The notes under the pieces were generated by a model. The model ran no database searches, was not told where the DNA came from, and saw only the letters and a program-made list of their open reading frames with translations. From Oscillibacter sp. (GTDB lineage: Bacteria > Bacillota > Clostridia > Oscillospirales > Oscillospiraceae), in assembly GCA_022791875.1 (NCBI GenBank), contig JAAVZX010000028.1, positions 1-64,000 on the forward strand: DNA of 64,000 nucleotides, written 5' to 3'. Each line of letters opens with the position of its first letter. Position 1 is the first letter of the stretch. The position numbers were made by a program, and so were the translations under genes. This document shows positions 1 to 64,000 of the stretch, in pieces.

Positions 1-840
1 GGTGCGGGGGTCCTTCAGCTCGGGGAACTCCCGCAGAACGTCGGTCATCTCGTTGCCCCGCTCGCCGCAGCCGATGTAGACCACGATGTCCACGTCGGAC
101 CACTTGGCCAACTGGTGCTGCACGACGGTCTTGCCGGAGCCGAAGGGGCCGGGAACGGCGGCGGTGCCGCCCTTGGCGATGGGGAACATGGTGTCAATGA
201 TCCGCTGGCCGGAGCACAGGGGCTTGACGGGGGGATATTTCTTCTCGTAGGGCCGCCCGATACGGACGGGCCACTTCTGGGTCATGGTCAGGGGCACGTC
301 TTTGCCGTCCTCCGTGGTCAGCACGGCCACGGTTTCGGTGACGTTGTAGCTGCCGCTGCTGATGCTCTTGATGGTGCCCTTCAAGGTGGGCGGAACCATG
401 ATTTTGTGGAGCACCACCGGCGTCTCAGGCACAGTGCCGATGACGTCGCCGCCAACGACTTTATCGCCAGCCTTCACAACGGCGGTGAACTCCCATTTCT
501 TCTCATGGTCCAGGGGCGAAACCTCGACGCCGCGGGTGATATTCGCGCCGACCTTCTCCACGATCTTCTCCAGAGGCCGCTGAATGCCGTCGTAAATGCC
601 CTCGATCATGCCGGGTCCCAGCTCGACGCTCATAGGCGCGCCGGTGGTCTCGACGACAGCGCCGGGGCCGAGTCCGGAGGTCTCCTCGTAGACCTGGATC
701 GAGGCGGCGTCGCCCTTCATGGTGAGGATTTCGCCGATCAGGCGCTGGGGGCCGACGCGGACCACGTCGGACATATTGGCGTCCGAAAGTCCAGTCGCAA
801 CCACCAGCGGCCCGGAAACTTTAACAACTTTGCCGCTCAA
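1..840 (-). CDS. ntpA: V-type ATP synthase subunit A (catalytic), C-terminus outside window
   Basis: Catalytic A subunit of the V/A-type ATPase, the nucleotide-hydrolysing part of the cytoplasmic V1 head. Only the first 280 codons lie in the window; the gene runs off the left edge. The frame starts at a TTG codon at 838-840 with an AGAAGG ribosome site eight bases upstream, and gives the expected N-terminal beta-barrel (SGKVVKVSGPLVVATGL). The P-loop GPFGSGKT is at residues 231-238 and is followed by IGCGERGNEMTDVL, a signature of this subunit. Subunits B and D are expected beyond the edge. Unlike the tightly packed genes upstream, it is separated from ntpG by 291 bases filled with hairpin repeats. 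Confidence 0.97.
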   Translation of the reverse strand, partial: MSGKVVKVSGPLVVATGLSDANMSDVVRVGPQRLIGEILTMKGDAASIQVYEETSGLGPGAVVETTGAPMSVELGPGMIEGIYDGIQRPLEKIVEKVGANITRGVEVSPLDHEKKWEFTAVVKAGDKVVGGDVIGTVPETPVVLHKIMVPPTLKGTIKSISSGSYNVTETVAVLTTEDGKDVPLTMTQKWPVRIGRPYEKKYPPVKPLCSGQRIIDTMFPIAKGGTAAVPGPFGSGKTVVQHQLAKWSDVDIVVYIGCGERGNEMTDVLREFPELKDPRT

Positions 841-1131
841 TAGTAAAACCCTTCTTTCCGCGAAAATTGTGCGCAGCCCGGCCCCGGGGCTCTGCCCCGG
901 ACCCCGCCACCTTTGAAAAGGTGGACGAAACTTTTAACTTTTGGCTGCGCCGCTGAGACTATTTTCTTGGATTCGCAGTACGCACCCTCCCGCACCGTCC
1001 GAAAAATCCCGTCCCAAAAGTGCCTCAGCGCTTTTGGGACCAATCCCGCACGGCACTTACAATAGAGCGCGTATGAAAGCTCTTTTCGGTTCCTTTTCTC
1101 TCGAGAAAAGGAACCCGCCGGAGGCCCCCCG
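841..1131. repeat. Hairpin-rich spacer inside the ntp operon
   Basis: This 291-base gap between ntpG and ntpA holds no gene. It contains four inverted repeats. CCCCGGGGCTCTGCCCCGG lies near 883-901. CCACCTTTGAAAAGGTGG lies near 905-922. A GTCCCAAAAG/CTTTTGGGAC pair lies near 1012-1041. A 28-base palindrome at 1088-1115 has arms GGTTCCTTTTCTC and GAGAAAAGGAACC. The last is followed by CCGCCGGAGGCCCCCCG, the tail shared with the other modular hairpin repeats of the window. It resembles an inserted element with different hairpins at its two ends; whether it terminates or processes the ntp transcript cannot be told from sequence. Confidence 0.75.
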
Positions 1132-1449
1132 TTAAAGGATGTCCGCGCCCACAGCCCGCTCGATGGCACGCTGGATGTTCGCTTTCCCGATACCGAGGGA
1201 GCCCTGTTTGCCGGGAATCAGGATAATCGCCGGGCGGAGTTCGTCTTTGTAGCGGGAGATAATGTCGTCCATGTCCTTGGCGAGCTGTTCCGTCAGGTAG
1301 ATGACGGCGCAGTTTTCCTTTGCCAGGTCGCGGACCTTCTCCTTCGCTTCGCTTACGCTCGCTACGGGGTACGTGTCCAGGCCCAGGGCGCGGAAGCCCA
1401 TGACCGACTCCCAGTCGCCTACGGCGGCAATCTGATAGGTTGTAGCCAT
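1132..1449 (-). CDS. ntpG: V-type ATP synthase subunit F (NtpG)
   Basis: Small soluble F subunit of the V-ATPase central stalk, 105 residues, usual length for the family. The start chosen is MATTYQIAAVGDWESVMGF at 1449, the normal family start, with GAGG six bases upstream; an in-frame extension upstream has no support. Typical features are the N-terminal Rossmann-like segment (IAAVGDWESVMGFRALGL), the central VIYLTEQLAKDM and the C-terminal IQRAIERAVGADIL. It lies 16 bases downstream of ntpC, and the next gene, ntpA, comes only after a repeat-filled gap. Confidence 0.95.
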   Translation of the reverse strand: MATTYQIAAVGDWESVMGFRALGLDTYPVASVSEAKEKVRDLAKENCAVIYLTEQLAKDMDDIISRYKDELRPAIILIPGKQGSLGIGKANIQRAIERAVGADIL

Positions 1450-1465
1450 AATGCACCTCACCGCC

Positions 1466-2470
1466 TTACACATACCCGGCTCTCAGCCGGGACCGAATGA
1501 CCTCCGCAGGGAGACCCGCGCCGCGGCCCATCAGAAGAATCCGGATGTTCGTGTACTCCGTCTCCCTAGCCGCCAGGTAGCCCACCAGCGGGGCCTCTCC
1601 GAAGGGTACAAACTGCGCGCCCGCCAGATAGTCGCCTACGGCGTCGTCACACAGCTTTTCAAACTCCGTCAGAGCGCCGCCTCTGAGGGCCTCCGCGCCT
1701 GCCTCCGCCGCCGCCTGGAAGGGCGTGGGGCCGTACAGCTCGTTTAAGCCGCTGCCGCCCGCGTTGCCGATGGCAGCGATGGAAGCGGTGTCCACCGTGC
1801 CGCCCTCCAGGAGCACGTTTTTCAGGAAATCCGCAGATTTGCCCATCCGGAGAGTCCGGATCAGGCTGCGGAGGTTGGCGGAGTCAATCTGGACCTGGAC
1901 GTAGCCCGCCAGGAATTCGCTGCCGGTGTCCTCCGCGGTTTTGGCCATCTCCTGATAGCACCAGCGGTCCAGAACCAGGTCGCTGAGCTGGGGGTCCCGG
2001 GTGCTGTCCAGGACTTCCTTGGCCTCCGCCGCGGCATTGGCCAAACCCTCGGGCAGATTCTCCGTCCGTCCGGACTGGACGGCGTCTAAGAGCTCTGCCG
2101 CGGGGACGCGGCCCATGTCCATCAGCATCCGCCTGGGGTCCGTGTTCATGGCCTCCGCCTTGAGAATGGCCTTGATATTGTGATAGTCGTATTTCAGCTT
2201 GAAAATGTCGATATACCTGGGGTCCGGCGCGCCGCCGCCCACGTCGGAGAGGGTGGCGTCACGGGCCGCGGAGAGAGCCGCGTCCATGGCCTCCGGATTC
2301 CGGGCGTCCAGCTCGGGGTAGCCGCACTCCTGGAGGATCTTCACAGCTTCCTCGTCCGTGCGGGCCTCCAGGACCTGCTCCATCCGCTCACGGGTCAGAA
2401 GACCCGTCTCCATGGCCTTGATCCGCGCGGAGATTGCCAGGTAATCGGTGTCTTTGATTCTGTCAGCCAA
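1466..2470 (-). CDS. ntpC: V-type ATP synthase subunit C (NtpC)
   Basis: Subunit C (archaeal C / yeast d type), the cone-shaped socket that couples the rotor ring to the central stalk. It has 334 residues, normal for the family. The start is a TTG at 2468-2470 with a strong AAGGAGG seven bases upstream; no ATG nearby fits as well. The protein is mostly helical with the typical DTDYLAISARIKAME start and a RDPQLSDLVLDRWCYQEM middle segment. It sits between ntpE and ntpG in canonical order. Two of the operon's genes (this and ntpA) use TTG, which may lower their yield relative to multi-copy subunits; that is inference. Confidence 0.95.
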   Translation of the reverse strand: MADRIKDTDYLAISARIKAMETGLLTRERMEQVLEARTDEEAVKILQECGYPELDARNPEAMDAALSAARDATLSDVGGGAPDPRYIDIFKLKYDYHNIKAILKAEAMNTDPRRMLMDMGRVPAAELLDAVQSGRTENLPEGLANAAAEAKEVLDSTRDPQLSDLVLDRWCYQEMAKTAEDTGSEFLAGYVQVQIDSANLRSLIRTLRMGKSADFLKNVLLEGGTVDTASIAAIGNAGGSGLNELYGPTPFQAAAEAGAEALRGGALTEFEKLCDDAVGDYLAGAQFVPFGEAPLVGYLAARETEYTNIRILLMGRGAGLPAEVIRSRLRAGYV

Positions 2471-2485
2471 GACACTTCCTCCTTG

Positions 2486-3073
2486 TCATCCCTCCGGGAA
2501 CAGCTTTTTCACCACCGCTCCCGCAGTCTCCGCCTTTTGCAGGCGGACCAGGGTGTCGAATGCGCAGTTGACCTCCACGTTTTCCGCCCGGAGGATGAAG
2601 CCGCCCTGAATGGGGCGCGTCTCCTTGGAGAGGGTGAGCTTCTTCCCGGCCTTGTTGGCCTCGTCCACGGCGGCTTTGCCCACCTTCTTGCGGTCCTCGG
2701 GGGAGAAAATCACTTCCTCCTTCCCGGTGGAGGACGCCTCGCAGAGCAGCGCGGCCAGGACCTTCACGTACTGGTCCTCGGGCATGGCACAGAGCTTTTT
2801 CAGGGCCAGGGCGTAGGCCCGCTCCACCATCTCCTGCTTCGCCGCCAGGGCCAGCTTCCGGGCCTCCATCTGGGCGGTGCTCTCCAGGCGCTCCTCCCGC
2901 TCGGCGGCGGCTTTCCGGTTCTTCGCGGCCAGATCCGCCGCCTCGGCGTCGGCCTGGGCCTGGTACTTGGCGGTGATCTTCGCCGCCTCCGCCTTGGCCT
3001 CGCCTAGGACGCGGTCGATTTCGGCCTGGGCGTCGGCGGTGATGCGCTGGGTGATTTTATCAATTCCGTTCAT
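2486..3073 (-). CDS. ntpE: V-type ATP synthase subunit E (NtpE)
   Basis: Peripheral-stalk subunit E, 195 residues. The first two thirds form a long charged coiled coil (MNGIDKITQRITADAQAEID onward, rich in Ala, Glu and Lys), followed by a C-terminal globular part, the normal architecture. Start at 3073 (MNGIDKI) is chosen because it has AAGGGG seven bases upstream; an in-frame start ten codons earlier lacks a ribosome site and would overlap ntpK. With ntpF it forms the EG stator that holds V1 against Vo. Confidence 0.93.
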   Translation of the reverse strand: MNGIDKITQRITADAQAEIDRVLGEAKAEAAKITAKYQAQADAEAADLAAKNRKAAAEREERLESTAQMEARKLALAAKQEMVERAYALALKKLCAMPEDQYVKVLAALLCEASSTGKEEVIFSPEDRKKVGKAAVDEANKAGKKLTLSKETRPIQGGFILRAENVEVNCAFDTLVRLQKAETAGAVVKKLFPEG

Positions 3074-3099
3074 GTCAAATCCCCTTTCCGCGGGGTCAA

Positions 3100-3621
<522 letters not shown>

Positions 3622-5565
3622 TTATTTTTCGATGTCTACATACTTGGGGGTGATATCCAAAGGACGGAAGGGCCTGCCGCCGTCCTCATAGAACCGTCCG
3701 AAGAACTCCAGGCACTGGAGGCGCATGTCGTGGACATAGCAGCCCAGGATGTTCAGCGCGAAGTTCAGGGCATTGCCGATGATGGCAATGATGATAAAGG
3801 GGATGATGTGGCCCGTCATGGCGCCCAGCTGGTTGAAGACCTGGGCCACCACGGCCCCCGCCAGCATCAGGGCCATCAGGCGGGAGTAGGAGAGGATATC
3901 GCTGAAATAACCGGTGATGCCGTTGTACAGGGAGCCGAAGATGCCGGTCACAATGCCGAAGCCCTTCTTCCCGTAGCCCTGGGTCAGCACCAGAATCACC
4001 AGGGCGGCAATGAGGCCCATGCTCACGTTGCCAATGGCGAAGCCGATGCCCGCCGCGATGAAGGCCAGGAACCACGCGCCCTCGCCGCAGAGGGCCGACA
4101 TGGCCTCTCCCCGCCGGAACTTCATGACCATGCTGACGATCATGCCCGTGAACACCTGGACCACGCCCAGGATCAGCGCGCCGATCAGCACGGGGACCGC
4201 GTCGCTCAGGGGATCGAAGGCCGACCAGAGGGGCACGGACTTGGGGTCCACCCCGGTGAGCAGACCCCGGATCTGGGGAATCAGGTCCCCGAAGAAGCCG
4301 CCGGTCAGGGCCCCCCAGATGAAGGTGGACACGCCGCACAGGCCCATCAGGGGGATCATATAGCGCATGGTGGCCCCGTTGGGCTTCGCCTTCCACATGA
4401 TGAAGGCCGACAGGCCCATCATGATCAGGCCGTAGCCCATGTCCGCCATCATCATGCCGTAGAACAGGATGAAGAAGGGGGCCATGAGGGGGTTGGGGTC
4501 CACGGTGCCGTAGGCGGGGAGGGAGTACATGTCCGTCACCATGTTCAGGGGCTTTGTGAACCAGTTGTTTTTCAGGTGGACGGGGACCTCGGGGATCTCG
4601 TCCTCCGCCGGGTCCGACGCCTCCCAGGCGCAGCCGTATTGATCCAGCAGGGCCTGCACCTGTGCAAGGTTTTCCGCCGGGGCCCAGCCCTCGAAGAAGA
4701 GGATGGTGCCGTCGGTCATGAGGCGCTCGGCGTTTTCGTTCTTCACCGCCTCGGCGGTGAGGCGGTCCACATAGATTTTCAGGTCCTCATACTCCTTGGC
4801 CGCGCCCGCAATGGCCGCTTCCGACTCGCTGCGCTGCTTCCGGTTCTCCGCCAGGGCCTGGTCCAGGGCGGCGATGTTCTCCGCCGCGGTGCCGGTGAGG
4901 CCCTGGAAGACGGTGACGCTGAAGCCGTGGGGCCGCAGGAGTTCCAGGGCCTTTTCCTCGTCCTCCTTATGGCAGGCCAGAAGGCAGCAGGTCTGCTGCC
5001 GGTCCTGGCTGACGGTCAGGAGCTCCGCCGCTAGGTCGGCCCCCGCCAGGGCGTTGGCCGCGCTCTGCACGTCCGCGCCGCCGGGCAGGACCCCCAGGCG
5101 GAACACCGCGTGGGCCGTGCCGGAGAGCTCCAGGGGCATGTCCAGAGAGGCCCAGGGTTCCAGGGAGGCCCGGCGGCTCAGGAGCCGTCCCTCCTCCCCC
5201 TGGAGGCGGGCGATCTTTTGCAGGACTTCGTTGACGGTCTGCGTCACCTCATGGGGCCACTTCACGGCCTCCTCGTCCAGGAAGTCCGCCTTGGAGAGCT
5301 GCTTCCGTGGGGTGAACATGCTGTCCTTGATCTCTCCGTAGCGCCTGAGGGCCTCCAGGGCGGCGTTGGCGGCGGAGAGCTCGGACCTGGTTTCCGTCAG
5401 GCGGGAGGACTCCCGCTGGAGCAGGGCGGCCCAGGCGGGGTCCGCCAGGCGGTCCTCCGGGTCCCGCACCTCCACACAGCCCAGGCGCAGAAGTTCCTCC
5501 AGCAGCGCCTCCCTCTGGCTGGCCATGGCCATGACGCGGAGCTTTTTCATTTTTACAATGGCCAT
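3622..5565 (-). CDS. ntpI: V-type ATP synthase subunit I (NtpI)
   Basis: Stator membrane subunit of the V-ATPase, 647 residues. The N-terminal half (about 1-310) is soluble and partly coiled-coil; the C-terminal half has about seven to eight transmembrane segments. The segment SDILSYSRLMALMLAGAVVA carries the conserved arginine that faces the rotor ring and is required for ion translocation. The start codon follows the ntpF stop by a single base, so the two are probably translationally coupled. Length and order (ntpF-ntpI-ntpK) are canonical. Confidence 0.96.
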   Translation of the reverse strand: MAIVKMKKLRVMAMASQREALLEELLRLGCVEVRDPEDRLADPAWAALLQRESSRLTETRSELSAANAALEALRRYGEIKDSMFTPRKQLSKADFLDEEAVKWPHEVTQTVNEVLQKIARLQGEEGRLLSRRASLEPWASLDMPLELSGTAHAVFRLGVLPGGADVQSAANALAGADLAAELLTVSQDRQQTCCLLACHKEDEEKALELLRPHGFSVTVFQGLTGTAAENIAALDQALAENRKQRSESEAAIAGAAKEYEDLKIYVDRLTAEAVKNENAERLMTDGTILFFEGWAPAENLAQVQALLDQYGCAWEASDPAEDEIPEVPVHLKNNWFTKPLNMVTDMYSLPAYGTVDPNPLMAPFFILFYGMMMADMGYGLIMMGLSAFIMWKAKPNGATMRYMIPLMGLCGVSTFIWGALTGGFFGDLIPQIRGLLTGVDPKSVPLWSAFDPLSDAVPVLIGALILGVVQVFTGMIVSMVMKFRRGEAMSALCGEGAWFLAFIAAGIGFAIGNVSMGLIAALVILVLTQGYGKKGFGIVTGIFGSLYNGITGYFSDILSYSRLMALMLAGAVVAQVFNQLGAMTGHIIPFIIIAIIGNALNFALNILGCYVHDMRLQCLEFFGRFYEDGGRPFRPLDITPKYVDIEK

Positions 5566-5566
5566 T

Positions 5567-5881
5567 TCAGTGCTTCACAACCCTTCCGACAATAAACTCT
5601 GCCGCCTCCTCCAGGCGTTTTTCCGCCGCCCTGCGGAGGGCGTCCGCGTCCTGTCCGGCGGCGCGGGCAATCTCTTCGGCCCGCTTGGCGGCTTTTTCCT
5701 CCGCCTGGCGCAGGAGGGCCTTCCCGCTCTCCGCGGCCTCGGCCCGGGTCCGCTGGAGGAGGGCCAGGCCGTCTTTCTCCGCGCCGGAGACGATCTGCCG
5801 CGCCTCCGCTTCCGCGGCCGTCCGGCGCTCCCGGACTTCGCCTTCGACCTTGCTTACCTTCTCGACTGCTTCTAGGGACAT
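5567..5881 (-). CDS. ntpF: V-type ATP synthase peripheral stalk subunit G/H (NtpF)
   Basis: First gene of the V-ATPase operon. The 104-residue product is one long charged helix (alternating Ala, Glu, Arg, Lys, almost no Pro or Gly), as expected for the G/H subunit that pairs with NtpE in the peripheral stalk. The start follows a GAAGGTG ribosome site. A consensus promoter (5987-6015, reverse strand) lies about 100 bases upstream, so the whole ntp operon is probably read from here. Confidence 0.9.
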   Translation of the reverse strand: MSLEAVEKVSKVEGEVRERRTAAEAEARQIVSGAEKDGLALLQRTRAEAAESGKALLRQAEEKAAKRAEEIARAAGQDADALRRAAEKRLEEAAEFIVGRVVKH

Positions 5882-5986
5882 CCGTTTTCACCTTCTCTCT
5901 TCATACAGAACCATAGACCCGCCGCCGGGGACGGGCACAGATCGCCCCCTCCCCGCGCATCGGGCCTTATGGCTGTTACACCCGCT

Positions 5987-6015
5987 ATTATAGAGCATTC
6001 CGTTCCCCTTTGCAA
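5987..6015 (-). promoter_or_regulatory. Promoter of the V-ATPase operon
   Basis: Reverse-strand TTGCAA (6010-6015), 17-base spacer, perfect TATAAT (5987-5992). The expected transcript begins near 5980, about 100 bases before ntpF. The leader (5882-5980) holds no recognisable riboswitch. Confidence 0.85.
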
Positions 6016-6116
6016 GGGAATCTTTTCATAAATTTACCCCCGGAAAAAACGGGGGCCATGTCAGAGAAAGCGACTTTTTCTCCCGGTCTCTCCGCCGGAA
6101 AAAAGCGGAATTGGCC

Positions 6117-6145
6117 TTTGCATTTCCCGGAAGCTGTGGTATACT
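6117..6145 (+). promoter_or_regulatory. Promoter of niaR
   Basis: TTTGCA (6117-6122), 17-base spacer, TATACT (6140-6145). The predicted transcript start near 6152 leaves a short leader carrying the AAAGGGGG ribosome site used by the ATG at 6175. An autoregulatory site would be expected here, but I see no clear palindrome. Confidence 0.75.
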
Positions 6146-6174
6146 GTCGGTAAGGCATGAAAGGGGGCGCTGTC

Positions 6175-6687
6175 ATGACGGCGGAGGAGCGGCGGGGGGC
6201 CATTCTGGAGATGCTGCGGAGTGCGGAGCGCCCGGTGAGCGCGGGGTGCCTGGCGGAGCGGTTCTCCGTGAGCCGTCAGGTGATCGTGGGGGACGTGGCG
6301 CTGCTGCGGGCTGGGGGCGCGGAGATCTCTGCCACGCCCCGGGGCTACGTCACCGTCCGGCCCCTGCCGGGCCTCCTGCGCACCATCCCCTGCCGCCACG
6401 ACGCCGCGGGCATGGAGGCGGAGCTGAACGCCATGGTGGATCAGGGCTGCGCCGTGCTGGACGTGATCGTCGACCACCCTATCTATGGCCAGCTCACCGG
6501 ACCCCTTCAGCTGGCCAGCCGCTATGACGTGGGGCAGTTCCTGGCCCACTGCGCCGAGTCCGACGCCAGGCCCCTCTCCGACCTCACCGGCGGCGTCCAC
6601 CTCCACACCCTCTCCTGCCCCGGCGAGGACGCGTGGCGGCGGGTCCGGGACGTTTTGCGGGAGCTGGGCGTTCTCTGGGAGGGCTGA
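6175..6687 (+). CDS. niaR: NiaR-type niacin-responsive transcriptional repressor (HTH + 3H domain)
   Basis: DNA-binding regulator of NAD biosynthesis/salvage genes, 170 residues. An N-terminal winged helix (residues 4-60, with VSAGCLAERFSVSRQVIVGD as the helix-turn-helix) is followed by a 3H domain, named for three conserved histidines: His75 in PCRHDAAGM, His101 in VDHPIYGQL and His142/144 in GGVHLHTL. In known members the 3H domain binds nicotinic acid as co-repressor. The ATG at 6175 is preferred over one at 6157 because AAAGGGGG lies before it and the earlier one would be at the transcript's very 5' end. No NAD genes lie nearby, so its targets are elsewhere. Confidence 0.88.
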   Translation: MTAEERRGAILEMLRSAERPVSAGCLAERFSVSRQVIVGDVALLRAGGAEISATPRGYVTVRPLPGLLRTIPCRHDAAGMEAELNAMVDQGCAVLDVIVDHPIYGQLTGPLQLASRYDVGQFLAHCAESDARPLSDLTGGVHLHTLSCPGEDAWRRVRDVLRELGVLWEG

Positions 6688-6725
6688 GGCGCGTTCCGTG
6701 TTCTATGACCGGCTCGGCATGATCA

Positions 6726-7136
6726 TCAATATCTGCCGCCCTTAACCACCAATCTGTCCTGGTACATGTGTAAGCGGCAGGAACGGTGGAAGCATTGAAT
6801 GGGATAATTCTTATAGTCTATCAGCACGATCCCGCTCCGGGCAAAGGAAACGATTTCCTCCGTCCCCTGACCGGCATACATATCGTATCTGTCCAGCATG
6901 ACCAAATCCCTCTTCCCAGGGTCCAGCAGCTTCGCGGGATCGAACGGGGCCGGGTACGCATATGAATCGACGCGTTCCCGGTTCCTCAGCTTTTTGAGCA
7001 GCGAAGCCAGATAGGTTTTGCCGCATGAATCAAGGTTTGAAAACGCGTAAATACCAGGCTCTGAAATGTCTATCTGGATGGAAGGGGTATACTGGCTCAG
7101 GCTGCTCAAATCAATCATAGGACTCTTTTGGCTCAT
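6726..7136 (-). CDS. Hypothetical protein with degenerate P-loop
   Basis: 136 residues, family not recognised. Residues 28-44 (GIYAFSNLDSCGKTYLA) look like a Walker A strand-loop-helix, with SCGKT in place of the canonical glycine-rich loop, and DLVMLDRYD further on fits a Walker B strand, so it may be a small P-loop NTPase-like protein. It overlaps the upstream gene (7111-7587) by 26 bases with GAGGTGG before its ATG, so the two are almost certainly co-translated partners. Base composition is lower in GC than the flanking housekeeping genes, suggesting acquired DNA. No function is assigned. Confidence 0.7.
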   Translation of the reverse strand: MSQKSPMIDLSSLSQYTPSIQIDISEPGIYAFSNLDSCGKTYLASLLKKLRNRERVDSYAYPAPFDPAKLLDPGKRDLVMLDRYDMYAGQGTEEIVSFARSGIVLIDYKNYPIQCFHRSCRLHMYQDRLVVKGGRY

Positions 7137-7587
7137 AGGGGGCCACCTCTATCATATATTCGGCAAATTCGTGCATGGATGTATAGTGCTTTCCCCAGCA
7201 GACAACATCTATTTCGGCATCCTCCAGCTTGCACTCGATGTAATAATTGTCTGCGGGAAGCAGCAGGGCGCCTCTCGTGCAGTTTTTCACAATCTCCCTC
7301 ATGGCCTCATAGTTGATCTCGGCGCCCCACACGATCACATCCGTCCGGTGCCAGAGCGCAAGCGCACCTTTCGTTCCGGTGCTCAAAAACCCACGGGGCA
7401 GGGTGCGGCCAAATCTGTCGATGAACTGTAAATGATCCAGATACTGGCCTTTTTCCACCTCGCGCAGGATGGTTTGATCGTACTCACAGCCATCCAGGCG
7501 GACTTCCATGAACAGGGCTTCGATATCCCGCTCTATGGGCATATCCGGCAGGCTGTTTTTACCCTCAAAGTAGATGTGAAGAGGCAT
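7111..7587 (-). CDS. Hypothetical protein (partner of the degenerate P-loop gene)
   Basis: 158 residues. Start MPLHIYFEGK at 7587 is preferred (GCGAGGTG upstream); a start 14 codons earlier has no ribosome site. Visible features are a beta-rich N-terminus (LHIYFEG), the central LSTGTKGALALWHRTDVIVW and a charged C-terminus that overlaps the next gene. It faintly recalls short IYFGDMP-type proteins (DUF4869), but I cannot confirm that. With 6726-7136 it forms a two-gene unit of lower GC, of the kind often found in defence or immunity cassettes; no toxin or nuclease is adjacent. Confidence 0.7.
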   Translation of the reverse strand: MPLHIYFEGKNSLPDMPIERDIEALFMEVRLDGCEYDQTILREVEKGQYLDHLQFIDRFGRTLPRGFLSTGTKGALALWHRTDVIVWGAEINYEAMREIVKNCTRGALLLPADNYYIECKLEDAEIDVVCWGKHYTSMHEFAEYMIEVAPYEPKESYD

Positions 7588-7698
7588 TTGGCACCTCGCT
7601 TTCTCATTGTCAATCTCCCAATCCGGCATCGTGTTCCCGGATATTTTGCAGGGGCCGGGCTCTGTCCCGGCCTGTTGCCCCGCAAGCCTTTGCCAAAC

Positions 7699-7728
7699 GG
7701 GCGGGCACAGAGGCCCGCCCCTACGGGC
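7699..7728. repeat. GC-rich hairpin repeat, GGGCGGGC/GCCCGCCC-CTACGGG type
   Basis: GGGCGGGCACAGAGGCCCGC followed by CCCTACGGG. On the reverse strand the repeat begins at the end of the membrane-protein gene and supplies its last codons and TAG stop. Related copies are at 11364-11398, 25397-25430 and, more diverged, 27113-27150. Confidence 0.8.
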
Positions 7729-8185
7729 GTGATTTTCTGTAACAGTAAATGGCGCTCAGTACGTCGGCGCAGAAGAAAAATTGCAGGATGATGTTGAGTG
7801 CCACTATTTTCGCGGGAAGGCGGTTTTCTTTGCCGCATCTCAGCAGGCCGCAGATTCCATATGTGGATGTGGACAGCAGGAGCAGACAGTCGAATACCAC
7901 CAGAATCAGAATGATGGGGATCATAACGGCAAAAAGGCCCAAGGAAACCAGGTAAATCAGAAGGAAAATGGGGATATAGCAGACTTTCAGCAGCATACAC
8001 CAGAACAGGATCTGCTTTCCGTTACAGCCCATCCGCAGGAGGAAAAACGCATACAGCGCCCCGAAGAGCATCACCGCGGCAAACGCGATCAGGGCTTCGG
8101 GCCACACCTCCGTATTTCCCGACATATACAGCCCAAACAGCACATAAGGGGCAGTCAGCATAACGATCATGGGCGCTTTTTTCAT
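7721..8185 (-). CDS. Hypothetical membrane protein
   Basis: 154 residues with about four transmembrane segments (around residues 5-24, 31-50, 62-85 and 88-110) and a fifth hydrophobic stretch near 128-145. The family is not recognised. GGGAGG lies nine bases before the ATG. The last three residues and the stop codon fall in the GCCCGTAGGGGCGGGC repeat, so the original C-terminus may have been replaced by repeat insertion. It is read in the same direction as the two hypothetical genes downstream but separated by 133 bases. Confidence 0.7.
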   Translation of the reverse strand: MKKAPMIVMLTAPYVLFGLYMSGNTEVWPEALIAFAAVMLFGALYAFFLLRMGCNGKQILFWCMLLKVCYIPIFLLIYLVSLGLFAVMIPIILILVVFDCLLLLSTSTYGICGLLRCGKENRLPAKIVALNIILQFFFCADVLSAIYCYRKSRP

Positions 8186-8214
8186 GTGCTATAACCTCCC
8201 TGCTTATAGGTTAT

Positions 8215-8260
8215 ATAATCATCAATCATTATCAATTATCCATTATCAATTATCAATTCA
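8215..8260. repeat. AT-rich tract, ATTATCAATTATCAATT type (copy 1)
   Basis: Near-perfect reiteration of ATTATCAATT, ending about ten bases before the galM ribosome site. Inverse orientation relative to the copies at 20911-20946 and 21779-21808, with which it shares the CCATTATCAATT / AATTGATAATGG segment. Very AT-rich against a high-GC background. Confidence 0.8.
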
Positions 8261-8276
8261 AAGGAGTGTTGGAATT

Positions 8277-9350
8277 ATGACGGCAAATGTGAAGCCTTTC
8301 GGTACGACGCCGGAGGGACAGGCGGTGGAGCAGTATACCCTGCGGGCGGGGGCGCTGTCCTGCGATATTCTTACCTATGGCGGGGCGCTGCGGGCCCTGC
8401 GGGTCCCGGGGCGGGGCGGCAGGATCGTGGACGTGCTTCTGGGCTTTGACACCCTGGAGGACTACCGGAAGCAGGACAAGTACCTGGGGGCGCTGGTGGG
8501 GCGCGTGGCGAACCGGATCGGGGCCGTGACGCCGGAACAGGGCGGGACTCCCCGCCCCTGCTTCGACCTGAACGGACATAGCTACACCCTGGCGGCGAAT
8601 GACGGGGTGAACCACCTCCACGGGGGCCTGCGGGGCTTTGATAAGCAGGTCTGGACCGTGGAGGACGCTTCGGAGAGCACGCTGACCCTCTCCCTCTGCA
8701 GTCCCCACCAGGAGGAAAACTACCCTGGGAACCTGGAAGTGCGGGTGACGTACACGCTGACGGAGGCGGGGCTGGAGCTCCGCTATGAGGCCGTGTGCGA
8801 TCAGGATACCCTGTGCAACCTGACGAACCACGCCTATTTCAACCTGGCGGGCCACGGATCGGGGCCGGTGTCGGAGCAGACCATCCAGATCTTCGCGGAC
8901 GCCTACACGCCAACGGATACGGGGTCGATTCCCACGGGAGAGATTGCGCCTGTTGCGGGGACGCCGCTGGACCTGCGGGAGGCGCTGCCGATTGGACGCT
9001 ATGCGGATGACGGTTTTCCGCAGCTTGCGTATGCGGGCGGGTATGACCACAACTGGGTGCTCCGCGGCGAGACGGGGACCCTGCGTTCCGCGGCGCGGGC
9101 GGTAAGCAAGGCCACAGGGATTGCCCTGGAAGTGCAGACGACCCTGCCGGGGATTCAGTTCTATTCCGGGAACTACCTGGATGACTGCCCCGCCGGAAAG
9201 GACGGCGCACCGTATGCAAAGCGCTGGGGGTTCTGCTTAGAGACGCAGTTTTTCCCTGATTCAATCCATCATGAGACGTTCCAGCCGTGCATTCTGCGCG
9301 CTGGGGAAAAGTGGGATCACCGCACCGTCTTCCAATTCAGCATCGTCTAA
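8277..9350 (+). CDS. galM: Aldose 1-epimerase (galactose mutarotase)
   Basis: Interconverts the alpha and beta anomers of galactose/glucose in the cytoplasm, first step before the Leloir pathway. 357 residues, standard length. The two catalytic-site histidines are visible: His115 in NHLHGGLRGFDKQVW and His185 in NLTNHAYFNLAG, and the substrate-binding YDHNWVL and the catalytic glutamate segment FCLETQFFPDSIHH are present. ATG at 8277 follows AAGGAG; an earlier in-frame start would run through the AT-rich repeat. No galK or galT is adjacent; it appears monocistronic. Confidence 0.95.
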   Translation: MTANVKPFGTTPEGQAVEQYTLRAGALSCDILTYGGALRALRVPGRGGRIVDVLLGFDTLEDYRKQDKYLGALVGRVANRIGAVTPEQGGTPRPCFDLNGHSYTLAANDGVNHLHGGLRGFDKQVWTVEDASESTLTLSLCSPHQEENYPGNLEVRVTYTLTEAGLELRYEAVCDQDTLCNLTNHAYFNLAGHGSGPVSEQTIQIFADAYTPTDTGSIPTGEIAPVAGTPLDLREALPIGRYADDGFPQLAYAGGYDHNWVLRGETGTLRSAARAVSKATGIALEVQTTLPGIQFYSGNYLDDCPAGKDGAPYAKRWGFCLETQFFPDSIHHETFQPCILRAGEKWDHRTVFQFSIV

Positions 9351-9361
9351 CAGAAGAAAGT

Positions 9362-9466
9362 GATCTGCCAGGGTCCAGGGAGGCGCACGCCTCCCTGGTG
9401 GGAGTCCAGAGGGCAAAGCCCTCTGGCCGCCGGAGGCCCCCCGTCCCCCGTCCCCCACGGGGGGGA
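9362..9466. repeat. Modular double-hairpin repeat, copy 1
   Basis: Begins GATCTGCCAGGGT. Hairpin one is at 9375-9398 (arms CCAGGGAGGCG/CGCCTCCCTGG), hairpin two at 9406-9426 (CCAGAGGGC AAA GCCCTCTGG), followed by CCGCCGGAGGCCCCCCGTCC. It lies between the converging ends of galM and the small membrane-protein gene, and abuts the latter's stop. Confidence 0.9.
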
Positions 9467-9670
9467 TCAGAACCAGGCGAACAGGTTGTAGAGCAGGAGT
9501 ATTGACATGATTGCGCCGCCTGCGCATAGCCAGGTCAGGATGTAGTACCATGCGGCGAGGTTTTTGCGGCGGTGTATTTTTCGCTGTGTCTGGGCCTCCT
9601 GGAAGAACTTCCATGCCATGCACAACAGCGCCAGCGCGCCAATCAGCGCCATTCCTGCTACCAGGCCCAT
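9467..9670 (-). CDS. Small two-TM membrane protein
   Basis: 67 residues: one hydrophobic helix at about 2-20, a short basic loop (QRKIHRRKN) and a second helix at about 40-64. A GGGGGCGG sequence lies upstream of the ATG at 9670. The hydrophobicity pattern and basic loop look like a genuine small membrane protein, though no family is recognised. It is divergent from the nitrilase-family gene and ends directly at the modular repeat. Confidence 0.55.
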   Translation of the reverse strand: MGLVAGMALIGALALLCMAWKFFQEAQTQRKIHRRKNLAAWYYILTWLCAGGAIMSILLLYNLFAWF

Positions 9671-9754
9671 ACGTCCGCCCCCTTCCAGTTTCCTCCATGA
9701 TAGCACGTTTTTTACGCTTTGAACAGATACTTTTTGTAATAAGGTGGTGCTTTT

Positions 9755-10579
9755 GTGAAAATTGCGCTTATTCAAATGCCCGTGGGGGCTGATAAAGAGG
9801 CTAATATTGAAGCCGCCTGCCGGAAAATCCGGGAGGCGGCGGGGCACGGGATCGATTTTGCGGTTCTGCCTGAGATGTTCTGCTGTCCTTACGAAAACGA
9901 TTGCTTCCGCGCTTACGGGGAAGCTGATGGGGGTGCGGCGCAGGCCGCTTTGGCCGCGCTGGCGGCGGAGCTGGGAATCTATATCGTCGGCGGGTCTGTG
10001 CCGGAGCTGGCGGACGGGAAGGTCTACAATACCAGTTACGTCTACAGCCGCCGCGGTTCCCTTCTGGCGAAGCACCGGAAAGTCCACCTCTTTGACATCG
10101 ATGTGGAGGGCGGACAGCGGTTCATGGAGTCCGATACCCTCTCGCCCGGTGGGAGCGTCACCACCTTCGAGACGGAGTTCGGGATCATGGGGCTTTGCAT
10201 CTGCTTCGATCTGCGCTTTGAAGAGCTGGCGCGGTGCATGTGCCTGCGGGGGGCGCGGTGCATTTTCGTGCCCGCGGCGTTCAATATGACCACCGGACCC
10301 GCTCACTGGGAATTGCTGTTCCGCCAAAGGGCTGTGGACAACCAGTGCTTTACCGTCGGGGTGTCCCCGGCGCGGGACGAGGGGGCCTCTTATGTGGCCT
10401 ACGGCAACTCCATCGCCGTGGGGCCTTGGGGGGACGTGCTGTGCCGCGCGGGCGGGGAGGAAACGATTTTGTTCGCGGATCTGGATCTGACGCGGGTGGA
10501 CAGCGTGCGGCGGCAGTTGCCGGTTCTGTCGGCGCGGCGGACGGATTTATATGAGATCCGGGAAGTTTCGGGGGCGTGA
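9755..10579 (+). CDS. Carbon-nitrogen hydrolase (nitrilase superfamily, omega-amidase-like)
   Basis: Cytoplasmic amidase of the nitrilase superfamily, 274 residues. The Glu-Lys-Cys catalytic triad is visible: Glu40 in AVLPEMF, Lys109 in KHRKVHLFD and Cys150 in CICFDLRF. Length and the HLFDIDV loop resemble the Nit2/omega-amidase branch, which deaminates alpha-ketoglutaramate or ketosuccinamate; substrate is not proven. The start is GTG at 9755 with AAGGTGG seven bases upstream. The stop TGA overlaps the ATG of tcdA (TGATG), indicating translational coupling. Confidence 0.9.
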   Translation: MKIALIQMPVGADKEANIEAACRKIREAAGHGIDFAVLPEMFCCPYENDCFRAYGEADGGAAQAALAALAAELGIYIVGGSVPELADGKVYNTSYVYSRRGSLLAKHRKVHLFDIDVEGGQRFMESDTLSPGGSVTTFETEFGIMGLCICFDLRFEELARCMCLRGARCIFVPAAFNMTTGPAHWELLFRQRAVDNQCFTVGVSPARDEGASYVAYGNSIAVGPWGDVLCRAGGEETILFADLDLTRVDSVRRQLPVLSARRTDLYEIREVSGA

Positions 10580-11331
10580 TGGCATTTGAAGTGAGAGACG
10601 CGTTTTCGCGGACCGCCCTTTTGATTGGTGCGGAGGGCTTGGAACGGCTGGCGCGGGCGCGGGTGGCGGTGTTCGGGCTGGGCGGCGTAGGAGGCTGGGC
10701 CGCGGAGGCGCTGGCGCGGAGCGGCGTGGGGGCGCTGGACCTGGTGGACGACGACCGGATCGCCCCCAGCAACGTGAACCGGCAGATTTTCGCCCTTACG
10801 TCCACCGTGGGGCAGTACAAGGCCGACGCGGCCCGGGCGCGGATTCTGGACATCAATCCGGAGGCGCAGGTGCGAGCCGTGAAGGTCTTCTTTGGGGTGC
10901 AGAATGCGGGGGAATTCGATTTTTCCCAGTACGATTACGTCGTCGACAGCATCGACACCGTGACCAGGAAAATCCAGCTCATCCAGCAGGCCCAGGCCGT
11001 CGGGACGCCGATTATCAGCTCCATGGGCACCGGGAATAAGCTGGACCCGACCATGCTCCAGGTGGCCGACATCTACGAGACTTCCGTGTGCCCCCTAGCG
11101 CGGATTATGCGCAAGGAGCTGCGGCGGCGGGGGGTCAAGGCGCTGAAGGTGGTGTACTCGCGGGAGGAGCCGATTGTGCCGTGCGGAGAGGTGCCGCAGG
11201 AGGATGAGCCGGAGCGGGATGGGGCACCCAGCCGGAGGGCTACGCCGGGGAGCTGTTCGTTTGTGCCGCCTGCGGCGGGGTTGATTATCGCGGGGGAGGT
11301 TGTGCGGGATTTGATTGGGATTTCGCGGTAG
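10579..11331 (+). CDS. tcdA: tRNA threonylcarbamoyladenosine dehydratase (TcdA/CsdL)
   Basis: E1-like (ThiF/MoeB superfamily) enzyme that converts t6A37 of tRNAs to the cyclic form using ATP. 250 residues. The nucleotide-binding GLGGVGGWAAEAL is at about 33-45; DDDRIAPSNVNRQIFA is the conserved adenylation segment and VVDSIDTVTRK is typical of TcdA. SMGTGNKLDPT and the VCPLARIMRKELRRRG segment also fit this family rather than MoeB or ThiF. The ATG overlaps the previous gene's stop. Ends in TAG just before a GC-rich repeat. Confidence 0.93.
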   Translation: MAFEVRDAFSRTALLIGAEGLERLARARVAVFGLGGVGGWAAEALARSGVGALDLVDDDRIAPSNVNRQIFALTSTVGQYKADAARARILDINPEAQVRAVKVFFGVQNAGEFDFSQYDYVVDSIDTVTRKIQLIQQAQAVGTPIISSMGTGNKLDPTMLQVADIYETSVCPLARIMRKELRRRGVKALKVVYSREEPIVPCGEVPQEDEPERDGAPSRRATPGSCSFVPPAAGLIIAGEVVRDLIGISR

Positions 11332-11363
11332 GTCCGTTTATCGGGGTGCGGTGGGCGCAAAGG

Positions 11364-11398
11364 AGGGGCGGGCGCAGAGGCCCGCCCCTACGGGGTGC
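11364..11398. repeat. GC-rich hairpin repeat, GGGCGGGC type (copy 2)
   Basis: GGGGCGGGCGCAGAGGCCCG followed by CCCCTACGGGG, filling most of the space between the converging stops of tcdA and putP. Confidence 0.8.
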
Positions 11399-12934
11399 CT
11401 ATTTTTGGCCTACGCGGTCGTAGGTGTCGGTGATTTCCTTGGGGGGCGCGGCTGTGAGGAGGCTTACGGCTACGATGGCCGCGCAGCCTACCAGGAACGC
11501 GGGGAGGAGTTCGTAAACGGCCCAGGCTCCGCCGAGGGGGGCAATTGCGAATTTCCAGACGAATACGGTCACGCCGCCTGCTACCATGCCGGCCAGCGCG
11601 CCTTGCAGGTTGGATCGCCTCCAGAACAGCGCGAAGAGCATCACCGGGCCGAAGGCCCCGCCGAAGCCTGCCCACGCGAAGGATACCACGCGGAAAACGG
11701 AGCTGTCCGGGTTCCAGGCCAGGACTACGGCAATCACCGCAATCGCCGCCACGGTGCCTCGTGCCGCCAGCATGGACGCCTTTTTGCTCAGCTTCACGCC
11801 GAAGAATTCCTCCAGCAGGTTCTGGGAGACGCTGGACGCGGCGGTCAGGAGCTGGGAGTCCGCGGTGGACATGGTCGCCGCCAGGATGCCCGCCAGGATT
11901 ACGCCCGCCGTCAGGGCCAGGAGGATTCCGCTGCCGCTCATGAGGTTGGAGAGGGCAATCACGATGGTTTCCGATTCCGCGCTGGTGGTCAGGAAGGGGA
12001 TCTTTCCGCTGACGGAAACGCTGTAGCCTACAATGCCGATCACAATCGCAACGAACATCGAGATCACAACCCAGACCGACGCGATCCGGCGGGATACCGC
12101 CAGCTTTTCCTCATCCTCAATGGCCATGAAGCGGAGAAGAATGTGGGGCATTCCGAAGTAGCCCAGGCCCCAGGCCAGGGTGGAGACGATGCTCAGGAAG
12201 CCGTAGGTGCCCGCGGAGCCGGAGGCGGGGGCGTAGCCCTGGGTCAGGCTCAGGTAGCCGGGGAGAGACGCGGCGTTGGACACGACCGCCTCCCAGCCGC
12301 CCGCCGCCTGGATGCCGTAGAGGATGATCACCAGGAGGGCGATGGACATGACGACGCTCTGGATCAGGTCCGTGGTGGACACGGCCAGGAAGCCGCCCAG
12401 GACCGTGTAGCCGATGATCACCAGCGCGCCGATGATCATGGCGGCGTGGTAGTCCACGCCCAGGAGGCTGTTGAAGAGGGTGCCGACGGCCTTGAAGCCG
12501 GAGGCGGTGTAGGGGATGAAGAAGATCAGGATGATCACGGCGGCGATGCAGGCGAGGATGTGCCTGCGGTCGCCGTAGCGGCGGGAGAAGAAATCGGGGA
12601 TCGTGATAGCCCCTGTGGCGGCGGAGTAGCGGCGGAGGCGTTTCGCTACGATGAGCCAATTCAGGTAGGTGCCCACGGCGAGGCCGATGACGGTCCAGCC
12701 TACCTCGGCTACGCCGCAGAGGTAGGCCAGGCCGGGGAGGCCCATGAGCAGGTAGCTGCTCATATCGGAGGCCTCGGCGCTCATGGCGGTGACGATGGGG
12801 CCCAGGCGGCGTCCGCCCAGGTAGAAGTCGCTGGAGGACGCGGTTCCGGTACGGCTGAACCAGACGCCTACGCCCACCATGGCGATCAGGTACACGGCAA
12901 TTGCCAGGACGATGCAGATTTGTGCGGCAGTCAT
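11399..12934 (-). CDS. putP: Sodium:solute symporter, sodium/proline symporter type
   Basis: Inner-membrane sodium-coupled transporter of the SSS family, 511 residues, about 13 transmembrane segments. The segment SAEASDMSSYLLMGLPG matches the SDMS-LLMGLPG motif typical of PutP, and ATGAITIPDFFSRRYGDR is a conserved loop in the same group. Start MTAAQIC at 12934 has AAAGGAG upstream; a longer frame would lack a ribosome site. Proline is the best guess for substrate, pantothenate or other amino acids being alternatives. It is transcribed alone, away from the tetR gene, which ends behind it. Confidence 0.88.
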   Translation of the reverse strand: MTAAQICIVLAIAVYLIAMVGVGVWFSRTGTASSSDFYLGGRRLGPIVTAMSAEASDMSSYLLMGLPGLAYLCGVAEVGWTVIGLAVGTYLNWLIVAKRLRRYSAATGAITIPDFFSRRYGDRRHILACIAAVIILIFFIPYTASGFKAVGTLFNSLLGVDYHAAMIIGALVIIGYTVLGGFLAVSTTDLIQSVVMSIALLVIILYGIQAAGGWEAVVSNAASLPGYLSLTQGYAPASGSAGTYGFLSIVSTLAWGLGYFGMPHILLRFMAIEDEEKLAVSRRIASVWVVISMFVAIVIGIVGYSVSVSGKIPFLTTSAESETIVIALSNLMSGSGILLALTAGVILAGILAATMSTADSQLLTAASSVSQNLLEEFFGVKLSKKASMLAARGTVAAIAVIAVVLAWNPDSSVFRVVSFAWAGFGGAFGPVMLFALFWRRSNLQGALAGMVAGGVTVFVWKFAIAPLGGAWAVYELLPAFLVGCAAIVAVSLLTAAPPKEITDTYDRVGQK

Positions 12935-12976
12935 AATCTCTCTCCTTTGGGTATGGATTTCAGGGCAGCGGGTGCC

Positions 12977-12985
12977 ATCATACCA
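12977..12985 (-). promoter_or_regulatory. Probable promoter of putP (extended -10)
   Basis: Reverse-strand TGGTATGAT: TATGAT -10 with an upstream TG. The -35 region is weak (TTTTAT-like). About 43 bases upstream of the putP start. Confidence 0.5.
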
Positions 12986-13008
12986 CAACGGAAACAAGAA
13001 TAAAATGC

Positions 13009-13049
13009 AGAACGAAGTATAGACTTTTCTCTATACTTCGTTCTTTTTA
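13009..13049. terminator. Strong hairpin between tetR and putP
   Basis: Perfect 15-bp stem (AGAACGAAGTATAGA / TCTATACTTCGTTCT) with a six-base loop. On the forward strand it is followed by TTTTT, on the reverse by GCATTTTATT. The upstream gene tetR is read on the reverse strand, so termination of its transcript before putP is the likely role. Confidence 0.65.
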
Positions 13050-13152
13050 TATCAGCAGGCTTTCTGTGCTGCAATGGCTGCGACACGGACGAAAACCGAG
13101 AACGCCATTCAAAGCACAACTGAAAAAAATATAAACCAGCCCCCAAATAAGA

Positions 13153-13270
13153 CTGATCTGCCAGGGTGCAGGGAGGCGCGTGCCTCCCTGCTAGGGAGTC
13201 CAGAGGGGCAAAGCCCCTTTGGCCGCCGGAGGCCCCCCGCCCGCCGGAGGCCCCCCGTCCCCCGCGGGTG
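13153..13270. repeat. Modular double-hairpin repeat, copy 2 (invades the 3' end of tetR)
   Basis: Same order as the other copies: GATCTGCCAGGGT, GCAGGGAGGCG/CGCCTCCCTGC hairpin, AGAGGGGCAAAGCCCCTTT hairpin, then GGCCGCCGGAGGCCCCCCG present twice in tandem. The TetR reading frame runs about 26 codons into this repeat before stopping. Confidence 0.9.
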
Positions 13271-13856
13271 ACACGTACCGGTAGGCCGCGAGGAACATGG
13301 GCGTTACACGGCTGGTGTAGGCGGTGAGGGAGTATTCGCCGCGGCAGAGGCACCAGTCGTAGAGTAGGGCGCGTTCCCAGAGGGCGTAGGCTTTGACGAT
13401 TTCGTTGCCGGGGAGGTCGTCGCGGAGTTGGCGGGTCTGCTGGCCTTCGGCGGTGATTTTGCGCAGGAGCTTGAAATAGGTGCGGTTGCGGTCCAGGAGG
13501 TGCTTTTCGCCGCGGGCCAGGAGCTGGGTGGACAGGAGGCGGGTCAGGAGGTCCAGGGATATGCTGGACTCGATCATGGAGAAGAGTTCGTGGTTCAGAT
13601 AGACCAGTTTGTCGAAGGCGTCTTGGGTGGGGTCCAGGGTTTCTTGCAGCTCTTCATATTTTTCGTCGAAGACGTAGGCCAGGGTGCCTAAGAGGGCGTC
13701 CTTGCCGTCGAAATAGTGATAGAAGGAGCCTTTGGACGTCTCCGACTCGAAAACGATGTCCTCTATCGTGGTGTTCTCGTAGCCCTGCTCGTAGAAGAGC
13801 TTCCAGGCGGCGGAGATAATGCGGCCTTTCGTGTTTCTGGTGTTTTTTCGGGGCAT
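13191..13856 (-). CDS. TetR/AcrR family transcriptional regulator
   Basis: 221 residues. The N-terminal helix-turn-helix is clear (residues 10-56: GRIISAAWKLFYEQGYENTT, then TSKGSFYHYFDGKDALL). The C-terminal ligand-binding domain is not assignable to a known effector. The final ~26 residues are Gly/Pro/Ala-rich and are translated from the inserted modular repeat, so the natural protein probably ended near YRYVSP. AAGGAGGTG lies ten bases before the ATG. It is divergent from addB and has its own consensus promoter; a regulatory link to addAB or to its neighbour putP is possible but unproven. Confidence 0.9.
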   Translation of the reverse strand: MPRKNTRNTKGRIISAAWKLFYEQGYENTTIEDIVFESETSKGSFYHYFDGKDALLGTLAYVFDEKYEELQETLDPTQDAFDKLVYLNHELFSMIESSISLDLLTRLLSTQLLARGEKHLLDRNRTYFKLLRKITAEGQQTRQLRDDLPGNEIVKAYALWERALLYDWCLCRGEYSLTAYTSRVTPMFLAAYRYVSPAGDGGPPAGGGPPAAKGALPLWTP

Positions 13857-13901
13857 ATGGGGAAAACACCTCCTTTTTCCCTGATTTTGATTCCTATTTT
13901 T

Positions 13902-13930
13902 ATCATAGCCGTTTTTTTGGCGGAAATCAA
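13902..13930 (-). promoter_or_regulatory. Promoter of the tetR gene
   Basis: Reverse-strand TTGATT (13925-13930), 17-base spacer, TATGAT (13902-13907), about 46 bases upstream of the ATG. Confidence 0.75.
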
Positions 13931-13963
13931 GGGCCGGAGGCCCTTCCTTCATGGGAAAATCTG

Positions 13964-13972
13964 TGCTATAAT
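13964..13972 (+). promoter_or_regulatory. Promoter of addBA (extended -10)
   Basis: TGCTATAAT: perfect TATAAT at 13967-13972 with an upstream TG. The -35 (TTCCTT) is poor, typical of extended -10 promoters. Start of addB is 44 bases downstream. Confidence 0.65.
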
Positions 13973-14015
13973 GGGCGGGCAGATAAAAGAAGCGAGAAAA
14001 AGCGAGGTAGAGAGA

Positions 14016-17000
14016 ATGCTTGAAATACTGACAGGCCGCGCCAAAACCGGCAAGTCCAGACAGGTCCTGGAAAAAATCGCCGCCCTGGCGGGGACCGGGG
14101 CCGGACAAATCCTCCTGGTCCCCGAGCACGCGTCCCACCAGGCGGAGGTGGACCTGTGCGTCGCGTGCGGGCCCGGGGCCAGCCGTTACGCCGAGGTGCT
14201 GAGCTTCCGCCGCCTCTGCGACCGGGTGCTGAGCGTCACGGGGGGCGCGGCCCAGGTGACGCTGGACGCGGGGGGGAAGCTGCTGACGCTGGAAAAGGCT
14301 CTGCTGGAGGTGCTTCCGGAGCTGACCGTGTACCGCCGCCCCTCCCGGAAAGCCGCCTTTTTGCAGCAGCTCCTGGACCTGTTCGACGAGCTGCGCTGCT
14401 ACGAGGTCACGCCCCAGGTGCTTTACGAGCAGTCCCAGGCCATCACCGGGGCCACCCGGGACAAGCTGCGGGACCTGAGCCTCCTGTACGGGGCCTATGA
14501 AGCCCGGCTGCTCCGCCCGGGGCTGGACGCACGGGACCGCATAACCAAGCTGTGCGACCACCTGGAGGAATCCTGCTACGCCGTGGACAAAGACGTCTTC
14601 CTGGACGGCTTCACCTACTTCACCGCCCAGGAGCGGCGGGTGATCAGCATCCTCCTGCGGCAGGCGCGTTCCGTAACCGTGACCCTTCTGGGGGAGCCAG
14701 ACAGCCGGGAGGAAATCTTTCAGGCGTCCCTGCGGACCCTGGAACGCCTGCGCCGCCTGGCGGAGCGGGAGGGAAAGCCCGTGACCGTCACCTGCCTGGA
14801 GCGGGACGATCCCTCCGCCCTGGGGCGCGTGGAGCGGTACTTCTTCGAGGACGCCGCGCCGCCCTTCGAGGGCGATTCCTCCTCCGTCCGCATCCGGGAG
14901 GCCGATACCGTCTACTCCGAAGTGGAGCAGACCGCCGCCGACATCCGCCGCCTCACCGCCTCCGGCGCGTGCCGCTACCGGGACATCACTGTGGCCGCCC
15001 GGAACATGGAGGACTACGAGGGCGTGATCGAAACCGTCTTCGAGCGCTACGGAATCCCCGCCTACCTCAGCCGCCGGAGCGACATCCTCGAAAAGCCCGT
15101 TCTGAGCCTCCTGACCGGCGTTCTGGACGCCGTGGGGGGCGGGTACGAGTACGACGACATGTTCCGCTGGCTGAAAACGGGCCTGGCGGGGCTGACGCCG
15201 GAGGAGTGCGACGTGCTGGAGAACTACGCCCTCAAGTGGGAGGTCCACGGGGGCATGTGGGTCCGGGACGTGGACTGGGCGGAGAACCCCGACGGCTACG
15301 GTATGAAGCTGACCCCCGCCCGGCAGGCCCTGCTGGACCGGGTGAATGAGCTGCGCCGCCGGGTCCGCAGCCCGCTCTCGCGGCTGGCGGAGGGCTTGAA
15401 GGCCGGGGAAACCGCAGGTGAAAAAGTGGACGCCCTTTACAGCTTCATGGAGGAGCTGGGCCTCCAGGACGCCCTGGAGCGCCAGCTCCGGGACCAGGCC
15501 GCCGCAGGGCGTATGCAGGACGCCGAGGAAACCGCCCAGCTCTGGGAGATCCTCTGCGGCGTGCTGGACCAGTTCGTGGAACTGCTGGGGGAGGAACCCA
15601 TGGAGCTGGACGAGTTCACGCGGCTGTTCCGGCAGGTGCTGACCCAGTACAGCGTGGGGTCCATCCCCGTGTCCCTGGACCAGGTGAGCGTCACGGGCGT
15701 GGAGCGGAACGACCGCCACAGCGGACGCTGCTGCTTCCTCCTGGGCGCCAACGACCACGTCCTCCCCACCCCCGGACAGGGCGGCGGCATCCTCAACGAG
15801 GACGACCGGGACGAGCTGGCAAAGCGGGGCGTGGAGCTGGCCCCCACGGGCATGGATCAAATGGGGATCGAACTGCAAAACCTCTATGCCGCCCTGGCCC
15901 AGCCCACGGAACGGCTGACGGTCAGCTACCCCGTGACGGACCTGTCCGGCGGGGCGCTGCGGCCCGCGTTCGTGGTGGACCGGCTGCTGAGCCTGTTCCC
16001 GGACCTGCGGGTGGAGAAGGAGGACAACCGCCGCGCCTACCGGCTCACCGCCCCCCTGCCCGCCCTGGAATCCGCCGTCCCCGGCGGGAAGCTCTGGCGC
16101 TGGTTCGGGGAAACCGCGTCTTTCCGCCCCCGCTTGCAGGCCATGGAGCGGGCCGCGTCCCTGACGCGGGGCTCCCTCTCCCCCGAGGCCGTGCGGGGCC
16201 TCTACGGCAGGCAGATCACCATGACCGCCTCCCGCCTGGAGCGCCTGCGCTCCTGCCACTTCTCCTATTTCATGGAGTACGGCCTCAAGGCCAAGCCCCG
16301 GACCCGCGCCGCCTTCGACGCCCCCCAGATCGGCACCTTCCTCCACTTTCTCCTGGAGAACGTCACCAGGGAAGTCCAGGGCCGCGGAGGCTTTGCCCAG
16401 GTGAAGACCAGGGACCTCCACGCCCTGGTGCGGCAATACATCGACGCCTACGTCCAACAGGAGCTGCCCAATCTGGAGAACCGCAGTGCCCGTTTCCGCT
16501 ACCTCTTCGGACGCCTCCGGGAGACAGCCTACGCCGTCATCGACCAGGCGGCGGAGGAACTGCGGCACTCCGACTTCGTGCCCCTGGCCTTCGAGCTGTC
16601 CTTCGGCGACGGGAAGGAGGTCCCCGCCGTGGTGATCTCCGACCCCGACGGGGAGCTCCGCGTCGGGGGCAAGGTGGACCGGGTGGACGGCTGGGCCAAG
16701 GATGGAAAGCTGTACATCCGGGTCATCGACTACAAGTCCGGGAAGAAGAACTTCGACCTCTCCGCCGTGCGGATGGGGCTGGACATTCAGATGCTGCTGT
16801 ACCTGTTCACCCTGGAGAAGCAGGGCGCGGAACGCTTCGGGGAGGGCATCGAGCCCGCGGGGGTCCTGTACCTCCCCGCCCGGGACGAAATCCTCTCCGC
16901 CGAGCGGAACATCACCCCCGAGAGCCTCCAGGCCGAACGGGACAAGCAGCTCCGCCGCTCCGGCCTGCTCCTGTCGGAGCCCGCCGTCCTACAGGCCATG

Positions 17001-17333
17001 GAGCACGAGGCTTTGACGGAGCCCCACTACCTGCCCATCCGCATAAACCGCACCGGCGGCATCTACGGGAGCGTGGCCTCCGCCGCCCAGCTGGGCCAGC
17101 TGGGGCACTACGTGGACAGCCTTTTGCAGGACATCTCCCGGGAGGTCCGGGGGGGCAACATCGACGCGGACCCCTGGTGCCGCAGTGAAGACGACAGCTT
17201 CTGCAAATACTGCGCCTGGACCGCCGCCTGCCACTTCCAGGACGGCCGGGACCGGGACCGCTGGCACTACATCCTGCCCGTGAAGCCGGAGGAATTCTGG
17301 GAGAAGCTCAAGGAGGAAACGACATGGCAGTGA
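14016..17333 (+). CDS. addB: ATP-dependent helicase/deoxyribonuclease subunit B (AddB)
   Basis: Subunit B of the AddAB double-strand-break-processing complex, the Gram-positive counterpart of RecBCD. 1105 residues, typical. The N-terminal P-loop is degenerate (LTGRAKTGKS, residues 4-13). A RecB-type nuclease domain lies at the C-terminus (DRVDGWAKDGK, IRVIDYKSGKK). Cysteines of the structural iron-sulfur cluster are seen in LRSCHFSYF and in FCKYCAWTAACHF. The start at 14016 follows GAGGTAG; longer frames upstream would overlap the promoter. The stop overlaps the first ten bases of addA. Confidence 0.97.
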   Translation: MLEILTGRAKTGKSRQVLEKIAALAGTGAGQILLVPEHASHQAEVDLCVACGPGASRYAEVLSFRRLCDRVLSVTGGAAQVTLDAGGKLLTLEKALLEVLPELTVYRRPSRKAAFLQQLLDLFDELRCYEVTPQVLYEQSQAITGATRDKLRDLSLLYGAYEARLLRPGLDARDRITKLCDHLEESCYAVDKDVFLDGFTYFTAQERRVISILLRQARSVTVTLLGEPDSREEIFQASLRTLERLRRLAEREGKPVTVTCLERDDPSALGRVERYFFEDAAPPFEGDSSSVRIREADTVYSEVEQTAADIRRLTASGACRYRDITVAARNMEDYEGVIETVFERYGIPAYLSRRSDILEKPVLSLLTGVLDAVGGGYEYDDMFRWLKTGLAGLTPEECDVLENYALKWEVHGGMWVRDVDWAENPDGYGMKLTPARQALLDRVNELRRRVRSPLSRLAEGLKAGETAGEKVDALYSFMEELGLQDALERQLRDQAAAGRMQDAEETAQLWEILCGVLDQFVELLGEEPMELDEFTRLFRQVLTQYSVGSIPVSLDQVSVTGVERNDRHSGRCCFLLGANDHVLPTPGQGGGILNEDDRDELAKRGVELAPTGMDQMGIELQNLYAALAQPTERLTVSYPVTDLSGGALRPAFVVDRLLSLFPDLRVEKEDNRRAYRLTAPLPALESAVPGGKLWRWFGETASFRPRLQAMERAASLTRGSLSPEAVRGLYGRQITMTASRLERLRSCHFSYFMEYGLKAKPRTRAAFDAPQIGTFLHFLLENVTREVQGRGGFAQVKTRDLHALVRQYIDAYVQQELPNLENRSARFRYLFGRLRETAYAVIDQAAEELRHSDFVPLAFELSFGDGKEVPAVVISDPDGELRVGGKVDRVDGWAKDGKLYIRVIDYKSGKKNFDLSAVRMGLDIQMLLYLFTLEKQGAERFGEGIEPAGVLYLPARDEILSAERNITPESLQAERDKQLRRSGLLLSEPAVLQAMEHEALTEPHYLPIRINRTGGIYGSVASAAQLGQLGHYVDSLLQDISREVRGGNIDADPWCRSEDDSFCKYCAWTAACHFQDGRDRDRWHYILPVKPEEFWEKLKEETTWQ

Positions 17334-20300
17334 ACCTGACGCCCCAGCAGCGGGCCGCCGTGGAAAACCGGGGCGGGAGCCTTCTGGTCTCCGCCGCCGC
17401 CGGGTCCGGGAAGACCCGGGTGCTGGTGGACCGCCTCTTCCGCTACGTGACGGAGGAGCGGCACCACGTGGACGACTTTCTGATCATCACCTACACCCGC
17501 GCCGCCGCCTCGGAGCTGCGGGGGAAAATCGCCTCCGAGCTCTCCCGCCGCATGGGGGAGCGTCCCGGAGACGCCCACCTGCGCCAGCAGCTTCTGCGGG
17601 TCTACCAGGCGGACATCAAGACCGTGGACGCCTTCTGCACCGCCCTCCTCCGGGAGAACACCCACCTCCTGGCCCGTGACAGCGACCGCCACGCCCTGAC
17701 GCCGGACTTCCGGGTCCTGGACGACAGCGAAGCGGAACTCCTGCGCCGCCGGGTTCTGGACCGGGTGCTGGAGGAGTTCTACACAGACCTCACCCCCGAG
17801 GGGCGGCAGCTGGCCGGCACCCTGGGGGCGGGCTGGGACGACCGCGCCCTGGCCGATCTGGTCCTGGAGTTCTACGACAAGCTCCAGAGCCACGCCTCTC
17901 CGGAACAGTGGCTTTCCCGGAACCGGGAGATCTGGGCGGACCTTGGGGACGACTTCGACGCCACCCCTTACGCCCGGGAACTGCTAGCTGTGATCCGCCG
18001 CCGGGGGCGGCACTGGGCGGCTCAGCTCCGCCTCGGTGCGGCCCGCACCCAGGGCGACGGCCCCTTGCAGACCGGCTACGGCCTCAAGTTCCTGGAAGCC
18101 GCCCTGGAGGTGGAAAAGCTGGGGGAGGCCCGGACCTGGGAGGCGGCGCGGGACGCCGTGAACGTCGCCTTCCCGCGGCTCAGCACCCCCAGGGGGCGGG
18201 CGGAGGACCCGCTGGTGGTTTCCCTGAAGCAGACCTGGAACGGCTGCAAGGACGCGCTGAAAAAGCTGTCCGTCTGGCTGGACATCAGCGGCAAAGAGGC
18301 CATGGAGGACCTGCGCGCCGCCGCCCCCGCCATGCTGGCCCTTTTGGATCTGACCGCGGCCTTTTCCGAGGCGTACCGCGCCGAAAAGCTGCGGATCAAC
18401 GCCGCCGACTTCTCCGATCAGGAGCACATGGCGCTGTACCTTCTCGTCCAGGAGGACGGGACCCCCACGGAGCTGGGGGAGCAGGTTGCCGCCCGCTACG
18501 CGGAAATCCTGGTGGACGAGTACCAGGACACCAACGAGGTCCAGAACGCCATTTTCCGCGCCGTCTCCAAGGACGGGAAGAACCTGTTCACCGTGGGGGA
18601 CGTGAAGCAGAGCATCTACCGCTTCCGCCTGGCGGACCCCACCATTTTCCTGGACAAGTACAACCGCTTCAAGCCCCATGACGAGGCCGAAAAAGGCGAG
18701 GACCGCAAAATCTCCCTCAGCCAGAATTTCAGGTCCCGGCAGGAAATCCTGGACGCGGCGAATTTCGTCTTTGAAAACATCCTCTCCCAGGAGATGGGGG
18801 AGATGGACTACGACGAGGACGCCGCCCTCCACTTCGGCGCGGACTACTACCCTCCCCGGGAGGACTGTGACACGGAGTACCACCTGATCCGCGCCAGGCA
18901 GAAGACCAAGGACAGCGATCAGCCCGTGAAAAAGCTGACGGCGGAGGCCCGCTTCACCGCCCTGCGCATCCGCCAGCTCCTGGACGAGGGCTATCCCGTC
19001 ACCGGACCCGACGGGGTCCTGCGGCCCTGCAAGCCGGAGGATATCGTGATCCTTATGCGTTCCCCCGGAAGCCGGACGGCCGTGTTTTCCTCCGCGCTGG
19101 CGGAGCAGAATATCCCCTGCTCTTTCCAGGAGGACAGCGGATTTTTCCAGACCATGGAGGTGGCCGTCATGATGGCCCTCCTGGATTTGGTGGACAACCC
19201 GCGGCAGGATGTGCCGCTGATCTCCGTCCTACGCTCTCCGGTGTTCGGCCTCTCGCCGGACCGCCTTGCCGAGATCCGCGCCGGAAGCCCTGACACGGAT
19301 TTCTACGACGCCGTAGTCAATGCCGCGAAGCCCGCCGAAGAGGGCGATGCCCCCAATGACTGTGCAGACTTTCTCAACACGCTGAACGCCCTGCGGCGCG
19401 CGGCGCGGGACATGAGCGTCCACCGCCTGATCTGGCACATCTACAACACCCTGAACCTCCTTGGCCTCTTCGGGGCCATGGACTGCGGCCTGGAGCGGCG
19501 GGAAAACCTGATCGCCCTGGCGCGGCAGGCGGAAAAATTCGAGAGCGGCGGGTATCGGGGCCTGTTCGCCTTCGTCACCCAGCTCCGCCGCCTCCTGGAG
19601 GCCGGAAAGGCCCCCACCGCCTCCGGCGCCGCCGCCGTCAACGGCGTGCGCCTCATGAGCATCCACAAGTCCAAGGGCCTGGAGTTCCCCATCGTGATCC
19701 TGGCGGACCTGGACCACAATTTCTCCCGCCAGGACTTCGACACCCCCGTCCTGGTCCACCCCTCCATGGGGCTGGGGCCCCGGCGGGTGGATCTGGAGCG
19801 GAAAATCCGCTACGCCACCCTGGCCCGCCACGCCGTGGAACAGAAGCTCCGGCGGGAAAATCTGGCGGAGGAGCAGCGGGTCCTCTACGTGGCCATGACC
19901 CGGCCCAAGGAAAAGCTGATCCTGATCCACGCCCTCTATAACGCGGAGACGCGGCTGCAAAAGCTGGCGGCGTCCGCCGCCTGTCCCGTGCCGCCGGAGT
20001 CCGTGGCGGCGGGGAAGTCCTTCGGCGACTGGCTGCTGCTGCCCCTGCTGTGCCGCCCGGAGGCGGCGGACCTCCGGGCCCTGGCCGGAACCGCCACCGC
20101 CGGAGGGCTCTACACCGGCGCGACGGCCCCCTGGAAGGTCTTCCTCCACGACGCCGGGGACTTCCGGAATGCCCCCGCCCCCGCCGTCCTCACTGAGGAA
20201 GCCAAGACGCCGGAGGCCCCCTTCGACCCGGACCTGCTCACCTTTGCCTACCCCTATCAGCGTGAAACCACCCTCCCGGCAAAGCTGACGGCCACCCAGC

Positions 20301-20923
20301 TCAAGGGCCGTCCCCTGGACCAGGAGATTGCGGAAAACGCGGCCCACACCCCCTACCTCCGCCCCCTCTCCCAGCCGAAATTCCGCCGGGAGGCCCGGGG
20401 CCTCACCCCCGCCGAGCGGGGCACCGCCACCCACCTGGTCCTCCAATACCTGGACTTCCGGAACCCGGACCCCGCCGCCCAGATCGCCGGCCTGGAGGCC
20501 CGGGGCCTCCTGACGCCGGAGCAGGCCGCGGCGGTGGACCGGGCCTCCCTGTCCCGCCTCCTGGCCTCCCCTCTGGCAGAGGAGCTGCGGGCGGCGGAGC
20601 GGGCCGGACGCCCGCCCCTGCGGGAGTACCGCTTCACACTCCTGGCAGACGCCCGGACCTACGCCCCCGCTGCCGCGGCGGGGGATCAGATCCTGCTCCA
20701 GGGCGTGGTGGACTGCTGCTTCGAGACAGCGGCGGGCCTGACGGTGGTGGACTTCAAAACCGACCATGTGCGGAACGCCGGAGACCTCGCCGAGCACGCG
20801 GAACGCTACCGCCCCCAGCTGGACGCTTACAGCTTGGCCCTGTCCCAGGTCCTGGAGAAGCCGGTGGCGCGGAAGGTGCTGTACTTCCTGGCCTCCGGGG
20901 ACACGGTGGAAATTGACAATTGA
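17324..20923 (+). CDS. addA: ATP-dependent helicase/nuclease subunit A (AddA)
   Basis: UvrD-type helicase and nuclease subunit of AddAB, 1199 residues. Helicase motifs in order: Walker A SAAAGSGKT (23-31), motif II LVDEYQDTNEVQ, motif III region GDVKQSIYRFR, motif IV LSQNFRSR, motif V MSIHKSKGLEFP, motif VI VLYVAMTRPKEKL. The C-terminal nuclease has GVVDCCFE and TVVDFKTDHV. It overlaps addB by ten bases with GGAGG before its ATG. The last few codons (EIDN) and the TGA stop fall in an AT-rich repeat, so the C-terminal end was set by that repeat. Confidence 0.97.
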   Translation: MAVNLTPQQRAAVENRGGSLLVSAAAGSGKTRVLVDRLFRYVTEERHHVDDFLIITYTRAAASELRGKIASELSRRMGERPGDAHLRQQLLRVYQADIKTVDAFCTALLRENTHLLARDSDRHALTPDFRVLDDSEAELLRRRVLDRVLEEFYTDLTPEGRQLAGTLGAGWDDRALADLVLEFYDKLQSHASPEQWLSRNREIWADLGDDFDATPYARELLAVIRRRGRHWAAQLRLGAARTQGDGPLQTGYGLKFLEAALEVEKLGEARTWEAARDAVNVAFPRLSTPRGRAEDPLVVSLKQTWNGCKDALKKLSVWLDISGKEAMEDLRAAAPAMLALLDLTAAFSEAYRAEKLRINAADFSDQEHMALYLLVQEDGTPTELGEQVAARYAEILVDEYQDTNEVQNAIFRAVSKDGKNLFTVGDVKQSIYRFRLADPTIFLDKYNRFKPHDEAEKGEDRKISLSQNFRSRQEILDAANFVFENILSQEMGEMDYDEDAALHFGADYYPPREDCDTEYHLIRARQKTKDSDQPVKKLTAEARFTALRIRQLLDEGYPVTGPDGVLRPCKPEDIVILMRSPGSRTAVFSSALAEQNIPCSFQEDSGFFQTMEVAVMMALLDLVDNPRQDVPLISVLRSPVFGLSPDRLAEIRAGSPDTDFYDAVVNAAKPAEEGDAPNDCADFLNTLNALRRAARDMSVHRLIWHIYNTLNLLGLFGAMDCGLERRENLIALARQAEKFESGGYRGLFAFVTQLRRLLEAGKAPTASGAAAVNGVRLMSIHKSKGLEFPIVILADLDHNFSRQDFDTPVLVHPSMGLGPRRVDLERKIRYATLARHAVEQKLRRENLAEEQRVLYVAMTRPKEKLILIHALYNAETRLQKLAASAACPVPPESVAAGKSFGDWLLLPLLCRPEAADLRALAGTATAGGLYTGATAPWKVFLHDAGDFRNAPAPAVLTEEAKTPEAPFDPDLLTFAYPYQRETTLPAKLTATQLKGRPLDQEIAENAAHTPYLRPLSQPKFRREARGLTPAERGTATHLVLQYLDFRNPDPAAQIAGLEARGLLTPEQAAAVDRASLSRLLASPLAEELRAAERAGRPPLREYRFTLLADARTYAPAAAAGDQILLQGVVDCCFETAAGLTVVDFKTDHVRNAGDLAEHAERYRPQLDAYSLALSQVLEKPVARKVLYFLASGDTVEIDN

Positions 20924-20946
20924 TAATTGACAATTGATAATTGACA
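20911..20946. repeat. AT-rich tract, CAATTGATAATTGA type (copy 2)
   Basis: Two and a half units of AATTGACAATTGATAATTGA-like sequence, overlapping the end of addA and lying just upstream of the SUKH-like gene. Confidence 0.85.
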
Positions 20947-20994
20947 AACTCCCTTTTCGGAATAAAGATGGGCAAATGGGAAAGGAACTGGTAT

Positions 20995-21747
20995 ATGAAG
21001 CAACAAAGCGGGGCGCCTAATTGGATGAATGACCTCACCATGCTTGAATTTTACCGCAAGGTTCAAGCGGCAGGGGGAATTCTGGAACCGGATTCTGTGT
21101 ATTTGTCGGATGTTTCATTGGGAAGATACCCGGTGTACAAATTGAAGGATTTGGAGATATCTGAACACTTGCGAAATTTTTTGACAAAAACAGGTCTGCC
21201 GGACAGATTTCTGGATTGGCGCTCTCCCGACGAGGAACGGGAGGAGTCCGGAAAGCAGGCGGCTCCTGGAATAGTCTTCTGGATTAGTTGTCTGCGGATA
21301 GAGGAGATAAAGCGGAAAAAGTATTTGGTGATTGGAGAGGCACGGGAGTTGAGCCGGAGCTGCAGCATCAGCGGTTGGGGAACGAGCCAGGAGGTTCAGA
21401 TTTGGAACAAAGATGAGAGTTGTGCGTATATGGCGGTGGAGCTAAAAACCGAAACCGTATGGAGACTTGTACCCTTTTACGATGAAAATACACTTACTTT
21501 TGTCAACAGCAGCCTGGAGCAATATTTGTTGTCCATGGCTTACTGGCGCACGTTTTATCAGGAATTTACCCAAAAGATACAGACATTCAGAGAGGAGCAT
21601 CCTGATAAAACCGAGTTGGACTATGTCTTTAAAAACCAAAAGGATCTCTATGGACCCTTTCGCGAATGTCTTAAGGCATTGGACCCGGCGGCGGAAAAAA
21701 AGCGGACAGGCTATTGGAAATTCATGTGCGATTTGTCGCTGTTGTAA
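20995..21747 (+). CDS. SUKH-superfamily protein (probable SUKH-4-type immunity protein)
   Basis: 250 residues. The region LVIGEARELS...VQIWNKDESCAYMAV followed by TFVNSSLEQYLLSMAYW (169-185) resembles the C-terminal part of SUKH-4 proteins, which act as immunity proteins against polymorphic toxins. The assignment is from motif memory and is moderate. Start MKQQSGA at 20995 is chosen for the AAAGGA eight bases upstream; longer frames begin in the AT-rich repeat. Its GC content is clearly lower than that of addA. AT-rich repeats lie on both sides, and no toxin gene is adjacent, so it looks like an orphan acquired immunity gene. Confidence 0.6.
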   Translation: MKQQSGAPNWMNDLTMLEFYRKVQAAGGILEPDSVYLSDVSLGRYPVYKLKDLEISEHLRNFLTKTGLPDRFLDWRSPDEEREESGKQAAPGIVFWISCLRIEEIKRKKYLVIGEARELSRSCSISGWGTSQEVQIWNKDESCAYMAVELKTETVWRLVPFYDENTLTFVNSSLEQYLLSMAYWRTFYQEFTQKIQTFREEHPDKTELDYVFKNQKDLYGPFRECLKALDPAAEKKRTGYWKFMCDLSLL

Positions 21748-21778
21748 TTTCCGGTTTATGGAGCCGTTAAGTTGTTGA

Positions 21779-21808
21779 AGACAATTGACAATTGATAATG
21801 GATAATGG
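21779..21808. repeat. AT-rich tract, CAATTGATAATGGATAATGG type (copy 3)
   Basis: GACAATTGACAATTGATAAT then GGATAATGGGG, 31 bases after the stop of the SUKH-like gene and in the same orientation as copy 2. The pair brackets the gene. Confidence 0.8.
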
Positions 21809-21933
21809 GGCGGTTTTTGGGGGCGGTTTGCGCTGAAATAAAAATTTCCATGGGCTTATTACATAAAATCCGACAAAAGGCGGCAAGATAGCGCCGTGTC
21901 CCAGCGTGTGGACATGAATGGAGGTAGTGGACC

Positions 21934-22146
21934 ATGCTTGATAAAATTGCGATTCTGATCGCCGTGATCGGCGCGCTGAACTGGGGCGGCATCGGGCTGT
22001 TCGGGTTCGATACCGCGGCCTTTCTCTTCGGCGGACAAATGGCCGTGCTGTCCCGGATCGTCTACGCCCTGGTGGGCCTGGCGGGCCTGTGGTGCATCAC
22101 GCTTCTCTTCCGGGGCCGTGAGGAGTTCTCCTCCGCCGCCGCCTGA
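21934..22146 (+). CDS. DUF378-family small membrane protein
   Basis: 70 residues with two transmembrane helices (about 5-27 and 38-58). The motif ALNWGGIGLFGFD at 14-26 is the hallmark of DUF378 (YuzA-like) proteins, whose function is unknown. GGAGG precedes the ATG. It stands alone; upstream bases 21809-21933 show no convincing promoter, and a modular repeat follows about 140 bases downstream. Confidence 0.85.
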   Translation: MLDKIAILIAVIGALNWGGIGLFGFDTAAFLFGGQMAVLSRIVYALVGLAGLWCITLLFRGREEFSSAAA

Positions 22147-22288
22147 GTATGGGGCGCGGTACGGCGAAAACGTTCCCTGCGTATAGAAACGGCACAGCCT
22201 GCGGGCTGCGCCGTTTCTGCGTTTTCACGCGTTTTTTCTCCTTAGTTATAAGCAATCCAAAACAGGAGCAAGGGGCCTCAAACTGGCC

Positions 22289-22404
22289 GATCTGCCAGGG
22301 TCCAGGGAGGCGCGTGCCTCCCTGGTGGGCGGCCAGAGGGCAAAGCCCTCTGGCCGCCGGAGGCGGGAAGCCCCGCTGGCAGCCCCCCGTCCCCCGTCCT
22401 CCGT
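22289..22404. repeat. Modular double-hairpin repeat, copy 3
   Basis: GATCTGCCAGGGTCCAGGGA start, CCAGGGAGGCG/CGCCTCCCTGG hairpin, CCAGAGGGCAAAGCCCTCTG hairpin, then GCCGCCGGAGGC, GGGAAGCCCCGCTGGCAGCC and CCCCGTCCCCCGTCC. It fills the space up to the stop of the SLH protein gene. Confidence 0.9.
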
Positions 22405-22405
22405 C

Positions 22406-25090
22406 TTAGAGGGCGATGTCGCGGTAGAGGTAGGTCACGATGTCGGCGCGTGGGGAGTTTGCGGAGGGCGTGAAGGTTTTGCCGGTGCCGGAGAGGAGGC
22501 CCTTGGCGTCGGCCCAGGCGGCAGCGTCGGTGAAGTATTTGCCGGGGTTGGCGGCGGCAATGGCGCTGGAACCGGTGGCGGCGGACTTGTTGTTGGCGCG
22601 CCAGAGGAAGGTGACAACGTGGCCGCTGGTGCAGGTGCCGCCGGGGTTGAACGTAGTTGCCGTGGTGCCTGTGGTGATGCCGTTTTCGTAGGCCCAGAGG
22701 ATGGCCTTGTAGAAGGCGCTGGAGGCGGAGACGTCGGTGAAGGGATTCGTCTTCGTCTTGGGCTCCGGGGAACCTTTGGCGCGCCAGAGGAAAGTCACAA
22801 CCCGGCCGCGGGTGCAGGTGGCGTTGGGCTGGAACTGGGTGGCTGTGACACCGGTGGTGACGCCTTTTTCAAGAGCCCAGAGGACTGCGTCGTAATAGTA
22901 CGAGCCGGCGGGGACGTCGGTGAAGGGGTTCGTCTTTTCGGTGCTGGGGGTGGTGGGGCCAAGGGGAATGGTGATGCTGGTACTCTCCTTTTCCAGGGCC
23001 TGGAAGAAGTCTACCTCGAAGGAAATCGACGCCGGGGCACCGGTGGCGCGGTCCTGGAAGCCGCTGACGGTCACGGAGTAGGTGCCCTCGTACTTGTCAA
23101 TTCCGTCCGGGCGGAAAAAGACGCTGTGGAAGGGGTTCATGCTGGACACGGAGATATTGGGCGAGTTGGAAGCGTAGCGGGCCGGGTCACGGCGGACGCC
23201 GAAATACTTGCCGGAGGATGCGGGCGTGTAGCTTCCGGGATTGGAGAAGGACCAGGACTTTCCTCCGCCGGTGAGGGTCACTTTAATGGCGGATTCGTCC
23301 AGCACGTCGTAGAGGTCCTCATTCAGCAGGACGCTCCAGGCGGTGTTTTTCCCGAAGACGTCGCTGGGGAAATTGCCGGAGGCGGGCCAGGAGATGTAAT
23401 CGTAGGACAGGGGCGGGGCGCTGTCGTCCTGGCACATCTCCGCGCTGATGTGGTCCGTGGTGCCGAAGCCCACCTTCCCCATCAGGGGATTCAGCTGCCA
23501 GTGCCGGTGGCCGGGATACGAGATATTTGCAGCGTCACTGTCGTCCATCCACTGGTTGACCGCAACCACTCTTGTGTACACCCCAGAGGAGAGGTTGCTT
23601 GACCCTGCGGCGCTTTTGGCCACGCGGTAGAAAGCGTCGTCCATGCCGGAGGGCTGGGAGGGCCAGTGGTCCGCCCGGCCCAGGGCCTCGCAGATCACGG
23701 CGGCGTGCTGGGCCTTCTCGCACATATCAGCATCCAGGGTCACGGAGGGCAGACCCGCGAGACGGCGGAGGGCGTTCGGACGATTGAGCATGGCCTGAAG
23801 CAGGGCGTCGCTGGCCTTTCCGGCACTGAAGGGCGCTTTTGCACTGGGGGTCACGGCGTAGGACTCGCCGGTGAAGCGCGTCGGCGCGTCCTTGAGAATC
23901 TGCCGGATCTCATCCTGGGAGAGCTTGGGCAGTTGGGTGCTGCCGCTGCCGGAGTGCAGTGCGGTGCCGGGGGTGGTTGTAGTATCGGGATTGGTTGTAG
24001 TTCCGGGGGTGGTTGTAGTGTCGGGATCTGTTGTGGTGCCGGGGTTGGGCGTAGTGCCGGGATCGGTTGTGGTGCCAGGGTTGGGCGTAGTGCCGGGGTT
24101 GGGCGTGGTGCCCGTGGAGGAGGCGGTGGCTCCGGCGGGGAGCTTTACGTTGTCCGCTACCTTCTCCGGCGTGCCGTAGGTGTATTTGTAGTAGTCATAC
24201 GGAATTTCCCACAAAGTCCCGTCAGCCGTCAGCACCCGCCCGTCCCGGACGACGAGCGCGTTATCCATGAGCTTCTTGGGGGTAGGGTTGGCGTAGCTGC
24301 CCAGGCCGTAGAGGGTCCCGTCGCTGGTGATGTACATGCCGGCGTAGGTGTCTGTGCAGACAACGCCGCTGTCCACTAGCTTTACGGGGTTTTCCTTCTC
24401 CACTTCAACCAGAACGTCGCCGTTCGAGTCGTCCATATAACCCCACCACCAGAGGCTTCCGTCCTTCTTGATGAGGGTGTAGTACATTCCGTTTCCGTTG
24501 CCGTTAATCGCGGCCACGCCGTCCATCGACTTGAAAAACGGCCTGGTCAAGGACCAACCCTCGCGCTCGTCGTTGTCCTCATACAGTTCGCCGCTGGCGG
24601 TAATATAATAGCGATCCGGGTCGACGGGGTCGTCCAGGATCTGAACCACATTGGCAGCGCCCTGAATTTGTTCCAGAATGTTGTCCGAGCTGTTTGTGAC
24701 GACCCAAAGCGTGCCGTCCTTTTTGATGACATGGACGAGGGCCGTCTCCCCCTCGTTGCAGGCGAGAACGTTGTCCGCGATCTTCGTGGCGTCCTCCATC
24801 CACCCATAGCTGGAGCTTATGCACGAGCCGTTGGACTTGACCGCGCTTTCTCCGCGCCCTGTGGCAACGGAGCTATAGCCGCCGCCCATGTTTTTGGTGG
24901 TATCTCCGTACCCCATGTACAGTGTTCCGTCTTTTGTGATATAGGAGGACCTCGCGAAGGTGGCGGGGGCCAGCATGGAGGTTTCCACGGTCAGAGTGCC
25001 GGGGGCCGCAAAAACGGTCGGGGAGAGCGTGAGGATCAGAGCCAGGGCGCAGAGAAGCGCCGTCAGGCGGTGGAACTGGTTGGTTTTCAT
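22406..25090 (-). CDS. Secreted surface protein: RCC1-like repeats, CAP-like domain, three SLH domains
   Basis: 894 residues, exported and wall-anchored. A signal peptide ends near residue 29 (LTLSPTVFAAP). Residues ~50-310 hold repeated xKDGTLYxxG units (ITKDGTLYMGYG, IKKDGTLWVV, IKKDGSLWWWGY, ITSDGTLYGLG, LTADGTLWEI) like RCC1-type propeller blades. A Thr/Pro linker of TTPNPGTTTDPGTT units follows (~315-375). Next is a CAP/SCP-like domain (NRPNALRRLAGLPSVTLDAD, AQHAAVICEALGR, PGHRHWQLNP). The last ~180 residues hold three SLH domains (NPFTDVPAGSYYYDAVLWAL and two similar), which bind secondary wall polymer. ATG at 25090 follows AAAGGAGGG. The ligand is unknown. Confidence 0.88.
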   Translation of the reverse strand: MKTNQFHRLTALLCALALILTLSPTVFAAPGTLTVETSMLAPATFARSSYITKDGTLYMGYGDTTKNMGGGYSSVATGRGESAVKSNGSCISSSYGWMEDATKIADNVLACNEGETALVHVIKKDGTLWVVTNSSDNILEQIQGAANVVQILDDPVDPDRYYITASGELYEDNDEREGWSLTRPFFKSMDGVAAINGNGNGMYYTLIKKDGSLWWWGYMDDSNGDVLVEVEKENPVKLVDSGVVCTDTYAGMYITSDGTLYGLGSYANPTPKKLMDNALVVRDGRVLTADGTLWEIPYDYYKYTYGTPEKVADNVKLPAGATASSTGTTPNPGTTPNPGTTTDPGTTPNPGTTTDPDTTTTPGTTTNPDTTTTPGTALHSGSGSTQLPKLSQDEIRQILKDAPTRFTGESYAVTPSAKAPFSAGKASDALLQAMLNRPNALRRLAGLPSVTLDADMCEKAQHAAVICEALGRADHWPSQPSGMDDAFYRVAKSAAGSSNLSSGVYTRVVAVNQWMDDSDAANISYPGHRHWQLNPLMGKVGFGTTDHISAEMCQDDSAPPLSYDYISWPASGNFPSDVFGKNTAWSVLLNEDLYDVLDESAIKVTLTGGGKSWSFSNPGSYTPASSGKYFGVRRDPARYASNSPNISVSSMNPFHSVFFRPDGIDKYEGTYSVTVSGFQDRATGAPASISFEVDFFQALEKESTSITIPLGPTTPSTEKTNPFTDVPAGSYYYDAVLWALEKGVTTGVTATQFQPNATCTRGRVVTFLWRAKGSPEPKTKTNPFTDVSASSAFYKAILWAYENGITTGTTATTFNPGGTCTSGHVVTFLWRANNKSAATGSSAIAAANPGKYFTDAAAWADAKGLLSGTGKTFTPSANSPRADIVTYLYRDIAL

Positions 25091-25310
25091 AAAAGCCCTC
25101 CTTTTAATTTGTAGGATTTGCACAGTTTGGGACGGGCTCACCTCCTTTTTCCTTCTTGTACAAACCCTCTGTATATAAGTGCAAAAAAGTTCGGCTCAGG
25201 TTCATTTTTTTTGCGGATTTTTCGGAAAATTTTTGACGAAAACTCGGCGGATTTTTGGCGAATTTTTGGATAAAACGACGGATGACTGGGAGATATTTCC
25301 AGAAATTTGC

Positions 25311-25347
25311 AATAAAAACAGCCGCCGGGGTTTCGTCCGGCGGCTGT
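25311..25347 (-). terminator. Rho-independent terminator of the SMI1/KNR4 gene
   Basis: 11-bp stem (ACAGCCGCCGG / CCGGCGGCTGT, 25318-25347) with an eight-base loop, followed on the reverse strand by TTTTATT. Confidence 0.8.
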
Positions 25348-25396
25348 CTTGAAAAGGGGGCGTGTTTATGGGGAAAACGTAGGAGAGGGTGCCTGC

Positions 25397-25430
25397 CGGG
25401 GCGAACACGCAGGTTCGCCCCTACGGGGGA
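25397..25430. repeat. GC-rich hairpin repeat, GGGGCGAAC...GTTCGCCCC-TACGGGGG type
   Basis: GGGGCGAACACGCAGGTTCG followed by CCCCTACGGGGG; a variant of the GGGCGGGC family, directly at the stop of the SMI1/KNR4-like gene. Confidence 0.75.
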
Positions 25431-26159
25431 TTATTCGTCGGCGGCGGGGTGGGAGATGGTGTAAAGGGTGTTTTCCTCGTTTCCGTCCCAGCAGCCTGTG
25501 TAGAATTTGTTTGCTTCCTCGTCCCAGCAGCAGAAGACCTTTCCCTCGTAGGTGCATGTGTGCCACTGTACCTGGGCGGGGTCGATGCCCTTCTTGATCA
25601 GAGTTTCCTCCGTGACTTCGGAGCCGCTTTCGTCGTCGGCGTCCTCGTCGTCTATGGCCTCCATGCACTCCATGAAGTAGTCCGAATACTCCCAGTCCAA
25701 TTCCTCCAGCGCTTCTTCTGCGGTGCCGTACATCAGCAAGGTCAGGGCGGTCAGAAGCACGTCCATCAGGAATTCTGACACGCTGGGGTAGGCGTCCCGC
25801 CACTGCCGGGGAGCGTCGGCCTCGTGGTGGAGATAGACCGGCGGATCGTCTTTGTCCATGTCCTCCAGTCTGAGGCCGAAGGTCACGATCCCCGCGCCGT
25901 AATCGCTGCCGATCTCCAGGCAGTCCCCGAAGGTTCCGTTTTTCTTCTGTTCCTCCATCCGGCTGAGGATTTCCCTGCCGCACCAGACGTCGCCCGTCTC
26001 CAGCACGGGGCAGAAGGCGGCAATTTCGATAAACTCCCGGTAGACCTTTGGCAGAGGCTTCCCAAGGGCCTTCTGAAGGTCCTCCAGCAGTTCCCGGCCC
26101 ACGGGGTCCCGAAAACCCAGCCGGTTCAGTATTTCGATGGCGGTCAGATCGTAACGCAT
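25431..26159 (-). CDS. SMI1/KNR4 (SUKH) family protein
   Basis: 242 residues. The N-terminal two thirds match the SUKH fold: LGKPLPKVYREFIEIAAF, then CLEIGSDYGAGIVTFGLRLE, and DPPVYLHHEADAPRQWRDAYPSVSEFL, with the usual EIG-DG-like core. SUKH proteins often serve as immunity factors to nuclease or other toxins, sometimes as stand-alone cytoplasmic proteins. The C-terminal ~80 residues are acidic and cysteine-containing and not recognised. It has its own strong promoter and terminator, no partner gene, and is the second SUKH-type gene within 5 kb. Confidence 0.75.
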   Translation of the reverse strand: MRYDLTAIEILNRLGFRDPVGRELLEDLQKALGKPLPKVYREFIEIAAFCPVLETGDVWCGREILSRMEEQKKNGTFGDCLEIGSDYGAGIVTFGLRLEDMDKDDPPVYLHHEADAPRQWRDAYPSVSEFLMDVLLTALTLLMYGTAEEALEELDWEYSDYFMECMEAIDDEDADDESGSEVTEETLIKKGIDPAQVQWHTCTYEGKVFCCWDEEANKFYTGCWDGNEENTLYTISHPAADE

Positions 26160-26205
26160 ACCGTACTCCTCCGAATCAGTAAAATCTGCCGATCAAGGCA
26201 AGAAA

Positions 26206-26234
26206 AGTATAGCACAGCCCCCGCAAATAGTCAA
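26206..26234 (-). promoter_or_regulatory. Promoter of the SMI1/KNR4 gene with overlapping inverted repeat
   Basis: Reverse-strand TTGACT (26229-26234), 17-base spacer, TGC-TATACT (26206-26211). An inverted repeat CCCGCAAA...TTTGCGGG (about 26219-26249) spans the -35, a plausible operator. Confidence 0.8.
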
Positions 26235-26269
26235 TCATCTGTTTGCGGGAAGACAACGTTTTCCCGCAG

Positions 26270-26360
26270 ATAAAGTTTAGGGTCCAGCCCTTTTCAAAGG
26301 GCTGGTGGGGTTCAGGGGCAAAGCCCCTGGCCGCCGGAGGCAACCCCCGTATGCAGGCAC
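26270..26360. repeat. Modular double-hairpin repeat, copy 4 (CCAGCCCTTTT variant)
   Basis: First hairpin is CCAGCCCTTTTCAAAGGGCT-GG, second is CAGGGGCAAAGCCCCTG, followed by GCCGCCGGAGGC and CCCCCGTATGCAGGCAC. It shares the tail with the other copies but has a different first hairpin. It lies between the SMI1/KNR4 promoter and the DUF3298 gene. Confidence 0.85.
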
Positions 26361-26421
26361 CACCGCCCCCTCCGCGGCATAGGTTGAAGGAGCACAGTGA
26401 ATTGGGGGAAGGAGCGGGGAT

Positions 26422-27093
26422 ATGGAGGAAATGCGGATTGTGCCGTATGCGGCGGAGCGGGAGTGGACGGCAGAGGGGATTCCGGTGCTTTCCGCGCTGG
26501 TGACGGTGCCGGTGCCGGAGCCTGCGGCGGGGCGGACGGAGCGGCGGATTAAGCGGTACTATCAGATGCAGGCGCGGGCGTACCTGCGGTACTGCCAGAG
26601 CCTGCTTCTGCCCCAGGCGGTGGCGGAGTACCACGCGGCGCTGGCGGCGAGCGCGCCGCTGCCCAGCTGGCGGGCGGAGCTGCGGTTTGTGGAGACGTGG
26701 CGGGAGGGAGGGCTGTGGAGCCTTTACACGGAGTCGCGGGAGGTGACGGGGCCTGGTCCGGCGCTGGTGACGCGGCGGGGGGATACCTGGGATTTGGCAG
26801 AGGGGTATCCGGTGCCTTTGCAGAGCTTTTTCCCCGGCGGGAACGCGTGGAAGAAGCGGCTGATCGAGTACGCGGCGGCGGAGATGGAGCGCAGGGAGCG
26901 GGCGGGGGTCAGCCGGTGGCATGAGGATTGGCGGAGACGGCTGAGACGGAAGTTTAATCCGCAGAATTTTTATTTGACAGCGGATGGGTTGGCGTTCTTT
27001 TACCCCATGTATGCGCTGGGACCGGCGGCGGAGGGGGTGCCGGTGTTTACGGTGGGGTATGGGGAGATTGGTGAGCGGGGGATGGGTACATAG
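26422..27093 (+). CDS. DUF3298 domain protein, no signal peptide
   Basis: 223 residues. The C-terminal segment NFYLTADGLAFFYPMYALGP followed by PVFTVGY is characteristic of DUF3298 domains, found in RsiV-type anti-sigma factors and PdaC-type peptidoglycan deacetylases. Here there is no signal peptide, transmembrane segment or deacetylase domain, so the protein appears cytoplasmic, like short stand-alone members in Clostridia. ATG at 26422 has AAGGAG seven bases upstream. A clean terminator follows at 27249. Function unknown. Confidence 0.75.
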   Translation: MEEMRIVPYAAEREWTAEGIPVLSALVTVPVPEPAAGRTERRIKRYYQMQARAYLRYCQSLLLPQAVAEYHAALAASAPLPSWRAELRFVETWREGGLWSLYTESREVTGPGPALVTRRGDTWDLAEGYPVPLQSFFPGGNAWKKRLIEYAAAEMERRERAGVSRWHEDWRRRLRRKFNPQNFYLTADGLAFFYPMYALGPAAEGVPVFTVGYGEIGERGMGT

Positions 27094-27248
27094 GTGCGTC
27101 GGGTGCGAGGAACGGGCGGGTATGGGGGCCCGCCCCCGCGGGGGTGTGTTGGGGAAGATTGCGGTATGTTGCAGGTATATGTCAGGCGGGATTGGCGGGC
27201 GCGGGGGACGGGACGCCGAGGGCGGCGTCCCCTACAGTCCGTTTACCG

Positions 27249-27284
27249 GGGCAGATTCTATATGTGAATCTGCCCAAGTTTTTT
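27249..27284 (+). terminator. Rho-independent terminator
   Basis: GGGCAGATTC / GAATCTGCCC stem with a seven-base loop, then AAGTTTTTT. It separates the DUF3298 gene from the lacI-led island. Confidence 0.9.
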
Positions 27285-27351
27285 CCAGAAATTGAGCCGT
27301 TTTTACAATTGCGTATGGAATCAGAACCTGCTATGCTTATTTTAGAGCTAA

Positions 27352-27371
27352 TGACAGCGTTTGCACAAACG
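27352..27371 (+). promoter_or_regulatory. Candidate LacI-family operator upstream of the island
   Basis: TGACAGCGTTTGCA (27352-27365) fits the TGnnAnCGnTnnCA pattern of LacI-family operators, and the overlapping CGTTTGCACAAACG (27358-27371) is an inverted repeat. It could be the site of the adjacent LacI regulator or a CcpA (cre) site. Position is about 70 bases before the lacI start. Confidence 0.5.
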
Positions 27372-27437
27372 AATTCATACTGTAGAAGCGCACCTTTTGG
27401 ATTGTTTTGATTTTCCAGTCCGCTCGGAGGTGATCAA

Positions 27438-28469
27438 ATGGCTACCATCAAAGATGTCGCAAAAATGGCCGGGGTCTCCCCCAGCACCGTCTCCCGGACC
27501 CTCAGCGGGAAAATCCCCGTGGACAGCGAAACCCGGGAGCGGGTCATGAACTGCGTCCGGCAGCTGGACTACCGCCCCAACGTCATCGCCAAGGGCCTGC
27601 GGGAGGGGAAGACCAGGGCCATTGCCTTCCTGCTCCCCAACATCGAAAACCAGATTTACCCCAGCCTCGCCATCGCCGTGGAGGCGGAGGCCCGCCGGCA
27701 CGGCTACTTCGTCTTCTTCTGCAACACCCAGGACGACCCGCAGCGGGAACTGGACTACGTGGAAAAGCTGAAAAGCCGTTTCGTGGACGGCTTCATCTTC
27801 TCCACCGCCGCCAGCGACAGCCCCACCATCCTCCAGCTCCGGAGGCAGGAATACCCGGTGGTCTGCCTCATGCGAGCCACGGCGGACGGCGTGAACGCGT
27901 TTGTCTCCAACAACGAGCAGGGGGCCTACCTGGGCGTCAGCTTCCTGATCGAAAACGGCTTTACCCGCATTGCCACCATCACGGGCCGTCCCAGCCTGGA
28001 GCTGTACAAGCAGCGCCTCCAGGGCTACTGCCGCGCTCTGGAGGACCACGGCCTCCCCCTGGACCCGGCGCTGATCTGGAGCGGCGTGGACGGCCAGTGC
28101 GAGAAAGCCTTTCACTGCACCCGGGAGCACCTTCTGGCAGGCCCGCCGCCGGAAGTCATCTTCGCCCAGAGCGACCCTCTGGCCTTCGACGCCATGCGGG
28201 CGGCGGGCTCTTTGGGCCTGCGGGTGCCGGAGGACCTCTCGGTCCTGGGCTACGACAACGTGCCTCTGGCCGCATGCTACACCCCGCCCCTCACCACCGT
28301 GGAGCAGCCCCTCCACGAAATGGGGAAAGCCGCCGTCCAGCGCCTGATCTCCATGATCGAAGGGGACATCCCCCTGGAGAGTCCCGCCACCCAATTCTCC
28401 GCCAACATCATCATCCGCGGCTCCGTGAAGCTGGCGGGGCAAAAAACGATAAGGGAGTTTACGTCATGA
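27438..28469 (+). CDS. LacI family transcriptional regulator
   Basis: 343 residues. Residues 1-55 are the LacI-type helix-turn-helix and hinge (MATIKDVAKMAGVSPSTVSR, then LDYRPNVIAKGLR), followed by a periplasmic-binding-protein-like sensor domain (IAFLLPNIENQIYPSLAIAV start; DLSVLGYDNVPLA near the end). It leads the catabolic island and its ATGA overlaps the next gene, so regulator and first enzymes are co-transcribed. The ligand is probably the island's substrate or an intermediate. GGAGGTG precedes the start. A candidate operator lies just upstream, suggesting autoregulation. Confidence 0.93.
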   Translation: MATIKDVAKMAGVSPSTVSRTLSGKIPVDSETRERVMNCVRQLDYRPNVIAKGLREGKTRAIAFLLPNIENQIYPSLAIAVEAEARRHGYFVFFCNTQDDPQRELDYVEKLKSRFVDGFIFSTAASDSPTILQLRRQEYPVVCLMRATADGVNAFVSNNEQGAYLGVSFLIENGFTRIATITGRPSLELYKQRLQGYCRALEDHGLPLDPALIWSGVDGQCEKAFHCTREHLLAGPPPEVIFAQSDPLAFDAMRAAGSLGLRVPEDLSVLGYDNVPLAACYTPPLTTVEQPLHEMGKAAVQRLISMIEGDIPLESPATQFSANIIIRGSVKLAGQKTIREFTS

Positions 28470-29368
28470 GACTGGAAACCGTGAACGCGAAAAGCCGCCT
28501 GTACGCCATCCTGGGGGACCCGATCTCCCACTCCATGTCCCCGGTCATCATGAACAGTGCCTTTGACCGCCTGGGCCTGGACAGCGTGTTCCTGGCCCTG
28601 CCCGCCAACCTGGAAACCGTCGCCCGCGTCATGGAGGCGATGCGGCTGATCGACCTGAAGGGCTACGTCTTCACGATGCCCGTGAAGGAGGCTGTCCTGC
28701 CGTACATGGACGCGCTGAGCGACGAGGCCGAGATGATCGGCGCGGTGAACTGCGCGGTGAACGAGGGCGGGAGGCTGACCGGGTACAACACGGACAGCAC
28801 CGGCTTCTGGACTGCCGTCCAGGAGAAGAACGCCGGGGCCGTCTCCATCCGCAAGGTCTTTATCATGGGCGCGGGGGGCTTCGCGCGGGCTGCCGCCGCC
28901 CAGGCGGCTTTGCAGGGCGTCGGGGAAATCGTGGTCGCCAACAAGTTCTCCCACACGGCGTTTCTGGAGAGCTTTCAGCGCTTCCGGGAACGGCTGTCCG
29001 CCCGCTGTCCCCAGACCTTCGTCAAGCTGCTGGACTGGGACGGCGCGGCCTGGGAGGCGGAGCTGGCGGACTGCCAGCTGATCGCCAACGCCACGCCCAA
29101 CGGCATGAAGAACCAGGGGGACCTGCACAGCTTCTTCCCCTATGCCGCCGTCTCCCCCGCGGCCATTTTCTTCGACGCCATCTACGACCCGTATCATACC
29201 CGCTTCCTCTAGGCGGCGGAGGCGCGGGGCCACAAGATTGTGGGCGGTCTGGACCTCCTGGCCCATCAGGGCGTGTGCTCCTTCTTCAACTGGACGGGCC
29301 TGCGTGTTGCGCCGGAGCAGATGCGGGAGGACGTTCTGGCCTTTTGGAAGGCCCACGGGCAGGGATAA
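28466..29368 (+). pseudogene. Shikimate/quinate dehydrogenase-like protein interrupted by an in-frame TAG
   Basis: AroE-family reductase of 300 codons if the amber codon 249 (29210-29212) is ignored. Conserved family features are present: GDPISHSMSP (SxS substrate serines), FTMPVK (Thr and catalytic Lys), GAVNCAVN, GYNTDSTGF (catalytic Asp) and the NADP loop GAGGFARA. The asparagine normally before the T-x-P-x-K motif is replaced by Val, so this is a divergent paralogue, not the housekeeping enzyme. The 51 codons after the TAG continue the family pattern (GLDLLAHQGVCSFFNW), including the substrate-binding Gln. Without read-through that part is lost. The ATG overlaps the lacI stop. Confidence 0.8.
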
Positions 29369-29380
29369 GGAGGGGACGCT

Positions 29381-30148
29381 ATGGAAAAAACGGCACTGGT
29401 AACAGGCGGCGGACGGGGCATCGGCCTGGGCGTGGTCCGCGCCCTGGCCGCGGAGGACTACACCGTTGCCATCACGGGCAGCAGCCCGGAGGACCGCTAC
29501 GCCGGTACGCTGGAGGCTTTGCGGAACGAGGGCCGGAAGGTCTTCTACATTCAGGGCGATATCTCCGACACCGCCAGCATCCGCCGCTGCGCGGAGGATG
29601 CCGCTGACCGCCTGGGGCGGATCGACGTGCTGGTGAACAACGCCGGAGTCGCCCCCAGGGTGCGGGCGGACCTCCTGGAAATGACGGAGGAGAGCTTCGA
29701 CCGGGTGGTGGGCACCAACACGCGGGGGACCATGTTCATGTCCCAGGCCGTGGCGAAACAGATGCTGGCCCAGGAACCCCGGGACGGGGCGCGGGGCGTG
29801 ATCATCAACATCAGCTCCGTCTCCGCTTTCATTTCCTCCGTGAACCGCGGGGAATACTGCGTCTCCAAGGCGGGCATCTCCATGCTGACGAAGCTCTTCG
29901 CCGACCGCCTGGCCCCTGAGCAGATCTACGTCTACGAGATCCAGCCCGGAATTATCCAGACGGACATGACGGCCCGCGTGAAGGAGCAGTACGACGCGTT
30001 TTTCGCGGGCGGGGGCAGTCCCATTGCCCGCTGGGGCCTGCCGGAGGACATCGGGCGGGCGGCGGCGGCGCTCTGCTCGGGCAGCTTCCGTTATACGACG
30101 GGACAGGCCGTCCGCGTGGACGGCGGGATGCACATTCAGAGGCTTTGA
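29381..30148 (+). CDS. SDR family NAD(P)-dependent oxidoreductase
   Basis: Classical short-chain dehydrogenase/reductase, 255 residues. Cofactor loop TGGGRGIG at 8-15, NNAG at 86-89, catalytic Ser145/146 (ISSVS), Tyr159 and Lys163 (YCVSK). FabG-like overall, but its place between a shikimate-dehydrogenase-like gene and a flavoprotein points to a catabolic hydroxyl/ketone interconversion. Near the Gly-rich loop there is no acidic residue clearly fixing NAD over NADP. AAGGAGG precedes the start, 12 bases after the stop of the AroE-like frame. Confidence 0.92.
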   Translation: MEKTALVTGGGRGIGLGVVRALAAEDYTVAITGSSPEDRYAGTLEALRNEGRKVFYIQGDISDTASIRRCAEDAADRLGRIDVLVNNAGVAPRVRADLLEMTEESFDRVVGTNTRGTMFMSQAVAKQMLAQEPRDGARGVIINISSVSAFISSVNRGEYCVSKAGISMLTKLFADRLAPEQIYVYEIQPGIIQTDMTARVKEQYDAFFAGGGSPIARWGLPEDIGRAAAALCSGSFRYTTGQAVRVDGGMHIQRL

Positions 30149-30168
30149 CGGGAAAGGAGCGGAATCAA

Positions 30169-32121
30169 ATGGAGTGGAAGATCACAGAAACCGGCGGCTA
30201 CCCCTTGCGGACCATAACCGTGGGAACCGCAGTCGTAGGCAGCGGCGCGGCGGGCTTCAACGCGGCGGACCAGCTCTGGATGCTGGGGTGCCGGGACGTG
30301 GTGCTGGTGACGGAGGGGGTCAAACGGGGCACCTCCCGGAACACCGGGGCCGACAAGCAGACCTATTACAAGCTGACTCTCTGCGGCGGGGAGCCGGACT
30401 CCGTGGGGGAGATGGCCCGGACCCTGTTTGACGGGCACTGCATGGACGGGGACCACGCCCTGGCGGAGGCGGCCAACTCCCTGCCCTGCTTCCTGCGGCT
30501 GTGCGGGCTGGGGGTCCCCTTCCCGGTGAACCGCTACGGGGAGTACGTGGGCTACAAGACGGACCACGACCCCCGCCAGCGGGCCACATCCGTGGGGCCG
30601 CTGACCTCCCGGAAGATGACGGAGGCCCTGGAGCGCTCCGTGACGGAGAAGGGGATTCCCGTGCTGGACGGCCTGCTGGCAGTGGCGGTCCTGACGGAGA
30701 CGGGGGCCGTGAAGGGACTGCTCTGCCTGGACCTGAACGCCGAAAGCCGTGAGAACGCTTACGCCGCCATCTGCTGCACGAATGTGGTCTGGGCCACGGG
30801 CGGGCCCGCGGGGATGTACGCCGACACGGTGTATCCCGTGGGGCACTATGGCATGACGGGCGTGCCCCTGGAGGCGGGGGCCCTGGGGAAGAACCTGACG
30901 GAGTGGCAGTACGGCCTCTCGTCGGTGCGGCCCCGCTGGAACGTCTCCGGGACCTACATGCAGGTCCTCCCCCGCTTCATCTCCACGGACGCCGAGGGCG
31001 GCGATCCCCAGGAATTCCTCTCCGACTTCTTTGAGGACGAGGGTGACATGCTGACCCGCGTGTTCCTGAAGGGCTATCAGTGGCCCTTCGACGTGCGGAA
31101 GCTCCAGGGGTCCTCCATCATCGACATCCTGGTCTACATCGAAATCAGCCTCAAGGGCCGCCGGGTCTTCCTGGACTACACCCGAAATCCCAAGGACCGC
31201 CCCATCCCCTTCGACTGCATGGGCGCGGAGGCCCGCGATTACCTCCGGAACGCCGGAGCGGATTTCGGCACCCCCATCCAGCGCCTGCGGCACATGAACG
31301 CCCCCGCCGTGGAGTTCTACCTCAGCCGCGGTGTGGACCTGGAGAAAGAGCCTCTGGAGATCGCCCTCTGCACCCAGCACAACAACGGCGGTCTGGACGT
31401 AGACGCCTGGTGGCAGACCTGCGTGGCGGGTCTGTTCGCCGCAGGGGAGGCGGCGGGGACCCACGGCGTCTACCGCCCCGGCGGCAGCGCGCTGAACTCC
31501 GGACAGGTGGGCTCCCTCCGCGCGGCCCGCTATATCGCCTGGAAGCGGACCCAGGCCCTGGACGAACCGGGCTTTGCCCGCGCCTGCGGTAATGTTCTCC
31601 CCGCGCATCTGGCCCGCTTCGACGCGGTTCTGGGGGACGAGGACACTGTTCCCGCCCTGTGGAGTCAGGCCCAGGCCCGCATGACCCGCTCCGGCGGGCC
31701 CATCCGGAACCTGAACGGCATCCGCGAGGCCGCGGCCTCCGCCCGCGCCCATCTGGACGCCTTTCCCCGGGAGGTGCGGGTGAAGACCGTTCGGGGCCTG
31801 GGGGACGCCTACCACTATTGGGACGCCCTGGTCTGCCAGACGGTGTACCTGGGGGCCATGGAAGACTACATCCAGGCGGGCGGCAAGAGCCGCGGGTCGG
31901 TGATCTACCAGTCTCCGGAGGGGACGCGGCCCTACGCGGCCCTGCCGGAGCTGTTCGCCTGCCAGATGGACGAGGGCGAACTGGACGGGCAGGTGCAGCT
32001 GGCGCAGTATGGCCGGGAGGGGTGCCGCTATACCTGGCGGGATGTGCGGCCCCTGCCGGAGAAGGACGATTTCTTCGAGAACGTGTGGCGCAGCTTCCGG
32101 GAGAACGGGAACGTGGAGTGA
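30169..32121 (+). CDS. FAD-dependent fumarate-reductase-like flavoprotein
   Basis: 650 residues, family of fumarate reductase / succinate dehydrogenase / APS reductase flavoproteins. The N-terminal dinucleotide loop GSGAAGFNAA is at 24-33, with the GTSRNTGADKQTYYK segment after it; the C-terminal FAD-contact GVYRPGGSALNSGQVGSLRAARY is clear. No signal peptide, heme motif or covalent-flavin FMN domain is seen, so it is a soluble cytoplasmic reductase or dehydrogenase needing another electron partner. In the island it would fit reduction of an alpha,beta-unsaturated acid. ATG at 30169 follows AAAGGAG; an earlier TTG overlapping the SDR stop is less likely. Confidence 0.85.
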   Translation: MEWKITETGGYPLRTITVGTAVVGSGAAGFNAADQLWMLGCRDVVLVTEGVKRGTSRNTGADKQTYYKLTLCGGEPDSVGEMARTLFDGHCMDGDHALAEAANSLPCFLRLCGLGVPFPVNRYGEYVGYKTDHDPRQRATSVGPLTSRKMTEALERSVTEKGIPVLDGLLAVAVLTETGAVKGLLCLDLNAESRENAYAAICCTNVVWATGGPAGMYADTVYPVGHYGMTGVPLEAGALGKNLTEWQYGLSSVRPRWNVSGTYMQVLPRFISTDAEGGDPQEFLSDFFEDEGDMLTRVFLKGYQWPFDVRKLQGSSIIDILVYIEISLKGRRVFLDYTRNPKDRPIPFDCMGAEARDYLRNAGADFGTPIQRLRHMNAPAVEFYLSRGVDLEKEPLEIALCTQHNNGGLDVDAWWQTCVAGLFAAGEAAGTHGVYRPGGSALNSGQVGSLRAARYIAWKRTQALDEPGFARACGNVLPAHLARFDAVLGDEDTVPALWSQAQARMTRSGGPIRNLNGIREAAASARAHLDAFPREVRVKTVRGLGDAYHYWDALVCQTVYLGAMEDYIQAGGKSRGSVIYQSPEGTRPYAALPELFACQMDEGELDGQVQLAQYGREGCRYTWRDVRPLPEKDDFFENVWRSFRENGNVE

Positions 32122-32238
32122 GCGGGCCCCTCCGGGGCGGCTTGTAAAAAGGCGCTGAGGCGAAAAGAAAGCCAAATCCCATGAGCGGATAGTAAAAATT
32201 CAGGCGTTTCCGGCATTTTGGCCGGAGGCGCGGAGCGC

Positions 32239-32283
32239 GGAACCCGGATGCCCTGCGGCGCAGGCGTCCGGGTTCCCTTTTTT
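32239..32283 (+). terminator. Rho-independent terminator after the flavoprotein gene
   Basis: 14-bp stem (GGAACCCGGATGCC / GGCGTCCGGGTTCC, one G-T wobble) followed by CTTTTTTC. Confidence 0.88.
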
Positions 32284-32379
32284 CTGTCAGGCGCGAAGGC
32301 GTTGTGCAAATTCCGACAAATTTATGCTAAAAAACACAAAATAGCTGTACGAAAAACACAAATCAAAAAAGACGGCTTG

Positions 32380-32388
32380 TGCTATACT
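32380..32388 (+). promoter_or_regulatory. Probable promoter of dctPQM (extended -10)
   Basis: TGCTATACT, -10 at 32383-32388 with upstream TG. No good -35. The transcript would start near 32395, giving a 55-base leader with AAAGGGG before dctP. Confidence 0.6.
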
Positions 32389-32449
32389 TCTAAATGCAGA
32401 GGGCAAAACCCACACAAATCTGGTCAACATTAGAAAGGGGAAGACGAAC

Positions 32450-33499
32450 ATGAAAAAGTTTCTGTCAATGGTTCTTGCAGCGTTGATGCTTACCGCGAGC
32501 CTGAGCGCCTGCGGCGAGTCCGGAGGCTCCGGCGGTTCCTCCGGCGGGGACAGCGGCGCGCCCGCGGACGACGGCAAGGTTTACACCCTCCAGGCGGCCT
32601 ACACCGTGGCGGAGGACCCCAATTCCCAGCACACCATTAAGTTCAACACCTTCAAGGAGCTGGTGGAGGAGAAGACCGACGGCCACGTGATCATCGAGGT
32701 CCACCCCGGCGGCGAGCTGGGCAGCGAGCAGGAGTACATCGAAATGCTCCAGAACGGCGAGCTGGCCTTCACCAACGTGGCCTCCTCCATCGTCTCCGGC
32801 TTCACCGACGCCATCACCTTCGCCGACTGCCCCTTCCTGTTCCGGGACCAGGCCCAGGTGATTGAGTTCGTCCACAGCGACGTCTGCGCCGCCCGTCTGG
32901 CGCAGCTGGAGGACATCGGCCTCATCGGCCTGGGCCTCTCCTCCGTGGGCGACCGGAACTTCCTCACCGTGGCGAACAAGCCCATCACCTGCCTGGCGGA
33001 CATGAAGGGCCTGAAGCTGCGCACCATGCAGACCGCCATCCAGGTGGAGGCCGTGGGCCTGCTGGGCGCTCAGGCGACTCCGCTGTCCTACAACGAGTGC
33101 TACCAGTCCATGCAGACCAACGTCATTGACGGCATGGAGAACGAGGTGGACACCTACCTCGCCATGCGCTTCTACGAGGTGGCCCCCAACTACACCAAGG
33201 CCGGCTGGCTCCAGCTCATGCACGCCTTCCTGGCCTCCAAGGAGATCATGGAAGGTCTGCCCGAGGAGTACCAGCAGATCATCCTGGAGGCCGCGGCGGA
33301 GGCCAACGACGTGTCCACGGAAAAGGGCATGGAGTACGCCAAGGGCGCGGCGGCGGACAAGCTGGCCGAGGTGGGCGCAAATGTCATCGAGATTGCCGAC
33401 AACTCCGAGTTCAAGCAGGCCCTTATCGACGGCGGCCTGTTCGAGAAGTACAACGACCTGATCGGCCAGGACGTCATCGACTGGGTGGATCAGCACTGA
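32450..33499 (+). CDS. dctP: TRAP transporter substrate-binding lipoprotein (DctP family)
   Basis: 349-residue extracytoplasmic solute receptor. A lipobox LSAC with Cys21 and a Gly/Ser-rich spacer (22-40) anchor it to the outside of the membrane. The DctP fold is evident: HPGGELGSEQEYIEMLQNGE, then DMKGLKLRTMQT with Arg191, the residue that salt-bridges the substrate carboxylate in this family. Hence the ligand is probably an organic acid. It precedes dctQ and dctM as in standard TRAP operons. Confidence 0.93.
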   Translation: MKKFLSMVLAALMLTASLSACGESGGSGGSSGGDSGAPADDGKVYTLQAAYTVAEDPNSQHTIKFNTFKELVEEKTDGHVIIEVHPGGELGSEQEYIEMLQNGELAFTNVASSIVSGFTDAITFADCPFLFRDQAQVIEFVHSDVCAARLAQLEDIGLIGLGLSSVGDRNFLTVANKPITCLADMKGLKLRTMQTAIQVEAVGLLGAQATPLSYNECYQSMQTNVIDGMENEVDTYLAMRFYEVAPNYTKAGWLQLMHAFLASKEIMEGLPEEYQQIILEAAAEANDVSTEKGMEYAKGAAADKLAEVGANVIEIADNSEFKQALIDGGLFEKYNDLIGQDVIDWVDQH

Positions 33500-33583
33500 G
33501 AACCGACAGGGAGAGGGGGGATTCTTCCCCTCTCCCCGCCCCGGCACTGTGATGTCTCTGCGGTGATATAGAAGGAGGCTTTC

Positions 33584-34120
33584 GTGAAAACGGTAATTAC
33601 AAAAATAGACCAGGGCATGGCTGTGTTTGAGAAGTCGGTCAGCCTGGTAATGGGCGTGCTGCTGTTCGCGCTGATGACCTGGTGCGTCATTGCCCGCTAC
33701 TGCCTCGCCCTCCCCTGCCCCTACCAGACGGAGCTGGCCCAGACCTTTCACATCTGGCTGTGCTTTATGGGCAGCAGCTACCTCTTCTCCATCAACGACA
33801 ACCCCAGCGTGGAAATTTTCTCCGGCAGGGCCATGGCCAGCAAAAACATGACCTTCAAGAAGATCTACTTCACCCTCCTGGCCCTGACCAATTACATCTT
33901 TGTGGTTCCCTGCGTATACTTTGGAATTCAGAATCTTCCCCAATACGCCGCCCAGAAAACCACCTACCTGGGCTATTCCTACATCTGGATCTACGGCGCG
34001 GCGGTGTTTGGGTTTATCATGATCGCGGTCCGGATTGCCCTTCGGATTGCGGGCTATTGGTGCGGCATGTATCTGGACGGCCCTGAGCAGGCCGCAGGAA
34101 ACGGAGGTGCGGAAGGATGA
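33584..34120 (+). CDS. dctQ: TRAP transporter small permease (DctQ)
   Basis: 178 residues with four transmembrane helices, the small membrane subunit of the TRAP importer. The middle segment ARYCLALPCPYQTELAQTFHIWLCFMGSSYL is the expected conserved region. The start is GTG at 33584 with AAGGAGG five bases upstream, which decides the start. It overlaps dctM by four bases (ATGA). Confidence 0.92.
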   Translation: MKTVITKIDQGMAVFEKSVSLVMGVLLFALMTWCVIARYCLALPCPYQTELAQTFHIWLCFMGSSYLFSINDNPSVEIFSGRAMASKNMTFKKIYFTLLALTNYIFVVPCVYFGIQNLPQYAAQKTTYLGYSYIWIYGAAVFGFIMIAVRIALRIAGYWCGMYLDGPEQAAGNGGAEG

Positions 34121-35415
34121 GTACCGGTCTTTTGGCGCTGATTTTCTTCGTCAGCTTTTTTGCTCTGCTGTTTTTCGGCACCCCCATCACCTACGCCCTG
34201 GGCGGCGCGGGCACCCTCGCCATGCTGGCGGCGGGCATGAAGATGTCCCTGGTGATCAAGAGCGTCCTCTCCGGCTTCTCCAGCTTCACCATGCTGGCGA
34301 TCTTCCTCTTCACCCTCATGGGCGTTATCTACCAGAAGACCGGCCTGGCCGGACTGCTGGTGGACGCGCTGAAACCCTCCATCGGCAAGCGCCGGGGCGG
34401 TCTGGCCCTCATCGCCGTGTATGCCTCCGCCATTTTCGGCGCGCTGACCGGCTCCGCCAACGCCACCTGCGCCACCTTCAGCAAAATGCTGGGGCCTGAA
34501 ATGATCGACAACGGCTACCCCGACGACTGGACCGCCGCCACCATCGCGGCCTGCGCCCCGCTGGGTCAGCTGATTCCGCCCTCCGTTACCTGCATCGTCC
34601 TGGGCGTGGCCACGGGCCTCTCCATCGGCTCGTTGTTCATCGTCGACCTGTCCATCGGCCTGCTGACGGTTGTCTTCCTGACCGTGGCCATCATCGTCAT
34701 GTCCATCCGCAACGGCTTCGGCGGCAGCGACCGGATCTACACGGCCAAAGAGCGGCGGGAGGCATTCCTGCGCTTCCTGCCCCTGATCTCCGTCCCCGTG
34801 ATCGTCATCGGCGGCATGTACGGCGGCATTTTCACCGCCACCGAGGCCGGGGCCATCGGCTCCGCCGCCTCCTTCATCCTGGCCCTCTGCTACCGCCGCC
34901 TGAACCTGAAAACCGTCTACGAGATCTTCGCCGACGCGGGAAAGACCGCCGCCACAGTGCTTCTGCTCTGCGCATCCTCTTACGTGATCAGCTACGTCAT
35001 GAGCATGAGCGGCATGACGAAGTTCTTCGTCAGTATGCTGACAGGCATCTGCGACATGAGTCCCCTGCTGGGTATGCTCTTCCTGCTGGCGGTGCTGCTG
35101 GTGATGGGCTGCTTCATCGACCTGATCGTCCTATGCATCATCCTGGCCCCCACGGCGGTGACGGCCCTGACGCCCTTTGGCATCAACCCCTACGCCATCT
35201 GTGCCATTTTCCTCATCGGCAACCTGATCGGCATCATCACGCCTCCGGTGGGCGTGGCTCTGTTCATCTCCTCCTCTTCCCTGAAAGTGAAGATGGAGGC
35301 CATCTCCAAGCAGGTCATTCCCTACATCATCGTTTACATCATCCTGACCATCCTGCTCATCGTATTCCCCGACCTCTCCCTGCTGCTCCCGCGGCTGATG
35401 GGGCTGGACGTCTGA
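34117..35415 (+). CDS. dctM: TRAP transporter large permease (DctM)
   Basis: 432-residue permease with about 11-12 transmembrane segments, the translocating subunit of the sodium-coupled TRAP system. Conserved stretches include LTGSANATCATFSKMLGPEM, CAPLGQLIPPSVTCIVLGVA and the C-terminal IIAPTAVTAL/GIITPPVGVALF regions. Together with DctP and DctQ the importer is complete. A hairpin resembling a terminator follows at 35440. Confidence 0.95.
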   Translation: MSTGLLALIFFVSFFALLFFGTPITYALGGAGTLAMLAAGMKMSLVIKSVLSGFSSFTMLAIFLFTLMGVIYQKTGLAGLLVDALKPSIGKRRGGLALIAVYASAIFGALTGSANATCATFSKMLGPEMIDNGYPDDWTAATIAACAPLGQLIPPSVTCIVLGVATGLSIGSLFIVDLSIGLLTVVFLTVAIIVMSIRNGFGGSDRIYTAKERREAFLRFLPLISVPVIVIGGMYGGIFTATEAGAIGSAASFILALCYRRLNLKTVYEIFADAGKTAATVLLLCASSYVISYVMSMSGMTKFFVSMLTGICDMSPLLGMLFLLAVLLVMGCFIDLIVLCIILAPTAVTALTPFGINPYAICAIFLIGNLIGIITPPVGVALFISSSSLKVKMEAISKQVIPYIIVYIILTILLIVFPDLSLLLPRLMGLDV

Positions 35416-35439
35416 GGGAACAGCCGCATTACGGACCTT

Positions 35440-35495
35440 TGCGGACATACCGCGGGCAGCGTCTGCCGCCGGTATGTCCGCAGGGGATATTTTTA
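35440..35495 (+). terminator. Hairpin after dctM (possible terminator or attenuator)
   Basis: Long stem TTGCGGACATACCG / CGGTATGTCCGCA with an inner GGCAG/CTGCC hairpin, then AGGGGATATTTTT. The T-run is eight bases away from the stem, so termination may be partial and read-through into the glycyl radical enzyme gene is possible. Confidence 0.5.
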
Positions 35496-35573
35496 CACAA
35501 AAAATGCCGGATTCTACACATAATCGGCCAAACCACTGTGATAAATACAACGTTTTGCCTGTGTTGAATTCTA

Positions 35574-35579
35574 TATAAT
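35574..35579 (+). promoter_or_regulatory. Candidate -10 of the first glycyl radical enzyme gene
   Basis: TATAAT in an AT-rich stretch 70 bases before the ATG. No clear -35, which would suit an activator-dependent promoter (the AraC regulator at the end of the cluster is a candidate). Confidence 0.4.
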
Positions 35580-35649
35580 AAAGATAAGAACCGGCGGTAC
35601 AGGGAGTGCGCCGCCGTGCGAAAAAATTTGTGAAAAGGAGCGAAGGCGT

Positions 35650-38052
35650 ATGAAGCTCAGCAGAATGGAGCGTGTGGAGCTGATCCGGAGGCAGGTCCAC
35701 GTGGACCGCACCGTAGACACAGCCCGCGCCCGCCTGGTGACGGAATCCTACCGGGAGACGGAGGGCATGTCCGCGCCCCTGCGCCGCGCCCGGGCGCTGA
35801 AAAAAATCCTGGGCGGAATGCCCATCTACATCCACGAGGGCCAGCTCCTGGCGGGGAACCAGGGGGAGCGCTCCAGGGCGGGGCTGATCTACCCCGAGTT
35901 CCAGTGGGACGCCACCCTGAGCGAGATGGAGGGCTGGCCCACCCGCCCCGGCGACAAATTCGCCATCACTCAGGAGCAGATCGCGGAGCTCCGGGACCTC
36001 CTCTCCTACTGGAAGGGGAAGACGGTGAAGGACCGCGCCAACAGCGTCCTGCCCGAAAGCGTGCAGAGAAGCCTGAAATACGGCATCATCTCCAACTCCA
36101 ACTACCTGATGTCCGGCCACGGCCACTTCATCCCCGATTTCCCCCGGGTCCTCCAGCGGGGCTTCAGCGGCATCCGCCGGGAGATTGAGGAGCGCATGGA
36201 GGCCCTGGACCCCACCGCCGCGGACTACTACCACAAGTGCACCTTCTACCTGGGAGAGCTGGAGACCATCGAGGCCGTGGCCCTCTTCGCGTCCCGATAC
36301 GCGGATTTGGCGGAAAGCCTGGCGGCGGAAGCTGACGGCGAGGAGCGGAAACAGGAGCTGCTTCGCATCGCCGCAAACTGCCGCCATGTCCCCATGGAGC
36401 CGGCCCGGGACTTCTGGGAGGCCATGCAGTGCGTCTGGTTTGTGCAGCTCATCCCCCAGATCGAGGTGAACGGCCTGGCGGTGTCCCTGGGGCGGCTGGA
36501 CCAGTACCTGTATCCCTACTACCTGCATGACAGACAGGCCGGGACCCTGGACGACGACAAAACCCTGGAGCTGCTGGACTGCCTGTACCTCCAGGCGTCC
36601 ACCATCACCAAGATCTACGGAAACGAGGGGGCCATGATCTTCGCCGGACCCGGCGTGGGGCAGACCATCACCCTCTCCGGCGTGGACCGGGAGGGCCGGG
36701 ACGTGACCAACGAGCTGTCCTACCTCTGCATCGACGCGGACGCGGACGTGCGGCTCATGCAGCCGGACATCGCCGTGCGGAACCACCCCCGGATTCCGGA
36801 GAAGTTCCTGAAAAAATGCTGCGCCCACGCGGCCTCCGGACGGGATAAGCCCAAGTTCTTCACCGACCAGATCATCATCCAGTCCCTGATGAAGGCGGGC
36901 ATTCCCCTGGAGGACGCCCGGGACTTCGGCGACCTGGGCTGCTCGGAGATCATCGTGAACGGGAAGACCTGCTCCGGCGGCAACATGGGCAACGTGTGCC
37001 TGGCCATGTGCTTCGACCTGGCCCTCCACGACGGCGTCCAGCTCTGGTACTACAACGGGAAGGGCTTCGAGCCGTCCGTCCGGGTGCAGATGGGCCCCCG
37101 CACCGGCGATCCCCGCGCCTTCCGGACCATGGAGGACCTGCGCCGCGCCTACTCAGAACAGGTCCGCTATTTCGTCCGCCAGCTGGCGATTCTGGACAAC
37201 ACCCTGGACAACGTGCAGGCCGAAATGGTGCCCCACGTGTTCTACTCCCTGATTGTGGACGGCTGCATCGAGTCCGGCAGGGACTTTACCGCCGGAGGGG
37301 CCGTCTACAACCAGACCTCCCCCTTGGCGGCGGGCCCCATCACCGCGGCGGACTCCTTGACGGCGGTGAAAAAGCTGGTGTTCGACGAAAAGGCGCTCAC
37401 CATGGACGAACTTCTGACGGCCCTGGACAGCAACTTCGCCGGCGACGAGGGAGAGGCTCTCCGGCAGATGCTGATCCGCCGCGCCCCCAAGTTCGGCAAC
37501 GACGACGACTGCGCCGACGAGGAGGCCGTGTTCGTGGTGCGGGACTACGCGGAATCCATGGAGTCCTACACAAATCCCCGAGGCGGGCGCTGGGTGGCCA
37601 GCGTGTACAGCCTCACGGGCAACGTGGGCTTCGGCTGGCGCACCGGCCCCACCCCCGACGGGCGCAGGGGCGGCGAGCTTCTCAACGACAACATCTGCCC
37701 CATGCAGGGCCGGGACCTGAAAGGCCCCACCAGCGTCATCAAGTCCCTGTCCAAGATCGACGCCTCCCTCCTGCCCCAGGGCTATGTGTTCAACCTGAAA
37801 TTCACCCCCAACATTGTGAACAACCCGGAGAACCTGCAGAAGTTCGTGAACTTCAACCGCAGCCTCAACGACTACGGCATCTTCCACGTCCAGTACAACA
37901 TCCTGGACGGGAACACCCTTCTGGACGCCCAGAAGCACCCGGAGAATCACAAGGACCTTCTGATCCGCGTCTCCGGCTACAGCGCCTACTTTGTGGAGCT
38001 GGGCCGGGATGTCCAGGACCACCTGATCCAGAGAACCCTTCACCAAATCTGA
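35650..38052 (+). CDS. Glycyl radical enzyme 1 (dehydratase/eliminase type, substrate unknown)
   Basis: 800 residues. The C-terminal glycyl radical motif RVSGYSAYF carries Gly776, and the active-site loop DLGCSEIIVNGK carries thiyl Cys431 and base Glu433, i.e. the C-x-E arrangement of glycerol/propanediol dehydratase, CutC and HypD rather than the Cys-Cys pair of pyruvate formate-lyase. GHGHFIPDFPRVLQRG is the conserved substrate-side loop. The Ser in GCSE differs from the GCVE of most characterised members. No microcompartment genes are present, arguing against choline or propanediol use. Start follows AAAGGAG. Confidence 0.92.
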   Translation: MKLSRMERVELIRRQVHVDRTVDTARARLVTESYRETEGMSAPLRRARALKKILGGMPIYIHEGQLLAGNQGERSRAGLIYPEFQWDATLSEMEGWPTRPGDKFAITQEQIAELRDLLSYWKGKTVKDRANSVLPESVQRSLKYGIISNSNYLMSGHGHFIPDFPRVLQRGFSGIRREIEERMEALDPTAADYYHKCTFYLGELETIEAVALFASRYADLAESLAAEADGEERKQELLRIAANCRHVPMEPARDFWEAMQCVWFVQLIPQIEVNGLAVSLGRLDQYLYPYYLHDRQAGTLDDDKTLELLDCLYLQASTITKIYGNEGAMIFAGPGVGQTITLSGVDREGRDVTNELSYLCIDADADVRLMQPDIAVRNHPRIPEKFLKKCCAHAASGRDKPKFFTDQIIIQSLMKAGIPLEDARDFGDLGCSEIIVNGKTCSGGNMGNVCLAMCFDLALHDGVQLWYYNGKGFEPSVRVQMGPRTGDPRAFRTMEDLRRAYSEQVRYFVRQLAILDNTLDNVQAEMVPHVFYSLIVDGCIESGRDFTAGGAVYNQTSPLAAGPITAADSLTAVKKLVFDEKALTMDELLTALDSNFAGDEGEALRQMLIRRAPKFGNDDDCADEEAVFVVRDYAESMESYTNPRGGRWVASVYSLTGNVGFGWRTGPTPDGRRGGELLNDNICPMQGRDLKGPTSVIKSLSKIDASLLPQGYVFNLKFTPNIVNNPENLQKFVNFNRSLNDYGIFHVQYNILDGNTLLDAQKHPENHKDLLIRVSGYSAYFVELGRDVQDHLIQRTLHQI

Positions 38053-38083
38053 TCCCCGGAGCGGGGCAAAAGGAGGAACGCCC

Positions 38084-39013
38084 ATGTCCAGCCGGCATGA
38101 GGAGACCAAGGTTTTTAATATTCAGCGCTACTCCGTCCACGACGGCCCCGGCATCCGCACCATCGTGTTCTTGCAGGGCTGCCCCCTGCAATGCCCCTGG
38201 TGCGCCAACCCGGAGGGCAGGAGCTTCGCCAGCGTCCTGTCCCACAACCGCAGTCTCTGCCGCCTCTGCGGCCGCTGCACGGCGGTCTGCCCGGAGCAGG
38301 CCCTGCGCCTGGAGGAAGACGGCATCCACGTGGACCGGGCCCGCTGTACGCTGTGCGGCAAATGCGTCTGGACCTGCGCCGCGGATTGCTATAAGATTTT
38401 CGGGGAGCCTATGACGGTGGAGGAAGCGCTGAGGGAAGTGGGGAAGGACGAGAGCTTCTACTTCCGCAGCGGCGGCGGCATGACGGTCAGCGGCGGCGAA
38501 CCCCTGGCCCACCCGGAGTACCTTACCGCGCTGCTGAGGGGCGCGAAGGAACAGCTGGACGTGTCCACCGCCATCGAGACCTGCTGCTGTGCGCCGGAGG
38601 AATCCCTGCGGCGGGCCGCGGAATACGTGGATACCTTTCTCTGCGACATCAAAATCGTGGACTCCCGGCGGAGCCGGGAAATCCTGGGTGTTCCCAGCGA
38701 ACAGATTCTGCACAATATCCGCGTGATCGCGGAGGAGTATCCGGAGAAAACCCTTCTTCTTCGGATGCCCGTGATTCCCGGTTACAACGACGATCCGGAA
38801 AACATTCAGGGCATCGCCGCCTTTATCCGGAGCCTGAAACGGGAGGTTCCCCTGGAACTCCTGCCGTACCACGAGTTCGGAAAGGCGAAGTATGCCAACC
38901 TGGGCCTGCGCTACCTGCCGGGAGAGCAGGGCGTCGCCGCCCCCGACCGGGAGCGGATGGAGGCCCTTGCGCAGACGTTCCGGGATCTGGGTGTGACCGT
39001 GGTTCATACATAA
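38084..39013 (+). CDS. Glycyl-radical enzyme activating protein (radical SAM)
   Basis: 309-residue activase that installs the glycyl radical on its partner using S-adenosylmethionine. The radical SAM motif Cys33-x3-Cys37-x2-Cys40 is in GCPLQCPWCANPEG. A ferredoxin-like insert with two four-cysteine clusters follows (LCRLCGRCTAVC and RCTLCGKCVWTCAADC), typical for activases of GD/HypD/CutC-type enzymes. SGGGMTVSGGEPL is the SAM-binding segment. It sits between the two glycyl radical enzyme genes and is the only activase in the window, so it probably serves both. AAAGGAGG precedes the ATG. Confidence 0.95.
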   Translation: MSSRHEETKVFNIQRYSVHDGPGIRTIVFLQGCPLQCPWCANPEGRSFASVLSHNRSLCRLCGRCTAVCPEQALRLEEDGIHVDRARCTLCGKCVWTCAADCYKIFGEPMTVEEALREVGKDESFYFRSGGGMTVSGGEPLAHPEYLTALLRGAKEQLDVSTAIETCCCAPEESLRRAAEYVDTFLCDIKIVDSRRSREILGVPSEQILHNIRVIAEEYPEKTLLLRMPVIPGYNDDPENIQGIAAFIRSLKREVPLELLPYHEFGKAKYANLGLRYLPGEQGVAAPDRERMEALAQTFRDLGVTVVHT

Positions 39014-39029
39014 TAAGGAGGCCATTGAG

Positions 39030-41453
39030 ATGAGTGATCGAATTGAATACCTGCGCATGAAAGCGGCCAGCGCCAAGAGCTATATCTGCGGCGAACGGGG
39101 CAGGATCATCACAGACTCCTACCGCGCCACCGAGGGGGAGGACCCCGTAATCCGCCGGGCCATCGCCCTGCGGGACATCCTGGACAACATGAGCATCGTC
39201 ATCGACGAAAACGAGCTAATCATCGGCAACCACGCCACCATGGAGAACGCCGCGCCCCTGTTCCCGGAGTTCAGCATCGGCTTCCTGGTGAAGGAGCTGG
39301 ACGAGTTCGAGAAGCGCCCCTACGACCGCTTTTACGTGACGGAAGAGACGAAGACCCTGATCCGTGGGATCGCCCCCTACTGGCAGGGCCGGACCCACGA
39401 GGACCGGGTGGTCCGCACCACAAAGCGGATGTTCCCGGAGTCCCTTCTCCAGGTCTGGGACGAGGACTGCTTCCGGCTCAACGACGTGCTCTACGACGGC
39501 GTGCGCAAATCCGCCGGAGACGGCCACATCGTCCCGGACTACTTCAAGATGATGCGGGGGGGCGTTCCCGGCGTGCTGTGGGAGGCGGAGAAGGCCCGGG
39601 CAAAGCTGGATCTGCGGAAGGACCCCAAGGCTTTTGAGAAGAAGCTGTTCCTGGACGCGGTGTCCATCAGCTACACCGCCGTGGAGCGCTGGTTCCTGCG
39701 CTTCGCGGAAAAGGCGGAGGCGATGATCCCCCAGGCGAAGGAGGAGAACAAGCCCACGCTGAAGCGGGCGGCGGACTGCTGCCGCCATCTGGCCTCCGGC
39801 GCGCCCTCCAGCTTCTTTGAGGCCCTCCAGCTCACCTATTTCCTCCACCTGATCATCCACATTGAGAGCAACGGCCACTCCGTCTCCCTGGGCCGGATCG
39901 ACCAGTACCTGTACCCCTTCTACGAGAAGGACCTGCGGGAGGGCGTGCTCACCCGGCGGGAGGCCCTGGACCTCATCGACTGCTTCTATATCAAGGTCAG
40001 CCGCTTCAACAAGGTGCGCCCCTGGCCGGAAACCCGCCTGAAGAGCGGCGCGCCCATGTTCATGACCATCACCCTGGGCGGCGTGGACCGGGAGGGCCGG
40101 GAGTGCTCCAACGAGCTGACGGGGCTGTTCCTGGACGCCCTGCCGGAAACCCGCCTGCCCCAGCCCACCCCCATTCTCCGCGTGGCGAAGGACACGCCAC
40201 AGGACCTGATGGTCCGGGCGGTCCAGGCTCTGCTGAAGCACGGCGGCGGGCTCCCCGCCTTCTTCTCCGACGAGGCCATTGTGGCCTCTCTGGTCAAGAC
40301 CGGCGTCCCCCTGGAGGACGCGCGGGAGTACGCCATCGGCGGCTGCTCCGAGGCCGTCATCCCCGGCAAGAGCTTCTCCTTCACCGGCGGCGACTGCTAC
40401 TTCAACCTCCTGAAAATCCTGGAGATTCTTCTCCACGAGGGGGTCAATCCCCGGACGGGGAAGACCCTGTTCCCGGCGAAAAAACTGGAGGAGTACCACA
40501 GCGCGGAGGACATCTTTGAGGCGTTCCGGAAGCAGCTCTCCCAGTACATGAGCTACATTGTGGAGCTGACCGCCATCACCTCCGCCACGGACGCGGCCCT
40601 GAATCCCACGCCCTTCACCTCCGGCCTGCTGGACTACCGCATCGAAATGGGCCGGGACATGTCCCTGGGCGGCGGCGAGAGCGCCCGTTATTCCCACACC
40701 ATCCTCCAGGGCCACGGCACCGGGGACCTCTGCAACGCCCTGTACGCCCTGGAAAAGCTGGTGTTTGAGCAGAAGGCCCTGACGCTGCGGGAGTTCGTGG
40801 AAATCCTGGACCGCAACTGGGCCGGGGCGCGGGGCGAGGAGGTGCGGCTCATGACCCACCGCCTGCCCAAGTACGGCAACGACGAAGACGACGTGGACGC
40901 CTGGGCGGCCCGCATCGGGGACTTCTTCGCCAGAGAGGCCCAACAGTACATCCCCTGGCGGGGCGGCGTGTTCGGCACCTCCCTCCAGGGCCTGACGGCC
41001 AACGTGCCCGAGGGCGAGACCGTGGGGGCCACTCCCGACGGCCGCATGGCCCATGAGGCCCTCTCCGACAACGTCTCCCCCCACGCCGGAACGGACACCC
41101 ACGGCCCCACCTCCACCCTCAAGAGCGTGTCCAAGGTGGACCACACCCTCTTCATCGACGGCAACATCCTGAACCTCCGCTTCCACCCCAGCGCCCTGAC
41201 GGACGCCTACGGCCAGTTCGATCCCCTGCGGGGCGCCCGCTTCGCGGACATGGTGAAGAGCTACCTGGTGGACCTGGCGGGGAACCAGGTGCAGTTCAAC
41301 ATCCTCTCCGCCGGGGAGCTCCGGGCCGCTCAGGCCCACCCGGAGGAATACCGGGACCTGGTGGTGAAGGTGGCGGGCTACAGCGCCTACTTCAACTCCC
41401 TGGACAAGGGCCTGCAGGACCAGATTATCGAGCGCACGGAACACGCGCTGTAA
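39030..41453 (+). CDS. Glycyl radical enzyme 2 (dehydratase/eliminase type, substrate unknown)
   Basis: 807 residues, clearly a paralogue of the first enzyme but well diverged. Glycyl radical motif KVAGYSAYF with Gly783; thiyl Cys439 and Glu441 in IGGCSEAVIPGKSF. It starts 16 bases after the activase with AAGGAGG. GDGHIVPDYFKMMRGG matches the conserved substrate-side loop, and HIESNGHSVSLGRIDQYLYP the alpha-beta barrel segment common to the family. Both enzymes share the GCSE variant, so they may act on related compounds or successive steps. Confidence 0.92.
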   Translation: MSDRIEYLRMKAASAKSYICGERGRIITDSYRATEGEDPVIRRAIALRDILDNMSIVIDENELIIGNHATMENAAPLFPEFSIGFLVKELDEFEKRPYDRFYVTEETKTLIRGIAPYWQGRTHEDRVVRTTKRMFPESLLQVWDEDCFRLNDVLYDGVRKSAGDGHIVPDYFKMMRGGVPGVLWEAEKARAKLDLRKDPKAFEKKLFLDAVSISYTAVERWFLRFAEKAEAMIPQAKEENKPTLKRAADCCRHLASGAPSSFFEALQLTYFLHLIIHIESNGHSVSLGRIDQYLYPFYEKDLREGVLTRREALDLIDCFYIKVSRFNKVRPWPETRLKSGAPMFMTITLGGVDREGRECSNELTGLFLDALPETRLPQPTPILRVAKDTPQDLMVRAVQALLKHGGGLPAFFSDEAIVASLVKTGVPLEDAREYAIGGCSEAVIPGKSFSFTGGDCYFNLLKILEILLHEGVNPRTGKTLFPAKKLEEYHSAEDIFEAFRKQLSQYMSYIVELTAITSATDAALNPTPFTSGLLDYRIEMGRDMSLGGGESARYSHTILQGHGTGDLCNALYALEKLVFEQKALTLREFVEILDRNWAGARGEEVRLMTHRLPKYGNDEDDVDAWAARIGDFFAREAQQYIPWRGGVFGTSLQGLTANVPEGETVGATPDGRMAHEALSDNVSPHAGTDTHGPTSTLKSVSKVDHTLFIDGNILNLRFHPSALTDAYGQFDPLRGARFADMVKSYLVDLAGNQVQFNILSAGELRAAQAHPEEYRDLVVKVAGYSAYFNSLDKGLQDQIIERTEHAL

Positions 41454-41567
41454 GTGAAACGGCGTCCGCGGGAAGAGGGGGCCTCTTTCCGCGGACAGCC
41501 GCTTTTCCCGTGGAAGAAGAGCGAAAGAGACTGAGGCGGTTCGGTTTTGCCGGGAGGTGCAGATGCC

Positions 41568-42452
41568 ATGGCCTTTGAAGAAGAGTACAACATGCTGGAT
41601 AAGCGCATCCACTTGCAGGATACCATTACAGTCTCCCTGGAATTCCTGGGCTTTGTGGAGTACGATCCCAATGAGCACGGCCTGGTCCACCAGTATTCCT
41701 GCTGGTGCTACAACTTCCTAGGCACGGGTCGGGGAGCGTATGTGATGGGGAACCGGGAGATCACAGTGGGGGCGGGAGGAGGAATCCTGATTCCTCCCTA
41801 TACCCGGCATGCCCTCTACAATCCGGGTCCTCAGAAGATGCAGCTTCTCTACATGGGCTTCGACTGCAACTGCTTCAGCTTCATCGGAAGCCTGGTAAGG
41901 AGCACGGACACAGAGGACATCATAGAGATCAACCATGCCCTCAGCAAGTCCTACTACACGAAGTCCTTCCACCAGAAGCTGAACGGCCTCCTCTGCCAGC
42001 TGGGGATCAGCAAGGACAAGGAAACGCTGGAGGACTGCCGCCTGACCCTGATGGAGGACCTGCTGAAGATGTACGATTTCTGCCACAGCTGGTACAAGAA
42101 GAGGACGCCGGCCAATCCGGACGCGTTTCTGATCCAGGACGCGAAGAACATCATCATGCACAACCTCAGCCGCAACATCTCCATTCAGGAGCTGTCCAAG
42201 GCGCTGTACGTGTCGCCCAGGAAGCTGACCTCAAAGTTTCTGGAGCTGACGGGGATGAGCTTCAAGGACTACAGTCAGATGCTGAAAATGGAGCAGGCCA
42301 GCCGGCTGCTGTACTCGTCCGGGAAGAATGTGTCGGAGATTGCGGAGGAATTGGGGTTCTGCGACATCCATTACTTCTCCCGGAGGTTCAAGGATTACTA
42401 TGGCTGCTCGCCCAGCGCCCTGCGGAAGAAGGGGGACCAGGGCGGAGCCTGA
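41568..42452 (+). CDS. AraC family transcriptional regulator (cupin + HTH)
   Basis: 294 residues. The N-terminal half is an AraC-type cupin (QYSCWCYNFLGTGRGAYVMG, then ILIPPYTRHALYNPG). The C-terminal ~100 residues hold two helix-turn-helix motifs (ISIQELSKALYVSPRKLTSK; VSEIAEELGFCDIHYFSRRF, then GCSPSALRKK). ATG at 41568 has GGGAGGTG eight bases upstream. Being last in the cluster, it likely activates the glycyl radical enzyme genes in response to the substrate. A bidirectional terminator follows. Confidence 0.9.
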   Translation: MAFEEEYNMLDKRIHLQDTITVSLEFLGFVEYDPNEHGLVHQYSCWCYNFLGTGRGAYVMGNREITVGAGGGILIPPYTRHALYNPGPQKMQLLYMGFDCNCFSFIGSLVRSTDTEDIIEINHALSKSYYTKSFHQKLNGLLCQLGISKDKETLEDCRLTLMEDLLKMYDFCHSWYKKRTPANPDAFLIQDAKNIIMHNLSRNISIQELSKALYVSPRKLTSKFLELTGMSFKDYSQMLKMEQASRLLYSSGKNVSEIAEELGFCDIHYFSRRFKDYYGCSPSALRKKGDQGGA

Positions 42453-42508
42453 TGCGGATGGAACAGCAAACAGACTGGGTGTCGCTTATGTGCTGCTGAA
42501 AGCGTGAA

Positions 42509-42540
42509 AAAGGCTCGAAATCGTAGGATTTCGAGCCTTT
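42509..42540. terminator. Bidirectional terminator
   Basis: Perfect 14-bp stem AAAGGCTCGAAATC / GATTTCGAGCCTTT with GTAG loop; TTTTT follows on the reverse strand. It lies between converging araC-type and J-domain genes. Confidence 0.88.
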
Positions 42541-42551
42541 GACATATGCGG

Positions 42552-44462
42552 TTAAACATTCCAGATCTTCACTTCGCTGTGTGCCCCCAGATTTTCAACC
42601 GAACGCACCTCCCCCTCGCCGCTCCGCAGCTCCGCCAGGGTGAACCCCTCATTGAACTGCGCGTCCGTGACGCAGAACAGCTCCCCGCCGTCCTCCGAAA
42701 GCAGATAATGGGCCAGCGTCGCACTCTCCGGCGGCTTCTCCAGCACCGACACCCAAAAGAACCGCTCGTTCTCCACCGCCACGACGCCCTGCTCCATCAG
42801 CACATAGTCCTCTTTTCCAAAGCGATCCGCCGCCGCGCCGGATTCCTCCGCGATGTAGCGGCACAGGTTTGGCCCGAACCGGACCTCATAAACCGCACGG
42901 GCATAATCGGCGTCGAAGGGCTCCTTTTCTGTGGAGAGATTGCTGTAAAAATTCAGCTCCCCGTAGCAGAGGAAAATCTCGTACTCCGGCGGCTCCTTCC
43001 GGAACCAGTCCTCCTTTTCCACCGCCTCCATCAGCTCCCCCAGGGCGGTAATGGCCTCGCCGCCGCCGGTCAGCGGGAACTGGAGCAGGTACGCGCCCGG
43101 CGTCTCACCCAAGGAAGCGTTGAAGCCGCCGCCGGCGCTGTCATAGCCCAGATCGTAGTCCCATTCCTGTGCGAAATCCTGAATGACGGCCATCAGTTTC
43201 CGCTGGGTGTAGTTCGTGCCGTAGCCGGGACTGTTCTCCGGGGCCTCCGGGTCCCGTTCCCCGTCCTCGTAGGCGAAGAAATACTGGTCCGGATGCTCCG
43301 CCGGGGCGTATACGCAGGCTTCCCGTACGTCCTCCTTGTCCTCGTCGGCGTAGTAGCGGAACCCCTTGTCGGGGAAGGGACGCAGGAACGCGCAGCCCCA
43401 GTCCTCCTCCAGCCACGTCTGGCACTGTTCCGCCCAGGGAACGTCCTCCTCATGGCCGTCCCGGAAAAAGCTGGTGAAGAAGCCCCAGGTGCCCCCCAGG
43501 AAAATCAGCGCCATCCACACCCCCGCAAACGCTTTCACGCCCCGCTTCGTTCCAGGCCGGAACCACTGCACCTTCCGCTGCTTCTGCTTCCAGGCCTCCT
43601 GACGGCCTCCCAGGAGCTTGTAGAGCTGCCGGTACTCCGGCCCTCCCGGACCCTTCTCAAAGCCGTAGGCGGCGGATATGGCCCGTTTGATGTCCGCCGG
43701 GAGGTAGGAACCGCACTGCTCCAGAAAGTCCTCCAGGGCGAAGATAAAATCCAGGTTCGCCTTGACGTTCCAGAAGACGGGGCTCTCCAGAAAGCGCCGC
43801 CACTCCGCGGCGGGGGCGCTGGTGGAGTGCAGCAGCTCCAGGGCGTGGACCGCCGCCATGACGGAGGCCCAGGCGGCCTCTTCATCCTCCGCCTTGCGGC
43901 GCTGCTCCTGCTCCTGGGCGGCACGGCGGGCGCGGTTCTTCTCCCGCAGTTCTTCCAGATGCTTCCGGCGGCTGCTCTCGGCCTCCGCCGCGCCCTCGGC
44001 GAAAAGACGCTCGTAGTCCCAGTCTTTCGGGGACTTCGTCGGAGGCGCTTTCTCCCTGGGCCTCTCCGCCTCTTCATCTTTTAACAGGTCTTCATAGTCC
44101 CACTCGTCCTGAGAAGAGGGCTTTTTCCGCGTCTCTTCCCCAGGCTTCGGCTCCTGCCCCCAAAGCCCCTCATAGTCCCACGCCGCCTCCGGGCCCTCAT
44201 CTTCCTCCGGTCCCGGCTCAGGCTCCGGCGGTTTCTCTTCCGGCGCGCGAAAGTCCTCCGCCTCCGGCCCAAAAGCCGCCTCCTCCCGCTTCATCCGGCG
44301 TGCAATGCGGCACGCCGCCTGGTACGCGCTGTGCAGGCGCTGAAACGCCTCCGGGTCCTCCTCCGGATGGGCCTCTTTGAGGCGCAGGGCGTAGGCCCGC
44401 CGGATTTCCGTCAGGTCCGCCGCCCCCGGGAGGCCCAGCTCTGACCACGGCCATGTATTCAC
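42552..44462 (-). CDS. DjlB/DjlC-like divergent J-domain membrane protein
   Basis: 636 residues. Residues ~5-55 resemble the J-like domain of DjlB/DjlC proteins (IRRAYALRLKEAHPEEDPEA, then FQRLHSAYQAA); the HPD signature reads HPE (32-34). An acidic linker carries three WDYExL repeats at 95, 121 and 148 (WDYEGL, WDYEDL, WDYERL). A single transmembrane helix lies at about 312-335 and a large C-terminal domain of unknown fold follows. The start is GTG overlapping the hscC stop (GTGA). In E. coli such proteins are the co-chaperones of HscC, encoded beside it, so the pairing here is meaningful. Confidence 0.8.
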   Translation of the reverse strand: MNTWPWSELGLPGAADLTEIRRAYALRLKEAHPEEDPEAFQRLHSAYQAACRIARRMKREEAAFGPEAEDFRAPEEKPPEPEPGPEEDEGPEAAWDYEGLWGQEPKPGEETRKKPSSQDEWDYEDLLKDEEAERPREKAPPTKSPKDWDYERLFAEGAAEAESSRRKHLEELREKNRARRAAQEQEQRRKAEDEEAAWASVMAAVHALELLHSTSAPAAEWRRFLESPVFWNVKANLDFIFALEDFLEQCGSYLPADIKRAISAAYGFEKGPGGPEYRQLYKLLGGRQEAWKQKQRKVQWFRPGTKRGVKAFAGVWMALIFLGGTWGFFTSFFRDGHEEDVPWAEQCQTWLEEDWGCAFLRPFPDKGFRYYADEDKEDVREACVYAPAEHPDQYFFAYEDGERDPEAPENSPGYGTNYTQRKLMAVIQDFAQEWDYDLGYDSAGGGFNASLGETPGAYLLQFPLTGGGEAITALGELMEAVEKEDWFRKEPPEYEIFLCYGELNFYSNLSTEKEPFDADYARAVYEVRFGPNLCRYIAEESGAAADRFGKEDYVLMEQGVVAVENERFFWVSVLEKPPESATLAHYLLSEDGGELFCVTDAQFNEGFTLAELRSGEGEVRSVENLGAHSEVKIWNV

Positions 44463-46180
44463 AGGTCCTCATCCTCCTCCGGCAGCTCCAGCGCCGCGTC
44501 GCCCACATACGCCTCCACACCGTCGAAAAAGCGGTCGATCTCCTTCGTCGCCCGCGCCACGCGGATGGGCTCCTGAGTGGAAAGCTGCTCCTGATACCAG
44601 TCCAGCATCGCCCCCACCTTCTCCCGCATGTGCCCCACCGTCACCGCGTAGAGCCGCTTCCCCCGGGCAATCATGGCCCGGGGGCCCTCCTGGTCCCGGG
44701 GGTGCAGCTTCAGCGCCTCCAGCTCCTTCAGACGACGCTCCACCTCCGCCGCGCTCATGCCCTCGTTCTGGAGCACCATGCGCTCCCTGTGCCCCACGTC
44801 GTTCAGAACTTCCACCTCCAGCAGGCCGTTGATGTCGTAGGTGAAGCGGATGCGGATGGACTGGGTGCCCCGCGGCCCCGGCGGGACGCCGATCTCCAGC
44901 TTCCCAAGGAGCGTGTTGTCCGCGCAGTAGCGGTTCTCCCCCTGGTAGACGTAGACCTCCACCCGGTCCTGGTTGTCCCGGACGGTGCAGTAGACCCCCA
45001 CCTTGCTGGTGGGAAGAACGCTGTTGCGCTCGATGATGGGGGACATGAGGTGGCGGTCCGGCTCGCTCTCGTTGTAGCGGGCCACGCCCAGGGAGAAGGG
45101 GCACACGTCCGTCAAAACAAGCTCCCGCAGGTCCGCCGCCCGGGCCTTCATCCCCGCGCAGATCCCCGCCCCCAGGGCGATGGACGTGTCTGGGCGGCTG
45201 TCCCGCACTGGCTCCTTGTGGAGGAAGCGGGCGATGTAGCGCCGCACCACGGGCATGTGGCTGGACCCGCCTACCATGACCAGATCGTTCAGCTCATGGG
45301 GGGAAATCCCGGCGTCCAAAAACACATGCTGAATGGGGATGGTCATGCGCCGGAAGAGGGCGCTGCTCTTGCGGATCAGCCATTCGTTGCTCAGCATCAG
45401 GGAGGCGGACATGCCCTCCCCGTCATCCACGGACATGATGACGTTTTCCTGATGGGTCAGGGCCATTTTGCAGTTCTCCGCCTGGCGGACCAGCATTTCC
45501 CGTTTTTGGACGGGCAAAGCCTGGTAGTCGATGCCGCAGTCCTCGCAGAAGGCTTTGGCGATTACGCGGTCGAAGTCCTGCCCGCCCAGGCGGTTGTCCC
45601 CGCTGACCGCGGTGACGCTGACCACGTTCTCGAAGCGCTCCACCAGGGACACGTCCAGGGTCCCCCCGCCGAAGTCGAAGACGAGGCAGACTTTATCGCT
45701 GTCCCCTTCGTTGATGTGTCCGGCCACAGCGGCGGCGGAGGGCTCGTTGACCAGGCGCTCGACTTTCAACCCGGCCAGGGCCGCCGCGCGTTTGGTAGCG
45801 GCCCTCTGGGCCTCCGCGAAGTAGGCGGGCACACTGACCACCGCTTCCTCCACAGTCTCCCCCAGATAAGCCTCCGCGTCCTCCCGCAGGCTTCTCAAGA
45901 CCAGAGCGGACAGCTCTTCGGGAGTAAACCTGCGCCCCCCAAGGGTATAGATTTTATTGGTGCCCATAGCGCGCTTAAAGCGGGCCGCGGAGCGGTCCGG
46001 CGCAGTAATCAAGCGGTCGCGCGCAGCGCGTCCGACCAAAACCGTACCATCGTCGTCAATACTGACAGCACTGGGCGTCAGGTATTCGCCCGCAGCATTG
46101 GGGATCAGTTCGCATTTCCCGCCGCGCCAGACGGCAGCAAGGCTGTTGGTAGTGCCCAAATCAATTCCGATGATTGCCAT
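44459..46180 (-). CDS. hscC: Hsp70 family chaperone HscC
   Basis: 573-residue Hsp70, shorter than DnaK. Nucleotide-binding motifs are intact: IGIDLGTTNSL (N-terminus), VFDFGGGTLDVSLVE and MVGGSSHMPVVRRYIARF. It resembles E. coli HscC throughout (GEYLTPSAVSIDDD, LVLRSLREDAEAYLGE, VCPFSLGV, MSPIIERNSVLPTSKV, YDINGLLEVEVL), including a shortened substrate domain and lid. ATG at 46180 is preceded by GGGGGATC. It heads a two-gene operon with the J-domain protein and has a consensus promoter. It is not the housekeeping DnaK, for which grpE/dnaJ neighbours would be expected. Confidence 0.9.
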   Translation of the reverse strand: MAIIGIDLGTTNSLAAVWRGGKCELIPNAAGEYLTPSAVSIDDDGTVLVGRAARDRLITAPDRSAARFKRAMGTNKIYTLGGRRFTPEELSALVLRSLREDAEAYLGETVEEAVVSVPAYFAEAQRAATKRAAALAGLKVERLVNEPSAAAVAGHINEGDSDKVCLVFDFGGGTLDVSLVERFENVVSVTAVSGDNRLGGQDFDRVIAKAFCEDCGIDYQALPVQKREMLVRQAENCKMALTHQENVIMSVDDGEGMSASLMLSNEWLIRKSSALFRRMTIPIQHVFLDAGISPHELNDLVMVGGSSHMPVVRRYIARFLHKEPVRDSRPDTSIALGAGICAGMKARAADLRELVLTDVCPFSLGVARYNESEPDRHLMSPIIERNSVLPTSKVGVYCTVRDNQDRVEVYVYQGENRYCADNTLLGKLEIGVPPGPRGTQSIRIRFTYDINGLLEVEVLNDVGHRERMVLQNEGMSAAEVERRLKELEALKLHPRDQEGPRAMIARGKRLYAVTVGHMREKVGAMLDWYQEQLSTQEPIRVARATKEIDRFFDGVEAYVGDAALELPEEDEDL

Positions 46181-46209
46181 AACGATCCCCCATAAAAACA
46201 TGATGCAAT

Positions 46210-46238
46210 ATTATACCGCGGCTGTGTGAAAATTTCAA
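46210..46238 (-). promoter_or_regulatory. Promoter of the hscC operon
   Basis: Reverse-strand TTGAAA (46233-46238), 17-base spacer, TATAAT (46210-46215), 30 bases before the ATG. No CIRCE-type inverted repeat is visible. Confidence 0.85.
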
Positions 46239-46248
46239 CCGCGAATAG

Positions 46249-46606
46249 GGGGGGCCTCCGGCGGGTCACTTTTTCTCGAGAGAAAAAGTAACCAAAAAGA
46301 GCTTTAACTCGACGCGAATCCGGTGGTTGAAGGAGTCTGTTGCGCAGTAACGAAGCGTAAGCGAGTGGGGCCTTCCATTGGCATGGAAGGTCCCACGGAT
46401 TTTTCTTATTTAGAACATAAAAAATCTGGTGGTCCTTACCTCGATCGAGGTAAGGACCACCCGCACGCACTCTGTTACCGTGTGACAGGCTATAACAACC
46501 ACCAGAGTATAGAGCGGTATTAAAAAGTTCTTTTGCTTACTTTTCTTTCAAGAAAAGTAAGCCGCCGGAGGCGGGAAGCCCCGCTGGCAGCCCCCCGTAG
46601 GCAGGC
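46249..46606. mobile_element. MITE-like element with inverted hairpin ends
   Basis: The left end reads GGGGCCTCCGGCGGGTC, then the palindrome ACTTTTTCTCGAGAGAAAAAGT (46268-46289 in full). The right end reads TTACTTTTCT/AGAAAAGTAA hairpin (46537-46560), then GCCGCCGGAGGC and the GGGAAGCCCCGCTGGCAGCC tail. The ends are thus roughly inverted copies. The core holds no gene, a 34-base perfect palindrome (46428-46461, arm GGTGGTCCTTACCTCGA) and a CCTTCCATTGGCATGGAAGG hairpin. The right tail is the same as in the modular repeats, and the TTTTCTCGAGA core is shared with the spacer in the ntp operon. Confidence 0.6.
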
Positions 46607-46650
46607 ACTCTCTTTCGACAAAAACAGGCAAAATTTTACAAAAGTTTCTC

Positions 46651-46679
46651 TTTACATTGGGCGGGGGATATGGTACTAT
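46651..46679 (+). promoter_or_regulatory. Promoter of a candidate small RNA
   Basis: TTTACA (46651-46656), 17-base spacer, TACTAT (46674-46679). No coding frame follows before the terminator at 46715. Confidence 0.6.
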
Positions 46680-46685
46680 GATGTA

Positions 46686-46748
46686 GGAAGCTTTCCAATA
46701 TCCCACCCGCTTGGGCCGCAGGACTTGTTTGTCTTGCGGCTCCTTTTT
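46686..46748 (+). ncRNA. Candidate small RNA of about 60 bases
   Basis: A sigma-A-type promoter is followed within about 65 bases by a strong terminator, with no ribosome site or reading frame between them. The 5' part (ATATCCCACCCGC, 46699-46711) can also pair with GCGGGGGATAT (46660-46671) across the promoter. No known RNA family is recognised. The transcript would converge on the yabR gene. Confidence 0.4.
46715..46748 (+). terminator. Rho-independent terminator (forward)
   Basis: GCCGCAGGAC / GTCTTGCGGC stem (one wobble), six-base loop TTGTTT, then TCCTTTTT. Confidence 0.8.
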
Positions 46749-46768
46749 ATGATTTTTGCGTGAAAGAA

Positions 46769-46786
46769 GACCGCCTTGCGGCGGTC
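46769..46786 (-). terminator. Terminator of the yab operon
   Basis: GACCGCC-TTGC-GGCGGTC hairpin ten bases after the yabR stop, followed on the reverse strand by TTCTTTC. A modest T-run. Confidence 0.6.
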
Positions 46787-46795
46787 CTTTCCGTT

Positions 46796-47260
46796 TTATT
46801 TTCTTCTGCGGCCTCCGCCGCCGCGGCGGCCGTCTAAGCTGCGGTTCAGGTCGGCCATTTTGCCCTCGGAGGAGGAGAGGAAGTGTTTCAGCTTGTCCTC
46901 GAAATCCTGGTCCCCGGAGGGAGCAGGAGCAGGTGCGCGGCCGCGGGGGGCTGCGGGTGCGGGCCGTGCCGGGCGGTCAGGACGCGCTGTGCGCGGGGGT
47001 CGGTCCGTGCGGGGGGCGCGGGGCTCCTGGGGGAGCGCCTTCTTGATGGACAGGTTGATCCGCCCGTTCTCCGCGGAGAGAACCAGGACCTTCACCGTCT
47101 GGCCTGTCTCCAGGAAATCATGCACATCGTTGACGTAGGTATTCGCAATCTCTGAGATATGTACCAGGCCGGACCTGCCGCCCTCCAGCGCGACGAACGC
47201 GCCAAAATTGGTGATGCTTGTGACTTTGCCTTCCAGAATGCTCCCAACCTGAGGCTCCAT
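46796..47260 (-). CDS. yabR: S1-domain RNA-binding protein (YabR-like)
   Basis: 154 residues. Residues 1-75 form an S1 domain (VGSILEGKVTSITNFGAFVA, then SGLVHISEIA and VKVLVLSAENGRINLSIKKA). The rest is a basic Arg/Pro/Ala-rich tail ending DGRRGGGGRRRK. This matches YabR, which follows divIC in Bacillus and Clostridia. The chosen ATG at 47260 gives the normal MEPQVGSILEGKV start, though its AAGGAG lies about 14 bases away, which is long; no better start is in frame. It is the last gene of the run and is followed by a hairpin terminator. Confidence 0.9.
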   Translation of the reverse strand: MEPQVGSILEGKVTSITNFGAFVALEGGRSGLVHISEIANTYVNDVHDFLETGQTVKVLVLSAENGRINLSIKKALPQEPRAPRTDRPPRTARPDRPARPAPAAPRGRAPAPAPSGDQDFEDKLKHFLSSSEGKMADLNRSLDGRRGGGGRRRK

Positions 47261-47362
47261 ATAGATTTCTGTTTCTCCTTCCGATGATTTTCCCGCGTTC
47301 CCCCTGCGGGGAAACAAAGCGGACGGGCCCTCTTCCCATGGGGCGGGGAGGGCGCGTGGGTT

Positions 47363-47680
47363 TTAGCTGCCGACGTTGAAGACGTACTCGCCGGGGAGGA
47401 CAAGACCCAGCTCCCGGCGGGCGATCTCCTTCATTTTCTCGGGGGTGCAGCCCTCGTCGATGTCGGCGGAGAGGGCGTCATTCTTCTGCCGCATGGCGTC
47501 CACCTGGGCGGCGAGGGCGTCCCTCTGGGCCTGGGCGTCGGACACCTGGAGGTTCAGCGCGTAGAGCTGAAGACCGGCGGCGGTGAGCAGGGCGAGAATG
47601 AGGAGGGTCCCGAAGAACCCGGGCCGCAGGACCTGCTTGCGCTTTTTTGCGCTCTTTTGCGCCTTTTTGCGCTTTGCCAT
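47363..47680 (-). CDS. divIC: Septum formation initiator, DivIC/FtsB family
   Basis: 105-residue bitopic division protein: short basic cytoplasmic tail (KRKKAQKSAKKRKQ), one transmembrane helix (~22-42), then a coiled coil (SDAQAQRDALAAQVDAMRQK) and the conserved C-terminal MKEIARRELGLVLPGEYVF. Its place between yabQ and yabR is standard. GGAAGGGG precedes the ATG. The same strand carries the unexpectedly long tail of yabQ over the first 203 bases. Confidence 0.93.
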   Translation of the reverse strand: MAKRKKAQKSAKKRKQVLRPGFFGTLLILALLTAAGLQLYALNLQVSDAQAQRDALAAQVDAMRQKNDALSADIDEGCTPEKMKEIARRELGLVLPGEYVFNVGS

Positions 47681-48146
47681 ACCTGACGCCCCCCTTCCGG
47701 GGCGCGCGGCGGCGTCCCGTATACCCTATTGTAAAGCATTTGCGCCAAAAATAAAAGAGATTTTTTGCAAAGCGGGAAAATTTTTTCCACGCGGCCCTGA
47801 TCCAGAGGGCTGGGAGGGCCAAAAGACGGGCCAGAAGGGCCAGCGTATCGGCCCAGAAGGCCCAGAGAGGGCGCAGGAGGGGCGCGCAGGCGCAGAAGTA
47901 GAACACAGCGCCGCCCAGTCCCCCGAGGACGAGGAAGCCCCGAAGCTGTCCGCCGCCCCGGCCCACCAGAAAGAGGAAGACGCCGCCGCCGGTGATGAGG
48001 CAGTAGGCGAGGTCCAGGAGGTTGGTGAAGCGAGGGGCGCGGATGCGGAAGGGGCGGAGCAGGTCGTAGAGCAGTCCGGCGGAGAGGCCCAGGAGGATGG
48101 CCTGGGCGAAGGCCAGGAGCTGGGCGGCGGTGGAAGGGGCGCCCAT
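47478..48146 (-). CDS. yabQ: Spore cortex biosynthesis protein YabQ (open frame extends into divIC)
   Basis: Membrane protein needed for spore cortex formation, produced in the mother cell. The first ~150 residues look authentic: four hydrophobic segments, with GLLYDLLRPFRIRAPRFTNLLDLAYCLITG being the conserved YabQ core. After YFWRKCFTIGYTG the frame continues 70 residues as Arg/Pro/Ala-rich sequence that overlaps divIC by 203 bases and looks like an accidental translation of another frame. A lost stop, a frameshift or a sequencing error near 47700-47730 could explain this. The ATG lies two bases from the yabP stop. Confidence 0.85.
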   Translation of the reverse strand: MGAPSTAAQLLAFAQAILLGLSAGLLYDLLRPFRIRAPRFTNLLDLAYCLITGGGVFLFLVGRGGGQLRGFLVLGGLGGAVFYFCACAPLLRPLWAFWADTLALLARLLALPALWIRAAWKKFSRFAKNLFYFWRKCFTIGYTGRRRAPRKGGVRYGKAQKGAKERKKAQAGPAARVLRDPPHSRPAHRRRSSALRAEPPGVRRPGPEGRPRRPGGRHAAEE

Positions 48147-48147
48147 A

Positions 48148-48426
48148 TCAGCCGAAGAGACGGCCCAGGAAGCCGCCGCGGGCCGCAGGCTGGTCCTCAT
48201 AGGAGAGGGTGTCGATGCGCCCGTCCACGTGGAGCTCGCCGCCGTCCAGAGAGAGCTTTCCGATATGGAGGTCCTCTCCGGTGATGATCAGGGTCCCGGC
48301 GGACGTAGACATAACGATAGTAGACTCGTCGAAGCGCTCCACATCCTCCACTCCGGAGACGGTAACGCGCTCCCGACCCTCCAGCTCCAGCCGGTGCACG
48401 GTCTGAGGTGCGGTAAAATCGTTCAT
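48148..48426 (-). CDS. yabP: Sporulation protein YabP
   Basis: 92 residues, YabP/YqfC family, essential for spore coat/cortex assembly. The sequence RLELEGRERVTVSGVEDVER followed by GTLIITGEDLHIGKLSLDGGEL is the typical beta-rich core. Start at 48426 follows GGGAGGGAGG. A sigma-E-type promoter lies immediately upstream (48448-48476), so yabPQ is likely switched on separately in the mother cell while the remaining genes are also read from upstream. Confidence 0.93.
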   Translation of the reverse strand: MNDFTAPQTVHRLELEGRERVTVSGVEDVERFDESTIVMSTSAGTLIITGEDLHIGKLSLDGGELHVDGRIDTLSYEDQPAARGGFLGRLFG

Positions 48427-48447
48427 AGTTCCTCCCTCCCTGTCCAC

Positions 48448-48476
48448 ATGATATGGCAGTCCAGGAAAGAATATGA
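48448..48476 (-). promoter_or_regulatory. Sigma-E-type promoter of yabPQ
   Basis: Reverse-strand TCATATT (48470-48476), 14-base spacer, CATATCAT (48448-48455), close to the sigma-E consensus (KMATATT, 13-14 bases, CATACAHT). About 22 bases before the yabP start. Confidence 0.7.
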
Positions 48477-48510
48477 CTCACAAAAGAAGAGCGCACCTAA
48501 TCAAGGAAGT

Positions 48511-48597
48511 GATCTGCCAGGGTCCAGGGAGGCGCGTGCCTCCCTGGTGGAGAATCCAAGGAGGCCCCCCGTCCCTCGTCCCCCGTATGCAGGCACC
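48511..48597. repeat. Modular double-hairpin repeat, copy 5 (truncated)
   Basis: GATCTGCCAGGGT and the CCAGGGAGGCG/CGCCTCCCTGG hairpin are intact, but the second hairpin is deleted (GAATCCAAGGAGGCCCCCCG). It ends CCCCCGTATGCAGGCACC. It lies between yabO and yabP, a normally tight junction. Confidence 0.88.
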
Positions 48598-48601
48598 ATC
48601 G

Positions 48602-48841
48602 TCACTCCCGGATCTCCCGATAGAGGATGTCGCCCTGCCGCACTGTTTCCTGTACGGACAGCACCTCCACTAGGACCGTCCGCGCTCCGAACTGCATTGC
48701 AATCCGGTCCCCGATCTTGACCTCATACGAGGCCCGGGCGGGCCGTCCGTTGACGGAAACCAGGCCGTTGTCGCAGGCGGTGTTGGCGACGGTGCGGCGC
48801 TTGACAAGACGGGATACCTTCAGATACTTGTCCAGGCGCAT
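48602..48841 (-). CDS. yabO: S4-domain RNA-binding protein (YabO/RqcP-like)
   Basis: 79 residues, entirely an S4 domain: MRLDKYLKVSRLVKRRTVAN, then GLVSVNGRPARASYEVKIGD. In Bacillus the orthologue (YabO/RqcP) works with RqcH in ribosome-associated quality control, assisting alanine tailing of stalled chains. It starts ten bases after the hup stop, and the modular repeat begins just behind its stop. Confidence 0.92.
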   Translation of the reverse strand: MRLDKYLKVSRLVKRRTVANTACDNGLVSVNGRPARASYEVKIGDRIAMQFGARTVLVEVLSVQETVRQGDILYREIRE

Positions 48842-48850
48842 GGTTCCGCG

Positions 48851-49126
48851 TTACTTCGCCACGATGTCCTTGAGGACCTTGCCGGCCTTGAAGACGGGGA
48901 CGCTGGAGGCGGGAATCTCGATGGGCTCCTTGGTCTTGGGGTTGCGGCCGACGCGGGCGGCGCGGGCCTTCACCTCAAAGGAACCGAAGCCCACCAGCTG
49001 GACCTTCTCGCCCTCTTTCAGGGCGTCGGTGATGGCGTCCAGGGTGGCGGTGATGACGGCCTCGGCGTCCTTCTTGGACACCTCGGCGGACGCGGAAACT
49101 ACATTGACGAGATCTGCTTTGTTCAT
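48851..49126 (-). CDS. hup: HU family DNA-binding protein
   Basis: 91-residue nucleoid protein. Conserved features include MNKADLVNVVSASAEVSKKD, VGFGSFEVKARAARVGRNPKT and the DNA-intercalating KEPIEIPAS arm. GGAGG is eight bases before the ATG. It sits between mazG and yabO, the common Firmicute order, and has its own promoter. Confidence 0.97.
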   Translation of the reverse strand: MNKADLVNVVSASAEVSKKDAEAVITATLDAITDALKEGEKVQLVGFGSFEVKARAARVGRNPKTKEPIEIPASSVPVFKAGKVLKDIVAK

Positions 49127-49164
49127 GAGTGGTATTCCTCCATAGTTTGTTTGTTGTTTTTTTG

Positions 49165-49192
49165 ATTATCTCTAAACGCAAAAACGCGTAAA
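49165..49192 (-). promoter_or_regulatory. Promoter of hup
   Basis: Reverse-strand TTTACG (49187-49192), 16-base spacer, GATAAT (49165-49170), about 39 bases before the ATG. Confidence 0.65.
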
Positions 49193-49199
49193 GACAGGG

Positions 49200-50030
49200 T
49201 TATTCTGCCGGGTTTTTGTCCGCTTTTTCCTTCTTCGCGGCCTCCCAGCGGGCAATCAGTTCTTCCTCCGTGCAATCAGTCAAGGGCCTGTCCTCTTTCG
49301 CGGCGGTTTCCTCCACGCGCCGGAACCGGGCGCAGAATTTATCGCAGGCCCCATGAAGGGCCTCCTCCGGGTCCACCTTCGTCATGTCGGCAATCGTTGC
49401 CGCCATGAACAGCAGGTCTCCCAGCTCTTCCTGAACGCCGTGAGGTGCGTCCGCGGGGCCGCCCTTCTCCAGGGCCTCCCTGAGCTCCCGAACCTCCTCC
49501 TCCAGCTTTTCCAGGGCGCTGAGGGGGCTGTCCCATTTGAAGCCCACCTTCGCGGCCTTGTGGGCGGTTTTCTCCGCCCGCCAGAGGGAGGGTAAGGTGC
49601 GGGGCAGGGCGTCGATGGCGTCCGCCGTGGTGGCCTGTCCCTTTTCTTTGCGCTTGAGGACGTCCCAGTTGGCCAGGACCTGCTCGCTGCCGTCCACCTG
49701 CACGTCTCCGAAGACGTGGGGGTGGCGGTAGACCAGCTTTTGGGCCACGCCGTCCACCACGTCGTCCATGGTGAAGCGGCCCCGCTCCCGCTCGATCTGG
49801 GCGTGGAAGGCAACCTGCATGAGAACGTCCCCCAGCTCTTCGCACATGTCGTGGGGGTCGTCCCGGTCCAGGGCGTCCAGGGCCTCGCAGGTTTCCTCCA
49901 GGAAATTGCGCCGTATGGACCCGTGGGTCTGCTCGGCGTCCCAGGGACAGCCTCCGGGAGCGCGGAGGATTTTCATGATGTTCAAAAAATCCTCCCAGCC
50001 GTAACGGGCCTTACGTTGAAAATCTACCAT
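49200..50030 (-). CDS. mazG: Nucleoside triphosphate pyrophosphohydrolase MazG
   Basis: 276-residue house-cleaning enzyme that hydrolyses NTPs/dNTPs to the monophosphates. Two MazG domains are seen: the first with CPWDAEQTHGSIRRNFLEET and EELGDVLMQVAFHA, the second with VQEELGDLLFMAATIAD; the EExxE/D residues bind magnesium. Unlike Bacillus YabN it lacks the N-terminal methylase-like domain. It lies downstream of the SpoVB-type gene as in the Bacillus yabM-yabN arrangement. Confidence 0.95.
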   Translation of the reverse strand: MVDFQRKARYGWEDFLNIMKILRAPGGCPWDAEQTHGSIRRNFLEETCEALDALDRDDPHDMCEELGDVLMQVAFHAQIERERGRFTMDDVVDGVAQKLVYRHPHVFGDVQVDGSEQVLANWDVLKRKEKGQATTADAIDALPRTLPSLWRAEKTAHKAAKVGFKWDSPLSALEKLEEEVRELREALEKGGPADAPHGVQEELGDLLFMAATIADMTKVDPEEALHGACDKFCARFRRVEETAAKEDRPLTDCTEEELIARWEAAKKEKADKNPAE

Positions 50031-50098
50031 ATCTTACCCGCCTTTGCAAGAAATTTCAATAGGGAATTGTAAAAAATCCTGATTTGCCATGATTTTCT

Positions 50099-51763
50099 TT
50101 ACTTTAGGTGCAAAAGTTTGGCGATTTTTTCGCCATGCGGAATGGAGCGCACGTCCTCCGCCCGCAAAATCCGCAGGGCCACCACCAGAACCGCGTACAC
50201 CAGAACGCCCGCCAGAATGCCCACAAGAACCGCCAGGGCGTTGGCTCCATAGGCGGAGTGCCCCGCCAGGGCCCTGGCCGCGAAGCCGTATGCCGCCCAG
50301 GCCGCGCCGCCCATCAGGAGGGAGGCCACCACGGGCTTGAAGAAGAGCTGGAGGTAGCGGGGCTTCTCCGGAGAATACTTCCAGACGAAGAAGAGGTTCA
50401 GGCCCACCACAACCAGGTAGCAGCAGAGGGTGGAAATGGGCGCGCCGCTGATGTTGATGTCCGGGTTCCCCACCAAGACGTAGTTCATGGCGATCTTCGT
50501 CAGACCGCCCGCGATGACGGTGAAAATGGGAAGACGCTCTTTTCCGTAGGTCTGGAGGATGGCGTTGGTGAGGATCATCAGGCAGATGAAGATCAGGGCG
50601 AAGCCCAGGATTTGCAGATGGGGCCCCGCGGCCAGGGCGTCCTCCTGGCGCTTGGGGAGCATGAGGCGCATAATGGGCGTGGAGAGGACCGACAGGCCCA
50701 CCCCCGCCGGAATCGCCAGGACCGCAATCAGCCGGAAGGCCGAGGAGATGATCCCGTTGGCCTTGGCGTAGTCCCTCCGGGCCATGGCCGCGGCGGCGAA
50801 GGGGATCAGGCTCATGGTCACCGGGTAGACGAAGGAGGCCACCATGCTGGGCATATCCATGGCCATGCGGTACTGCCCGTTGAGAAGGGCCGCTTCGTTC
50901 TCCGTCAGGAGCAGGGCGCTCTGGAGGCGGCCCATGACGATCTTGGTGTCGATGAGGTTGATGATGCCCAGGGCGGAGTTGCCCAGGGTGATGGGGATGC
51001 CGATGGCCAGGACCTGGCGGATGATGGCCCCGCTGCCGGAGGGGCGGTCCCCGGACTTCTCCCGGTTCCGGTGGGTGAGCATGTAGAAGACCAGGAAGCA
51101 CACGGAGAGGATGGTCCCGGCGGTGACGCCGAAGATGGCGCCTGCGGCGATGTTGGGCATGGCCTCTTCCACCAGCCGGTCCTCCGCGCCTGTATAGGAA
51201 TAGGCCAGGGCCGCCAGCCGGGCCTGCCGCATGATGTACCAGGCCAGAGGCAGGCCGATGCCCACCTTGCACAGGGCCTCCAGGACCTGGGACGCCGCTG
51301 TGGGGGCCATGTTCCCCTGGCCCTGGGTGTAGCCCCGCATACAGGCCAGGAGGCACACGCAGAACACCGCCGGGGCCAGGGCCCGGATGGCCTGGGCCGC
51401 CATGGGGTTCTCCTCGAAGGCCGCCAGTTGATCCGCGCCGAAGAACATCAGCGTGGACCCCGCCAGGCCCAGGGCGAAGAAGAGCCAGATGGAGGTGGAG
51501 AAAATCTTCCGCTTCTGGTTCTCCAGGCCCTGGGCGTGGGCCTGGCTGGTGAGCTTCGAGATGGCCAGGGGCAGGCCCGCCGTGGCGAAGATGTTCAGGA
51601 AGTTGTAGATCAGATAGGCGGTGTCGAAGTAGGTCTTGCCCACGCTGCCCAGGATGTTGTTCAGCGGGATCTTGTACACCGCGCCGATGAGCTTGACAAT
51701 CACGACGGCGAAGGCCAGCACCGCCGCGCCGCCCAGAAAGGACTGCTTTTTTTCACTAGCCAT
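50099..51763 (-). CDS. SpoVB/YabM-type flippase (MOP exporter superfamily)
   Basis: 554 residues with about 14 transmembrane segments, in the polysaccharide biosynthesis/MurJ-like branch. Conserved parts are FLGGAAVLAFAVVIVKLIGA, then YKIPLNNILGSVGKTYFDTAY, and AISKLTSQAHAQG. SpoVB-type proteins flip lipid-linked peptidoglycan or polysaccharide precursors, some during spore cortex synthesis. The position upstream of mazG corresponds to yabM in Bacillus, so spoVB paralogue is the safest label. Confidence 0.88.
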   Translation of the reverse strand: MASEKKQSFLGGAAVLAFAVVIVKLIGAVYKIPLNNILGSVGKTYFDTAYLIYNFLNIFATAGLPLAISKLTSQAHAQGLENQKRKIFSTSIWLFFALGLAGSTLMFFGADQLAAFEENPMAAQAIRALAPAVFCVCLLACMRGYTQGQGNMAPTAASQVLEALCKVGIGLPLAWYIMRQARLAALAYSYTGAEDRLVEEAMPNIAAGAIFGVTAGTILSVCFLVFYMLTHRNREKSGDRPSGSGAIIRQVLAIGIPITLGNSALGIINLIDTKIVMGRLQSALLLTENEAALLNGQYRMAMDMPSMVASFVYPVTMSLIPFAAAAMARRDYAKANGIISSAFRLIAVLAIPAGVGLSVLSTPIMRLMLPKRQEDALAAGPHLQILGFALIFICLMILTNAILQTYGKERLPIFTVIAGGLTKIAMNYVLVGNPDINISGAPISTLCCYLVVVGLNLFFVWKYSPEKPRYLQLFFKPVVASLLMGGAAWAAYGFAARALAGHSAYGANALAVLVGILAGVLVYAVLVVALRILRAEDVRSIPHGEKIAKLLHLK

Positions 51764-51870
51764 GCAGGAAATCCCTCTTGTTCTTTCAGAAATGCCGGCA
51801 GGAGTGGTCCCGCCGCTCCCATTTTATGCAGAAGCCGCGGCTCCTTATGCGCCCTCCCGGCGCCGGGGCC

Positions 51871-52707
51871 TCACAGCCCCGCCGCGCAGCGCCGCACCAG
51901 GGCGGAGAAGCGGGGCCCCGCCGCCTCCGCGGCGGCCACCACCTCGTCCCCCGAAAGGGGCTGGTCCAGGACCCCCGCCGCCATGTTCGTGCAGAGGGTG
52001 AAGCCCAGAACCCGCATCCCGCAGTGGGCAGCGGCAATGGCCTCGGGAACCGTGGACATGCCCACCGCGTCCGCGCCCGCCAGGCGGGCGAAGCGGACCT
52101 CCGCCGGCGTCTCGTACTGGGGACCGGGGAAGAACATATACACGCCCTCTTGGAGCGTGATCCCCAGGTCCCGGGCGGCGCTGCGGGCCAGGGCTTGCAG
52201 CGCCGGCGTATACACGTGGCTCATGTCCGGGAAGCGGGGGCCGAAGGCGTCCAGGTTGGGGCCCCGGAGGGGGCTCATGCCGAAGAGCATGATGTGGTCC
52301 GTGATCAGCATCACGTCTCCGGGGGAGAAGGACGTGTTCACGGCCCCGGCGGCGTTGGTGACCAGGAGCGTATCCGCCCCCAGGAGGCGGATCAGGCGCA
52401 CGGGGTACGCCGCGTCGGCGGGGGACCAGCCCTCGTAGGTGTGGAGGCGGCCCTGCATCACGGCGGCGGGCGTGTTCTTCAGGCGTCCGAAGACAAACTG
52501 GCCCTTGTGGTCCGCCACGGTGGAGCGCTTCATGTGGGGGACCTGCCCATAGGGGACGGTAACGGGGTCCTCTACGGCCTCCGCCAGGCCCCCCAGGCCC
52601 GAGCCCAGAATCAGCAGGACCCGGGGGCGGAAGTCCCCGGCGAGCTCCCGGAGGGCCCGGGCGCTCTCCTGGTACTGAGCCTCCGTGTACACTTCAAAAT
52701 CCGTCAC
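51871..52707 (-). CDS. punA: Purine-nucleoside phosphorylase (trimeric, PNP-I)
   Basis: 278 residues, cytosolic salvage enzyme for inosine/guanosine. Motifs: phosphate loop ILGSGLGGLAE, DHKGQFVFGRL, MQGRLHTYEGW, LVTNAAGAVN and GPQYETPAEVRFARLAGAD. The start is a GTG at 52705-52707 whose GTGA overlaps the stop of the zinc-ribbon gene; GGAGGGGA lies nine bases upstream. Longer frames would overlap that gene. Confidence 0.95.
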   Translation of the reverse strand: MTDFEVYTEAQYQESARALRELAGDFRPRVLLILGSGLGGLAEAVEDPVTVPYGQVPHMKRSTVADHKGQFVFGRLKNTPAAVMQGRLHTYEGWSPADAAYPVRLIRLLGADTLLVTNAAGAVNTSFSPGDVMLITDHIMLFGMSPLRGPNLDAFGPRFPDMSHVYTPALQALARSAARDLGITLQEGVYMFFPGPQYETPAEVRFARLAGADAVGMSTVPEAIAAAHCGMRVLGFTLCTNMAAGVLDQPLSGDEVVAAAEAAGPRFSALVRRCAAGL

Positions 52708-53138
52708 TGGTCCAGCTCCCCTCCGCAGGAACGGCAGAACCTGTCGTCCTCCCGGACGGACTCGCCGCAGCTGGGGCACAGGCGTTCCCGGCGGGCGTCC
52801 TCCCCCGCCTCCGGAGCGGCGCTCTCGCGGCCCAGGCGCAGGTTCAGGGCTTCCAGCTCCGCTTTCAGCTTGTCCACCTCCTGCATCTTCGTGTGGAGCA
52901 CCTCGGAGTCGGTGGGGCTTCCGGTGTGGGTGGCGTACAGCAGCTCGCCCATGGCCCGCAGCTTTTCGCCGATCTCCGCCTCCAGGCGTCCGGCGCGGAG
53001 ATGGAGCTGGAGGGCGTCCAGGATGTCCCCCGCTTTTTCGCCGGTGATGCAGGCCGCGCCCAGGGCAATGTCCCCCGCTTCCGCGGCGGCGCGCTGGAGG
53101 GTCCCCAGCAGGTCGTAGAGTTTGTCCCGTGTTGTCAT
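52704..53138 (-). CDS. Zinc-ribbon/coiled-coil protein
   Basis: 144 residues. Residues 1-105 are helical and probably coiled coil (KMQEVDKLKAELEALNLRL); the C-terminus is a zinc ribbon with two CxxC knuckles (LCPSCGESVREDDRFCRSCG). The family is common as a small gene in Oscillospiraceae but has no known function. It starts 21 bases after hemZ and overlaps the punA start. Confidence 0.8.
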   Translation of the reverse strand: MTTRDKLYDLLGTLQRAAAEAGDIALGAACITGEKAGDILDALQLHLRAGRLEAEIGEKLRAMGELLYATHTGSPTDSEVLHTKMQEVDKLKAELEALNLRLGRESAAPEAGEDARRERLCPSCGESVREDDRFCRSCGGELDQ

Positions 53139-53159
53139 GTTGAAAAGCCTCCTGTCTGA

Positions 53160-54629
53160 TTATTCGTTGTAAAACGCGTCGAAGGACGCAAGGTTTGCCT
53201 CGATCTTCTCCGGACGGCTCACGTATTCCGTCGGGTACTTGTGGTTGAAGACCCGCTGGATGCGGCGGCTGGGGGCGTCCACCATTTTCGTTGAGCCGCC
53301 CGCGCCCAGGGAGAGAATGGAGCAGAGCTCCGACATGATATAGATGTTGTAGAGGCTCCCGCCGCCGGGGCGGGTCCAGCCCACGTTCTCAAAGCTGCCG
53401 GACATGTATTTCTGGCGGTAGAGATAGTAGGGGGCGTAGCCCGCCTGGCGCAGGGTTGGCTCCGCGTAGTCCAGCATGTCCCCCACGGCCTCGGGGCCGG
53501 GGATGGAGAGGCCGTCCAGAAGGATGCGGCTCCCCTTTTTCAGGGCCAGGGTGTGGACCGTGATGTCGCTGGTGTGGAAGGCTAAGCAGCGGTCCAGGGT
53601 GCGGCGGAAGCCGGCGGGGCTGTCCTCGGGGAGGCCCGCGATTAAGTCCATGTTCACCTGCCGGAAGCCCGCGTCCGACACCAGCTCCATGGCCCGCTCA
53701 ATGTCGCCGGGGCTGTGCCGCCGTCCGATGGCCTCCAGGACATGGGGCTCCATGGTCTGGGGGTTCACGGAGACGCGGGTGGTTCCGGCGTCTCTCAGAA
53801 CGCCCAGCTTTTCCGCCGTGATGGTGTCGGGGCGTCCCGCCTCCACGGTGATCTCCAGGCCCAGCCCCAGGGGGAAGGCCGTCTCAAGCTCGGTGAAGAG
53901 GCGGTGGAGCTGGCGGGCGGAGAGGGTGGTGGGGGTGCCGCCGCCCACGTACAGGGCGCGGATGCGCAGATTGTTCCGCCGCACCACTTCGCCCGCGCGG
54001 CGGATCTCCGCCGTCAGGGCGTCCAGGTAGGGGTCCACCAGGGAAAAGCTCTTTTCCACCGACTGGCTCACGAAGGAGCAGTAGGCGCAGCGGGTGGGGC
54101 AGAAGGGGATGCCCACGTAGAGGGCGATGTCCCGGGGCTGTAGGTCCTGGGCGGCTTGATAGGCCGCAGTCCCCGTCTCCAGGGCCAGGGCGGCGCGGCG
54201 GGGGGTTACGAGAAAGTCCCGTTCCAGGAGGGCGCGGGCTTCCCGGGGCGTTTTGCCCTGGGAGAGGGCCTGGGTGATCAGCTTGTCGGGGCGCACGCCG
54301 GTCAGCATCCCCCAGGGGGGCGTGTTCCCCGTCAGGGCCTGGTATGCCCGGAAGAAGCAGGAGCCAATGGTGTGGCGGCGCTGGCCCTCCCGGTCGTAGT
54401 CTGTGCCGGAGAGGGACGCTGTATGATATGCCGTTGTCTTCTCCCCATGATAAGAGAGGTCCACCGTCACCAGGAGGCGGTTTTCCTCCTCGGCGCGGCA
54501 GGAGACGACGGCCCAGTCCCCGTCGCCGGGGGCGATGGGTTCGTATTCGGGCAGTTCGCCGGGAAACAGATTCAGCAGGCTCTGCTCCACGGTGTAGCGT
54601 TCGTCGTGGCCGTGAAACTCCAGCTTCAT
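53160..54629 (-). CDS. hemZ: Coproporphyrinogen dehydrogenase-like radical SAM protein HemZ
   Basis: 489 residues. A distinct N-terminal domain (~1-165) precedes the radical SAM core with Cys177-x3-Cys181-x2-Cys184 (PFCPTRCAYCSF), then ALYVGGGTPTTLSARQL and the HemN-like C-terminal part. The extended N-terminus distinguishes HemZ from HemW. Whether it oxidises coproporphyrinogen or acts in heme trafficking is unsettled for this family. The ATG overlaps the upstream gene's stop (ATGA). Confidence 0.9.
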   Translation of the reverse strand: MKLEFHGHDERYTVEQSLLNLFPGELPEYEPIAPGDGDWAVVSCRAEEENRLLVTVDLSYHGEKTTAYHTASLSGTDYDREGQRRHTIGSCFFRAYQALTGNTPPWGMLTGVRPDKLITQALSQGKTPREARALLERDFLVTPRRAALALETGTAAYQAAQDLQPRDIALYVGIPFCPTRCAYCSFVSQSVEKSFSLVDPYLDALTAEIRRAGEVVRRNNLRIRALYVGGGTPTTLSARQLHRLFTELETAFPLGLGLEITVEAGRPDTITAEKLGVLRDAGTTRVSVNPQTMEPHVLEAIGRRHSPGDIERAMELVSDAGFRQVNMDLIAGLPEDSPAGFRRTLDRCLAFHTSDITVHTLALKKGSRILLDGLSIPGPEAVGDMLDYAEPTLRQAGYAPYYLYRQKYMSGSFENVGWTRPGGGSLYNIYIMSELCSILSLGAGGSTKMVDAPSRRIQRVFNHKYPTEYVSRPEKIEANLASFDAFYNE

Positions 54630-55711
54630 GGCGTTTCCTGCATGGCCTGGCGGAGGTAGGGGTTGGATTTCCGCTCGGCCTCCAGGGAGGTGGGCATCAT
54701 GTGGCCCGGGTAGACGGCGGCGTCGCCCTCCATCATGCCGAAGAGGCGCAGGGAGGCCATCATCTTTCTGACGTTGCCGCCGGGGAAGTCCGTGCGGCCG
54801 CAGGAGCCCTCAAAGAGGGTGTCGCCGCAGAAGAGGGGCCCGCCGCTGATCCGCAGGGTCACGGAGCCCTCGGAGTGGCCGGGGGTGTGGATGGGGTGGA
54901 TTACCAGGTCGCCGAAGGGAAGCTGCCTCGCCTCCGGAGTGGGCACATCCCAATCGTTGAAGGCTTTGAAGTAGTGGAGGCGGGTCACGGGACATTTGGG
55001 GTCCTTCAGCATGCCGCCTACATGGAACAGGTGGCGGTCCACGTCCTTCACGTCCCTGCGGTGGATATAGATCTCCGCCTCCGGGAAGGCCGCGGCAAGC
55101 TCCGGCAGAGCGTCCACATGGTCATAGTGCCCGTGGGTCAGGAGGATATATTTCAGATTTCCGCCCTGCTTCCGGACCTCCGCAATGATGCGCTCCGGGT
55201 CCGCGCCGGGATCGATGACGGCGAGAAGATTTGCCTTGTTCTCCTTGAGAATATAGCAGTTCGTCCCCAGCATCCCCACCTCCAGGCGGGTGATGCCCAA
55301 AAGCTCCTTGCGCCGGTTGACGGGGATCAGGTGGGACTGGTCCTCGAAGCCGGTGAAGTCCACAGTGTGGTTCTCCCAGACGTTCCGGAACAGGGCCACC
55401 GCGTCCGCGTAGCCTCCGTACCACTCCACCAGGGCGATGCCGCCGGGGGTGGTGGGTCCTTCGGCTCCGGACCAGCCGCAGCCGACGATGAACTGCCCCG
55501 TGTGGGGTCCGGCCAGGGCCACGGCGCTCTGGATATACCAGAAGCCGTCGTCGTCCTCCTGCTCCAGGATGACGAAGCTGTCATGTTCGGGATGGAGGCG
55601 GTTCAGTTCGGCCTCCAGACGCTCCCAGGTGGCGGGACAGGCATCGCCCCCGGCGTTTCTGAGGGTCCAGGGGAGGCCGGGGCGGGGCTGTTTCTGAGGA
55701 ATCGGTTCCAT
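54626..55711 (-). CDS. MBL-fold metallohydrolase with an extra N-terminal domain
   Basis: 361 residues. The C-terminal ~220 residues are a glyoxalase-II-type metallo-beta-lactamase domain with metal motif THGHYDH (192-198), HTPGHSEGS and CGDTLFEGSCGRTD. Residues 1-135 form an unrelated domain (ATWERLEAELNRLHPEHDSF, VEWYGGYADAVALFRNVWEN) that I do not recognise. The start is firm (AAAGGAG nine bases before the ATG), so the fusion is real. MBL genes of this type commonly lie between dtd and hemZ in Clostridia, normally without the extra domain. Confidence 0.85.
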   Translation of the reverse strand: MEPIPQKQPRPGLPWTLRNAGGDACPATWERLEAELNRLHPEHDSFVILEQEDDDGFWYIQSAVALAGPHTGQFIVGCGWSGAEGPTTPGGIALVEWYGGYADAVALFRNVWENHTVDFTGFEDQSHLIPVNRRKELLGITRLEVGMLGTNCYILKENKANLLAVIDPGADPERIIAEVRKQGGNLKYILLTHGHYDHVDALPELAAAFPEAEIYIHRRDVKDVDRHLFHVGGMLKDPKCPVTRLHYFKAFNDWDVPTPEARQLPFGDLVIHPIHTPGHSEGSVTLRISGGPLFCGDTLFEGSCGRTDFPGGNVRKMMASLRLFGMMEGDAAVYPGHMMPTSLEAERKSNPYLRQAMQETP

Positions 55712-55729
55712 TGAGACGCGCTCCTTTCT

Positions 55730-56173
55730 TTACGGCTGGTCGGTGTCAAATATGATGGTGACGGGTCCGTGGTTGAGGGATTCGACCTCCATTTTCGCGC
55801 CGAACTCGCCGTGCTCGACACGGAAGCCGCGGTCCCGGCAGCGGGCCATGAACCACTCGTAGCCCTGGACGGCCAGTTCAGGCTTGGCGGCGCGTGAGAA
55901 GCCGGGGCGGCGTGAGGAGGTATCAGCATAGAGGGTGAACTGGGAGACGACCAGGAGGCTCCCTCCCACCTGCTCCAGGTTCAGGTTCATTTTATCGTTC
56001 TCGTCCTCGAAGATACGGAGATTGCAAATCTTGTCAGCCAGCTTCCGCGCGGTCTCTTCGGTATCATTGGGCCCAACGCCCAAAAGCACCAGAAATCCGA
56101 CACCGATCTGACCATTGATACGACCTTCGATCGTAACAGAAGCGTGGTCAACCCGTGTAACAACAGCTCGCAT
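55730..56173 (-). CDS. dtd: D-aminoacyl-tRNA deacylase
   Basis: 147 residues; removes D-amino acids mischarged onto tRNA. Signature SQFTLYADTSSRRPGFSRAA and the C-terminal NHGPVTIIFDTDQP are typical. AAGGAG is seven bases before the ATG at 56173. The relA-dtd order is widespread in Firmicutes; here a modular repeat has been inserted between the two. Confidence 0.96.
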   Translation of the reverse strand: MRAVVTRVDHASVTIEGRINGQIGVGFLVLLGVGPNDTEETARKLADKICNLRIFEDENDKMNLNLEQVGGSLLVVSQFTLYADTSSRRPGFSRAAKPELAVQGYEWFMARCRDRGFRVEHGEFGAKMEVESLNHGPVTIIFDTDQP

Positions 56174-56216
56174 AGCGATACTCCTTCGTAAAACGGCAAA
56201 AGTCAAAAAGGGGACT

Positions 56217-56342
56217 GATCTGCCAGGGTCCAGGGAGGCGCGTGCCTCCCTGGTGGGAGTCCAGAGGGCAAAGCCCTCTGGCCGCCGGAGGCGGGAAGCC
56301 CCGCTGGCAGCCCCCCGTCCCTCGTCCCCCGTATGACAGGCA
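56217..56342. repeat. Modular double-hairpin repeat, copy 6 (full length)
   Basis: The most complete copy: GATCTGCCAGGGT, CCAGGGAGGCG/CGCCTCCCTGG hairpin, CCAGAGGGCAAAGCCCTCTG hairpin, GCCGCCGGAGGC, GGGAAGCCCCGCTGGCAGCC, CCCCGTCCCTCGTCCCCCGT, ATGACAGGCAC. It abuts the relA stop. Confidence 0.92.
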
Positions 56343-58520
56343 CTACCCCGCAGGCCGCGTGACCTGCAGCACGCCTGAGATTTGGTTCAGGCGGTTCATG
56401 ATGGCTTTCATCTGTTCTCCGTCGCGGACCTTGATGTCGAGGCGGAAGATGGCGAAGTTGTCTTCGGTGCTTTTGGAGTGTACGCCGAGGACGAAGGTTT
56501 TTGTGGTGGAGAGGGCGGAGGAGACATCGAAGAGAAGATTGGCGCGGTCCTTGCAGATGACTTCGATGGTGGTTGGGTAGCTCTCGTTGGTGTCCGCGCC
56601 CCAGGAGACCTTGATCCAGCGGCCCTCCTGGGCGGCGCGGCGCTCCGGGGAGGCGTTGGGGCAGTCGGCGCGGTGGACGGAGACGCCGTAGCCGCGGGTG
56701 ATGAAGCCGACAATCTCGTCTCCGGGGACCGGGGTGCAGCACCTGGAGAATTTTACGAGGCAGTTCTCCAAACCCTCGACGATGATGCCCTGCTCGCTCT
56801 TGACGGGCTTGGGGGCCTGGGGCTCCGCAGGCGCTGGGGGGACGTCCGGCTGATCCTTCTTCGCGATGCGGAGCAGCTCGTTGTGCATCCGGCCCACGGC
56901 CTTGGCGGCGGTGAAGCCGCCGTAGCCGATGGCGGCGTACATCTCGTCCAGGGAGCTGTAGGACACCTTTTTCAGAAGTCCCGGAAGATTCTCCGGGGCC
57001 GTCACGTCCTTCATGGAGACGCCGCAGTGCTTCAGCTCCTGCTCAAAGGCGGCGCGGCCGTTGACGATGTTCTCCTCCCGCTTCTCCTTCTTGAACCACT
57101 GGCGGATCTTGCTGCGGGCCTCGCTGCTCCTGGCGATCTTCATCCAGTCCCGGCTGGGCCCCTTGGCGGACTTGGAGGTGAGAATTTCCACGATGTCGCC
57201 GTTTTTCAGCACATGGTCCAGGGTGACGATGCGCCCGTTCACCTTCGCGCCCACCATCCGGTTCCCTACGGCGGAGTGGATGGCGTAGGCGAAGTCGATA
57301 GGAGTGGCCTTGGCGGGCAGGTTCTGCACGTCGCCCCGGGGGGTGAAGACGAAGACCTCGTCGGCAAACATGTCGACCTTGAGGGAGTGAATATAATCCT
57401 CGGCGTCCGCGCCGTCCTGGTTCTCCAGGAGGCGGCGGACCCACTCGTATTTCCCCTCGGTGCCCGCGCCCTGTCCGTTCTGCTTGTACTTCCAGTGGGC
57501 GGCGACGCCGTACTCCGCGAAATCGTGCATCTGCCGGGTGCGGATCTGGACCTCGAAGGGGACGCCGTCGGTGCCCATGACGGTGGTGTGGAGGGATTGG
57601 TAGCTGTTGGGCTTGGGGGTGCCGATATAGTCCTTGAAGCGGCCTAAGATGGGCTTGTAGATGTCGTGCATGACCCCCAGGACGTTGTAGCAGTCCCCCA
57701 CGCTGTCCACGATGACCCGGAAGGCGAAGAGGTCGAAAATCTCGTCCAGGGACTTGTTCTGGTTGAACATCTTGCGGTAGATGGAATAGGGGTGCTTGAT
57801 GCGCCCGTAGACGATGTGGTTGATGCCCAGGGAGTTGAGGCGGTCGCCGATCTGCTTTTCCGTGCGCTGCATGAAGACCTCGTTCTCCTGGCTCTTGGCG
57901 TCCAGCTTCGCCACGATCTCCTGGTAGCCCACGGGGTCCAGATATTTTAACGAGAGGTCCTCCAGCTCCCACTTGATCCGCTGCATCCCCAGGCGGTGGG
58001 CGATGGGGGCGTAGATCTCCATGGTCTCCAGGGACTTCTGCTTCTGCTTTTCCGGAGACTGGTACTCCATAGTGCGCATATTGTGAAGCCGGTCGGCGAT
58101 CTTCACCAGAATGACCCGGATGTCCTTGCTCATGGCCATGAGCATCTTGCGCAGGTTCTCCATCTGCTCGTCTTCCTTGGTGGCGTACTGAATCCGGGTC
58201 AGCTTGCTGACGCCCTCCACCAGGTCGGCGATGATGGGGGAGAAGAGGCGGGAGAGGTCCTCGTGGGTGGCGGGGGTGTCCTCAATGACATCGTGGAGCA
58301 AGGCGGCCTCGATGGACTCGGAGTCCAGCTTCAAGGACTCCGCCACGATCTGGGCCACGGCCAGGGGGTGGATGATGTAAGGCTCGCCGCTCTTGCGCTT
58401 CTGGCCCTGGTGGCACCGGTCGGCGTACTCAAAGGCGGCGCGGATCTGCTCCATGTCCGCGGCGCTGTTGTAGCCCCGGACGGTCTTTTCAAGGAGCTCG
58501 TACTGTTCCTGTACGGTCAT
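56343..58520 (-). CDS. relA: Bifunctional (p)ppGpp synthetase/hydrolase (Rel)
   Basis: 725 residues, long RelA/SpoT homologue controlling the stringent response. Domains: HD hydrolase (~45-200, YIIHPLAVAQIVAES, LLHDVIEDT, DRLHNMRTM), synthetase (~240-350, YGRIKHPYSIYRK, FDLFAFRVIVDS, PKPNSYQSLHTTV), TGS (~390-450, FVFTPRGDVQNLP), helical/zinc-finger-like region with RCCTPVPGDEIVG, and a C-terminal ACT domain. Both catalytic sites look intact. It starts six bases after the recJ stop with GGTGATTTG before the ATG. Confidence 0.97.
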   Translation of the reverse strand: MTVQEQYELLEKTVRGYNSAADMEQIRAAFEYADRCHQGQKRKSGEPYIIHPLAVAQIVAESLKLDSESIEAALLHDVIEDTPATHEDLSRLFSPIIADLVEGVSKLTRIQYATKEDEQMENLRKMLMAMSKDIRVILVKIADRLHNMRTMEYQSPEKQKQKSLETMEIYAPIAHRLGMQRIKWELEDLSLKYLDPVGYQEIVAKLDAKSQENEVFMQRTEKQIGDRLNSLGINHIVYGRIKHPYSIYRKMFNQNKSLDEIFDLFAFRVIVDSVGDCYNVLGVMHDIYKPILGRFKDYIGTPKPNSYQSLHTTVMGTDGVPFEVQIRTRQMHDFAEYGVAAHWKYKQNGQGAGTEGKYEWVRRLLENQDGADAEDYIHSLKVDMFADEVFVFTPRGDVQNLPAKATPIDFAYAIHSAVGNRMVGAKVNGRIVTLDHVLKNGDIVEILTSKSAKGPSRDWMKIARSSEARSKIRQWFKKEKREENIVNGRAAFEQELKHCGVSMKDVTAPENLPGLLKKVSYSSLDEMYAAIGYGGFTAAKAVGRMHNELLRIAKKDQPDVPPAPAEPQAPKPVKSEQGIIVEGLENCLVKFSRCCTPVPGDEIVGFITRGYGVSVHRADCPNASPERRAAQEGRWIKVSWGADTNESYPTTIEVICKDRANLLFDVSSALSTTKTFVLGVHSKSTEDNFAIFRLDIKVRDGEQMKAIMNRLNQISGVLQVTRPAG

Positions 58521-58526
58521 ATCAAA

Positions 58527-60605
58527 TCACCTCACATCCGGCCCGTTGAGCCGGAGAAGATAGGGACACGCCTGCAAATCCGCCTTGCCCTGGATCTGCA
58601 TGAGGCACATGGCCAGCCGGCCCTCCCGGAGGGTCAGGGAGATCAGGCCCCGCTCCCGGAAGACCTCCAGCGCCAGAGCGGTTCTGAGAAAGCTCTCGCA
58701 GCCCCCCGTCTGAGCCGCCAGACGGCGCAGGCAGGGCAGGCGGTCCTCCTCCGCCTTCCCCTGGCGGAGGCGGCGCTCCAGGGCCACCCAGCAGGCGGCG
58801 TACTGGTTCCGCCCCGCCCGGAGGCGCAGGGCCTCCTGGGGCGTGATGGGCCCGCCGTCCATGAGGCGCTCCACCAGGTCCAACGCTTCTGCCTCGTTCC
58901 GGCTGGGGGAGAGGGAGGGGCGGATGTCGATGAGCTGCAGTTGGAGGGAGGTGGCGCCCCGGAAGGTGTTGGACTGGAGGTAGAAGGCGGCGTCGATGCG
59001 GCCCCCCGGCGGGATGGCGCACTCCGCCTCGGTGACGGAGAAAAAGATGGCGTCGAAGCGGCAGGGCCCTTTGGAGATCCGCAGTTTCAGATGCCGCCCC
59101 TGGCCCACGGGCTGCACGGCGTCCACCGTGGCCCCCAGGAGGGCGAAGACGGGACGGGGGTTCCCCGCGCCGTACGGCTCCAGGAGGCTGAGCTGCTCCG
59201 CCTGCTCCAGGGTCATGTCGGCGGGGGAGGTGATGGCGGCGTCGATGTCCAGGGAGCTGACGGGCACCCCGCCGCCGGAAGCCGCCCGGACGCAGCGGTT
59301 CATCCGCGTGCGGAACACGGGGATGTTCTCTTCGGGAATGGTGAAGCCCGCGGCCAGCTCGTGGCCCCCGAAGCCCTCCAGGAGGTCCGCGCAGGACTCC
59401 AGGGCGGCAAAGAGGTTGAAGCCGCCGTAGGAGCGGCAGGAGCCCCGGCCCACGCCGTCCTTGACGTGGATCATGAAGCTGGGGCAGGCGTATTTCTCAG
59501 ACAGGCGGGAGGCCACGATGCCCACCACCCCCTGGTGCCAGTCCTCGCTGGAGAGGACCAGGGCGCTACGCTCCTCGGCCCGGAGGGTTTCGATCTGGCG
59601 GACGGCGTCGGCGCAGATGGCCTGCTCCACCGCCTGGCGCTCCCGGTTCAGGTCGCACAGAGCCAGGGCCAGCTCTTCCGCCCGGGCGGGGTCGCTGGTC
59701 TCCAGGAGGTCGGCGGCAAGGTCCGCCTCCCCCATGCGGCCCGCGGCGTTGATCCGGGGGGAGAGGACGAAGCCGATCTGGGTGGAGGTGATGGGCCGTC
59801 CCAGCATCCCCGCCTCCCGGAGCAGGGCCTGGACGCCGACGAAATCCGTGTGGGGCAGGGAGTCCAGTCCGCAGGAGACGATGATCCGGTTCTCCCCCTC
59901 CATGCGCATCACGTCGGCCACGGTGCCGATGGCGGCTAGGCCGCAGTAGCGGGCGAAGAGGGCGTCCTCCCGGCTCTCGCCCCCCAGGGCCAGAACCAGC
60001 TTCAACGCCACGCCGCAGCCCGCCAGGTGCTTGAAGGGGTAGGGGCAGTCGGGCCGGTGGGGGTCCACCACGGCTACGGCGTTGGGCAGGTGCTCCTTGC
60101 ACTCGTGGTGGTCCGTGACCACCACGTCCATGCCCAGGGAGCGGGCGTAGTCCACCTCCTCGTTCCCGGTGATGCCGCAGTCCACGGTGATCATGAGGGT
60201 GGCCCCCTGGTCCCAGAGGCCCCGGATGGCCTCGCAGGAGAGGCCGTAGCCGTCCTCAATCCGGCGGGGGATGTAGCGCAGGCAGGGGACGCCGCAGCTT
60301 TTCAGGTAGTCCATCAGGAGGACGGTGGACGTGATGCCGTCCACGTCGTAGTCCCCGAAGACGGCGACGGTTTCCCCGCCGGACACGGCCTCCTGAATCC
60401 GGGCCACGGCCTTGTCCATGTCCCGCATGAGCATGGGGGACAGGGTGAGCTGGCGCTCCTGATCCAGGCGCTCCGCCGCCGCCTCGGGGGTCCCGGCCCC
60501 CCGGGAGGCCAGGAGGGCCGACAGCAGGTACGGGTAGCCCGCCGCCTGGAGGCGGGCGATGTCCGCCTCCTCCGGCGTGCCGATGTTCCACTTTTGATAC
60601 TTCAC
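58527..60605 (-). CDS. recJ: Single-stranded-DNA-specific exonuclease RecJ
   Basis: 692 residues, 5'-3' exonuclease of the DHH family. Motifs: DYDVDGITS, ITVDCGITG, TDHHECKEHLP, GCGVALKL, and the DHHA1 segment GGHELAAGF. The start is a GTG at 60603-60605 (VKYQKWNIG) with GAGGAGG nine bases upstream; a longer frame passes through the promoter region. It heads the long housekeeping run that continues with relA. Confidence 0.96.
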   Translation of the reverse strand: MKYQKWNIGTPEEADIARLQAAGYPYLLSALLASRGAGTPEAAAERLDQERQLTLSPMLMRDMDKAVARIQEAVSGGETVAVFGDYDVDGITSTVLLMDYLKSCGVPCLRYIPRRIEDGYGLSCEAIRGLWDQGATLMITVDCGITGNEEVDYARSLGMDVVVTDHHECKEHLPNAVAVVDPHRPDCPYPFKHLAGCGVALKLVLALGGESREDALFARYCGLAAIGTVADVMRMEGENRIIVSCGLDSLPHTDFVGVQALLREAGMLGRPITSTQIGFVLSPRINAAGRMGEADLAADLLETSDPARAEELALALCDLNRERQAVEQAICADAVRQIETLRAEERSALVLSSEDWHQGVVGIVASRLSEKYACPSFMIHVKDGVGRGSCRSYGGFNLFAALESCADLLEGFGGHELAAGFTIPEENIPVFRTRMNRCVRAASGGGVPVSSLDIDAAITSPADMTLEQAEQLSLLEPYGAGNPRPVFALLGATVDAVQPVGQGRHLKLRISKGPCRFDAIFFSVTEAECAIPPGGRIDAAFYLQSNTFRGATSLQLQLIDIRPSLSPSRNEAEALDLVERLMDGGPITPQEALRLRAGRNQYAACWVALERRLRQGKAEEDRLPCLRRLAAQTGGCESFLRTALALEVFRERGLISLTLREGRLAMCLMQIQGKADLQACPYLLRLNGPDVR

Positions 60606-60664
60606 AGAGGCAGACCTCCTCGCGCCCTTTGGGCGGTCAAGAAAAAATTTTTTGATAATGAAGT

Positions 60665-60693
60665 AGTATAGCAGAAAATATGGGCAAGGTAAA
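60665..60693 (-). promoter_or_regulatory. Promoter of recJ-relA
   Basis: Reverse-strand TTTACC (60688-60693), 17-base spacer, TGC-TATACT with -10 at 60665-60670. Confidence 0.75.
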
Positions 60694-60819
60694 GGGAAAA
60701 TCAAGACTTTTCCCCGCCCTGCCGGGAGATTTCGACGCCTCCCGCGTGAAAAAAAGGGGGACAGGCTGCCGGAAAGGCCCTCAGCCTCTCCAGCGGCCCG
60801 TCCGGTCCGGGAACCAGCC

Positions 60820-61311
60820 TTAGAAGGAGGTCCCGGGCGTGGTGCTGTTCTCGCGGTCTTTCAGGTCCCCGTCCTTGTCGTGGACGCGGCCGTTGCGGAC
60901 CATCTGGTCAAAGCCGGCGCCGCGGAAGCTCTGGCCCACGGCTTTCCCGCCGTCGGTGAGGGCGTCCCCCGCGTCGTCCAGGGCGTCCTTCACGTCCTGG
61001 CCCAGGGTGCTGTCGCCGTTGGCGCTGTGATTGCCGTTGTTCACGCCGTTGTTCGCGCCGCTGTTGGTCATGCCGCCGGTGGTTCCGCTGCCCGCGGTGC
61101 CGTTATTCGCGGCATTGCCGCTGTTCGCGCCGTTCTGCCCGCCGCCGGTCACGGCGGAGCCGTTCTGATCATCCCCCGGCACCGTCTGGTCTCCGGTGAG
61201 GCCGGTGCCGTTCTGGTTATCCGGGTTCGTCTGGGTGTCTCCGCCGCCGCAGGCGGTCAGGGCGAAGGCCAGGAGCAGGGACGCAGCCAGAAGTGTGACT
61301 GTGTGTTTCAC
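60820..61311 (-). CDS. Hypothetical Asn/Gly-rich lipoprotein
   Basis: 163 residues. A lipoprotein signal with lipobox LTAC (Cys21) is followed by an 80-residue low-complexity Asn/Gly/Thr/Ser-rich segment, then a short helix (LGQDVKDALDDAGDALTDGG) and a charged tail. It is probably tethered outside the membrane. No family is recognised. AGGAGG lies before the ATG. It stands alone between recJ and the AraC gene. Confidence 0.75.
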   Translation of the reverse strand: MKHTVTLLAASLLLAFALTACGGGDTQTNPDNQNGTGLTGDQTVPGDDQNGSAVTGGGQNGANSGNAANNGTAGSGTTGGMTNSGANNGVNNGNHSANGDSTLGQDVKDALDDAGDALTDGGKAVGQSFRGAGFDQMVRNGRVHDKDGDLKDRENSTTPGTSF

Positions 61312-61873
61312 TGTTAACGCCTCCTTTTGCGTGTTTCGTGGATGCCAGCTCCTGTCCGTGCGCCCGCTTTTTCCCGCGCACAGATTGGAGCCAGCCGCGA
61401 TACCCGGTGTGTAGTATCTCCCGCGTCCCGCCGCGTCACCCGTGGGAGTTTCCGGCAGGGGTGAAAAAATCAGGGCGTTTTTGCATATTGCACAGTTTCG
61501 GGCGAAAAATCTCTACAGAGTGAACAAGCCCCTTCGGGATTGAATTCTTGAAAAAAGTCTGCTATAATAACGGCGGTTTAATAGGATATTTCGATTTCAG
61601 CCTTTTTCACGCTTTTTCAGACCTGGGCCCCTCCCGGGCCCTCCCGGAACCTGAACGCCCGCTTCCGTCCGCATTCTGCGGCGGAACCGCCCTGTTCTGG
61701 TGCGGAAACCTGCCCCGCACCCCTTCCGCTTCCCCCGGTCCGGCGCGGCCGGATCAGAGGGGAGAGGATGCGGAGATATAACTTTCATGGTTTTTGCCCC
61801 CGCCACATATCACTTTTTTACCCTGTCCAACTTTGAAAGAAAGGCGCGCCTTCGGGCGCGGTGGATGACCGTC
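61312..61873. other. Intergenic region between the lipoprotein and AraC genes
   Basis: 562 bases without a convincing gene. It holds a forward promoter (61540-61568) and a ~295-base leader for the AraC gene. The leader ends in a very stable CGCGCC-TTCG-GGCGCG hairpin (61845-61860) that touches the GGTGG ribosome site. No known riboswitch is recognised. Confidence 0.6.
61540..61568 (+). promoter_or_regulatory. Promoter upstream of the AraC/AEC genes
   Basis: TTGAAT (61540-61545), 17-base spacer, TGC-TATAAT with -10 at 61563-61568. The downstream leader is unusually long. Confidence 0.75.
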
Positions 61874-62845
61874 ATGACACAGGATGCTAATTTTTCATCG
61901 CTGCCCAGCAATGCTTCCCACTTCTCCAACAACACCGATCAGTTCGGCTTCGACGCCGAGCTCCATCAGCACGGGAAGAACAAGGCCCCCATGTTCCACT
62001 TCCACGACTTCTACGAGTACGTGATCTACCTGGGCCGGGAGCCCGCCCGCTACCGCCTCCTGGACCAGGAATACGAGGTCAACTTCGGCGACATCGTCCG
62101 CTGCAACCTCATGGACGAGCACACTTGGCTCATCCAGGACAACGAGAACCACATGCGTTTCAGCGTCGGCCTCACCTTCAGCTTCGTCATGTCCTGCTCC
62201 ACCAAGGACGACAACCTGATCCAGATTTTCAGCCGCAACGGAAACAGCTACCCCGTTCTCCACCTGGGCTCCCTGGATATCCACAAATACATCGACCTCA
62301 TCGGGGCCTATCAGGACTGCGCCCTGGAGCACGGCAGGATGGTCTTCCAGCTGGGTATTCTCCACCAGATGCTGGCCTATCTCCAGGATGATTTCCTCCG
62401 CCTCAACAGCGGCGGCGCCATCCTCACCCGCCAGGACAATCTGGTCTGCGAGCTCATCAACTATATCAACCTCCACCTGGGGGAAGACCTGAGCCTGAAA
62501 ACCCTGGGCAAGGTTACCAACTACAACCCCACCTACCTCTCCCGCACCTTCAAGAACCTCACCCGCAGCAGCTTGAAGCTCTATATCGACCAGAAGCGCA
62601 TCCACACCGCCACCCTCCTCATGGGCAAGGGCACCCCCCTCACGGAGATTGCCATGGAGGTGGGCTTCCAGAACTACTGTACCTTCTACAACACCTTCCG
62701 CCGCATCATGGGCTCCAGCCCCGAGAGCTACGCCAAGGCCCAGGCACGTCAGGAGAGGCAGGAGCGTCAGGAGCGCGCCCAGGACCAGGACACCGGCAGC
62801 GCCCTCTGGACCCTGGCCGAGGAGGTCCGCTCCCCCGGCGTCTGA
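61874..62845 (+). CDS. AraC family transcriptional regulator
   Basis: 323 residues. A cupin-type sensor (MFHFHDFYEYVIYLGREPAR, VNFGDIVRCNLMDEHTW) precedes two helix-turn-helix motifs (LSLKTLGKVTNYNPTYLSRT; LTEIAMEVGFQNYCTFYNTF, then GSSPESYAKAQ). The tail is Gln/Arg/Glu-rich. ATG at 61874 is favoured (GGTGG nine bases upstream) over the one at 61865. It probably controls the adjacent AEC permease, 51 bases downstream on the same strand. Confidence 0.88.
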   Translation: MTQDANFSSLPSNASHFSNNTDQFGFDAELHQHGKNKAPMFHFHDFYEYVIYLGREPARYRLLDQEYEVNFGDIVRCNLMDEHTWLIQDNENHMRFSVGLTFSFVMSCSTKDDNLIQIFSRNGNSYPVLHLGSLDIHKYIDLIGAYQDCALEHGRMVFQLGILHQMLAYLQDDFLRLNSGGAILTRQDNLVCELINYINLHLGEDLSLKTLGKVTNYNPTYLSRTFKNLTRSSLKLYIDQKRIHTATLLMGKGTPLTEIAMEVGFQNYCTFYNTFRRIMGSSPESYAKAQARQERQERQERAQDQDTGSALWTLAEEVRSPGV

Positions 62846-62896
62846 GCGGGGCGGCCCCGCCTCTTATCTGCAATTTTTGACGGAACAGGTGATTTT

Positions 62897-63901
62897 GTGT
62901 TAGAAACCCTTTCCTACACCCTGAAAGCCATCGTCCCCATTCTGCTGATCATTTTACTGGGCTACATCGTCCGGCGGATCGGCCACTGGTCCGACGATTT
63001 TTACAAGCAGCTCAACCAGCTCTGCTTCCGGCTCTTCCTGCCCGTGCAGCTTTTCTGCAATGTCTACGCCATTGATGACCTCAGCACCATGAACTGGTGC
63101 GTCATCGGCTATCTGTTCTGCGGCATTCTCGCCTGTGCCCTGGTGGGCGTTCTGGCGGCAAAGGCGCTGGTGCCGAAACGGCTGCAAAAGGGCGTCATAG
63201 TCCAGGCGTCTTTCAGATCCAACCAGGCAGTCTTAGGGCTCCCCCTGGCCAACTCCCTGGGCGGCGACGCGGCCATGGGCTTCGCCGCCCTGAGCACCTC
63301 CGTTTCGGTCCCTCTTTTCAACGTCCTGGCCGTCCTGGTCCTGACCCTCTACGGCAGCGACGAGGGCCACAAGCCCACAGCGAAGGAAGTAGCGGGCCGC
63401 GTCGCCCGCAACCCGCTGATCATCGGCGCCATGTCCGGCGTCATCGTCGTCCTGATCCGCCAGCTCATCCCGACCATAGACGGCGTCCCCGTTTTCACGA
63501 TCAGGAACCAGCTCCCCATTATCTACGACACCATTAACCGCCTCTCCGTCGTATCTTCCCCCGTGATGCTCTTCGTCCTGGGCACCCGCCTGGACCTGAC
63601 CGCAGTCGGCTCCATCCTCCCCCAGCTCACCCTGGGCGTCACCCTGCGCCTGATTGTGTCCCCCCTCTTAGTAATCGGCACCGCCGTCCTTTTCCGCGAA
63701 ACCCTGAACCTCACCCCCACAGAACTCCCCTCCCTCATCACCATCACCTCCACCCCGGTGGCCGTCTCCAGCGCCGTCATGGTCCAGGAACTGGGCGGCG
63801 ACGACCAGCTCGCCAGCCAAATGGTAGTCTGGACCACCATCCTCTCCGCCATCACCATCTTCTGCATCGTCTACATCCTGCGTCTCTCCGGACTGCTGTA
63901 A
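62897..63901 (+). CDS. AEC family permease (auxin efflux carrier / malate permease type)
   Basis: 334 residues, ten hydrophobic segments in two five-helix halves. VQASFRSNQAVLGLPLANSLGG is the conserved FRSN-N-GLP motif region of AEC transporters. The C-terminal ITSTPVAVSSAVMVQELGGD is the matching second-half segment. Organic acids such as malate are the commonest substrates in bacteria. Start is GTG at 62897 after AGGTGATTTT. Co-transcription with the AraC regulator is likely. Confidence 0.9.
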   Translation: MLETLSYTLKAIVPILLIILLGYIVRRIGHWSDDFYKQLNQLCFRLFLPVQLFCNVYAIDDLSTMNWCVIGYLFCGILACALVGVLAAKALVPKRLQKGVIVQASFRSNQAVLGLPLANSLGGDAAMGFAALSTSVSVPLFNVLAVLVLTLYGSDEGHKPTAKEVAGRVARNPLIIGAMSGVIVVLIRQLIPTIDGVPVFTIRNQLPIIYDTINRLSVVSSPVMLFVLGTRLDLTAVGSILPQLTLGVTLRLIVSPLLVIGTAVLFRETLNLTPTELPSLITITSTPVAVSSAVMVQELGGDDQLASQMVVWTTILSAITIFCIVYILRLSGLL

Positions 63902-63908
63902 ACGAAGG

Positions 63909-64000
63909 ACGAGGGACGGGAGACGGGGGGCTGCCAGCGGGGCTTCCCGCCTCCGGCGGCCAGGGGCTTTGCCCCTGGACCCCACCAGCCCTTTGAAAAG
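63909..64000. repeat. Modular double-hairpin repeat, copy 7 (inverted, runs off the edge)
   Basis: Reverse orientation: GGGGGGCTGCCAGCGGGGCT, CCCGCCTCCGGCGGC, the CAGGGGCTTTGCCCCTG hairpin, then CCCCACCAGCCCTTTGAAAAG, the start of the CCAGCCCTTT hairpin also seen in copy 4. It begins seven bases after the AEC permease stop. Confidence 0.88.

Follow-up and report, generated by a model that had tools for sequence, protein, structure and literature searches.

We identified a cluster of eleven genes, all on the + strand, that probably serves to degrade an acid rich in hydroxyls through a route not yet described. It lies in a 64-kb window (the whole stretch of DNA analyzed here) from an anaerobic relative of Oscillibacter and consists of nine genes with a LacI-family regulator at one end and an AraC-family regulator at the other (Table 1). 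Read from its sequence, the operon would be inducible and serve the anaerobic catabolism of a polyhydroxylated carboxylic acid, a reading to which we assign a probability of about 0.5. The initial annotation had proposed a previously undescribed cluster for anaerobic catabolism, in which a TRAP organic-acid importer accompanies two glycyl radical enzymes (GREs) of the eliminase type, and this description is supported. The positions, strand, and family calls given earlier for all eleven genes also held, based on open reading frames (ORFs) and on Pfam and NCBIfam scans of ten operon proteins, with AraC known instead from its match to G254, a second species of the same genus.

Table 1. Genes of the cluster, with window coordinates and the matches or motifs behind each call
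Gene product	Coordinates	Strand	Evidence and remarks
LacI-family regulator	27438..28469	+	PF00356 and PF13377; stop overlaps ATG of the AroE-like gene
AroE/YdiB-like dehydrogenase	28466..29212	+	PF08501; in-frame TAG at 29210-29212 shortens the protein
SDR oxidoreductase	29381..30148	+	PF13561/PF00106; passes NF009386 (338.2 bits, cut-off 250)
FAD flavoprotein, SdhA/FrdA/NadB fold, diverged active site	30169..32121	+	
DctP, TRAP solute receptor	32450..33499	+	PF03480; Arg169, Arg191, Asn231 at conserved positions
DctQ, TRAP small permease	33584..34120	+	PF04290; no match in the NCBIfam scan of operon proteins
DctM, TRAP large permease	34117..35415	+	PF06808; TIGR00786 above cut-off
GRE1, glycyl radical eliminase	35650..38052	+	PF02901 and PF01228; Cys431-Ser-Glu433; radical glycine Gly776
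GRE activase	38084..39013	+	TIGR02494 above cut-off; PF04055 and Fer4
GRE2, second glycyl radical eliminase	39030..41453	+	PF02901 and PF01228; Cys439-Ser-Glu441; radical glycine Gly783
AraC-family regulator	41568..42452	+	Match to G254 orthologue; this start is likelier than the listed 41547

Both GREs carry the CXE eliminase motif as GCSE, intact glycine loops (SGYSAYF and AGYSAYF), and the His of the GH motif. The translation of the activase holds a radical-SAM CX3CX2C motif and two ferredoxin-type 4Fe-4S motifs, matching its family hits. GRE1 passed TIGR01774 (739 bits; cut-off, 678.2), and GRE2 fell below it (654.5). Neither reached a curated equivalog cut-off in the NCBIfam scan, whether for HypD (NF043068, 1100 bits), CutC (TIGR04394, 1050), HpfG (NF048009, 1000), or HpsG (NF048011, 1000); the respective scores were 510.1, 525.4, 589.5, and 555.3 bits for GRE1 and 507.8, 417.3, 526, and 453.6 bits for GRE2. 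Three of ten other GREs scanned passed one cut-off and serve as positive controls, for HypD (L012, 1462.3) and HpfG (1042.1 and 1001.2) only, while seven passed none. Among PDB structures ranked by phmmer, glycerol dehydratase 1r8w came first for both enzymes (550 bits for GRE1 and 528.6 for GRE2), followed for GRE1 by 9rco (545.5) and diol dehydratase 5i2a (511.5) and for GRE2 by 5i2a (486.9); the comparison with glycerol and diol dehydratases is by these scores, NCBIfam having given no model so named. Entry 9rco is titled just "glycyl radical protein." The IslA/IseG structure 7kq3 scored below the diol dehydratases (431.2 bits for GRE1 and 305.1 for GRE2), and no operon protein had an NCBIfam match named IslA/IseG.

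Individual residues and a tree were compared as well. In what we take to be the glycerol-dehydratase columns His281-Ser282 and Asp447, GRE1 has Leu-Ala in place of the first pair and its G254 orthologue has Leu-Ser, GRE2 keeps the pair, and neither GRE keeps the residue at Asp447. The presumed HypD Asp278 column, assigned by motif in the HypD control, is occupied by Leu in GRE1 and by His in GRE2. In the GRE tree, in which long branches were flagged (G414 with GRE1 among them), GRE1 was nearest the HpfG clade on an open fork, and GRE2 sat on an isolated branch of length 1.21 without a supported sister. Tight clustering of both GREs with HypD, CutC, or IslA was not seen where testable, that is, by the HypD and CutC cut-offs, by the tree, and for IslA by phmmer score alone. 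CXE is described as conserved among GRE eliminases and Asp278 as required in HypD (PMC7077986).

The conserved carboxylate-binding Arg previously noted in DctP is present as Arg191, together with Arg169 and Asn231; by spacing and alignments to other TRAP receptors, these correspond to STM3169 Arg170, Arg150, and Asn210, respectively. Further ligand contacts in STM3169 are Asn35, Gln36, Glu74, and Asp237. Solved relatives of DctP include 4mhf, 4n91, and 7bbr (titled sugar acid binding protein), and several of the TRAP receptor entries among its matches are, we presume, uronate complexes. Two Arg and an Asn are named for glucuronate-binding TRAP receptors, 4mhf and 4n91 among these binders, with Arg170 of STM3169 binding the carboxylate (PMC7660916). 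The top PDB matches of DctP keep the same Arg and Asn positions, which are general to TRAP receptors, and receptors for isethionate (8t9t), sialic acid, and ectoine also appear among its matches, so that these features do not fix the ligand. The AF2 model of DctP was built from 5 aligned sequences (mean pLDDT, 75).

For the shikimate-dehydrogenase-like gene of the initial annotation, the family call stood, with a correction to the frame. The in-frame TAG costs the window protein ∼50 residues; the frame runs on to a TAA at 29367-29369 and past the TAG still matches the G254 protein, whose own frame is open across that place. Because two other window genes (10576-11331 and 56343-58520) end in TAG, this codon is a true stop here, and recoding was rejected. 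The closest PDB relatives are Listeria shikimate dehydrogenase and YdiB-type quinate/shikimate dehydrogenases, but the 28.5% identity to YdiB is no basis for assuming the same substrate. In the alignment, the YdiB positions Ser22, Lys71, Asn92, Thr106, Asp107, and Tyr234 are kept, of which we take Lys71 and Asp107 to be catalytic and the Asn, Thr, and Ser to form the substrate site. The Tyr39 position is Phe, and the conserved Gln262 falls beyond the TAG, being absent from the window protein and present in its G254 orthologue. In a tree built with the truncated protein, it groups toward YdiB and away from the second AroE of the same genome, itself a long branch (fork 88/97, drawn open). The kept shikimate-site residues point to a hydroaromatic acid, and the presence of 5-ketofructose reductase 7cok among the PDB matches indicates that this fold serves sugars too.

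The flavoprotein has an SdhA-type fold (SdhA/FrdA/NadB). We aligned 61 sequences (the window protein, that of L053, and 59 of 62 listed relatives), an alignment also used for AF2, and examined NadB His244, Arg290, His351, and Arg386, which we take to be the dicarboxylate site. The first three positions hold Gly/Ser, Ala/Ser, and Gln, and Arg386 is kept as Arg436; MAFFT and hhalign place all four alike, with the Arg290 stretch weakly aligned. A classical fumarate reductase is therefore ruled out, three of four site residues being changed (the Arg290 stretch with the alignment caveat given). Of the earlier "fumarate-reductase-like" label, the fold remains and the dicarboxylate site does not, and the proposal that this enzyme reduces the conjugated double bond of an unsaturated acid is weakened: since only Arg386 is kept, a flavin-reduction reaction cannot be read from the family.

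We know of no assigned function for this family, which is widespread (at least 572 confirmed loci). For 85 loci, we clustered open frames of at least 100 amino acids into neighbor families. This set excludes L053, whose contig we take to be that of G254 and of L034, and L046, which covers the region of L058; a single genome (G296) contributes both L050 and L051 as separate pieces, and further repeats among the 85 are possible. An SDR was present in at least 69 and an OYE in at least 62 of these loci, some of which are short. IlvD/Edd-type dehydratases occurred in 9 of the 85 (Pfam/NCBIfam confirmed for examples), compared with 2 that had an AroE-like gene in the fetched stretches. Sequence reading, on which the UxaC, UxaA, KdgK, and Eda labels are based, gave 8 UxaC, 11 KdgK, and 14 Eda-labelled frames, and L103 has a confirmed GH28 polygalacturonase; most loci are without the uronate genes UxaC, KdgK, and Eda. 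One frame of the Eda cluster (L054:4133-4510) had no Pfam match. In 84 of the 85 loci, the stretch retrieved had no GRE gene. In G710, an AroE-like gene (36% identity, versus 28% for that genome's other AroE) is divergent beside a flavoprotein/SDR locus with a Liv-type ABC transporter, a family-III CoA-transferase, and a MaoC-type hydratase. The flavoprotein is thus a member of a widespread SDR/OYE-linked family that is partly near sugar-acid genes.

A search for the same gene set in other genomes showed that a single G254 contig preserves ten of the eleven genes and their order, with identities of 60% for AraC and 67.6 to 85.4% for the other nine. The AroE-like gene is intact there, and LacI was not found on this contig, which ends just upstream of the AroE-like gene. 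That ten genes keep their order argues that the cluster is more than chance. In the distant relative G1142, GRE1, activase, and GRE2 occur in the same order (61.5, 46.5, and 61.1% identity). Next on that strand come a third GRE, a second activase, E1-alpha, E1-beta, E2, and a lipoyl-dehydrogenase, and an AroE-like match (E value, 1.3e-31) lies on a separate contig. In G904, another distant relative, GRE2 (48%) adjoins DctPQM, an activase, and E1-alpha/E1-beta/E2. G753 (96% complete) has GRE2 (80%) and AraC (60%) on a 14.8-kb contig that holds neither GRE1 nor the activase, and G759 (60% complete) has an AraC orthologue (89%). At an E value of ≤1e-20, the flavoprotein had no match in the G753, G759, or G1142 genomes, the second of these being the 60%-complete one. 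Overall, the GRE pair with a single activase was found in three genomes of one genus (one a partial contig) and one distant relative in the phylum; among these four, two have TRAP genes and another has 2-oxoacid-dehydrogenase-type genes. Recent arrival of the cluster as a foreign island, as its earlier name implied, is unsupported and was rejected, because its GC content (63.7%) equals that of the flanks (62.8% and 63.9%). The G254 contig has a GC content of 56.4%. In G732, compared as a candidate empty site, the left-flank gene adjoins the Hsp70/J pair but in a different relative order, and no clean insertion point was found.

From gene content, conservation, motifs, and predicted folds, we infer the substrate and every reaction of the following route. 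DctPQM would import a polyhydroxylated acid, and the AroE-like enzyme, the SDR, or both would convert one hydroxyl to a ketone or back. The activase would install the glycyl radical on GRE1 and GRE2, each of which may then carry out a radical 1,2-elimination of water, removing a hydroxyl beside a hydroxyl-bearing carbon, so that two successive dehydrations would yield deoxy-keto acids. The flavoprotein would oxidize or reduce the ring or chain. In G1142 and G904, the adjoining pyruvate/acetoin-dehydrogenase-type subunits would convert the resulting 2-oxo acid or alpha-hydroxyketone to an acyl-CoA. As substrate, a sugar acid of the aldonate or uronate type is slightly favored over a quinate/shikimate-type hydroaromatic acid; some DctP relatives and some flavoprotein neighbors elsewhere point to the former, and the AroE-like protein to the latter.

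A specifically hydroaromatic substrate (quinate, shikimate, or dihydroshikimate) is rather doubtful. Here the AroE-like enzyme would oxidize a ring hydroxyl, the GREs would remove ring hydroxyls, and the SDR and flavoprotein would reduce the ketone and ring, with either a deoxygenated cyclohexane carboxylate or an acid with an opened ring as the product. The YdiB-side grouping on its open fork, the six kept YdiB positions, and the G710 locus with its CoA-transferase and hydratase are consistent with this, whereas the truncation before Gln262, the Phe at Tyr39, the low identity to YdiB, the match to 7cok, and the scarcity of AroE-like genes relative to IlvD/Edd in the flavoprotein loci argue against it. 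A known GRE pathway (HypD, CutC, HpfG/HpsG, or diol/glycerol dehydratase) missed through weak annotation is very improbable: although 1r8w tops the PDB matches of both GREs, the scores are far under the four cut-offs, two of which controls do pass, and the His281-Ser282 (GRE1), Asp447, and presumed Asp278 columns are altered.

The cluster could also comprise two independent modules acting on different substrates, AroE-SDR-flavoprotein under LacI and TRAP-GRE1-activase-GRE2 under AraC, which we consider unlikely. DctP follows a gap of 328 bp and GRE1 one of 234 bp; both gaps would suit such a division, as would G753, with GRE2 and AraC and no flavoprotein match, and the flavoprotein/SDR loci elsewhere without GREs. 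Against it, all genes lie on one strand, their order is kept in two species, and neither gap has a + strand promoter-like or terminator-like site, the last a weak point because site counts match those of shuffles (3 versus 2.2 and 13 versus 11.0). The split of the GRE pair in G753, the separate occurrence of GREs and flavoprotein elsewhere, and the lack of E1/E2 genes in the window operon count against the favored reading. With its parts separable elsewhere and the window AroE-like gene truncated, what speaks for one nine-gene pathway is the synteny in two species.

Much of the dehydration chemistry in anaerobic guts and sediments depends on GREs, and many of these enzymes are without a known substrate, as the seven of ten that passed no curated cut-off illustrate. 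The unit of two different GREs and one activase offers a defined starting point for finding new radical chemistry with sugar acids or acids of the quinate type. Microbes convert dietary quinate towards cyclohexane carboxylate, with hippurate formed in the host. It is a long shot that in anaerobes the two GREs, sharing an activase, remove the ring hydroxyls of quinate or shikimate; if they do, these would be candidate genes for that conversion, and the relative that has an acetoin-dehydrogenase-type complex along with three GREs would cleave the ring once it is deoxygenated. Among the papers listed by searches of PMC full texts, no title or abstract opening linked a GRE to the breakdown of quinate or shikimate or to the gene set described here.

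Compared with known systems, the GREs share CXE, the glycine loop, and the GH-motif His with the glycerol and diol dehydratases (1r8w and 5i2a), and differ from them at His281-Ser282 in GRE1 and at Asp447 in both. Further, unlike loci for those enzymes, the operon has a TRAP importer and redox genes and, as annotated earlier, no microcompartment domain in the ten scanned proteins. HpfG, which with HpsG represents the (2S)-3-sulfopropanediol dehydratases, is the best-scoring enzyme-named equivalog for GRE1, but GRE1 stays well below both cut-offs, and the operon pairs two GREs with one activase. HypD (trans-4-hydroxy-L-proline dehydratase) resembles both GREs in CXE and the GH-motif His and provides a ring-substrate precedent for a GRE eliminase; in contrast, the two GREs score at half its curated cut-off, differ at the presumed Asp278 column, and, again as annotated, have no pyrroline-5-carboxylate reductase among the ten scanned proteins. 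The AroE-like protein is like YdiB in its catalytic residues and unlike it in being truncated, and the flavoprotein departs from SdhA, FrdA, and NadB in three NadB site residues and in having no gene for a partner Fe-S subunit in the operon. In IslA/IseG, the sulfonate-binding residues are Arg187, Gln191, and Arg676; GRE1 and GRE2, compared by phmmer score alone, are closer to the diol dehydratases. Loci for IslA/IseG likewise combine a GRE, an activase, and a TRAP importer (PMC6453916).

The operon is real, rare, and conserved in at least two species, and it lies outside every curated glycyl radical enzyme (GRE) pathway tested here. It would most likely take up a polyhydroxylated carboxylate and subject it to radical dehydration, probably in two rounds. 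Open reading frames, family scans, and comparison with the same-genus genome G254 support all eleven genes, which run in one direction; the nine genes between two regulators described in the initial annotation were exact. The LacI stop and the AroE-like ATG overlap. Between GRE1 and the activase lie 31 bases, and between the activase and GRE2 16; the gaps ahead of DctP and GRE1 measure 328 and 234 bases, respectively. A terminator-like stem-loop lies just upstream of LacI. The genes flanking the operon on the left and right are direct neighbors in the comparison genome G732, in another relative order, which hints at rearrangement around the operon.

Coordinates of operon features and of loci in comparison genomes
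Feature	Location	Strand	Content
Left-flank gene	26422-27093		
Stem-loop	27249-27275		10 pairs and a T tract
Operon	27438..42452	+	LacI to AraC
In-frame TAG, AroE-like gene	29210-29212	+	
End of AroE-like frame past TAG	29367-29369	+	
GRE1	35650-38052	+	
Activase	38084-39013	+	
GRE2	39030-41453	+	
Right-flank genes	42552-46201		Hsp70/J-domain pair
Flavoprotein module (example)	L083:6709-11929		OYE-like flavoprotein, SDR, SdhA-fold flavoprotein
G710 locus	L148:1-10380 (G710:C37)		SDR/LacI/epimerase and flavoprotein, Liv-type ABC, family-III CoA-transferase, MaoC-type hydratase; AroE-like gene divergent
G1142 locus	L197:1-16690 (G1142:C22)	one strand	three GREs, two activases, E1-alpha/E1-beta/E2/E3

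The window's assembly is a draft of 2.95 Mb in 88 contigs (84.6% complete). The proposed search for the same gene set elsewhere succeeded in G254, where ten operon genes keep their order. GRE2 was found at 80% identity or more in 4 of 86 genus genomes (its own, G759 at 91%, G254 at 82%, and G753 at 80%). The family sample had it in 2 of 300 genomes, its own included, with the next match at 38%. In G759, the activase, GRE2, and AraC are present together with a GRE1 (95%) that is interrupted where the contig ends; G753 has GRE2 and AraC, with GRE1 and the activase not found on the same 14.8-kb contig. At an E value of ≤1e-175, GRE1 was recovered in the class sample (391 genomes) from its own genome, G414 (42%), and G585 (40%), and the flavoprotein occurs in 8 of 300 family genomes, its own included (E ≤ 1e-60).

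Among 398 genomes of the phylum sample, the best other GRE2 matches were in G1142 (61%) and G904 (48%), the rest of the matches listed reaching at most 41%. The GRE1-activase-GRE2 order is repeated in G1142 (61.5, 46.5, and 61.1% identity). Behind it, in the same orientation, come a third GRE (37% identical to GRE1), a transposase-like frame recognized by eye, a second activase, E1-alpha, E1-beta, E2, and a lipoyl-dihydrolipoyl dehydrogenase. In G904, GRE2 adjoins an activase and the TRAP genes DctP, DctQ, and DctM; E1-alpha, E1-beta, and E2 are divergent there. These subunits match pyruvate dehydrogenase models, E1-beta above a subfamily cutoff; because they fall mostly below equivalog cutoffs, an acetoin-type or another 2-oxoacid-type activity would be equally possible. 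The context in these two genomes would suit a 2-oxo acid or an alpha-hydroxyketone as product, the kind of compound that dehydrating a polyhydroxy acid yields. The nine genes as one pathway are based on two species; the GRE unit extends further, to one distant genome, and GRE2 alone to others.

The AroE-like gene of the initial annotation is present, but its in-frame TAG had been overlooked. Because the frame beyond it is still similar to the intact G254 protein and TAG also terminates two other window genes, we regard the gene as truncated in this assembly. The ∼50 residues lost include the column of Gln262, a conserved residue in the quinate/shikimate dehydrogenase YdiB, and the TAG may represent decay, strain variation, or assembly error. 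Apart from the lost C terminus, the catalytic columns are retained, with YdiB Tyr39 replaced by Phe. The closest PDB relatives are 3tnl, the Listeria shikimate dehydrogenase, and YdiB-type quinate/shikimate dehydrogenases; in a tree, the protein falls on the same side as YdiB and is separated from the second AroE of its own genome (contig C7), at a fork (88/97) drawn open. The G710 locus could be an independent hydroaromatic-acid locus.

A sugar acid is slightly ahead of a hydroaromatic acid as substrate on account of some DctP relatives and flavoprotein neighborhoods, and quinate/shikimate stays in play mainly through the AroE-like gene. The two Arg residues and the Asn that PMC7660916 lists for glucuronate-binding receptors are found in DctP, but they are shared widely among TRAP receptors. 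Its solved relatives include 4mhf and 4n91, glucuronate binders according to the same paper, and 7bbr, a sugar acid binding protein, as well as receptors for isethionate, sialic acid, and ectoine; with identities of 18 to 26% across the structural matches, the ligand is not fixed. The flavoprotein module is widespread (L054-L132, including L060 and L103), with examples from Clostridia, Spirochaetes, Halanaerobium, and Cellulomonas, among others; part of the loci also have Zn-ADH, an AP_endonuc_2 epimerase, IlvD/Edd, URO-D (MtaA/CmuA-like), and Liv-type ABC genes.

Both GREs contain PF02901 and PF01228. GRE1 scores above the generic TIGR01774 cutoff and GRE2 below it (654.5 versus 678.2), and neither approached an equivalog cutoff among the curated family models. 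Such placement is frequent among GREs of this bacterial family and in itself unsurprising, since 7 of 10 other GREs in a control scan passed no cutoff (1 passed that of HypD and 2 that of HpfG). Third GREs in the window's own genome (L001, contig C19) and in G254 (L036, contig C11) also fall below all equivalog cutoffs; in G254, an activase, DctP, and DctM come after it. A tree of 37 GREs pairs GRE1 with the G414 protein (100/97) and puts it close to the HpfG clade, at a fork left open, whereas GRE2 forms an isolated branch with its orthologue. Cys-Ser-Glu and a radical glycine loop are present in both enzymes, which would, as a fair inference, eliminate next to a hydroxyl, since the CXE motif is described as conserved among GRE eliminases in PMC7077986. 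Compared with the HypD control, both deviate at the column taken as Asp278. The His281-Ser282 pair of glycerol dehydratase is changed in GRE1 but not in GRE2.
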